From contig RDZG01000078.1 of assembly GCA_004293915.1 (NCBI GenBank), positions 1 through 34,120 on the forward strand: a DNA stretch of 34,120 bases. Reading direction: 5' to 3'. The notes beneath the pieces were generated by a model that saw only the letters and a list, made by a program, of their open reading frames with translations, ran no database searches and was not told the origin of the DNA. This stretch comes from Bacteroidota bacterium. GTDB lineage: Bacteria; Bacteroidota; Bacteroidia; Cytophagales; UBA9547. Positions 1 to 34,120 of the stretch are shown here, piece by piece; positions within the stretch are counted from its first letter, which is position 1, and each line of letters opens with the position of its first letter. The position numbers and the translations under genes were made by a program.

Positions 1-273
1 TCAAAATTTAAAAAATACCGAAGTAAAAAGTATTTGCTCTTTTGGATATATATTTTTAGACCAATATTGGTCTGTAAAATAATTCAAGTTGGTATAATTA
101 ACAGACATTATAAAAAAGGAGACCCAGAAACAGGCAAAAATGCAGAATATACTATAAATGAGAAACGCTCAGATTTAAAAACGCCAAGTAAATTAACATT
201 AATAAAATCCACGTTTTCAAACGCTGAAAAGCAATTAATCAATGAATTTGTAGCAATAATGGACAAAAAGTAG
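1..273 (+). CDS. C-terminal part of an unrecognised protein (cut by window edge)
   Basis: The frame is open from base 1 and ends at 273, leaving about 90 residues. The visible part has a basic start, a hydrophobic stretch around the motif FWIYIFRPILV, and a hydrophilic, lysine-rich tail ending in FVAIMDKK. A TTG at 34 could serve as a start, but the open frame runs upstream of it to the window edge, so I read this as the 3' end of a longer gene. I recognise no family. A strong hairpin terminator follows at 400-421. The gene could also be a decayed fragment, because a transposase remnant lies just downstream. Confidence 0.4.
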   Translation, partial: SKFKKYRSKKYLLFWIYIFRPILVCKIIQVGIINRHYKKGDPETGKNAEYTINEKRSDLKTPSKLTLIKSTFSNAEKQLINEFVAIMDKK

Positions 274-345
274 GCTTTTTATTTTGTGGGATTTGTAAAA
301 GAGATTCTTTTTTTACAGATGTTTGATTCACAGAGACAAGCATAT

Positions 346-371
346 CATCGCTCTGCTGGAGAGCAACGATG
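346..371. repeat. Short inverted repeat (hairpin)
   Basis: An inner stem of GCTCT (350-354) pairs with AGAGC (360-364) around a 5-base loop. The flanking ATCG and CGAT pair as an interrupted outer stem. It lies in non-coding sequence between the first gene and the terminator at 400-421. It may be a dispersed repeat or part of the 3' untranslated region; function unknown. Confidence 0.4.
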
Positions 372-399
372 TAAGGAATATTTTGGTCTAATAAGGTAG

Positions 400-421
400 A
401 AGGGGCAATTGCCCCTTTTTT
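400..421. terminator. Rho-independent terminator (probably bidirectional)
   Basis: A perfect palindrome, AAGGGGCAATTGCCCCTT, runs directly into a T run on the plus strand and is preceded by A residues, so it can work in both directions. It would end the plus-strand gene finishing at 273 and any minus-strand transcript from the M48/DUF898 pair and the transposase remnant. Confidence 0.75.
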
Positions 422-439
422 GAGTACCTACCTGTTTAG

Positions 440-574
440 CTATGCCTTCAAAAACTCATCTATAAACTTGATTTTACGCTTTAATGCCATTCCATTATGG
501 TTGCGGAGTTTGTTTTTAAAGTCTGAAAAATGTCCATCTATGGCATTTGTTGTATTAGGTATTTTCAATTCTTC
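440..574 (-). pseudogene. C-terminal remnant of an IS transposase
   Basis: The minus strand reads about 44 residues containing IPNTTNAIDGHFSDFKNKL and then KRKIKFIDEFLKA before a stop at 440-442. The IPNTTN-(x)DG-F-K-KLR-H-G-KRK pattern is typical of the C-terminal end of DDE transposases common in Bacteroidota genomes; I cannot name the IS family. A TAG lies in frame at 575-577 and I found no continuation upstream in another frame before the M48 gene stop at 685. No catalytic region or terminal repeats remain, so it is a dead fragment next to the M48 gene's 3' end. Confidence 0.6.
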
Positions 575-684
575 CTATCCTTTGTGTTCGCAAAGCGGCA
601 CTACGGATTATCAAATAAAATTTAGTTTCCGACTAAATAATAAAAAAAAGTCCATATCATTTTTACTTGATTGTGGAGAGAAAT

Positions 685-1797
685 TCAGTACCCCCTCAAT
701 TCATTCCAAATAAGTTCTCTGTTGGTGTTTTTTTGGTGATTGTATTGCCGTTTTTGTTTTATGGTTGTTTTTATATAATCAATTCTTTCAGTCGAAAGTG
801 GATGAGTGCTCAAAAAACTAAGCATACTATTAGCACTATCTTTAGAAACGGAACCTAGTTTTTCAAATAGAAGTATCATACCTTGTGGGTCGATGTTTGA
901 TTTTTGCAACAATTCTAGCCCAGTTAAATCAGCATCTTGTTCGAGCGAACGTGAATTTTGCAATTCTTTAAGCGAGTTAGCATTACTCATAACCACGCCT
1001 AAAACGCCATTTACATCGCCACTTACTAATGAAATTAGGAAATAGCCAGCTAAATTTTTAAATAACCCTTTTATGGCATGACGATGGTGTACATGCGAAA
1101 CTTCGTGCGATAATAAAGCCGCCAATTCTTCGCTGTGGTTCATCATCCGAATAATAGAATCGTGAACCACAATGTTTCCGCCAGGCAATGCAAATGCATT
1201 TGGGATATTGCTTTTCAAAACAGTGAGTCTGATATTATATTCGGTTTTAAATTGAAGGGTTTTATAAAAACGATTAATAATTTCTGTTTTATTTGTATCA
1301 ACTTCGGCATATTCTATAAAAGATTCATAAAAATTATCTCCTACTTCTTTTTCTAAGCTAGGACTGATAACCGAGGTTGCAATATTTTCTGCCACAAAAG
1401 GTACTACAAAAAAATATAAACCAGCAATGATGGCAACAACAGCCGCACCCATAATCACTAACTTTTCCATGCCTTTTTTGCCAACAAAGGAAGAGTAGTT
1501 TGTTTTTGTGTTCGGATGATTTTTATAAAATGGCAAATACACATTTTCGTAATCGGCAGCCGAAACTTCTAATAACTGTTTTGGAAAACTACCATAGCTC
1601 AAAAGTGCTTTCGAGCTTGAAATATTAATATCATTTTGATTAATTAATGAAATATCCCAATCTATACTTTCGGTAAAATGAGAAAACTCATTAGATTCGG
1701 TATAAGATATAGTAAGTTTTTCTGTTGATAAAAAAACTTCGCAAATTTTACTTCTCGAAGTTTTTCCATCATAATAAATAGCTGAAAACGAATGCAT
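685..1797 (-). CDS. M48-family membrane zinc metallopeptidase
   Basis: The 370-residue protein has the M48 zinc motif HEVSH at residues 231-235, followed by HHRHA. The likely third ligand is E286 in SLEQDAD. One strong membrane segment lies at about 113-134, after a roughly 110-residue N-terminal domain I do not recognise, so the protease domain is probably anchored and facing outward. M48 peptidases such as HtpX and BepA/LoiP relatives act in envelope or membrane-protein quality control; the substrate here is not deducible. The gene starts 9 bases after the stop of the DUF898 gene, so the two probably form one operon. The downstream region holds a transposase remnant, but the gene itself looks intact. 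Confidence 0.85.
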   Translation of the reverse strand: MHSFSAIYYDGKTSRSKICEVFLSTEKLTISYTESNEFSHFTESIDWDISLINQNDINISSSKALLSYGSFPKQLLEVSAADYENVYLPFYKNHPNTKTNYSSFVGKKGMEKLVIMGAAVVAIIAGLYFFVVPFVAENIATSVISPSLEKEVGDNFYESFIEYAEVDTNKTEIINRFYKTLQFKTEYNIRLTVLKSNIPNAFALPGGNIVVHDSIIRMMNHSEELAALLSHEVSHVHHRHAIKGLFKNLAGYFLISLVSGDVNGVLGVVMSNANSLKELQNSRSLEQDADLTGLELLQKSNIDPQGMILLFEKLGSVSKDSANSMLSFLSTHPLSTERIDYIKTTIKQKRQYNHQKNTNRELIWNELRGY

Positions 1798-1806
1798 AAA
1801 TCAGAA

Positions 1807-2760
1807 TTACACTAAGCCTAAGTCGAGCATATCTGATAAATCATCAGAAGTTGCATTGTTAAAATTATCTTCGGTTTGTTCGAGTTTATCAGGTTCAAAA
1901 TAACCCACCACACTCATATTATCTAAATAAAAAGACATGTTTCGCATGGTAGCCCAAGGCAGACCCAAACCAAGTGTGAAAACAACAATTAAAAAATTGC
2001 CCATCACATTTTTGAAAACATCCATTGCTGTAATGTTTAACTCGAGTTGGCATGTCATATCTTCTTGATGCAGCAAAACATTATTGACATTGAATTTATA
2101 TAAGTCTCTCATGTAAGAAAATAAATAAATTCCTAGCGTAACAAAACTCAAAAATCTGCCTGCCAAATGAACAAAAAACAAATCAGAACCTTCGCCAATG
2201 AAACTAAATTTTACATTTCCCATACGTGTATTGCTCAAAACATATTTTCTAATGTTTATGCCTAGCCAAATACTATAAATTCCAAGTGTGATTACAGTAT
2301 AAAACGCACCAATCAAAAATATTTTGTAAAGTTCTTTCAACTCGCCTCTATATCCAAAGTGGATGCCTCTCCATGTTGTTCTCGACATTCTGTATTTCAT
2401 TGCACCATGAATCACAAGTGGGATAATTGCCACTAAACCAGCAATATAAACCAAAGTACCAACGATAATTAAAACTAAATTACCCGAAAGCTGACTTAGC
2501 GTAAGCACTAAATAAAGGGCAATAACAACTCCTATAGCTTTTATAAAACCTCTAAAAATTTCCTTACCAGTACCATGAAAAGCAAAACGACTGCCAAAAA
2601 ATTCGGTTTCTTGGTAAACATACCGCAAAGTAGCTGCTCTAGCCCATGGATAATAAAATCCTAAAGTTACAATTGTGAGCAAAATATTGGTCATTTGAAT
2701 ACCAAAAAATGATTTTCCTGAGCCAGAAAACGAAAACTTATTTTTAGGAAATTCTTCCAT
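1807..2760 (-). CDS. DUF898 (YjgN-like) multi-pass inner-membrane protein
   Basis: The 317-residue protein is built of repeated modules of the form F-x-F-x-G-x-G followed by paired membrane helices with TLGFYYPWAR or TLGIYSIWL turns. This is the signature of the YjgN/DUF898 family. Modules begin near residues 10, 60, 140 and 185, giving roughly eight membrane segments. The biochemical role of the family is unknown. It is the first gene of a two-gene minus-strand operon with the M48 peptidase. In other genomes DUF898 genes also neighbour M48 genes, which suggests a joint function in the membrane; that link is an inference from context. Confidence 0.85.
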   Translation of the reverse strand: MEEFPKNKFSFSGSGKSFFGIQMTNILLTIVTLGFYYPWARAATLRYVYQETEFFGSRFAFHGTGKEIFRGFIKAIGVVIALYLVLTLSQLSGNLVLIIVGTLVYIAGLVAIIPLVIHGAMKYRMSRTTWRGIHFGYRGELKELYKIFLIGAFYTVITLGIYSIWLGINIRKYVLSNTRMGNVKFSFIGEGSDLFFVHLAGRFLSFVTLGIYLFSYMRDLYKFNVNNVLLHQEDMTCQLELNITAMDVFKNVMGNFLIVVFTLGLGLPWATMRNMSFYLDNMSVVGYFEPDKLEQTEDNFNNATSDDLSDMLDLGLV

Positions 2761-2910
2761 GTTGTGTTAATTTAAAAGTGATTTACTCTCAAATATAAAA
2801 ATTTATTTGAAAAACAATTTATTTGAGAATAATAAAATATTTTCTTATAGAATAAATCCATAACTATTTTAATAAAATATTGTATAATAGATATATATAA
2901 TTTTACAATT

Positions 2911-4671
2911 ATGGAATTTGTTCGTGTTTTCGATATTTTGGCTTACCAAGCAGAAAAGTTTCCGCTTGAGGATGCATTGGCATCTAAAGTAAATGGGCAA
3001 TGGGTAAAATACTCTACCGAAGAATACCTAAAAATGGTAAATGCTGTTAGTCGTGGATTACTGGCTCAAGGCATCAAAAAAGAAGATAATATATGTATCA
3101 TTTCGCCAAACAGACCCGAATGGAATTTTGTTGAAATGGGAATTCAGCAAATTGGAGCAGTAAGTGTGCCAATTTATCCAACAGTTACTACCGATGATTT
3201 TGCTTATATTTTTAACGATGCACAAGTCAAAATTATTTTTGTAGCCAATCAAGAATTATTTTTAAAAGCCAAAGTTGCTTCGCAAAATTTAGGTTCGCTA
3301 ATCCGAATTTATTCGTTTGAGCATGTAGAAGATTGCCACAATTGGAAAGAATTGTTTTTAAATATCAACGAATCAGATAGTTTAGAACCGTATAAAAATG
3401 CTGTAAAATCATCAGATACGCTCACAATAATGTACACATCAGGCACCACAGGCACACCCAAAGGTGTGATGTTGAGCCATGCAAATTTAGTGAGTCAATG
3501 CAAAGCGGCATCAACACTTATACCTGTTTCGCCTGGTTCCAGAGCATTTAGTTTTTTGCCTTTGTGTCATGTGTATGAGCGAATGTTGAGTTATGTGTAT
3601 CAATCGAATGGTTTGTCGATTTATTATGCCGAAAATCTCGAAACGATAGCCGACAATTTGAAAGAAGTACATCCGCATATTTTTGTAACTGTGCCTCGTT
3701 TGTTAGAAAAAGTTTACGACAAAATTATTGCAAAAGGTCAGGCACTTATGGGTATAAAACGCAAATTATTCTTTTGGGCAGTAGGCTTGGGAATGAAATA
3801 CGAACTCAATACCAACCAAGGTTTGTGGTATAATTTACAACTTAAATTAGCAAACAAAATTATATTTAATAAATGGCGTGAAGCTTTGGGAGGAAATGTA
3901 AAAGCCATTGTATCTGGTGGAGCAGCTTTGCAACCTCGCTTGGCACGTATTTTTTCGGCTGCCAATGTGGTAATTATGGAAGGGTATGGACTTACAGAAA
4001 CTTCGCCTGTGATTGCTGTAAATCATTATGAAGAAGAAAACAGAAAAATTAGTACTGTAGGACCAATATTTCCCGGTGTGGAGGTAAAGATTGCCGAAGA
4101 TGGCGAAATTTTAACTCGTGGTCCACATATTATGAAAGGATATTATAAAAAACCCGACCTCACAGCAGATGCCATAGACAAAGATGGTTGGTTCAAAACA
4201 GGCGATATTGGCGAATTTGTTGATGGAAAATATTTGAAAATCACGGATCGAAAAAAAGAAATGTTTAAAACCTCTGGAGGAAAATACATTGCACCTGGAA
4301 ACATGGAAAATAAGTTTAAAGAAAGTAAGTTTATAGAACAAATTATGGTTGTTGGCGATGGGCAAAAGTTTCCAGCGGCTTTGGTTGTTCCTGCTTTTTC
4401 GGTTTTGAAAGATTGGTGTGCTATTAAAAAAATAGACTATTCTACAAACGCAGAAATGATTAAAAAACAAGAAATTGTGTTAAGAATAAGCGAAGAAATA
4501 GAAAAACTAAATTCTAATTTTGCTCAATACGAAAAAATCAAACGATTTGAGTTGCTCGATACCGAGTGGAATATCAATAATGGCGAACTTACTCCAACTT
4601 TGAAGCTAAAACGAAAAAATATTTATGCTAAAAACGTAGCTAAAATAGAAAAAATGTATGAGGCAGATTAA
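2911..4671 (+). CDS. Long-chain fatty-acid--CoA ligase (AMP-forming)
   Basis: This 586-residue enzyme belongs to the ANL adenylating superfamily and activates fatty acids to acyl-CoA by way of an acyl-AMP. The phosphate-binding loop YTSGTTGTPKG is at 175-185, EGYGLTET at 357-364, GWFKTGD at 426-432, and DRKKEMFKTSGGKYIAP starts near 446. The C-terminal lysine-rich LKLKRKNI carries the likely catalytic lysine. Length and motif order fit the FadD15/long-chain ACS branch. It is cytoplasmic or peripheral to the membrane, with no signal peptide. About 150 bases of AT-rich sequence lie upstream and about 155 lie before nuoG, so it is probably its own transcription unit. Chain-length preference cannot be read from sequence. 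Confidence 0.93.
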   Translation: MEFVRVFDILAYQAEKFPLEDALASKVNGQWVKYSTEEYLKMVNAVSRGLLAQGIKKEDNICIISPNRPEWNFVEMGIQQIGAVSVPIYPTVTTDDFAYIFNDAQVKIIFVANQELFLKAKVASQNLGSLIRIYSFEHVEDCHNWKELFLNINESDSLEPYKNAVKSSDTLTIMYTSGTTGTPKGVMLSHANLVSQCKAASTLIPVSPGSRAFSFLPLCHVYERMLSYVYQSNGLSIYYAENLETIADNLKEVHPHIFVTVPRLLEKVYDKIIAKGQALMGIKRKLFFWAVGLGMKYELNTNQGLWYNLQLKLANKIIFNKWREALGGNVKAIVSGGAALQPRLARIFSAANVVIMEGYGLTETSPVIAVNHYEEENRKISTVGPIFPGVEVKIAEDGEILTRGPHIMKGYYKKPDLTADAIDKDGWFKTGDIGEFVDGKYLKITDRKKEMFKTSGGKYIAPGNMENKFKESKFIEQIMVVGDGQKFPAALVVPAFSVLKDWCAIKKIDYSTNAEMIKKQEIVLRISEEIEKLNSNFAQYEKIKRFELLDTEWNINNGELTPTLKLKRKNIYAKNVAKIEKMYEAD

Positions 4672-4756
4672 AAAATCAGTTTGTTTTTACAAATAAACCA
4701 TCAAAACATATCACTTTTTTAAATAAAATGCGTCTAAATTAATTTTATCGGTTTTA

Positions 4757-4764
4757 TAACTTTG
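4757..4764 (+). promoter_or_regulatory. Candidate -7 promoter element upstream of nuoG
   Basis: TAACTTTG matches the Bacteroidota -7 consensus TAnnTTTG and lies about 62 bases upstream of the nuoG start. No clear TTTG -33 element was seen at the expected distance, so support is moderate. Confidence 0.35.
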
Positions 4765-4826
4765 ATAATCATAACAGAGTTACTAATTTTGAAACTGATT
4801 ACATATCACATTACCATTATTCACGC

Positions 4827-5807
4827 ATGGCACTTATCAAAGTTACAATTGATGGACTCACTACCGAAGTAGAAGAAGGCACAAGTATTTTAAATGCAGC
4901 TCGCAAGATTGGCAAAAATGTTCCGCCTGCCATGTGCTATTATTCTAAACTGAAAGATTCGGGTGGCAAATGCCGTACTTGTTTGGTCGAAGTATCAAAA
5001 GGTTCGGAAAAAGACCCACGTCCTATGCCAAAATTAGTGGCTTCGTGCCGCACAAATGTGATGGACGGAATGGAAGTAAAAAACCTTACATCGCCAAAAG
5101 TTGTTGAAGCACGCAAAGGAGTGGTTGAGTTTTTGTTGATAAACCACCCGCTCGATTGCCCAATTTGCGACCAAGCTGGCGAATGTCATTTGCAAGATTT
5201 GGGACACGAACATGGTGCCGAAGGCACGCGATACGAAGAACAACGAAGAGAATTTGAAAAAATAGATATCGGTCCATATATTCAACTCCACATGACACGT
5301 TGCATAATGTGCTTCCGTTGTGTGTTTACAGCCGACCAAATTACCAATAATCGTGTGCATGGAATCATGAACAGAGGCGATGCAGCAGAAATTTCTACTT
5401 ATATTTCCCAAGCTATCGATAATGATTTTTCGGGAAATGTAATCGATGTTTGTCCAGTTGGTGCATTAACTGATAAAACATTTAGATTCAAAAACAGAGT
5501 GTGGTTCACAAAAGCAATGGATGCACACCGTGATTGTGATAAATGTTGTGGCAAAGTTACAGTTTGGGAAAAAGGCGGAGAAATTATTAGAGTTACAGGC
5601 AGAAAAGACAAGTTTGGAGAAGTAGAAGAATTTATATGTAATACGTGTAGATTTGAGAAAAAACAAACCTCAGATTGGATTATTGAAGGACCAAGAAAAA
5701 TAGACAGAGCATCAGTACAATCGCAAAACCATTATGAATTAGCACCCGATAAACAAGTTGTTCCAACTCGCAAAAGTTTGAATGCCGAAAATCCAGCTTT
5801 TTCGTAA
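4827..5807 (+). CDS. nuoG: NADH-quinone oxidoreductase subunit G (short form), iron-sulfur protein
   Basis: The 326-residue protein carries the complex I electron-wire clusters. A ferredoxin-like 2Fe-2S domain uses C37, C49, C52 and C74. The His-Cys 4Fe-4S motif HPLDCPICDQAGEC gives H107, C111, C114 and C120. Another 4Fe-4S set is C159, C162, C165 and C209. A further cysteine group, C237, C240/C241, C271 and C274, resembles the Fe4S4 domain at the front of molybdopterin oxidoreductases. The large molybdopterin-like domain of E. coli NuoG (about 900 residues) is absent. This short form is common in Bacteroidota, so I do not read it as truncation. It is the first gene of the nuoGHIJ cluster; nuoE and nuoF are not upstream. 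Confidence 0.92.
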   Translation: MALIKVTIDGLTTEVEEGTSILNAARKIGKNVPPAMCYYSKLKDSGGKCRTCLVEVSKGSEKDPRPMPKLVASCRTNVMDGMEVKNLTSPKVVEARKGVVEFLLINHPLDCPICDQAGECHLQDLGHEHGAEGTRYEEQRREFEKIDIGPYIQLHMTRCIMCFRCVFTADQITNNRVHGIMNRGDAAEISTYISQAIDNDFSGNVIDVCPVGALTDKTFRFKNRVWFTKAMDAHRDCDKCCGKVTVWEKGGEIIRVTGRKDKFGEVEEFICNTCRFEKKQTSDWIIEGPRKIDRASVQSQNHYELAPDKQVVPTRKSLNAENPAFS

Positions 5808-5810
5808 TAA

Positions 5811-6053
5811 ATGAGAAACGAAGAATATTATAAAAATTTAGTTCAGGCGTACATATCGCTAATAAACGTATTAGTGATTTTGATTGTAGCTGTAGCGGCA
5901 GGTGCTTATACTATTTTTAAAGAAAATAATTTGGCACAAATCATGTATTATGCTGTCTTTAATGGTCTTTCAATTCTTTTAGTTGTATTTGTACTATTGT
6001 TAGCTTTAATAATTGTGATGTTGTTCAAAAGTTTAAAAAAAATGAAAATATGA
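5811..6053 (+). CDS. Small two-helix membrane protein in the nuo cluster (pair 1, first gene)
   Basis: This is an 80-residue protein of unknown function. It has a charged head (MRNEEYYKNL), a membrane helix at about 13-35, a short polar loop with KENN, a second helix at about 47-72 and a basic tail (KSLKKMKI). It is not a complex I subunit that I recognise; NuoK is about 100 residues with three helices and a conserved glutamate. The start is exactly 3 bases after the nuoG stop, and its stop overlaps the next start as ATGA, so the genes are likely translationally coupled. It has the same layout as 7773-8030 after nuoH: similar length, two helices, a FYK/YYK head, and a tiny overlapping partner. 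Confidence 0.7.
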   Translation: MRNEEYYKNLVQAYISLINVLVILIVAVAAGAYTIFKENNLAQIMYYAVFNGLSILLVVFVLLLALIIVMLFKSLKKMKI

Positions 6054-6163
6054 ATGAATACGGAATTGGTGTATTTGCAATGATTGGAGCACTTTTAGTT
6101 TTTGCTATTTGGCTATTTGTTTTTTTGATTAGATTTAATTATCAAGAAAATTTGGCAAAATAA
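6050..6163 (+). CDS. 37-residue single-helix membrane peptide (pair 1, second gene)
   Basis: The ATG at 6050 overlaps the previous stop (ATGA) and the frame ends with TAA at 6161-6163. The peptide has a short polar start (MNEYG), one hydrophobic helix of about 21 residues, and a tail with RFNYQENLAK. No family is recognised. Support for it being real comes from the coupled start and from an equivalent 39-codon gene at 8011-8130 in the second pair. Confidence 0.55.
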   Translation: MNEYGIGVFAMIGALLVFAIWLFVFLIRFNYQENLAK

Positions 6164-6203
6164 TGAATGCTCAAATAATCAGATAATGCTATTTTAATTT
6201 TGG

Positions 6204-6245
6204 CAAATATTTTTCTTATAGCATTTAATTATTAAGAAAATATTG
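6204..6245. repeat. AT-rich hairpin between small genes in the nuo cluster
   Basis: CAAATATTTTTCTTA (6204-6218) pairs with TAAGAAAATATTG (6233-6245) with small bulges. It sits in the 92-base gap between the 37-codon gene and the lipoprotein gene. Its right arm belongs to a second, diverged copy of the 3' end of the 37-codon gene. It could weaken read-through into the next gene or be a scar of a duplication. Confidence 0.3.
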
Positions 6246-6255
6246 TAAAATAAAT

Positions 6256-6741
6256 ATGAAAAAAGAGTACATATATATATTGATTTTGAGTGTGTTAATT
6301 AGCTGTGCTCCAAGTATTGATGGAAATACATTTTGTGATACAAAAAATAATAATACACCAACACTAAATGCAACAGTAATGAAATTATTTATAACTGAAA
6401 AAACCATGAACAAAAGTGTGTTTTCTAGCTCAGTTACAGGTTTTAATAGAGATAGTTTTAGATTATTTGCTGATAAAGTAGAAATTACATTTGATACAAA
6501 TAGTTTAAATAAAGACACAATAAAAACCCAGCAATGGTATGTTTTATATAATTTGAAATCGAATAATTTAATATTAAAATACAATAAAAACACAAAAGAT
6601 ACTATTTCTATTCGTTCGACATATGAAAGAAATATTTGTCAAAATGTGGTTTATGAAAACCATATTTTAGATAGTATATTTGTAAAAAATAAAAAAATAG
6701 ATATCGAAAGTAGTACCAAAACTTATATTATTAAACGTTAA
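6256..6741 (+). CDS. Predicted small lipoprotein of unknown function embedded in the nuo cluster
   Basis: The 161-residue protein starts with a lysine pair and a hydrophobic run ending in LISC, a good lipobox with the lipidated cysteine at residue 17. The mature part is hydrophilic, threonine- and asparagine-rich, has two more cysteines (C27 and one in RNICQN), and is probably beta-rich. I recognise no family. The stop TAA overlaps the nuoH ATG by one base (TAATG), so it is probably translated with nuoH. Nothing in it resembles a complex I subunit or accessory factor. It could be a taxon-specific envelope protein that landed in the operon. Confidence 0.6.
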   Translation: MKKEYIYILILSVLISCAPSIDGNTFCDTKNNNTPTLNATVMKLFITEKTMNKSVFSSSVTGFNRDSFRLFADKVEITFDTNSLNKDTIKTQQWYVLYNLKSNNLILKYNKNTKDTISIRSTYERNICQNVVYENHILDSIFVKNKKIDIESSTKTYIIKR

Positions 6742-7769
6742 TGGAAATCACCGTAATAATTGTAAAATTTGCTTTAATAGCCATTATTTTTGGCATCAGT
6801 TTGCTCACAGCTATGTATAGCACCTATGCCGAACGTAAGTTTGCATCGTTTTTTCAAGACCGAATTGGTCCAGACAGAGCTGGTCCGTGGGGAATTTTTC
6901 AGCCACTTGCCGATGGTGGAAAATTGTTTTTTAAAGAAGAAATTATACCAACCAATGCCAATTTGTTTTTATTTGTGCTTGGTCCATCGTTGGCAATGCT
7001 TACGGCTTGTATGACAAGTGCCGTTATTCCATGGGGAACTTATTTAACTATTTTCGATACCCAAGTTGATTTGCAAGTTGCTGATATTAATGTTGGCATT
7101 CTATATGTTTTTGGTGTAGTTTCTTTAGGAGTTTATGGCATCATGGTTGGTGGCTGGGCATCAAACAATAAATTTGCACTTTTGGGAGCCATAAGAGCCG
7201 CTTCGCAAAATATTAGTTACGAAATTGCAATGGGTTTATCAATTATTGCTGTTGTGATGGTAACAGGCTCGCTCTCACTCAAAGATATGGCAGTTTGGCA
7301 AGGTCAAAATGCGTGGATGGTTGTTTATCAGCCACTTGGCTTTTTGATATTCTTGATTTGCTCTTTTGCCGAAACCAACCGAGCACCATTTGATTTGCCC
7401 GAATGCGAAACCGAACTTGTTGGCGGGTATCATACAGAATATAGTTCAATGAAATTAGGATTTTTCTTATTTGCAGAATATATAAATATGTTTATTTCTT
7501 CTGCCATGCTTTCAACACTTTATTTTGGGGGATATACATTCCCATTTATGAACGACTTAGGTTTATCACAAAATATGGTTAGTATTTTAGGGTTGGTGTT
7601 CTTACTTGGCAAAATTTTCTTTTTTATATTCTTATTTATGTGGGTGCGTTGGACAATTCCACGTTTTCGTTACGATCAATTGATGCGTTTGGGATGGCAA
7701 GTTTTGATTCCACTCGCCATAATTAATATTGTATTAACAGGTATAGCCATAACTTTCTTTGGAAGTTAG
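6741..7769 (+). CDS. nuoH: NADH-quinone oxidoreductase subunit H
   Basis: This 342-residue multi-pass membrane protein forms part of the quinone-binding chamber of complex I. Hallmarks are YAERKFASFFQDRIGPDRAGP near residue 28, the following PLADGGKLFFKEE, and FAETNRAPFDLPECETELVGG near residue 210, whose acidic loop lies close to the quinone site. About eight membrane helices are visible and the length is normal for the family. It overlaps the upstream lipoprotein stop by one base and is followed 3 bases later by the second pair of tiny membrane genes. Confidence 0.96.
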   Translation: MEITVIIVKFALIAIIFGISLLTAMYSTYAERKFASFFQDRIGPDRAGPWGIFQPLADGGKLFFKEEIIPTNANLFLFVLGPSLAMLTACMTSAVIPWGTYLTIFDTQVDLQVADINVGILYVFGVVSLGVYGIMVGGWASNNKFALLGAIRAASQNISYEIAMGLSIIAVVMVTGSLSLKDMAVWQGQNAWMVVYQPLGFLIFLICSFAETNRAPFDLPECETELVGGYHTEYSSMKLGFFLFAEYINMFISSAMLSTLYFGGYTFPFMNDLGLSQNMVSILGLVFLLGKIFFFIFLFMWVRWTIPRFRYDQLMRLGWQVLIPLAIINIVLTGIAITFFGS

Positions 7770-7772
7770 AAA

Positions 7773-8030
7773 ATGAAAACCGAATTTTACAAAGAAAAAA
7801 TTAGAACAGATACCGAATTATTAAAGTTATTCTTTAGTGCTGAGTTAGTATTGTTGGGTTTGTTTGCAACTTTGCTAATGAAAGATAACTTGGGAGAAAA
7901 TCAAACTCACGGATATCTGTTAGTAATATTAGTAATGGTGATTACACTAAATGGATACACATGTTATTCATTTTATTTAAAAATTAATGATACTTTATCA
8001 AAATTAGAAAATGGAAACAATAACATATAA
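7773..8030 (+). CDS. Small two-helix membrane protein in the nuo cluster (pair 2, first gene)
   Basis: This 85-residue protein has a charged head (MKTEFYKEKIRTDTELLK), a hydrophobic segment at about 19-36, a loop (MKDNLGENQTHG), a second segment at about 48-68, and a tail (KINDTLSKLENGNNNI). Function is unknown. Start is 3 bases after the nuoH stop, the same spacing as the pair-1 gene after nuoG, and its 3' end overlaps the next gene by 20 bases. Its layout parallels 5811-6053, although identity by eye is low. It is not a recognised complex I subunit. Confidence 0.65.
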   Translation: MKTEFYKEKIRTDTELLKLFFSAELVLLGLFATLLMKDNLGENQTHGYLLVILVMVITLNGYTCYSFYLKINDTLSKLENGNNNI

Positions 8031-8130
8031 AGAAATATTGCAATTTTCAGGAGCATTATTTTTACTAGTTTATTCAACATGGTTTTTCTATAAAATGATG
8101 TTAGTAACAAAAAAAATGACAAAAATATAA
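8011..8130 (+). CDS. 39-residue single-helix membrane peptide (pair 2, second gene)
   Basis: The frame begins at an ATG inside the end of the preceding gene (20-base overlap, different frame) and stops at 8128-8130. It has a polar start (METITYKEILQ), one hydrophobic helix (FSGALFLLVYSTWFFY) and a basic tail (KMMLVTKKMTKI). nuoI starts 18 bases later. The counterpart in pair 1 has 37 residues and the same topology. Confidence 0.5.
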   Translation: METITYKEILQFSGALFLLVYSTWFFYKMMLVTKKMTKI

Positions 8131-8148
8131 AATACTATATATCACAAA

Positions 8149-8757
8149 ATGCAATCACTAACTAATCGAGCAAAGCCAGTAGCACCAAAAGAGATGACGT
8201 TTATGGAACGCATCTATTTGCCTGCCATTTTAAAAGGTATGACAGTAACAATCAAACACTTTTTTATGAAAAAAGTAACGATTCGTTATCCAGAAATCAA
8301 GAAAATGTTTTCGAAAACATATAGAGGACTGCATGTGCTCAAAAAAGATGAACAAGGCAGAGAACGTTGCACTGCCTGCGGACTTTGTGCCTTATCATGT
8401 CCAGCAGAAGCCATAACCATGACTGCAGCCGAACGCACTCCAGCAGAAAAACACCTTTATAAAGAAGAAAAATATGCTGCTGTATATGAAATAAATATGT
8501 TGCGTTGCATTTTTTGTGGATTGTGCGAAGAAGCCTGCCCAAAAGAAGCCATATTTTTGACAAGTGAAGAAATTGCCCCCGCAAATTTCGATAGAGGAGA
8601 TTTTATTTATGGAAAAGACAAGTTAGTGGAAAAAGTTCACGGACCACAAGGTAAAGTGCGTGGTGGTGGACCTTTGGATAAAAATTATTACCATGGTAAT
8701 GCACAAGTTACTTCTGCATTTCAAAATTTAGAGTTATCAAATAATTTAAAAGTATAA
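8149..8757 (+). CDS. nuoI: NADH-quinone oxidoreductase subunit I (two 4Fe-4S clusters)
   Basis: This 202-residue subunit of the complex I peripheral arm carries the two 4Fe-4S clusters (N6a and N6b) that relay electrons toward the quinone. The two ferredoxin-type motifs are CTACGLCALSCPAEAI near residue 74 and CIFCGLCEEACPKEAI near 119. An amphipathic N-terminal stretch of about 60 residues docks it to the membrane arm in homologues. The C-terminal end is slightly longer than E. coli NuoI (180 residues). nuoJ follows after 15 bases, so the two are almost certainly cotranscribed. Confidence 0.95.
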   Translation: MQSLTNRAKPVAPKEMTFMERIYLPAILKGMTVTIKHFFMKKVTIRYPEIKKMFSKTYRGLHVLKKDEQGRERCTACGLCALSCPAEAITMTAAERTPAEKHLYKEEKYAAVYEINMLRCIFCGLCEEACPKEAIFLTSEEIAPANFDRGDFIYGKDKLVEKVHGPQGKVRGGGPLDKNYYHGNAQVTSAFQNLELSNNLKV

Positions 8758-8772
8758 AAAGTATATAATCGT

Positions 8773-9279
8773 ATGATGCAAAATGTATTTTATTTTCTCG
8801 TTTTTTTAGGACTATTGAGTGCAATTATGGTCATATTTTCTAAAAACCCAATCCATAGCGTATTATATTTAATCATTACGTTTTTTGCCATTGCGGGGCA
8901 TTATATATTATTAAATGCACAGTTTTTGGCTGTGGTGCATATTATTGTGTATGCAGGAGCAATTATGGTCTTGTTTTTGTTTGTGATTATGTTTTTGAAT
9001 CTAAATACCGAAACCGAACCACAACAATCTACTTTAGTAAAAATTGCAGGTGTAATTGCAGGTGGTTCGTTGTTCTTAGTGTTTTTAGCAGCTTTAAAAG
9101 ATTCAGCAATGATTACCCAAGCCAACCCAAATATAGAAATTGGTTTGGTAAAAAATTTAGGTAAAAAACTATTTGACGATTATCTACTTCCTTTCGAATT
9201 GGTTTCTATTTTGTTTTTAGCAGCTCTTATTGGAGCCGTAATCCTTGGAAAAAAAGAAGAATTGGTGGCAGAGAAATAG
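8773..9279 (+). CDS. nuoJ: NADH-quinone oxidoreductase subunit J
   Basis: The 168-residue protein has five hydrophobic segments, as in NuoJ of the complex I membrane arm. The family signature NPIHSVLYLIITFFAIAGHYILL and the following VHIIVYAGAIMVLFLFVIMFLN helix, with its kinked YAGAIMVLF motif, are clear. ATGATG gives two possible starts one codon apart; I took the first. It is the last complex I gene here. nuoK, which normally overlaps or closely follows nuoJ, is absent, and the next 500 bases hold only a decayed MNT gene. Confidence 0.93.
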   Translation: MMQNVFYFLVFLGLLSAIMVIFSKNPIHSVLYLIITFFAIAGHYILLNAQFLAVVHIIVYAGAIMVLFLFVIMFLNLNTETEPQQSTLVKIAGVIAGGSLFLVFLAALKDSAMITQANPNIEIGLVKNLGKKLFDDYLLPFELVSILFLAALIGAVILGKKEELVAEK

Positions 9280-9361
9280 TGTGTTATTATTTGTTTATAA
9301 ATGTTTTCTTCTTAAGTATCTTGTAATTTGATAGTTTAAAAAACATATTTTTAAAAATCTT

Positions 9362-9659
9362 ATGAAAACAATTGAAGAGATAAAAAAAAGCTGATATCTG
9401 TAAAAATAAGTTAAAAAATGATTATAAAGTAGTTTCAATAGAAGTTTTTGGATCTTATGTAAGAAACGAACAAACCGAGAATAGCGACTTAGATTTGGTT
9501 GTAGTTTTTGACGAAAGTAATTACCCAAAATATAGCTAGTTTTTAAAACTTGAAAATTATTTATTGCAATTAGTGAATTTAAAAATCGATTTAGTTACCA
9601 AAGATTGTGTAAAACCATTTTTGAAAAAATATATTTTTAATGAAGCTGTTTTGGTATGA
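9362..9659 (+). pseudogene. Decayed MNT-domain nucleotidyltransferase (antitoxin-like)
   Basis: Reading across one frameshift in the A-rich start (about 9385-9392) gives an MNT-domain protein with VFGSYVRNEQTENSDLDLVV near the middle and LKIDLVTKDCVKPF further on. The core G-S and D-x-D residues and the third aspartate are preserved. A TAG within YPKYS-stop-FLKLENYL at about 9537-9539 and the frameshift break the gene. It ends in a TGA at 9657-9659. It resembles MntA-type antitoxins such as the intact gene at 19457-19753. No intact HEPN partner follows; only very short frames do. It lies where nuoK would be expected. Confidence 0.72.
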
Positions 9660-9782
9660 AAAGAACAGAAATTCAGTTTTTGGCGGGCATTATAAGTATA
9701 CAAACTTTGGTTTAATAATATATTTGTTATAGGATATAATTATAATGGAAATAGATAATTATAAACGAATATCCAAAAGAAT

Positions 9783-10307
9783 ATGAAGCAACTTCTTATC
9801 CTAATTTTTTCAATTTATTTAATTTCCTGCAAATCGGATTCGAGTGCGTTGTTGAATGCAAAAAAATACGATGGACCACTCATTCAGGCTACAAATGTGC
9901 ATACACTTTTTAGCGATTCGGCTTTGGTAAAAGTCGAATTAAAAGCTCCTTTGCAATACGAATACGAAAATGGCGACAGAGTTTTTCCGCGAGGAGTGAT
10001 TATGTATTTTTTAAATCCGGATGGTTCAGTAAACAATAGTTTGAAAGCAAATCATGGAAAATTTTATAAAGCCACAGGCATTTATACAGGTACAGGCGAT
10101 GTAATAATTAGAGATTCGGTAGCTAACAAAAAAATGAATACCGAAAAATTGCATTGGAATCCGGCAACCAAAAAAGTTTATACTGATAAATTTGTCCGTA
10201 TCGAAACAGCAACAGAAGTGCTAACAGGCAATGGATTGGATGCTTCTCAAGATTTCAAATATTATAAAATCAAAAATCCTACTGGTGTATTTTCAATTAA
10301 TCAATAA
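9783..10307 (+). CDS. lptC: LptC-like lipoprotein, LPS transport
   Basis: The 174-residue protein starts with a lipoprotein signal ending in LISC (cysteine at residue 16). LptC bridges the LptB2FG transporter to the periplasmic LptA bridge that carries lipopolysaccharide to the outer membrane. The OstA-like beta-jellyroll is visible in repeated strands such as LKAPLQYEYENGDRVFPRG, GTGDVIIRDS, KKMNTEKLHWNP and LTGNGLDAS. E. coli LptC is held by a transmembrane helix; lipoprotein versions are usual in Bacteroidota. The next gene begins about 110 bases downstream behind its own promoter. Confidence 0.85.
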   Translation: MKQLLILIFSIYLISCKSDSSALLNAKKYDGPLIQATNVHTLFSDSALVKVELKAPLQYEYENGDRVFPRGVIMYFLNPDGSVNNSLKANHGKFYKATGIYTGTGDVIIRDSVANKKMNTEKLHWNPATKKVYTDKFVRIETATEVLTGNGLDASQDFKYYKIKNPTGVFSINQ

Positions 10308-10365
10308 AAAAGTCAACTATAACAATTGAGAATTTTTGTTTAAAAAATCATATCTCATTAATTGC

Positions 10366-10395
10366 TTTGGTGGTTTAATAATTTCGCTAATTTTG
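10366..10395 (+). promoter_or_regulatory. Bacteroidota-type promoter for DUF1573-yajC-ybbR-coaE
   Basis: TTTG (10366-10369) and TAATTTTG (10388-10395) match the -33 TTTG and -7 TAnnTTTG elements with an 18-base spacer. They lie 23 bases upstream of the DUF1573 ATG. This is the best promoter match seen in the window. Confidence 0.55.
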
Positions 10396-10418
10396 CACAA
10401 AAATAATTTTAGTAAATA

Positions 10419-10853
10419 ATGAAAAAGTTAGTAATTCTATTTTCGATTTTAATAATAAGCGTTTGTTGTTCCAAAAAAGAATCTACGGCTGTAGATGGAA
10501 CTGGAGCTATATCAAAAATTGTTTTTGATGAACCAGAATATAATTTTGGAAAAATAAAACAAGGTAATGTGGTGCCGCATACTTTCACATTTAAAAACAC
10601 TGGAGAAAATGATTTAATAATTTCAAACGCTACTGCTTCGTGTGGTTGCACCATTCCAGAATGGCCCAAAGAACCAATAAAACCAGGAGCATCGGGAGAA
10701 ATAAAAGTACAATTTAATAGCACAGGCAAATCAGGAGTTCAAAACAAAGTAGTGGCTGTAACTGCAAACACAGATCCGAATACAACAAATGTAGTTTTGA
10801 AAGGCGAAGTAGAAGTTCCTACGGTTGTAGATTCAACAAAAATCAAAAAGTAA
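10419..10853 (+). CDS. DUF1573-domain secreted or lipoprotein
   Basis: The 144-residue protein has an N-terminal export signal ending in a Cys-Cys-Ser, so it is probably lipidated, although the lipobox is not perfect. It is a single Ig-like DUF1573 domain with the usual core: F-x-F-G-K-I-x-x-G, FTFKNTGENDLII and ASCGCTIPEWP. The CGC is a conserved feature of the family whose role is unknown. It is the first gene before yajC, ybbR and coaE, an order I know from other Bacteroidota. Promoter elements lie directly upstream. Confidence 0.88.
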   Translation: MKKLVILFSILIISVCCSKKESTAVDGTGAISKIVFDEPEYNFGKIKQGNVVPHTFTFKNTGENDLIISNATASCGCTIPEWPKEPIKPGASGEIKVQFNSTGKSGVQNKVVAVTANTDPNTTNVVLKGEVEVPTVVDSTKIKK

Positions 10854-10867
10854 ACCAAATATAAATC

Positions 10868-11176
10868 ATGTTTTTAATAACTATTTTACAAGCTCAAGGA
10901 GCAAACTTATATGCCAATTTAATTTTTATTGGTATAATTATTGTAGTATTTTATTTTTTCATGTTGCGTCCACAACAGAAAAAACAAAAAGACCAAAAAA
11001 ACTTTCGTGAAAACTTAAAAGTTGGCGATACCGTAATTACAATTGGCGGTGCACACGGTAAAATCGTTGAAATTTCGGCAGAAAGTGTAGTTTTAGATGT
11101 AGATAGAGGCGTAAAAATCAAATTTGAAAAATCATCAATTTCAGATGAACTTTCAAAAAAATTGGCAAAAGCATAA
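10868..11176 (+). CDS. yajC: Preprotein translocase subunit YajC
   Basis: The 102-residue protein has one N-terminal membrane helix, then the YajC signature YFFMLRPQQKKQKDQ and the cytoplasmic domain with LKVGDTVITIGGAHGKI. YajC associates with SecDF and the SecYEG translocon in the inner membrane. Length and motif order are typical. It starts 14 bases after the DUF1573 gene and is followed 48 bases later by the YbbR-like gene. Confidence 0.95.
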   Translation: MFLITILQAQGANLYANLIFIGIIIVVFYFFMLRPQQKKQKDQKNFRENLKVGDTVITIGGAHGKIVEISAESVVLDVDRGVKIKFEKSSISDELSKKLAKA

Positions 11177-11224
11177 TTAAAAAACTGCTTTTTCAATCGG
11201 TTTTAAATTTATCCAAAAGAAAAA

Positions 11225-11923
11225 ATGGAAAATAAACCAAAAGAAAAAATCAAGAAATCGAAACCAAAAATGTTTAGTACTAAAATGCTAAACATTTTTG
11301 CTTGTTTAGCGATTGCCTTAATTTTTTGGGTCTTTAATGCCTTGAGCCACGACTACAGCACAGTAGTGAAATATCCTGTACGTTTGATTATAGATGCCGA
11401 CAAATACATTTCAAGCGGGAGTTTAAATAAAGATGTGTCGGTGGCAGTTTCGGGTTATGGATGGTCTATTTTGGCACATTCTTTTGGTATCCAAAACCAA
11501 CCTATATTGCTATCTGCCAACGACTTATCATTACAAAAAATAGCTACCGAAGCCACACTTTTGCCCCAACTTCGGAGTATTTTGCCTGATATAAAAATTC
11601 TAAATATTATAGAAGATACCATTAGTTTTGATATTGACCATAGAGAATCAAAACGTGTGTTTTTAACACTTGATAAATCAAAAATTTCGCTTCCGCAAGG
11701 TGCAAAAATCGATGGCTTAGTTCAAATCATTCCAGCTTTTATTATTTGCAACGGAGCCAGAAAAAATATTAACAATTTGCCAGATACCATATCTTTTTCC
11801 TTGCCAAATACTTTTATAGAAAAAAATTATAATGAAGAAGTCGAAATTAATTATAGACCTTCAAGAGAAATCACTTTGGCTTACAATACTGTAAAAGTAA
11901 AATTTGCGATAGCAAAAAAATAG
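11225..11923 (+). CDS. YbbR-like domain membrane-anchored protein
   Basis: The 232-residue protein has a lysine-rich cytoplasmic N terminus, one membrane helix (about residues 22-40, containing ACLAIALIFWVFNAL), and an outside region with YbbR-type beta domains (VKYPVRLIIDADKY, DVSVAVSGYGW and the later IPAFIICNGARKNI). YbbR-domain proteins include CdaR, which regulates the diadenylate cyclase CdaA in Firmicutes. I see no cdaA here and would not transfer that role. It abuts coaE with no gap (stop directly followed by ATG), so the two are likely cotranslated. Confidence 0.78.
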   Translation: MENKPKEKIKKSKPKMFSTKMLNIFACLAIALIFWVFNALSHDYSTVVKYPVRLIIDADKYISSGSLNKDVSVAVSGYGWSILAHSFGIQNQPILLSANDLSLQKIATEATLLPQLRSILPDIKILNIIEDTISFDIDHRESKRVFLTLDKSKISLPQGAKIDGLVQIIPAFIICNGARKNINNLPDTISFSLPNTFIEKNYNEEVEINYRPSREITLAYNTVKVKFAIAKK

Positions 11924-12517
11924 ATGTTAAAAATTGGCATTACAGGCGGAATTGGAAGTGGAAAATCAACCGTTTTGCAAATTTTTTCGCTTTTAGGAGT
12001 TCCCATTTATGATAGCGATTCTCGCTCTCGATGGCTTCAAGAAAACGACAAACAACTTATTTTTGATACAATTTCGCTTTTAGGAAATGATGCGTATTTG
12101 CCTGATAATAAACTAAATAAACCATTTATTGCTCAAAAAATATTTTCTGATAAAACCTTATTAGAAAAATTCAATGGCATTGTTCATCCAAAAGTATTTG
12201 CGGATTCGGAAAAATGGTATACTGAAAATGCCATAAAAAAATATGTAATTAAAGAATCGGCATTGCTTTTTGAGTCTGGGGCATATAAAAATGTAGATAA
12301 AGTAATTGCAGTTGTTGCACCCGAAAAATTACGTATTTCAAGAATTCAAAAAAGAGACATACTTCGCACAGAAACAGAAATCAGAGCCATTATGGCAAAA
12401 CAATGGAACGATGAGCAAAAAATAAAATTGGCTCATTATGTTTTAGAAAATGACGAAACACAATTGCTCATTCCGCAAGTTTTGAAATTGCACGACACTT
12501 TTTTGAAGTCAAACTAA
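11924..12517 (+). CDS. coaE: Dephospho-CoA kinase
   Basis: CoaE phosphorylates the 3'-hydroxyl of dephospho-CoA with ATP, the last step of coenzyme A synthesis. The 197-residue protein opens with the P-loop GITGGIGSGKST at residues 4-15. It then shows the substrate-site motif YDSDSRSRWL, HPKVF in the core, the ALLFESG strand, and RDILRTETEIRAIMAKQW in the lid and C-terminal region. Length is normal (about 200 residues). It follows ybbR directly and ends the DUF1573 operon. Confidence 0.95.
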   Translation: MLKIGITGGIGSGKSTVLQIFSLLGVPIYDSDSRSRWLQENDKQLIFDTISLLGNDAYLPDNKLNKPFIAQKIFSDKTLLEKFNGIVHPKVFADSEKWYTENAIKKYVIKESALLFESGAYKNVDKVIAVVAPEKLRISRIQKRDILRTETEIRAIMAKQWNDEQKIKLAHYVLENDETQLLIPQVLKLHDTFLKSN

Positions 12518-12591
12518 TAATAGTCAAAAAAGAAAAATATGTATATTTGTTTCGAAAATTTTTAATGTAAGCAAGCAATAAAACTATAATT

Positions 12592-13344
12592 TTGAGCAAA
12601 AACATAGTCATCATTCCAACATATAATGAAAAAGAAAACATCGAATTGATGGTTCGAAAAGTTTTTTCTTTGCCCGAAAGTTTTCATTTACTGATTGTGG
12701 ACGATGGTTCGCCTGATGGCACTGCCGAAATTGTTAAATCTTTGCAATTAGAATTTCCAAACCAACTTTTTTTGGAACAACGCAAACAAAAATCTGGACT
12801 AGGCACTGCATATATTCATGGATTTAAGTATGCTTTGCGTAATAAATACGAATATATTTTTGAAATGGATTGCGATTTTTCGCACAATCCAGATGATTTA
12901 ATTAGACTTTTACACACTTGTAAATCAGATGGTTATGATTTGGCTATTGGCTCAAGATATGTCGATGGTGTTGTAAATGTGGTTAATTGGCCCATGAATC
13001 GTTTGTTGATTTCGTATTTTGGTAGTGTATATGCAAAATTTGTAACGGGAATGCCGATTGACGATGGCACAGCTGGATTCAAATGTTATAAAAGTGAAGT
13101 GTTGGAAACCATAAAACTTGATAATGTACGTTTCGTTGGTTATGGATTTCAAATCGAAATGAAATTTAATACTTGGAAATATGGCTTTAAAATAAAAGAA
13201 GTTCCCATAATTTTTAAAGACAGAACAGCAGGCGAAGCCAAAATGAGCAAATCTATCATTGCCGAAGCGTTTTTGGGAATTATAAAACTAAAAATTTATA
13301 GTTTTTTTGAAGGCTATCGAAGAGAAAAACAAACATACGATTGA
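12592..13344 (+). CDS. Polyprenol-phosphate mannosyltransferase-like family 2 glycosyltransferase
   Basis: The 250-residue GT2 enzyme resembles dolichol/polyprenol monophosphate mannose synthases. These transfer a sugar from a nucleotide donor to a polyprenyl phosphate, making a membrane-linked sugar donor. It shows IIPTYNEKENIE at the start, the VDDGSPDGTAEI nucleotide site, the catalytic EMDCDFSHNPDDL stretch (D-x-D type metal site), and FKDRTAGEAKMS near the end, a strong signature of this subgroup. There is no C-terminal membrane domain. The start is a TTG at 12592, because an in-frame stop lies just upstream and no ATG precedes the conserved PTYNE. The sugar is not known. Confidence 0.88.
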   Translation: MSKNIVIIPTYNEKENIELMVRKVFSLPESFHLLIVDDGSPDGTAEIVKSLQLEFPNQLFLEQRKQKSGLGTAYIHGFKYALRNKYEYIFEMDCDFSHNPDDLIRLLHTCKSDGYDLAIGSRYVDGVVNVVNWPMNRLLISYFGSVYAKFVTGMPIDDGTAGFKCYKSEVLETIKLDNVRFVGYGFQIEMKFNTWKYGFKIKEVPIIFKDRTAGEAKMSKSIIAEAFLGIIKLKIYSFFEGYRREKQTYD

Positions 13345-13420
13345 AATAAATGCGTTTTTTTCGTTTTACATATATAAAATCATAAAAATAAATTAATTTT
13401 ACCCTAAAATATATCAAAAA

Positions 13421-13639
13421 ATGAAACTTGTTTTTGGAAAACAAAACTATCAAATCATGCTTTTGGGTTTGGCAGTTTTAATTATTGGATTTGTAACAAT
13501 GACACTCGACAAAGAAGATTATGGCTTTGGATTTTTGGGTTTAACACTCGGACCAATTTTAGTTATGATTGGTTTTGGTATTCAATTTTGGGCAATTTTG
13601 CACAAAGACAAATCCATTGTTTCGCCTGTAAAAAAATAA
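13421..13639 (+). CDS. DUF3098 small two-helix membrane protein
   Basis: The 72-residue protein has two membrane helices separated by a short loop ([20 protein letters not shown]) and ends in a charged tail. It matches my memory of DUF3098, a family usually found directly upstream of uppP in Bacteroidota, as here, with one base between the stop and the next start. Function is unknown; the coupling suggests a link to undecaprenyl phosphate recycling or cell division, by context only. Confidence 0.82.
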
Positions 13640-13640
13640 G

Positions 13641-14423
13641 ATGAGCTATTTAGAAGCCTTTATTTTAGCTTTAATTGAAGGAATTACAGAGTTTTTGCCT
13701 GTTTCCTCAACTGGACATATGATTATTGGCTCTGCCATTTTGGGCATAGAATCTACCGAATTTGTAAAAACTTATACAGTAGCCATTCAGCTTGGAGCAA
13801 TCCTTTCGGTTGTAGTTTTATACTATAAGCGGTTTTTAAAAAATGTTGATTTTTATTTTAAACTAGCCATTTCTGTTGTTCCTACTTTAGTTTTAGGATT
13901 TTTATTAAACGATTTTATTGATAGTTTGCTCGAAAATGTTTGGGTTGTAGCCATTTGTTTGATATTGGGTGGCATAATTTTGCTTTTTGTAGATAAATGG
14001 TTTGCAAAAAATTCAGATGAAAGCGATACTATAACTTATAAAAAAGGCATAATTGTAGGATTTTTTCAATCTTTAGCCATGATTCCTGGTGTATCTCGCT
14101 CGGCTGCTGCCACCATTGGCGGTATGCTTCAAGGCTGGACAAGAAAAAAAGCAGCAGAATTTTCGTTTTTTTTAGCTGTCCCAACGATGTGTGCCGCCAC
14201 AGGTTATAAATTGCTTAAAACCTATAAAAACATACAAACTGAGGATATTTCGTTGTTGATTTTTGGAAATTTCGTAGCATTTGTTGTTGCCATGATTGCC
14301 ATAAAATTTTTTATATCAGTGCTAACTAAATACGGATTTCGTTGGTTTGGTTGGTACAGAATTTGTATTGGCGTTATAATCTTGATTTTTTTATTATTGG
14401 GTTATGATTTAAAAATAGCTTAA
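13641..14423 (+). CDS. uppP: Undecaprenyl-diphosphate phosphatase
   Basis: UppP (BacA) removes one phosphate from undecaprenyl diphosphate so the carrier lipid can be reused for peptidoglycan and O-antigen synthesis; it also gives bacitracin resistance. The 260-residue multi-pass protein has both signature blocks: [17 protein letters not shown] near residues 14-30, with the catalytic glutamate and serines, and [15 protein letters not shown] near residue 150, with the arginine. Length is typical. It is coupled to the DUF3098 gene and is convergent with the AraC-type gene. Confidence 0.95.
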
Positions 14424-14498
14424 CTAAATCTTAACTAGGATTTCATTATTAAAACGACAGATTTATACTTTTAATTGTAAACATTTTTAGCATCAAAT

Positions 14499-15662
14499 TC
14501 AGATAACTGAAGATTTTTTTGCTTTATTTTGTATGTTTTTATCTCTGTATTCGGCTGGAGTAGTATGCATTTTGTATTTGAATATTTTATAAAAATTCGA
14601 TTTGGTGTTGAAGCCGCAATCATAACCTATATTTTCTATTTTCATTTTTTTATCAACATCTTTTTCTAGTATTTTAATTGCATTTCTGATTCTAAATTCG
14701 TTTACAAATTCGTTAAAATTTTGACTTGCCTCATGGTTAATCACTTCTGATAGTTTGTGTAATGAGACATTAAGTCTATAAGCAATGGTCGAAAGTTTTA
14801 ATTCTGGCTCTAGCCAAGGTTTTTCTAACTCAAATAGATGTAATAAACTTTTGTACAATTTTGTAGATTCATCATCAGTTAATTTTGAATGATTAATTTT
14901 TTCATCCATAAATTTTTTAAGTGGCTCTATTTCAGCTTGATAAACTTCAAATTGCTCATTATTAAACACCGCACCATTATTAATACTTTGGTAATAAATA
15001 TAAAAAGTATAAATATTCATGGCAACAGGCAATACTATCAAATCTGAAATTTCATTGCCCATTATCATAGAAATAGGTAAAGCAACAACTGCAATTGCAA
15101 GGCTTAAAAAAAGAAATTCTTTTATAAATTTTAACTTTATAACTTGTAGATTGCTAAAAACTTGTAGGGCAATTTTTTCTGTTTTCAAAACATTTACTAT
15201 ACTGATAATCAAAAAAACAAAGTAATATATTCCTAAAACTAGATTTGAATATAATAAATACCAAACTAGGTCGCTGTAAAAATTATCAACTAATAATCTT
15301 TGCTCAGAAATAGGTAGCGAATAATGATATATTATTACTATTATATACAAAATACTAGGTGCAAAAAGCAGCAAAAGTCTAGGTTTAAAAGTAGAAAGTT
15401 GCCCTAGTAGCATTTTTGTATAAATATATAAAAATGGACCAAGTGATAAAATTGTCATAAACTGAACATGCACCAGCCAAACCCAATTATAGAGTTTATA
15501 ATACATAAGATAATTGGTAAGTGCAGTAATTCCAGGTATTAACAATAAAATTATGAGTACATAAACTGGTAGAGCATTGTTTTTTCTAAATGCCAATAAT
15601 AAACAAAGCAAAAGCTTGGTGCCTATGGTGAAAATAGAAATAATGTCTATAATTTTATCCAT
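14499..15662 (-). CDS. Membrane-spanning AraC-family transcriptional regulator
   Basis: The 387-residue protein has six or seven hydrophobic segments in the first 230 residues and a C-terminal AraC DNA-binding domain of two helix-turn-helix units (IAYRLNVSLHKLSEVINHEA and IENIGYDCGFNTKSNFYKIFKYKMHTTPAEYR). Membrane-anchored AraC proteins of this design are common in Bacteroidota; the signal is unknown. It reads away from hslU's 3' end, with a 276-base gap that contains a perfect palindrome. That palindrome is 48 bases upstream of the start and could be its own operator or hslU's terminator. Confidence 0.85.
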   Translation of the reverse strand: MDKIIDIISIFTIGTKLLLCLLLAFRKNNALPVYVLIILLLIPGITALTNYLMYYKLYNWVWLVHVQFMTILSLGPFLYIYTKMLLGQLSTFKPRLLLLFAPSILYIIVIIYHYSLPISEQRLLVDNFYSDLVWYLLYSNLVLGIYYFVFLIISIVNVLKTEKIALQVFSNLQVIKLKFIKEFLFLSLAIAVVALPISMIMGNEISDLIVLPVAMNIYTFYIYYQSINNGAVFNNEQFEVYQAEIEPLKKFMDEKINHSKLTDDESTKLYKSLLHLFELEKPWLEPELKLSTIAYRLNVSLHKLSEVINHEASQNFNEFVNEFRIRNAIKILEKDVDKKMKIENIGYDCGFNTKSNFYKIFKYKMHTTPAEYRDKNIQNKAKKSSVI

Positions 15663-15709
15663 TATATGTTTTTATACTGCAAATTTAAAAATGTAACTTA
15701 GACAACTTT

Positions 15710-15751
15710 AGCAGTAAGTAAAAATTAAAATTTTAATTTTTACTTACTGCT
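15710..15751. repeat. Perfect 42-bp palindrome
   Basis: Every base of the first 21 pairs with the last 21 without a spacer: arms begin AGCAGTAAGTAAAAATT and end AATTTTTACTTACTGCT. It lies between the 3' end of hslU and the 5' end of the AraC gene, both on the minus strand. No long T run follows on either side, so it is an unusual terminator. An operator dimer site or a small mobile palindrome are alternatives. Confidence 0.85.
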
Positions 15752-15938
15752 TTTAACACAAAATTTGGATAAAGTAAAAAATATGGAATCAAAACTATAA
15801 TTGTGCCTAAAGTTATACATTTATAATATTGTGAAATGTTTTTAATGGTGTGTCCAACTAAAAACAATACAAAGTATCGAAATTGGCAAATTAACTAAGT
15901 AGAAAAGGAAATTCTAATAATAATATCGAATAACACTT

Positions 15939-17387
15939 TTACAAAATATACCTGCTCAAATCTTTGTTTTTTACCAATCCAGAAAGCCTTTTATTTACTA
16001 AATCGGCATCTATTTTTAAAACCGAACCAGGTTTTATGGTATCGGGAATTTCATACAAAAACTCGTTCAAAAGTGTACTCATCACGGTATGCAATCTTCT
16101 GGCTCCAATATTTTCGACCTCCGAATTTACTTCAAAAGCAATTTCGGCAATTTTCTCAATGGCAGAATCTTCAAAACTAATTTCAACACCTTCGGATTCC
16201 ATCAAGGCAAAATATTGTTTTGTTAAGGCATTTTTGGGAGTTTTTAAAATCAAAATAAAATCGGCTTTTGATAAACTTTGTAGCTCTACACGAATCGGAA
16301 ATCTGCCTTGTAATTCGGGAATCAAATCCGATGGTTTTGAAACATGAAACGCTCCAGCAGCTATAAACAAAATATAATCTGTATTCACAACTCCATATTT
16401 TGTGCTTACACTCGAACCTTCAACAATCGGCAATAAATCGCGTTGCACACCTTCTCGGCTCACATCTGGACCCGAACCTTTCGAACTTGAACGAGCAATT
16501 TTATCTATTTCATCTATAAAAATTATACCCGAATTTTCGGTTTTATTAATGGCTTCGATTTTCACATCTTCCATATCGATAAGCTTAGATGCTTCTTCGT
16601 CTAAAAGTATTTTTCGGGCTTCGGCAATAGTAACTTTTCGTTTTTTCTTGTTTTTAGGTAACATTCCCGAAATCATATCTTGAATGCCTTGCATAGAAGA
16701 GTCGTCCATTCCAATGGGACCTACAACACCAACATTTGTCGAAAAATGTTGCGGAACTTCAATATCAACTTTTTTATCTTCTATTTCTCTGTTTTTGAGT
16801 TTTTCTTTAAATTTATCTCTCGTGCGTTGGTTAAGCTCAATGTCTTCTGCCGATGGCTGCTCTTCTTCTGATTTTTTTAAATCAAAACCTTTCAAAACTT
16901 CCATCATATCGACCGATTTTAAATCAACTTCTTTTTTAGAAGATTTTCTTTTGGGTGGATTTGCATTTAATGGAGGAATTAATAAATCCAGAATCAATGC
17001 TTCTACAGCTTCTTCCGCTTTCTGTTTTACTTCTTCGGTTTTGCGTTTTTTAATCATGTGAACAGCTTGTTCAACCAAATCACGCACCATGCTTTCCACA
17101 TCTCTGCCCACATAACCCACTTCGGTAAATTTAGAAGCTTCAACTTTTACAAACGGTGCATCAGCCAGTTTTGCTAATCTGCGGGCAATTTCTGTTTTTC
17201 CAACACCAGTTGCTCCAATCATCAAAATATTATTTGGCATAATTTCTTTTTGCATTTCGGGAGATGCATTAAGTCTTCGCCAACGATTTCGGAGTGCAAT
17301 GGCAACGTTTCGTTTGGCATCGTGCTGACCAATTATGTATTTATCAAGTTCTTCTACTATTTGCCGTGGTGTAAGCGTATCTATCAT
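15939..17387 (-). CDS. hslU: HslU (ClpY), ATPase subunit of the HslUV protease
   Basis: HslU is the AAA+ unfoldase that feeds proteins to the HslV peptidase. With the start at MIDTLTPRQIVEELDKYIIG the protein has 482 residues; an upstream in-frame start would add 11 unlikely residues. Visible are the Walker A GATGVGKT at 58-65, the pore motif GYVGRD at 91-96, a long charged I-domain insertion, the Walker B IIFIDEIDKIA, the GRFPIRVEL region, and the C-terminal LSRYIL tail that docks into HslV. The I domain makes it longer than E. coli HslU (443 residues). hslV is not adjacent, unlike in many bacteria, so it must be elsewhere if present. Confidence 0.95.
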   Translation of the reverse strand: MIDTLTPRQIVEELDKYIIGQHDAKRNVAIALRNRWRRLNASPEMQKEIMPNNILMIGATGVGKTEIARRLAKLADAPFVKVEASKFTEVGYVGRDVESMVRDLVEQAVHMIKKRKTEEVKQKAEEAVEALILDLLIPPLNANPPKRKSSKKEVDLKSVDMMEVLKGFDLKKSEEEQPSAEDIELNQRTRDKFKEKLKNREIEDKKVDIEVPQHFSTNVGVVGPIGMDDSSMQGIQDMISGMLPKNKKKRKVTIAEARKILLDEEASKLIDMEDVKIEAINKTENSGIIFIDEIDKIARSSSKGSGPDVSREGVQRDLLPIVEGSSVSTKYGVVNTDYILFIAAGAFHVSKPSDLIPELQGRFPIRVELQSLSKADFILILKTPKNALTKQYFALMESEGVEISFEDSAIEKIAEIAFEVNSEVENIGARRLHTVMSTLLNEFLYEIPDTIKPGSVLKIDADLVNKRLSGLVKNKDLSRYIL

Positions 17388-17417
17388 TTTTGTTTTTCTG
17401 AAATCTAATTTCCACCA

Positions 17418-17451
17418 CAAAAGTAAACGATTAATTGTTTATAAACTCAAA
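17418..17451 (-). promoter_or_regulatory. Candidate hslU promoter
   Basis: On the minus strand TACTTTTG (17425-17418) matches the TAnnTTTG -7 element about 30 bases upstream of the hslU ATG. A TTTG (17451-17448) sits 22 bases further up, slightly longer than the usual spacing. No heat-shock operator such as a CIRCE-like inverted repeat was seen. Confidence 0.4.
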
Positions 17452-17519
17452 ATCAAATCATTAATTATTTCATACATTTGTCTATGTTGAAGTTTTTAAA
17501 ATCAAATTAATTTAGCTCT

Positions 17520-18527
17520 TTGAAGACCTTAAAAACCCTATTTTATTATTTTTTAATTATTGATTTTCAAAAACTGGTAAATATATTGGGTTGTTATCTC
17601 ACATTTTTTACTAAAAAAACAAACGGAAAGGCTTTGCCTTTTGCTGTATCGATCGAACCAACTACTTCGTGCAATTTGCGTTGTCCGCAGTGTATCAGTG
17701 GGTTGCGAAATTTTACACGACCTGTAGGAATGCTCGATATAGAACTTTATAAAAAAATGATTGACCAAGTTAAAAACCATGTTTTGCATCTTAATTTGTA
17801 TTTTCAAGGCGAACCATATCTCAATCCACAGTTTTTTGAGATGGTAAAATATGCTTCGAGCAATAAAATTTTTGTAATGACATCAACAAATGCTCATTTT
17901 TTAAGTTTAGAAAATGCCTTAAAAACAGTGGAAAGCGGGTTGAATAAACTCATTATTTCGATTGATGGTACTTCGCAAGAAACTTATCAAAAATACAGAA
18001 TTGGTGGCGAACTCGACAAAGTAAAACAAGGTATTGAAAATATAATTGAAGCAAAAAAACAACTAAAAAACAAGCGATTGGCTGTCGTTTTGCAGTTTGT
18101 AATTTTTAAACACAATCAACACGAAATCGAAGAAATTAAGGCTTTTGCCAAAAAACATAAAAACATAGATTTTCAATTAAAAACAGCACAAATATATGAT
18201 TATGAACAAGATACAGATTTTATTCCAACAGAAACTGAATTTGCACGATACAAAAAAAATGCGTTGGGCACGTTTGAATTAAAACATAAAATCGAAAACA
18301 AATGTTGGAAAATGTGGCATTCGGCAGTTATCACTTGGGATGGAACTGTGGTGCCTTGTTGTTTTGATAAAGATGCTAACCATGCGATGGGAAACATCAA
18401 AAACCTTACTTTTAGTGAAATTTGGAAAAGCCAAAACTATAAAAACTTTAGAAATCAATTATTAGAAAATCGCACCGAAATCCAAATGTGCAAAAACTGC
18501 ACAGAAGGTGCTTCGGTTTTTGCATAA
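17520..18527 (+). CDS. Radical SAM protein with SPASM-type C-terminal domain
   Basis: The 335-residue enzyme binds a SAM-cleaving 4Fe-4S cluster through C51, C55 and C58 (CNLRCPQC). The segment IEPTTSCNLRCPQC and the later LNLYFQGEPYLNPQF (glycine-rich SAM-binding strand) are typical. A SPASM region follows with a cysteine near ENKCWKMW, CC in GTVVPCCFDKD, and C-x2-C in MCKNCTEG, likely an auxiliary cluster. The start is TTG at 17520, and the extra 40 residues before the core resemble the N terminus of this Bacteroidota subgroup. The substrate is unknown, and no precursor peptide is evident nearby. Its last codons and 3' flank are duplicated at 19356-19431. Confidence 0.85.
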   Translation: MKTLKTLFYYFLIIDFQKLVNILGCYLTFFTKKTNGKALPFAVSIEPTTSCNLRCPQCISGLRNFTRPVGMLDIELYKKMIDQVKNHVLHLNLYFQGEPYLNPQFFEMVKYASSNKIFVMTSTNAHFLSLENALKTVESGLNKLIISIDGTSQETYQKYRIGGELDKVKQGIENIIEAKKQLKNKRLAVVLQFVIFKHNQHEIEEIKAFAKKHKNIDFQLKTAQIYDYEQDTDFIPTETEFARYKKNALGTFELKHKIENKCWKMWHSAVITWDGTVVPCCFDKDANHAMGNIKNLTFSEIWKSQNYKNFRNQLLENRTEIQMCKNCTEGASVFA

Positions 18528-18585
18528 TATTTTTCAAAATTTAGATTCTGTTTTCAAAATAAATGTTTTAATTGCTCAAAAGATA
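18511..18585 (+). repeat. 75-bp direct repeat, copy 1 (3' end of radical SAM gene)
   Basis: This stretch covers the last codons of the radical SAM gene (SVFA-stop) and 58 bases downstream. It recurs at 19356-19431 with one substitution (C for T) and one extra T in a T run. The two copies bracket the DUF6934-like module. Confidence 0.9.
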
Positions 18586-18628
18586 ATTTTAGAATGTGCC
18601 TTTTTTTACAACAAAAAATATACTTTAA

Positions 18629-19084
18629 ATGAAAAATGAAACATATGAAATATCGCATTTAGAGGGGGATTTGCTATATATGTTTTTTAGTATTGGTAAA
18701 AATGGCATTGTACCAAAAGTAGTCGAGTATCAATGTGTTGATAAAGATGTTTATAACCTGGCTTTTGGCGATTTAGATATAATAAATAATACTGTAAACG
18801 ATAAAATTGTAACAAATAATGGTGATACAATTAAAGTTATTTCATCTGTGATTCAAACTATACCATTATTTTTTAAAATTCACCCAAAAGCTACAGTTTT
18901 GTTTACAGGTAGCAATATTTTACGAACAAAATTATATAATCGAATTTTAAAGATGTATATAAACGATTTTTGTGATTTATATGAGATTAATGGAATTGTT
19001 GAAGGAGAGAAATCGTTTTCAAAATTTGATATTTCAAAAAATTATAATCAATTTAGTATAAAATTAATTAACTATGAAAATTGA
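18629..19084 (+). CDS. DUF6934-like protein
   Basis: The 151-residue soluble protein matches my recollection of DUF6934, a family largely confined to Bacteroidota: a GKNGIVPKVVEYQ strand, YNLAFGDLD, DKIVTNNGDTIKVISSV and VLFTGSNILRTKLYNR. No catalytic motif or membrane segment is visible and the function is unknown. The end overlaps a 46-codon gene by 11 bases in another frame, a toxin-antitoxin-like arrangement. The pair is bracketed by the 75-bp direct repeats, and a HEPN/MNT toxin-antitoxin pair lies next door. The gene has no clear promoter match. Confidence 0.72.
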   Translation: MKNETYEISHLEGDLLYMFFSIGKNGIVPKVVEYQCVDKDVYNLAFGDLDIINNTVNDKIVTNNGDTIKVISSVIQTIPLFFKIHPKATVLFTGSNILRTKLYNRILKMYINDFCDLYEINGIVEGEKSFSKFDISKNYNQFSIKLINYEN

Positions 19085-19214
19085 TTCCAATACATTAGTG
19101 CTTAATCCTAAAGTGCTATTGACTAATTTGAGAAAAAAGCATGGTAACAAAAGCATTTTTCCAGAAAGTGCTGAAGCTGCAAAAAAAATTGCAATGCTAA
19201 TAAAAAAAAATTAG
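19074..19214 (+). CDS. 46-residue basic partner of the DUF6934-like protein
   Basis: The frame starts at an ATG within the end of the DUF6934-like gene (11-base overlap) and ends with TAG at 19212-19214. The product is soluble, lysine-rich (KIDSNTLVLNPKVLLTNLRKK and AAKKIAMLIKKN) and probably mostly helical. I recognise no family. Coupling to the upstream gene suggests they work together; the small size and charge would suit an antitoxin or toxin, but this is inference. Confidence 0.5.
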   Translation: MKIDSNTLVLNPKVLLTNLRKKHGNKSIFPESAEAAKKIAMLIKKN

Positions 19215-19233
19215 CAACAATAAATAATGCTAA

Positions 19234-19332
19234 GTTATCAAAACCATCAAATGATAACATAGTAACAAGTAATTTTTAGCTGATAACAAAAAGCCAAGCT
19301 TCACATGAAACACGTTTGATTTATGTTATCAG
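19234..19332. repeat. Cluster of TGATAAC / GTTATCA inverted motifs
   Basis: The motif occurs as GTTATCA (19234-19240), TGATAAC (19252-19258), TGATAAC (19281-19287) and GTTATCA (19325-19331). The first two can form a hairpin. The last two are part of a 9-bp inverted repeat CTGATAACA/TGTTATCAG enclosing 35 bases. They lie between the 46-codon gene and the second 75-bp repeat copy, where nothing else is coded. They could be a terminator, a repressor site or recombination end sequences. Confidence 0.6.
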
Positions 19333-19355
19333 AAGACTCCAACAAAAAAATAAGA

Positions 19356-19431
19356 CTTTGGTTTTTGCATAATATTTTTTCAAAATTTAGATTCTGTTTT
19401 CAAAATAAATGTTTTAATTGCTCAAAAGATA
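19356..19431 (+). repeat. 75-bp direct repeat, copy 2
   Basis: This is a near-identical copy of 18511-18585, including the end of the radical SAM reading frame and its stop codon, but with no gene body upstream. It sits 25 bases before the MntA-like gene, so it forms the right edge of the DUF6934 module and the left edge of the next toxin-antitoxin pair. Confidence 0.9.
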
Positions 19432-19456
19432 TAATTATATCAAAGTATAACAAAAC

Positions 19457-19753
19457 ATGCTAGATAAAACAACTATTTTATATCAACTAAATGCTATAAA
19501 GGCAGATTTACATAAATTTGGAGTAACTCAATTGGGCTTATTTGGTTCTTACAGCAATGATACGGCTACCAAAAATAGCGATATCGATGTTTTGATAGAC
19601 TTTGAGCCAACTCAAGAAACCTTTGATAATTTAATGGCTACTTGTGCAATTTTAGAGCAAACTTTTAAGTTAAATAAAGTTGATGTTATTACTAAAAATG
19701 GCTTAAGCAAATACATTTCTCCATATATTTTAAAACAAACTATATATGTATAA
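19457..19753 (+). CDS. MNT-domain nucleotidyltransferase antitoxin (MntA-like)
   Basis: The 98-residue protein is a minimal nucleotidyltransferase. It has GLFGSYS at about 27-33 (G30-S31), the metal-binding pair D42 and D44 in NSDIDVLIDF, and the third aspartate D76 in KVDVITK. MntA-type enzymes in known HEPN/MNT modules silence the toxin by adding AMP groups to it. The next gene encodes the HEPN partner and overlaps by 8 bases, the typical order for this module. A related but decayed gene is at 9362-9659. All core residues are intact here. Confidence 0.88.
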   Translation: MLDKTTILYQLNAIKADLHKFGVTQLGLFGSYSNDTATKNSDIDVLIDFEPTQETFDNLMATCAILEQTFKLNKVDVITKNGLSKYISPYILKQTIYV

Positions 19754-20099
19754 GGAATATAAAGAAGTCTTAAATCATATTTTAGAAGAATGTAATTACC
19801 TACTTTCAGCGATAAATAATGCAAATATTGATAAAGATGTTTATTTAAGAGATGAAACCTTAAAAAGAGCTACAGTTAGAAGTTTAGAAATCATAGGCGA
19901 AGCCACTAAAAAAATTCCTGATGATTTAAAACAAAAAATATCATCTGTAAAATGGAAAGAAATGGCAGGAATGAGAGATAGACTTATTCATGATTATATG
20001 GGTACAAATTATAATATTGTTTGGGATGTTATAAAAAACAAGATTCCAGTATTGAAAAATCAAATAGAATATGCTATTTCTAATAAACTTTTAGATTAA
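19746..20099 (+). CDS. HEPN-domain ribonuclease toxin (HepT-like, DUF86)
   Basis: The 117-residue helical protein carries the RX4H-X-Y active motif as R77-DRLI-H82-D-Y84 in GMRDRLIHDYMG. Other family marks are RATVRSLEIIGEATKKIP and KEMAGMRD. HepT toxins cut RNA, and the tyrosine is the residue AMPylated by MntA in characterised pairs. It overlaps the antitoxin gene by 8 bases. It is the intact toxin of the accessory islet between the radical SAM gene and the M1 peptidase. Confidence 0.9.
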   Translation: MYKEYKEVLNHILEECNYLLSAINNANIDKDVYLRDETLKRATVRSLEIIGEATKKIPDDLKQKISSVKWKEMAGMRDRLIHDYMGTNYNIVWDVIKNKIPVLKNQIEYAISNKLLD

Positions 20100-20123
20100 A
20101 TTATAAAGATATCTACTAAATTA

Positions 20124-22652
20124 ATGAACAAAATTTTAATTGCTTTTCTTACACTTTATTTATTAGTTGGGTGTTCAATTTTTAAGAAAAAAAAGGAAGT
20201 TGATACCTCAGAATCCGAAAATTATGTGCCAAATTGGGTACAACCAAAGTACACATATAAACCCTCTCGCACACGAGAAATCGATATTTTGCATACCAAA
20301 CTCGAAGTAAATTTCGATTGGAAAGCCAAAACCATGAATGGTAAAGCTACTTTAACCTTAAAGCCTTATTATTATCCTATCGACACTATAAAAATTGATG
20401 CTAAATCGTTTATAATCAATAAAATAGAAATTCTAAATGGTACAGAAAAATCTAAAGTTGATTTTAAATACGATAATAAAAAAATAAGTATTCCATTATC
20501 AAAAAAACTTACGAAAGATGATAAAATCACATACTTTATAGATTATGTGGCTCAACCTGAAGTATATAAAAAAACGAATACGGTTTCGGGCATTGCCATA
20601 ACAGATGATAAAGGTTTGTATTTTATTGTTCCCGATTCTTTAAACCCAGATAAACCTTACCAAATTTGGACACAAGGCGAACCCGAAAGCAGTTCTTGTT
20701 GGTTTCCAACTATAGATTCGCCAAACGAAAAATCAACACAAGAAATGTATATCACTGTTGATAAAAAATACAAAACACTATCGAATGGCGAATTGGTATA
20801 TAGTACTGAAAATCAAGATGGTACACGTACAGATTATTGGAAACAAACCTTGCCACACGCACCTTATTTATTTATGTTAGCTATTGGCGATTTTGCGATT
20901 ATAAAAGATAAATGGCGAAATATTGATGTCAATTATTATGTAGAACCAAAGTTTGAAAAGCACGCCAAAAAGATTTTTGGAAACACCCCAGAAATGATTG
21001 AATTTTATTCTAAAAAGTTAAATTATCCATATCCTTGGGCAAAATACAGTTCGATTGTAGTTCGAGATTATGTTTCAGGGGCAATGGAAAACACATCTGC
21101 CACTGTTTTTATGGAACAAGTGCAACGAACCGACAGAGAATTGCTCGATATGTCGTACGAAAGTGTGTTGGCACACGAGCTTTTTCATCACTGGTTTGGC
21201 GATTTGGTTACGTGCGAATCGTGGGCAAATTTACCACTTAATGAATCTTTTGCCGATTATTCCGAATATTTGTGGGAGGAATATAAATATGGAAAAGATG
21301 CTGCAGATTATTTGCGTCAAAATTCTTTGGACCAATATTTTTGGGAAGCAGAATCGAAACGTGTGCCACTGATTCGGTATCGAAACAAAGACATTGAGGA
21401 TATGTTTGATAGCCATTCGTATGCCAAAGGCGGTACAATTTTGCACATGCTCCGCAATTATGTTGGCGATGAAGCTTTTTTTGAATCTCTTTCGCTTTAT
21501 CTCAAAACAAATGCATACAAAACAGTCGAAATTCATAATTTAAGACTAGCTTTTGAAGAAACCACAGGCGAAGATTTAAACTGGTTTTTTAATCAATGGT
21601 TTCTTTCGCCTGGGCATCCCGTTTTGTATGTAAACCATATGGTCGAAAATAGTAAACTCAAACTCACTGTAAATCAGGCACAAGACTCGGTTTACACACC
21701 AATTTATAAATTACCAATTACAGTTTCGCTTTATTTTGCTGGAAAAAAAGAGGATAAAAATATTGTAATAAACCAAGCAAATCAGCAGTTTGAATTTGAT
21801 ATTTCTGGAAATTTGGAAGCCATAAACTTCGATAGTAAAGCACAGCTAACTGGCAAAATTTCGCACATAAAATCTACACAAGAGTTTATAAATCAATACT
21901 ATAAATCAGAAAAATATTTGCACAAATACGAAGCATTATATGATTTAAGATCAAAATTAGATTCAGCAGGAGTGTTTGATGTTTTTGTTAAAGCCACTGA
22001 AGATGGTTTTTGGAAATTACGAGAAATGGCTTTAGAAACGATTGTAAGTGCAAAAAAACAAGACACCGCAAAAGTAACTTTGATATTGGCAAATAAAGCC
22101 GAATTTGATAAAAACAAAACCGTAAAAGCAACAGCAATAGCACTTTTGGCAGAAAAAAAACGCCAAAATTATGTTTCTATTTATGAAAAAGGGATGCAAG
22201 ATAGTTCGTATCAAATGGCAGCAAAATCGCTTTTGGCTTATCTCAAACTTGATGCAAACAATGCTACGGAAAAAATAAAACAATTTGAAAATGAAAAAAA
22301 TATGGAAATTGTTTTGGCATTAGCCGAGTATTATTCTGCTAAAAAAGATAGTATTTATGCCGCTTGGTATTCTAATAAAATTAAAGAAAACAATGGCGAA
22401 AATATTTATAGTTTAATCCAACATTATGGAACTTACACTTCGAAACAAAAAGACACAACATTACAAAAAAAATGTGCCAACGAATTAGTCGTTTTGGCAA
22501 AAACGCACAAATCGCCATGGGCTAGGTATGCTGCATATCAATGTGTTACACAAATTAGTGTAATTGACACTACTTACAAACCTATTTTAAAAGAAATTGC
22601 CAAAGGCGAAACACACGAACGTTTGAAACAAATTTATGATGATGCAAAATAG
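20124..22652 (+). CDS. M1-family zinc aminopeptidase, lipoprotein
   Basis: The 842-residue enzyme removes N-terminal amino acids from peptides. Its lipoprotein signal ends in LVGC with C17 lipidated, so it is held at the envelope. The exopeptidase motif GAMEN is at 319-323 and the zinc site HELFH is at 351-355, with the third ligand E374, giving the exact HExxHx18E pattern (NESFADY). The C-terminal 250 residues look helical and armadillo-like, as in other M1 enzymes. The gene begins 24 bases after the HEPN gene, but the strand and spacing look coincidental. A strong bidirectional terminator follows. Confidence 0.94.
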   Translation: MNKILIAFLTLYLLVGCSIFKKKKEVDTSESENYVPNWVQPKYTYKPSRTREIDILHTKLEVNFDWKAKTMNGKATLTLKPYYYPIDTIKIDAKSFIINKIEILNGTEKSKVDFKYDNKKISIPLSKKLTKDDKITYFIDYVAQPEVYKKTNTVSGIAITDDKGLYFIVPDSLNPDKPYQIWTQGEPESSSCWFPTIDSPNEKSTQEMYITVDKKYKTLSNGELVYSTENQDGTRTDYWKQTLPHAPYLFMLAIGDFAIIKDKWRNIDVNYYVEPKFEKHAKKIFGNTPEMIEFYSKKLNYPYPWAKYSSIVVRDYVSGAMENTSATVFMEQVQRTDRELLDMSYESVLAHELFHHWFGDLVTCESWANLPLNESFADYSEYLWEEYKYGKDAADYLRQNSLDQYFWEAESKRVPLIRYRNKDIEDMFDSHSYAKGGTILHMLRNYVGDEAFFESLSLYLKTNAYKTVEIHNLRLAFEETTGEDLNWFFNQWFLSPGHPVLYVNHMVENSKLKLTVNQAQDSVYTPIYKLPITVSLYFAGKKEDKNIVINQANQQFEFDISGNLEAINFDSKAQLTGKISHIKSTQEFINQYYKSEKYLHKYEALYDLRSKLDSAGVFDVFVKATEDGFWKLREMALETIVSAKKQDTAKVTLILANKAEFDKNKTVKATAIALLAEKKRQNYVSIYEKGMQDSSYQMAAKSLLAYLKLDANNATEKIKQFENEKNMEIVLALAEYYSAKKDSIYAAWYSNKIKENNGENIYSLIQHYGTYTSKQKDTTLQKKCANELVVLAKTHKSPWARYAAYQCVTQISVIDTTYKPILKEIAKGETHERLKQIYDDAK

Positions 22653-22666
22653 GTGTTATTTCTGAT

Positions 22667-22720
22667 TTAATCTTTTAAGCAATTTTTATGCTTTTCTATA
22701 AAAATCGCTTAAAAGATTAA
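22667..22720. terminator. Bidirectional terminator between convergent genes
   Basis: Two 23-base arms (22667-22689 and 22698-22720) pair with a single mismatch around an 8-base loop (GCTTTTCT). The arms begin TTAATCTTTTAAGC and end GCTTAAAAGATTAA. It lies between the M1 peptidase stop and the small lipoprotein stop, so it can end both transcripts. Confidence 0.8.
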
Positions 22721-22734
22721 AGATTTTAAACTTG

Positions 22735-22917
22735 CTATTTGTATTCACATTTGCCACCAGCAAATGCCACACCAATCGTTCTGGCAGCACATTCATTTTC
22801 TGTTTCTGTATACTTACTAGCCACCCCTTTGTCGTCAGTACAATTACAAGCTTTTGAAGCACATGAAGCTAATGTTGAAACTACTGCGATAGATACAATT
22901 AGAATTAATTTTTTCAT
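22735..22917 (-). CDS. Small cysteine-containing lipoprotein
   Basis: The 60-residue protein has a lipoprotein signal with a lipobox-like LASC at residues 16-19. The mature part has about 41 residues and four more cysteines (KACNCTDDKG, ENECAAR, GGKCEYK), which could form disulfides. This resembles small Bacteroidota lipoproteins sometimes annotated only as hypothetical. The function is unknown. It is alone, convergent with the M1 gene, with 106 bases upstream to the hairpin at 22990. Confidence 0.65.
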   Translation of the reverse strand: MKKLILIVSIAVVSTLASCASKACNCTDDKGVASKYTETENECAARTIGVAFAGGKCEYK

Positions 22918-22989
22918 TGGTTTTTATATTTTAAGTTAACAATAAGCAATGTTATTGAAAGGTTTTTTGATATAAAAAAATGAGTTGTG

Positions 22990-23023
22990 AAGTGGCTTTT
23001 TTTGTATGTGAAAGCCACTTTTG
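22990..23023. terminator. Hairpin with T run (terminator-like)
   Basis: AAGTGGCTTT (22990-22999) pairs with AAAGCCACTT (23011-23020) around an 11-base loop, followed by TTG. It is upstream of the small lipoprotein gene and at the edge of the repeat region. It has the shape of an intrinsic terminator, but no plus-strand gene ends nearby, so it may be a stray or part of the repeat region. Confidence 0.45.
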
Positions 23024-23103
23024 TTTACTGCTTCTTTGGGTAGGTGGAAATTTGCAATCTACTGTGCGTCAAGGTTTCTTTTACCGTAGAAAGTTTGTCG
23101 CTA

Positions 23104-23297
23104 TGGAGCAGGAAGCTTTCCCACACTAGGAATTTGTTCCTGCGTTGTGCAGGAAGCTTTCCCACACTAAGAATTTGTTCTCGCACTAGAGCGGCAAGCT
23201 TTCCCACATCAGGAATTTGTTCCTGCACTAGAGCGGCAAGCTTTCCCATACTAGGAATTTGTTCTCGCACTAGAGCGGCAAGCTTTTCCATACTAGG
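23104..23297. repeat. Tandem repeat, 42-bp period, about 4.5 units
   Basis: The core AAGCTTT recurs at 23113, 23154, 23196, 23238 and 23280, giving spacings of 41, 42, 42 and 42. Each unit has a near-palindrome AGCTTTCC, then GGAATTTGTTCC (itself an inverted repeat), then CACTAGAGCGG. The minus strand reads an open frame through it as a 14-residue repeat (GKLAALVREQI), but the frame has no export signal, and a 42-bp period keeps any frame open, so I treat it as a DNA repeat. The surrounding 22918-23414 region holds no convincing gene. Confidence 0.85.
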
Positions 23298-23385
23298 TTT
23301 TTCATGCTGCTGATAATCGTTCTGTAAGACATAATTGATTAACGCTTACCAAGTTCTCCCCCAAACCCTTTTTATAGTGCGTAAG

Positions 23386-23411
23386 CAAAAGCCCCCTTCG
23401 GGGGTTTGGGG
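23386..23411 (-). terminator. Terminator of the T9SS protein gene
   Basis: On the minus strand GCCCCC and GGGGGC pair around an AAACCCCCGAA loop and run into TTTTGC, just after the stop of the T9SS protein gene. A second, shorter pairing (CCCCC-TTCG-GGGGG) competes. The structure is strong and fits an intrinsic terminator. Confidence 0.75.
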
Positions 23412-23414
23412 GCT

Positions 23415-26400
23415 TTACTCAACCACCAATTTCTTCGTTTCATTACCCACTTTCACTAGATAAATTCCTTTAGCTAAATTAGCATTGATTACAGTTGTTT
23501 CAGAAACTAGTTTTTGGGTGTAAACCAACCCTCCAATAGCATTGTAAATTTCCACACTGGTTGTCAGGCTGAGCTTGTCGAAGCCCTCAATGGTAAATGC
23601 ACCAGAGGTTGGGTTGGGGTAAATACTAAAGCTGTTAGATTGGTAGATAGGTAGATAGGTAGAAATGCCAGTAGTAGAACAAACTATATTAGTGTCAGTA
23701 ATAGAAGTCAATACCAAAGGATTAGATATAAATACATCATCACAAGTTCCTGTAATGGTAACTATATAACTTCCAGGTACATTTGTATTAATACTTGTAG
23801 TGGTGGCATTGTTGCTCCATTTATAGAACAATACAGAAGTACCACTTGCTTCGATTCCTAAAGTTACGTTTGAACCTAAGCAAGTGCTAAACGAAGTATT
23901 GTAATTTCTATTTGTTATGATTTCGTGTTCTTTTATTTGAGCATAATTAGAGTAAAATGTACCACATCCTATAACTTTTACATTATAATTATCAAAACCA
24001 GAAACTGTAAGAGTAGGCAATGATTGGCTCTCTGTATTCCAATAATAATGTACAGGTGTAATACCTGCGACAGAAACATTTAACACAACTTGCTCACCGT
24101 CACAAATGTATTGAGACTGAGGTTGAGTTATTATAGTGGAAGGTATGCTACATGGCTCCCATATTTTTATGGAATTATCATTATCATCAGCTATAAAAAC
24201 TTTATTATCTTGAGAAACTGATATTCCTCTTAACCTAGAAAATTCAAAATCGGCATCACCTGAACTTCCAAAACTGGCAAAAACACCAAAATTATTTCCA
24301 GATTGCGTAAAAACATTGATTTGATATGTATATAAATCAGTTACAAATATTTTTCCATCATTGGCTATTTCTAAACCAAACTGATTTCCAATCTCATAAT
24401 CTTCCATTTTATCATTGAGTCCCAAACCGCTAAAAGTGTTTACCATCACAAAATTTGTTCCTGACTGTGTCCAAACAGAAATAATGGGTCCACCATCGCT
24501 CACATAAATGTTGTTTTGGGCATCTACTTCTACAGCAAAAGGTGTAATTGAATTTGAAGCATCTGTATTAGGTCCACTAAATGTGGCTATTGCTCCAAAA
24601 GTATTTCCAGATTGTGTCCACACACTAAATCTGTAATTGCGAGAATCACACACAATAATGTTACCATTTGGCGATATTGCTACATCAATAGGTCTGTCAA
24701 ATTGGTCTAAACCAGTACCAAAGGAGCCAAAATTGGCAAAAAATCCAAAAGTATTTCCAGATTGTGTCCATACACTGATGTGATGAACATCTCGATCGGC
24801 TATATAAATGTATCCGTTATTTGCAGCTTGTATGGAATAGGGGTTGTCAATCTCTCCAGGATTTTGACCAAAAGAACCAAAAGTGGTTAGTTTTCCAAAA
24901 TTATTTCCAGATTGTGTCCAAACTTCTACACCCATGCTATTGGCACTAGTGGCAAATATTTTCCCATCCTGAGCAACAGATACATCTATGAGCGTGCCAA
25001 AATCATCACCAAACTTGCCATTATAGAAATAATTATTGGCAGGATATTGTCTCACATTGATTGTTACAGCATCTGAAGTTGAAAAGTCTAATGGGCAAAA
25101 ACTACTGGTAACAGTAAGTGTTATTGTTACTCTATCTTGATTTTTTAAACTTGAAGTAGAGAATTTGTTGCTATTGCTACCAACTAAGCTTGAATTTATA
25201 AACCATTGAAATCTTGGATTGATGTAGTCCGGATTTTTAGTATTATAATCAGCATCAAATAAAATAGACTCTCCAGCATTGATAGTTGAAGATGGACTAT
25301 ATTCTATTTCTAAGCTAGGTTCTTCTGGTACATTAATCTCTACTGTTACAAAATCACTAAAGCACCCATTTACTTTTTGATTTACATAATATTCATTAGA
25401 ATAAATGGAAGTATTGGCTGCAATTGGGTTGTTAATATCTTGACTATAAAACCATTGAATATTTTGCCCAACTGCTGTGAGGCTTTCTACTTTAAATCCA
25501 CTACAAATATTTTGTATGCCACTTACAGTAGGAACTGATGGGATGGGATTTGACAAAACAGAAACTATGGTACGACCTGATTCACAACCAAAAGGATTTT
25601 GGCTGGCATAAAAAGTATTTTGACCAATAAAAGTGGTGTTACTCGACAAACTTAGTCCACCCACGCTCGATGAAAACCACATTATATTTTGTCCAGAAAC
25701 AGACAATTGACTTAATTTAATTATTCCACAAAAAGACTGTATGCTTGGTACAATTGGAGCAGAAGGGGTTGTGATTGCCAATGCAACATATTCTGAAGCT
25801 ATACTTGTGGTGCTATTAGCAGCCGTAATGGTTACCGTATATAAACCAGAGGCAGTAAAACTATTCACTGCCGAAGTAAGAGCCAATCCACCAGACCATA
25901 GATATGAAACACCTCCACTTACTGTTAAAGTTGCAGAAGTACAACCTACATTATTTCCAGCAATGGCACAAGAGTTGCCGTTAGCAATACCACCAGGAGT
26001 AATCCAGTTTGAACTAGAGCCAGTTAAATCAAATCCTGCCAATGTTCCATTATTTACATATCCTGAATGATCTAAAAGCGTATTTATTGAAAGGTTTGAG
26101 CCAGAAGCGGTACCTTGATTAAAATGATAATTCAATACCAAACCTGCTGCATTATTTGCAATTTCACAATTCATTTTATTTTGAATTTCTTCTTGGGTCA
26201 AGGCTCTATTCCAAAGTCTAAATTCATCTAACGCTCCCAAAAAAGGAAAACTACCATCAGATCTTAATCCAATGGATAAATTATTGGCATTGGCATTTAC
26301 GGGGGTAGTCAGTGGATTAGCACCACTTTTGGAGGTAGTAACTTCAACTCCATTGATATACATTTTGGCTAAACCAATACTAGGATCATACACACAAGCC

Positions 26401-26732
26401 AAATGTACCCAAGTGTTAGAAGTGATGGTATTTATTCCTCCATCAATATATACACCTGTGGTAGGAATAAAACGAATATTGTTGCTAGAGGGACCTCCTG
26501 TATGGATTTCTAGTTGCTCAATTCCTTTACCAATAATAAAATCAACGGCAACACCAGATCTTTCCCAATAAACCCAAGTTTCTATCGTAAATTGGGTGAG
26601 ATTTAAATAACTATTGGCATTAATAATAACATGATCATTGCCCCCATCAAACTTTAAGGCAGAACCTGTTTGTGCGTTGCTACAAATAAATTGCAATAAA
26701 ATTGCGAGTGAAATAAGTATTGTTTTTTTCAT
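23415..26732 (-). CDS. Large secreted LamG/beta-propeller protein with T9SS sorting domain
   Basis: With the start at MKKTILISLAILLQF the protein has 1105 residues; an upstream in-frame start would put a charged stretch before the signal peptide. Order: signal peptide (cleaved after SNAQ), LamG/concanavalin-like domain at about 20-200 (ETWVYWERSG to GALDEFRLWNRALTQEEI), Ig-like segments at about 240-560, then a six-bladed NHL-type propeller at about 565-870 whose blades each carry VWTQSGNTFG, an Ig-like segment, and a T9SS type A sorting domain in the last 70 residues (SIYPNPTSG to NETKKLVVE). It is exported across the outer membrane and attached to the cell surface or released. It likely binds carbohydrate or other surfaces; the ligand is unknown. 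It is divergent from the kinase/LytTR operon. Confidence 0.88.
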   Translation of the reverse strand: MKKTILISLAILLQFICSNAQTGSALKFDGGNDHVIINANSYLNLTQFTIETWVYWERSGVAVDFIIGKGIEQLEIHTGGPSSNNIRFIPTTGVYIDGGINTITSNTWVHLACVYDPSIGLAKMYINGVEVTTSKSGANPLTTPVNANANNLSIGLRSDGSFPFLGALDEFRLWNRALTQEEIQNKMNCEIANNAAGLVLNYHFNQGTASGSNLSINTLLDHSGYVNNGTLAGFDLTGSSSNWITPGGIANGNSCAIAGNNVGCTSATLTVSGGVSYLWSGGLALTSAVNSFTASGLYTVTITAANSTTSIASEYVALAITTPSAPIVPSIQSFCGIIKLSQLSVSGQNIMWFSSSVGGLSLSSNTTFIGQNTFYASQNPFGCESGRTIVSVLSNPIPSVPTVSGIQNICSGFKVESLTAVGQNIQWFYSQDINNPIAANTSIYSNEYYVNQKVNGCFSDFVTVEINVPEEPSLEIEYSPSSTINAGESILFDADYNTKNPDYINPRFQWFINSSLVGSNSNKFSTSSLKNQDRVTITLTVTSSFCPLDFSTSDAVTINVRQYPANNYFYNGKFGDDFGTLIDVSVAQDGKIFATSANSMGVEVWTQSGNNFGKLTTFGSFGQNPGEIDNPYSIQAANNGYIYIADRDVHHISVWTQSGNTFGFFANFGSFGTGLDQFDRPIDVAISPNGNIIVCDSRNYRFSVWTQSGNTFGAIATFSGPNTDASNSITPFAVEVDAQNNIYVSDGGPIISVWTQSGTNFVMVNTFSGLGLNDKMEDYEIGNQFGLEIANDGKIFVTDLYTYQINVFTQSGNNFGVFASFGSSGDADFEFSRLRGISVSQDNKVFIADDNDNSIKIWEPCSIPSTIITQPQSQYICDGEQVVLNVSVAGITPVHYYWNTESQSLPTLTVSGFDNYNVKVIGCGTFYSNYAQIKEHEIITNRNYNTSFSTCLGSNVTLGIEASGTSVLFYKWSNNATTTSINTNVPGSYIVTITGTCDDVFISNPLVLTSITDTNIVCSTTGISTYLPIYQSNSFSIYPNPTSGAFTIEGFDKLSLTTSVEIYNAIGGLVYTQKLVSETTVINANLAKGIYLVKVGNETKKLVVE

Positions 26733-26824
26733 TTTGAAGTTGTTTAGATTTTTTTTTATAATTAAATAATCAAAACGCAATTTTATTAATAATAAACAAG
26801 CAGTGCGTGTGCTATTGGCTAAGA

Positions 26825-26855
26825 TGTATGTGAACTAGCAATAATTGTATGTGAA
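26825..26855. promoter_or_regulatory. Direct repeat of TGTATGTGAA, 21 bp apart, candidate LytTR binding site
   Basis: TGTATGTGAA occurs at 26825-26834 and again at 26846-26855, so the repeats start 21 bp apart, two turns of the helix. LytTR regulators typically bind paired 9-10 bp direct repeats with about this spacing. The site lies between the divergent T9SS protein gene (start 26732) and the kinase gene (start 26921), and a LytTR regulator is encoded next to the kinase. Confidence 0.45.
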
Positions 26856-26920
26856 AAAAGTAGTACATCTATAAAAAAATTGCAATTTGCAACTGTTTTA
26901 GATTAATATAATAAACCAAC

Positions 26921-28114
<1,194 letters not shown>

Positions 28115-28124
28115 ATTGTTGTTT

Positions 28125-28826
28125 ATGAGTAAAGCCAATATTCTCATCGTAGAAGACGAATCTTTGATTGCTGAAGAACTCAAGCGAATGGTTCAGCGAT
28201 TGGGCTATACGGTCGTTGCTATTGCCAATAGATATAACGAAGCCGTTGACCTATTAAAAAAGCACACACCCGATTTAGTTTTATTAGATATCGGCTTAGA
28301 TTATTCTGAAAATGATGGCATAGATCTGGCACACCATATCAATCAAACATTAAAAATTCCATTTATATATATAACTGCAAATGCCGATAATGCCACTGTT
28401 AATCGAGCCAAAACTACGTTTCCAAGTGCCTATATTCTAAAACCATTCAACGAAGCGGCTATATTTAGTACGCTAGAGGTGGTGTGCTTTAGTAAACAAC
28501 CGCAGGCAACTATTATAGTAAAACATGGCACAAAAAACATTGTTTTAGATTGTGCAAAAATAACATTTGTCAAAGCTGATAATGTATATTCTGAAATACA
28601 TACCAATGACAATAAAAAATACCTTATTAGAAAATATTTGAAATATTTCACCAGCGAATTAGCATTAGACTTTTTGGTACAGGTTCATCGTTCCTATGTG
28701 ATTAATACAGCGTATATCAAATCATATAAATCTAATTTTTTGCTAGTAAACGACCATGAAATTCCGCTTGGAGATGCCTTCAAAGAAAAAGTAAATGATT
28801 TAACACAATTCAATAAACAAAAATAG
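28125..28826 (+). CDS. LytTR-family response regulator
   Basis: The regulator has 233 residues when started at the ATG at 28125; an earlier TTG would add three residues. The receiver domain shows ILIVEDE at the start, the phosphoacceptor D55 in LVLLDIGLD, and the conserved threonine and lysine in ITANAD and ILKPF. The C-terminal LytTR DNA-binding domain (about 130-230) contains VKADNVYSEIHTND, VHRSYVINTAYI and IPLGDAFKEKV. It forms a two-component system with the kinase just upstream. The 3' end is 2 bases from the convergent minus-strand gene. Candidate binding sites lie upstream of the operon. Confidence 0.92.
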   Translation: MSKANILIVEDESLIAEELKRMVQRLGYTVVAIANRYNEAVDLLKKHTPDLVLLDIGLDYSENDGIDLAHHINQTLKIPFIYITANADNATVNRAKTTFPSAYILKPFNEAAIFSTLEVVCFSKQPQATIIVKHGTKNIVLDCAKITFVKADNVYSEIHTNDNKKYLIRKYLKYFTSELALDFLVQVHRSYVINTAYIKSYKSNFLLVNDHEIPLGDAFKEKVNDLTQFNKQK

Positions 28827-28828
28827 CG

Positions 28829-29203
28829 TTATTCCCCACTCGATTTTTGCCCCACAAACTGTTGAGATGAATAGCGAAATAGTACATTAAAACTCGTTAA
28901 TGTGCCATAAATGCGTGTGATATATTGTTGCATTTCTACTTTTTCTATATCATCCATTTTAGCATTTGCATTTATTTTTTGTTCCATTACCCGCAAACGG
29001 TCACGAAGCATTACGATTTTATGGAAAAAATCTTCGATGTCAAGCTCTTTTGGTTTTAGCGAAGTATCGGCTGGTTGTAAAATCAATTTTCCGCCTTTCC
29101 ATTTGTCGCCTAAAAACACAACTTCTTGTGCATCAGCCCATTTTTCGAGTATTTTTTCGATTTTTGATTCTATTTCGTCTGCCGAAAACAATTGTTCTTC
29201 CAT
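28829..29203 (-). CDS. Conserved hypothetical coiled protein next to the aminotransferase
   Basis: The 124-residue soluble protein has a central acidic region (LKPKELDIEDFFHKIVMLRDRLRVMEQKI) that is probably helical or coiled, after a start with EIESKIEKILEKWADAQEVV. There is no signal peptide or cysteine. I recognise no named family. It is separated from the aminotransferase gene by 6 bases on the same strand, so the two are probably one operon, and it may assist that enzyme; this is inference from context only. Confidence 0.65.
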   Translation of the reverse strand: MEEQLFSADEIESKIEKILEKWADAQEVVFLGDKWKGGKLILQPADTSLKPKELDIEDFFHKIVMLRDRLRVMEQKINANAKMDDIEKVEMQQYITRIYGTLTSFNVLFRYSSQQFVGQKSSGE

Positions 29204-29209
29204 GTGGTT

Positions 29210-30526
29210 TTATGAATTTATATATTCTAAAATAGCTGCTCTTAAGTTAGTAAATATTTGTTTTAAAAGGTCTTCGTTTTCTTCTAAAAGAGTAATTCTA
29301 AATCCTTGTAAATCAGAACAAAACGAAGAAATTGGTACAACACAAAGTCCTTTTGAACCTAATAAATAATACACAAAACGTTTGTCCAAATTTGTACCTT
29401 CTTCGCTAACCCACGATTCTACTAAATTTTGTATTTTTTTATCCTCAATTTTTAGTTTTTGATGCGGTTTAAGTGTACCATCTCTAAAAATAATGGTATT
29501 GTAAAATGCACCGTAGGTTGGATTAAAAGCCAATTGCGGAATATCTTTTAGCATATCCGAAATGAGCAAGCTGCGTTTACCAATTTTTTCGTTTAGTGCT
29601 TTTCTATAAGGCCAATAACGCTCATCCGACATGATTTTTGGAATAGTTTTTTGTGGGATTTTTGTAGAGCAAACTTCAATCATTTTTGCATTGTCGATAG
29701 CCGAACATAATCTCGAAAAATCAATATCTTTTTCACGGTTATAATATTCCATCCATCCGCAACGAGAGCCGGGCCAAGGCAATTCTTTCGAAATTCCTTT
29801 CATAGCTATTCCTGGCACATCTTCGATAACTTCTGCCAACGAATAAGCTCTCACACCGTTGTAAGTAATATTCAAATAAATTTCATCGCTTATCAAAAAC
29901 AAATTGAATTCTCGAGCAATCTCTACTATACGTTTTAAACTTTCCAACGGATAAACCATACCTGTTGGATTGTCTGGATTTATAATCAAAATTCCGACAA
30001 TGTTTGGGTTGTATTTTATTTTCATATACAAATCTTCGAGGTCGGGATACCAATGGTTTTCGGGATCGAGTTTGTAAGTAATTGGATTTGCGTGTGCATG
30101 TGCACTCTCGCTCGATGAGTGTGTAGAATAGCCAGGCGAAGGCTGAATTATACGTGAAGTATCTCTCAAAAATTGATACACTTTGCCAATGGCATCGCCT
30201 AAGCCATTAAAAAAACAAATATCTTCTGCCGAAATTTGAACTCCACCACGTTTGTTGCTCAAATCTGCCAAAAAATGGCGAGTTTCTATCACACCTTTTG
30301 ATGGACAATAGCCATAACTATCGTTTTCACGAACGGTTTCAACTATAATTTCTTTCATCCATTCGGGCATTTGGTGGTTTTTGGCAATAGGATCGCCAAT
30401 ATTTTCCCAAAAAATAGTTTGTCCGAGTTGTTTTATTTGATCGGCTTTTTTTACAATCTCACGTATTTCGTAACTCAGTTCTTTTGCTCCCTCGCTTAAT
30501 AATCGTTGTCTCATTACTCTATCCAA
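29210..30526 (-). CDS. PLP-dependent aminotransferase, class I/II
   Basis: The 438-residue enzyme uses pyridoxal phosphate. Key residues are in place: N186 in NPDNPTG, D214 and Y217 in SDEIY, the Schiff-base lysine K247 in GISKELPWPGSRCGW, R255 in the same stretch, and the substrate-carboxylate arginine in GFRITLLEE near the end. Fold-type I, aspartate-aminotransferase superfamily. Compared with AspC it has a longer N-terminal region (IGDPIAKNHQMPEWMKEI). The amino donor and product are not deducible. It heads a two-gene operon with the small hypothetical at 28829-29203. Confidence 0.92.
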   Translation of the reverse strand: MDRVMRQRLLSEGAKELSYEIREIVKKADQIKQLGQTIFWENIGDPIAKNHQMPEWMKEIIVETVRENDSYGYCPSKGVIETRHFLADLSNKRGGVQISAEDICFFNGLGDAIGKVYQFLRDTSRIIQPSPGYSTHSSSESAHAHANPITYKLDPENHWYPDLEDLYMKIKYNPNIVGILIINPDNPTGMVYPLESLKRIVEIAREFNLFLISDEIYLNITYNGVRAYSLAEVIEDVPGIAMKGISKELPWPGSRCGWMEYYNREKDIDFSRLCSAIDNAKMIEVCSTKIPQKTIPKIMSDERYWPYRKALNEKIGKRSLLISDMLKDIPQLAFNPTYGAFYNTIIFRDGTLKPHQKLKIEDKKIQNLVESWVSEEGTNLDKRFVYYLLGSKGLCVVPISSFCSDLQGFRITLLEENEDLLKQIFTNLRAAILEYINS

Positions 30527-30670
30527 AAATAATTTGCGAAACTACAAAAATGTGTGTGAATGGGGAAATTTTATTTTTTTGGAGTGAAAGATGAGGTTTA
30601 CTTTATAATCTGGTTTTATGTGTAACTGAATCTTAGATTTAAAAATTCTTCGAAGTTCTAAATAAATATT

Positions 30671-30719
30671 TGCCACGAATGCACGAAATAACACTAAAAA
30701 TTAGCGACTTCGTGGCAAT
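30671..30719. repeat. Dispersed-type palindrome with TTGCCACGAA ends
   Basis: TTGCCACGAA (30671-30680) and TTCGTGGCAA (30710-30719) are exact inverted repeats around a 29-base loop containing TGCACGAA and TTAGCGA. This motif, a near-copy of CCACGAATGCACGAA, is one I recognise as widely dispersed in Bacteroidota genomes. It lies in the 270-base gap between the aminotransferase and the type II NADH dehydrogenase. Confidence 0.6.
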
Positions 30720-30796
30720 AAATTTTCATTTTTACTATAATTATATTTTCTCAAAACCTTAAAAAACGTATATTTAAGCCATAATTTTAAAGTCGA

Positions 30797-32089
30797 ATGA
30801 TGCAAGCAAATATTCCTCAAACAAATCAAAAAAGAATTGTAATAGTGGGTGCAGGTTTTGGTGGGTTAAAACTCGCTCGAAATCTTGTTAATACAGATTA
30901 TCAAGTGGTTTTGTTGGATAAAAACAATTATCATCAGTTTCAACCTTTGTTTTATCAAGTTGCCACGGCAGGTTTGGAGCCAAGTGCCATTTCGTTTCCG
31001 TTGCGAAAAGTGTTTCAAAAATTCACGAACATTCATATACGAATAGCAGAAGTAAAATCTGTAAATCCTGAGGCTAATCAAATTGAAACCGATTTGGGAA
31101 GTATAAATTACGATTATTTGGTTTTAGGATTGGGCTGCAATACCAATTATTTTGGAATGCAAAACATTGCCCAACATGCCATTCCGATGAAATCTGTGTC
31201 CGAAGCATTGTATTTGCGAAATTTTATTCTCCAAAACCTTGAAAAAGCGTTGGAAGAAACCAATCCTGACGAAAAGCAAAAATTAATGAATGTGGTGATT
31301 GCTGGTGGCGGTCCAACAGGTGTTGAAATTGCAGGTACATTGGCAGAAATGAAAAAAAATATCCTTCCAAAAGATTATCCAGAGCTTGATTTTAGCTCGA
31401 TGCACATTTATTTGCTCGAAGGTTCTGCAAAAACATTGGGTGTGATGTCCGAAATATCGAGCAAAAAATCGAGAGAATATTTAGATAAATTGGGTGTGAT
31501 TGTAAAAACGGAAACCCGAGTTTTGGACTTTGATGGCGAAAATGTAACTACCGATAAACTCGAACCCATTGGTACTAAAACTTTGATTTGGGCTGCGGGT
31601 GTTTCGCCAAACAAAATCGAAGGTTTGGCTGCCGAATGGTTTGTGAGAGGCAATCGATTAAAAGTAGATGCGTTTAATCAAGTTGAGGGTTCAAAAAATA
31701 TTTTTGCCATTGGCGATATGGCTTCGCAAGCCGAAGAAAAATACCCAAACGGGCATCCGCAACTGGCTCAACCAGCCATGCAACAAGGCGAAAATTTGGC
31801 AAAAAATTTCAAGTATAAGCTCGAAAACAAACCTTTAAAACCTTTCAAATACAACGATTTGGGCAGCATGGCAACTGTGGGCAGAAATTTGGCGGTAGTT
31901 GAATTGCCGTTTATAAAATTTCAAGGCTTTTTGGCTTGGGCAACTTGGATGTTTGTGCATTTGATGTCGATTGTGGGGGTAAAAAACCGCTTATTAATAT
32001 TTGTAAACTGGTGCTGGAATTATTTTACTTACGACCAATCCTTACGACTTTTGATAAAACCAAGAGTAAAACCAGAATGTAAGTTATGA
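30797..32089 (+). CDS. Type II NADH:quinone oxidoreductase (NDH-2-like)
   Basis: The 430-residue flavoprotein oxidises NADH and reduces quinone without pumping protons. Two dinucleotide-binding motifs are clear: IVIVGAGFGGLKLARNL near residues 14-30 for FAD, and VVIAGGGPTGVEIAGTLAEM near 172 for NADH. NIFAIGDMASQ near 310 contacts the flavin, and the C-terminal 100 residues include a hydrophobic segment (FLAWATWMFVHLMSIVGV) that anchors the enzyme to the membrane. ATGATG gives two possible starts one codon apart. Its presence beside nuoGHIJ means the organism likely has both a pumping and a non-pumping route. Sulfide:quinone reductase is an unlikely alternative. Confidence 0.85.
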   Translation: MMQANIPQTNQKRIVIVGAGFGGLKLARNLVNTDYQVVLLDKNNYHQFQPLFYQVATAGLEPSAISFPLRKVFQKFTNIHIRIAEVKSVNPEANQIETDLGSINYDYLVLGLGCNTNYFGMQNIAQHAIPMKSVSEALYLRNFILQNLEKALEETNPDEKQKLMNVVIAGGGPTGVEIAGTLAEMKKNILPKDYPELDFSSMHIYLLEGSAKTLGVMSEISSKKSREYLDKLGVIVKTETRVLDFDGENVTTDKLEPIGTKTLIWAAGVSPNKIEGLAAEWFVRGNRLKVDAFNQVEGSKNIFAIGDMASQAEEKYPNGHPQLAQPAMQQGENLAKNFKYKLENKPLKPFKYNDLGSMATVGRNLAVVELPFIKFQGFLAWATWMFVHLMSIVGVKNRLLIFVNWCWNYFTYDQSLRLLIKPRVKPECKL

Positions 32090-32210
32090 ATAATATTCTT
32101 TATCAAATATTATTTTGTATTTTTGAATGAATATTTCAAAACTAATATTATATTTAAAATATTACATCTATTATTGTGAAGAAATTATATTTAACTAAAA
32201 ATCAATCAAA

Positions 32211-32356
32211 ATGTTCAAAAAATTTACCCCCCCCATTTCATACTTATAAGTATATTTAGTATTTGTTTTGCAATGCAAACCAACGCTCAAACCATCCAAC
32301 TTGCCACTTGGGATTTTGCAAACGCAAACACTACGCCAACATTGGCATCGGGCTAG
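32211..32356 (+). pseudogene. Detached N-terminus (signal peptide) of the tail-fibre-like protein
   Basis: The ATG at 32211 begins MFKKFTP, but the frame runs into a stop after an 8-C run (32227-32234). One base added there joins it to a good signal peptide (HFILISIFSICFAMQTNAQ) and the start of the mature protein (TIQLATWDFANANTTPTLASG), which stops at the TAG at 32354-32356. A second single-base shift there joins it to the main frame at LGSATIATSGN. The three pieces are clearly one gene. Confidence 0.75.
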
Positions 32357-34047
32357 GTTCTGCAACCATCGCCACAAGTGGAAATATTCAACTTTCTACA
32401 TCTTTTACAAACTCCTATTCGGTAACCAACCTATCGGCTACTACTTTAGCCCAAGCCAAAAATGGAAACGGCACAATTCCCGCGTACTATATAAGTGTTA
32501 CGATTTCGCCAAATCCAAACTTTGCCATCGATATTAGTAGTGTAGCTATTCAGGGCTTTTCGCAAAACCGCAACCGCACGTTTAATTTATCTTATATCGA
32601 TGCTCAATCGAATTTGATAAATGTGCAAAACAGAACCATTACTACACCAACCCAAGCCCAAACATTTACAATAAACTCGCTCACGGGAATACAAACGCCT
32701 ATCGAATTGCGGTTTTATATCTTTAGCAACCCTGCCGATGTGTACGAAGCAGCAGGCTTTGGCGAAGCCACAGGATTAGATTTAGTAATAAATGGAAAAA
32801 TAACCAATACCACCACTAACCCCATTTTGCCTGGCATGTGGTCGCTGCAAGGCAATACCGTTGCTGGTTCGCAGTTTTTAGGCTCAGTAAACAACGAAGC
32901 AATTAAAGTATATACCAATAACAGCGAAAAAGTACGTATTACAGCAGATGGCAATGTTGGCATTGGCACCACAGCACCCACCCAAAAACTATCGGTGGCG
33001 GGCAATATCAACCTAACTGGCACAGGCACAGGTTTGATTTTTGATGATGGCACATTTATAAACTCTGCCTCAAAAATAAACCAAGCTGTATTGAACGGAC
33101 AAACTACAAATGTGAGTTTGATCGGTTTAGCCTTACAAAACCTTACTTATACTGGCAATAGAATAAATTTTACAGGTTCGGCACTAGAGTTTTACACACC
33201 TGTGCAAGGACAATATAACGGAAATAAACCCGTATTGAGCATGAGCCAATATGGCGAAATAAATTTTTATAGTTCGCCATACCTAAACGACAACGCCATG
33301 TATTTTGGCAATACAGGCAATTTTAACAATGGCATACGCAAAGCAAATGATTTTGGAGGCGTTGGTGGCTATTCGGGACCAGTAGTATTTGGCGAAAATG
33401 GAGGTGCATTAGGAAGCAGCACCGCAAACAGCAATTGGAACACCACAGGCACAAAACTAGCCCTAAGTTGGGATGCCAACCAAACCGTGAAAATTTACAA
33501 AGCCCTGCAATTTGCCGATGGCACAGTGCAAACTACGGCTGGTAGCAACTGGCAAATGACCAATAATTATTTGACCTACCCACAAAATGTAAATGTGCAA
33601 GGTAAGTTAAAAATTGGTACAAATTCACTCATCATTGATGCTACAAATAGCCCATCAGGACCATTAAACGAACTGTATACAGATGCAACCACACCAACTG
33701 CACCCACAAATTTAAAAATACAATCAAATGCCATTAATCCAAATGGAAACACAATTTTAAATGAATTAGGTGGAAAGGTTTTGATTGGCACTGGAGCATC
33801 CACAATACCAGCAAAACTATATGTTGATGGCGATATTTATGCTACAGGCAGGATTTCTTCACAATATGGATTAATTGAATTAGGAAACCCAAGCGTTATA
33901 CCTGGTAGTGGTGGAGTAATGGGTGTGCCAAATGCAATTTTTCTTGGTGCAAATGGAATAACAATGAATACGAATTTTTCACCTCAATTATATTTAAATA
34001 ACTCTGGAAACTTAGGAATAGGGTTAAAACTAAATTTGAGGTGCTAG
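32263..34047 (+). CDS. Tail-fibre-like secreted protein, frameshifted near both ends
   Basis: The main open frame covers about 560 meaningful residues from LGSATIATSGN onward; the leader at 32263 is out of frame with the true N-terminus (see 32211-32356). It holds a beta-rich N-terminal domain, then VGIGTTAPTQKLSVAGNINL, FDDGTFINSA, LGSSTANSNWNTTGTKL, FADGTVQTTAGSNWQM and LYVDGDIYATGRI, the repeats of Bacteroidota tail-fibre-domain surface proteins. It stops early at 34045-34047; in another frame KFEVLGIKFA continues to 34064, so a third shift or decay is likely. Signal peptide plus fibre repeats suggest an extracellular protein; no sorting domain is seen before the window ends. Confidence 0.55.
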   Translation: MFCNANQRSNHPTCHLGFCKRKHYANIGIGLGSATIATSGNIQLSTSFTNSYSVTNLSATTLAQAKNGNGTIPAYYISVTISPNPNFAIDISSVAIQGFSQNRNRTFNLSYIDAQSNLINVQNRTITTPTQAQTFTINSLTGIQTPIELRFYIFSNPADVYEAAGFGEATGLDLVINGKITNTTTNPILPGMWSLQGNTVAGSQFLGSVNNEAIKVYTNNSEKVRITADGNVGIGTTAPTQKLSVAGNINLTGTGTGLIFDDGTFINSASKINQAVLNGQTTNVSLIGLALQNLTYTGNRINFTGSALEFYTPVQGQYNGNKPVLSMSQYGEINFYSSPYLNDNAMYFGNTGNFNNGIRKANDFGGVGGYSGPVVFGENGGALGSSTANSNWNTTGTKLALSWDANQTVKIYKALQFADGTVQTTAGSNWQMTNNYLTYPQNVNVQGKLKIGTNSLIIDATNSPSGPLNELYTDATTPTAPTNLKIQSNAINPNGNTILNELGGKVLIGTGASTIPAKLYVDGDIYATGRISSQYGLIELGNPSVIPGSGGVMGVPNAIFLGANGITMNTNFSPQLYLNNSGNLGIGLKLNLRC

Positions 34048-34120
34048 GTATTAAGTTTGCATAAAGATAAAATTAATAATTTGAAAAAAGCATCATCCAA
34101 CCCAGAAAAGTTATTTAAGG

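Follow-up and report, generated by a model that had tools for sequence, protein, structure and literature searches.

Introduction

Integrative elements that enter at the 3' ends of tRNA genes and other genes leave the gene end restored, with the displaced end on the far side of the insert. How small toxin-antitoxin modules that carry no recombinase spread between chromosomes is, to our knowledge, an open question. Insertion with a long target duplication has been described for restriction-modification systems, with variable direct repeats "in the order of 100 bp" (passages of PMC3874152 and PMC3031569, citing Nobusato 2000 and Furuta 2010). In Microcystis, a ParE/ParD-like pair behind the MaOC1 gene has been described between two 152-bp direct repeats (passages of PMC7935541). 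For Helicobacter pylori ELS37, a 1,577-bp duplication with one homologous and one non-homologous junction has been described (passages of PMC4615327).

The stretch of DNA analyzed here (the window) comprises 34,120 nucleotides of a Bacteroidota bacterium (GenBank assembly GCA_004293915.1, contig RDZG01000078.1). In it, a DUF6934 gene and a small partner gene lie between two copies of the 3' end of a radical SAM gene. This unit is probably a mobile, toxin-antitoxin-like module that was inserted behind the radical SAM gene with a long target duplication.

Gene Content of the Locus

Table 1. Annotated features of the locus, with positions in the window
Feature	Position	Strand	Basis and remarks
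Radical SAM/SPASM gene, 3' end duplicated	17520..18527	+	PF13186 E 7.9e-20, PF04055 E 1.6e-15; ORF; start codon uncertain
Repeat copy 1	18511-18585	+	Final 17 coding bases of radical SAM gene and 58 bp of flank
DUF6934 gene, 151 aa	18629..19084	+	PF22028 E 2.5e-37; model mean pLDDT 88; weak GNAT-like fold matches
46-aa partner gene, overlaps DUF6934 end	19074..19214	+	74%-identical homologue at equivalent place in G002
Imperfect hairpin between module and copy 2, possible terminator	19280..19332	+	Fold z -2.05
Repeat copy 2, displaced gene end	19356-19431	+	Self-comparison of window
MntA-like nucleotidyltransferase, immediately 3' of copy 2	19457..19753	+	PF01909 E 1.1e-12; PADLOC PDC-S09 E 1.1e-29; NF047752 E 5e-10 (below cut-off)
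HepT-like protein	19746..20099	+	PF01934 E 7.5e-26; NF047751 E 1.4e-11 (below cut-off)

Between the two repeat copies, the DUF6934 gene is the only ORF of at least 80 aa. It is co-directed with the 46-aa gene, and the two overlap at 19074-19084. The first-pass annotation, made from the sequence alone, had described the longer gene as DUF6934-like, and the Pfam search agrees with this assignment (PF22028, E 2.5e-37). Copy 2 is followed directly by the MntA/HepT-like pair (19457-20099), to which the first-pass annotation made no reference, and then by a peptidase M1 gene. Searches of Pfam, NCBIfam, and PADLOC with the 46-aa gene gave no match. That the 46-codon ORF is a genuine gene is very likely, because a 74%-identical protein (34 of 46 aa) follows the homologous DUF6934 gene in a sister species of the same genus (G002). 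Seven DUF6934 genes at six loci were compared, and each has a short ORF of 46-54 aa behind it; outside G002 the identity of these ORFs to that of the window is 19-41%, and the distant ones may be different genes. The hairpin lies outside the segment that can be aligned to G002, the alignment of which stops at the small gene, and 7 of 200 shuffled sequences fold equally well. The Rfam search gave no family at the gathering score and one chance-level match. With regard to an integron cassette, which would bear an attC site at its end, the structure observed before copy 2 is this hairpin.

The structure of the DUF6934 protein was predicted with a mean pLDDT of 88. The best PDB matches of the model are GNAT acetyltransferases (Foldseek E 0.022, Z 6.6), which are weak matches, such Z values being common by chance. 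The toxins AtaT and GmvT are among them, and a GNAT-like toxin is a lead only. The structure comparison gave no clear relative among the families listed. In addition, the unit had no match in PADLOC and only a chance-level match in NCBIfam (E 0.021), no restriction-modification family was among the Pfam, PADLOC, and NCBIfam matches of the two genes, and a literature search on the name DUF6934 found no paper. The layout of the two genes and the company they keep suggest that they form a toxin-antitoxin pair, and DUF6934 with its partner is a candidate new toxin-antitoxin family.

The Duplicated Gene End and the Unit in a Sister Species

Self-comparison of the window gave 97.4% identity between copy 1 and copy 2 over 76 alignment columns (E = 2.8e-30), with one substitution and one T indel between them. 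Copy 2 retains '...TTTTTGCATAA', and the upstream gene is absent. The near-exact repeat with these two differences and the SVFA-stop end without a gene in front had both been reported in the first-pass annotation, and both are upheld. The annotation had also considered that the repeat might occur at many unrelated loci. When the genome that contains the window (3.85 Mb, 156 contigs) was queried with 90 bases of copy 1, two matches were obtained, namely the two copies, and a genome-wide repeat family was rejected on these grounds; 40 of the 164 first-look candidates were scored in this own-genome repeat search. The 17 duplicated coding bases hold a single coding difference, which is non-synonymous.

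In G002, the homologous DUF6934 gene and small gene are found behind polA and not behind the radical SAM gene. The G002 unit lies between copies of polA's own 3' end, and its DUF6934 gene has an in-frame stop. The two units are 78% identical at the DNA level over 602 alignment columns (BLAST). The alignment extends from approximately 10-20 bp 5' of the DUF6934 gene to the stop of the small gene, and nothing beyond it aligned. G002 also has the radical SAM gene (61% protein identity), with other genes following it. Judged from these comparisons, the DUF6934 and 46-aa unit is mobile in an evolutionary sense.

Recurrence at Other Host Genes

The arrangement recurs at other genes. For 11 genes at 10 loci, the bracketing repeat includes the end region of a host gene whose identity Pfam confirmed, and this host gene differs from locus to locus. 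Another contig of the same genome (C131) carries three copies of the 3' end of an FeS protein gene: one belongs to the gene itself, a second follows a ParE-type pair, and the third follows an HTH gene and DUF6934. G002 has four copies of the polA 3' end, which alternate with genes for two DUF6934 proteins and for a 283-aa protein that has no Pfam match over the cut-off, and a weakly BrnT-like gene (E 0.0023, below the cut-off) follows the last polA end. In G001 there are three copies of the polA end; HicAB, a DUF4160 gene, and other small genes lie among them, and two of these small genes have no Pfam match. Several modules thus alternate with copies of one gene's end in arrays. Around DUF6934 there are also three copies of the glnS end in G167, a gene-end repeat of a dehydrogenase E1 gene in the same genome, a 177-bp, 100% identical repeat at a PNKP-type gene in G245, a gene-end repeat of ppk1 in G084, and a repeat within the 3' part of an acyltransferase gene in G284. 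At three loci (L065, L128, and L117) the 5' end is duplicated; the genes are a 3-hydroxyacyl-CoA dehydrogenase adjoining YoeB and DUF6934, a WS/DGAT gene adjoining DUF6934, and, at L117, hisIE adjoining a Bro-N/Fic protein. The duplicated length is 76 bp in the window and 56-260 bp elsewhere, and it varies within polA (approximately 90, 129, and 260 bp in G002; 97 and 155 bp in G001).

The host genes are present in relatives, none of them a known same-species strain, mostly with one copy of the end and with different flanks, and no strain-level empty site was found. The polA gene carries extra end copies in both G001 and G002. The polA gene of G000 is unusable as a clean empty site, as its contig stops 287 bp past the gene. 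The PNKP protein gave some match in 40 of 41 genomes of its genus. Extra matches to its last part were among those listed for G245, G125, G311, and G314, and the G195 gene is in pieces; when 19 relatives' loci were compared over 1.5-kb flanks, no synteny past the PNKP-type gene was seen.

The first-pass annotation had proposed a site-specific, att-like mechanism or else a duplication that brought the module in. A tyrosine recombinase acting in trans could integrate at an attB in the 3' end of a gene, as islands do at tRNA genes, and would account for insertion at a gene 3' end with the gene left intact; a fragment at the G002 locus L063 also weakly resembles a phage integrase N-terminal domain (E 0.052, below the cut-off). 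However, unrelated genes are duplicated, over 56 to 260 bp and variably even within polA, and some events are at the 5' ends noted above. The duplicated segments of the 11 host genes have no common core, the mean longest shared exact word being 6.85 as compared with 6.82 in a control in which two-base blocks were moved, 20 times per pair. The DUF6934 and 46-aa genes match no recombinase or integrase family, and on this point the Pfam search of both genes bears out the earlier statement that the module holds no integrase. Because the lengths vary and the 11 segments share no core, one att-type integrase behind the insertions is unlikely; the att-like mechanism was not borne out, and a recombinase supplied in trans is a highly improbable explanation of this locus.

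Frequency of Bracketing

A gene was scored as bracketed when it was spanned by a direct repeat of at least 45 bp and at least 80% identity that was not of low complexity and had its copies less than 6 kb apart. DUF6934 matches were found in 67 of 291 genomes, and 74 genes from among the matches listed were examined; this count leaves out G008 and loci with 1.5-kb flanks alone, and two genes were scored apart in six loci. Outside family f11, 25 of 48 DUF6934 genes were bracketed as compared with 8 of 67 control positions taken 3.5 kb away within the same loci (Fisher p 5.9e-6), the genes not being independent, as several come from one locus or genome. The eight bracketed controls belong to f1 (2), f13 (2), and f15 (4). 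Within f11, 1 of 26 DUF6934 genes was bracketed as compared with 0 of 51 shifted controls, all 21 genes of genus g56 were unbracketed, and none of 20 further stretches from three f11 genomes had a repeat pair spanning its center. An earlier locus-level scan that included most short-flank loci gave 21 of 73 bracketed. L037 and L057, which are in neither count, showed no bracket in a separate scan. Some of the counted brackets are hairpin-bearing intergenic repeats (L126 and L131), the one at L063 is a repeat of an integron-like array, and the one at L009 is short and weak (45 bp, 82%).

The first-pass annotation had taken relatives with an identical module and no repeat as evidence against an insertion. 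Unbracketed DUF6934 genes do exist, 23 of 48 outside f11 and 25 of 26 inside it, and they are not an identical module, so that this objection holds in part. Ku was found in 14 of 14 g56 genomes with a DUF6934 match (among the matches listed) and in 0 of 12 genomes with a bracketed DUF6934 gene. This contrast, sought with non-homologous end joining in mind because g56 seemed to differ, allows no conclusion: in f11 genomes that lack Ku, only 1 of 5 DUF6934 genes is bracketed, so that Ku is confounded with descent.

The same repeats may also be read as passive hot spots at which any foreign DNA enters with long duplications and toxin-antitoxin genes survive, with nothing special about DUF6934. 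Other bracketed modules agree with this explanation, including ParE-type genes, a Bro-N/Fic protein, HicAB, YoeB, and the 283-aa protein. So does a 560-kb sample of the own genome, in which 16 of 293 genes were bracketed, although 13 of these 16 lie in L146, L149, L155, L156, and L159, where the repeats are, by eye, simple, minisatellite-like, or coding. Four sample loci were inspected. Toxin-like genes are present at L117 (Bro-N/Fic), at L145 (ParE toxin with a RelB-like partner), and at L153, where ParE-like genes lie between four intergenic repeats of 112 bp; at L115 (43 bp, 81%) there is no obvious one. Against passive hot spots, ParE-family loci of the own genome were bracketed in 3 of 15 cases and response-regulator loci in 0 of 29, which are small numbers from just two families. 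The ParE tally omits 2 of 17 loci and the response-regulator tally 1 of 30 fetched (34 matches), the locus having been cut by a contig end, and the three bracketed ParE loci are C131 and two places also found by the unbiased sample. Overall, passive entry of any foreign DNA is an unlikely account of these arrangements.

Codon Differences between Genes and Copies

The differing codons of gene and copy were scored as synonymous or not. The synonymous fractions at polA are 10 of 12 (copy 2) and 6 of 12 (copy 4) in G002 and 9 of 12 and 7 of 9 in G001. At the FeS gene, 4 of 5 differing codons are synonymous for copy 3 and 1 of 4 for copy 2. The remaining values are 7 of 10 (glnS copy 3), 2 of 3 (ppk1), 2 of 2 (L145), 4 of 8 (acyltransferase), and 0 of 1 (window). 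Because both the FeS gene and polA enter twice, through two comparisons with a single gene, the pooled tests used only one copy for each host gene in a genome. The pool holds 38 synonymous and 15 other differences (p 3e-13 against neutrality; p 6e-8 against a mixed model of a constrained gene and an unconstrained copy, the 35% expectation of which is our own estimate). With the nearest copy only, the values are 28 and 14 (p 6e-9 and 3e-5, respectively), and with polA removed from the nearest copies they are 9 and 9 (p 0.03 and 0.14). The synonymous signal thus comes largely from polA, and the transfer signal is absent in the window itself.

Both G001 polA copies differ from their own gene at 12 of 99 bases, and the polA genes of three species differ from one another at 11 to 13 of 99; G002 polA copy 2 has 8 differences from its own gene. 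The origin of one polA copy from another functional allele is well supported, because the copies differ mostly synonymously. For host genes other than polA, transfer of another functional allele is only suggested. The distal G001 copies have 9 and 10 differences in 99 from the G000 polA and 12 and 12 from their own gene, which is too weak for assigning the G001 polA end to a donor side. Divergence between copies can reflect transfer between lineages and is no clock, because the G001 copies are as far from their own polA as polA genes are between species. The near-identity of the window copies had earlier been taken to imply a recent event. This is borne out only in part: one substitution and one indel separate the copies in the window, but the G001 polA copies caution against dating the event from divergence.

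The codon differences also bear on a purely local origin, in which the gene end and module were tandemly duplicated, or slippage occurred, and decay followed without any transfer. Direct repeats can form locally, and such an origin is possible at the PNKP-type gene (100%) and in the window (97.4%). In addition, FeS copy 2, G002 polA copy 4, and the acyltransferase copy resemble relaxed copies. However, G002 polA copy 2, both G001 polA copies, FeS copy 3, and glnS copy 3 differ mainly at synonymous codons, which counts against local duplication because an unconstrained local copy would not show this, and the host gene that precedes the unit is not the same in the two species of the genus that carry it. 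Local duplication alone is therefore quite unlikely to explain the locus.

Proposed Mechanism

The reading preferred here is that of a mobile module inserted behind a host gene with a long target duplication, and it may be understood in two steps. In the first, the module would enter at the end of a new host gene by an illegitimate event that duplicates about 50-260 bp, giving the whole host gene, then the module, then the displaced copy of the gene end. Gene ends would be favored as targets since the duplication leaves the gene intact. In the second, homologous recombination would carry the module from strain to strain, and the flanking gene or the repeats would serve as a homology arm. Such recombination would bring in the donor's gene end and could stack new modules beside the gene, and an integrase would not be required. 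The insertion of a module at the gene's 3' end that the first-pass annotation proposed is retained in this scheme, on the grounds of the duplication, the lack of further repeat copies in the own-genome search, the G002 unit, and the bracketing of about half of the DUF6934 genes outside f11; its att-like mechanism is not.

A wider form of the proposal can be put forward tentatively. Across a large Bacteroidota order, toxin-antitoxin-like modules, of which DUF6934 and its small partner are the one sampled here, could be integrase-free cassettes that use the ends of core genes as homology arms, each insertion copying the gene end and the copies admitting the next module, so that arrays grow behind polA, glnS, and ppk1. 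Independently of this wider form, the duplicated gene ends give a readable record of how such modules spread: every event leaves one as its mark, donor alleles can be preserved in them, and their number can be established for any genome. The homology-arm model is directly testable by transformation.

Comparison with Known Systems

As in integrative elements, the gene end is intact at this locus and the displaced end lies past the insert; unlike them, the module has no integrase family match and there is no common core. In the Microcystis case, as the passages of PMC7935541 describe it, a toxin-antitoxin pair lies directly behind a gene as in the window, with identical direct repeats, the first of them 14 bp past the stop. 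Unlike in the window, the Microcystis repeat starts only past the stop codon, so that no coding sequence is duplicated, and it contains an inverted repeat. For the H. pylori case, the corresponding passages of PMC4615327 propose a mechanism similar to the present one, with a homologous junction at one side of the incoming DNA, a non-homologous junction at the other, and a direct duplication as the outcome. It differs from the window in being a single case in which a restriction gene and an approximately 50-kb conjugative element take part. A report of long target duplication for toxin-antitoxin modules at gene ends was not found in the portions of the literature consulted (PMC3874152, PMC3031569, and PMC2654758 among it) and may still be in print; where long target duplications are discussed in PMC3874152 and PMC3031569, they are attributed to restriction-modification systems. 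Restriction-modification insertion, in the passages on it, shares with the present loci compact addiction-type units that apparently move without a known mobile element and variable long repeats. The present loci differ from it in having gene-end targets, modules stacked behind one gene, and synonymous divergence between copies. On our best reading, the insertion with a long target duplication of approximately 100 bp known for restriction-modification systems is seen here in a variant, in which toxin-antitoxin-like modules are inserted at the ends of genes.

DUF6934 genes and Ku in the genus g56

Genomes of the genus g56 (family f11), including G262, G265 and G241, carry up to 11 DUF6934 genes each among the matches listed. 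Bracketing direct repeats were found at none of the 21 genes examined in three of these genomes. Ku is present in all of the g56 genomes that have DUF6934 (14 of 14), and the co-occurrence of Ku with unbracketed DUF6934 genes in this genus is confounded with descent.

Repeats and associated genes in the sister species and in the window's own genome

Coordinates of repeats and associated genes in the sister species (G002), in the window and elsewhere in its own genome (G000); positions are within the locus or the window
Feature	Locus	Position	Description
Cassette array	L063 (G002:C18:11000-24000)	3440-12640	About six repeat copies of roughly 125-230 bp between cassettes
283-aa protein gene	L067 (G002)	7309-8160	Flanked by two polA end copies
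112-bp intergenic repeat, four copies	L153 (G000:C66:44001-64000)	11975-15973	Between ParE-like and other small genes
Tandem repeat, ~42-bp unit	Window	23025-23313	Reading frame open in both directions
Minisatellite-like repeats	L146 (G000:C143:44001-64000)	2386-9006	Scattered between genes
173-bp direct repeat, 95% identity	L155 (G000:C21:1-20000)	1112-1284 and 5759-5931	Flanks two genes

In the window's own genome, the repeats of L146 consist of GAGAATG units and a longer common part, and the direct repeat of L155, judged by eye, resembles the 3' end of secreted-protein genes. The neighbours of the L153 repeats, also judged by eye, are a TolC-like gene and a ribonucleotide reductase gene.

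In the sister species, the 283-aa protein of L067 gave no Pfam match above the cut-off and is possibly an uncharacterised addiction or defence gene. The L063 array includes a DUF6934 gene. Inspection by eye points to a Bacteroidota-type promoter inside the repeat, and one repeat copy continues into a fragment with weak similarity (E 0.052) to the N-terminal domain of phage integrases. In appearance, the array resembles an integron.
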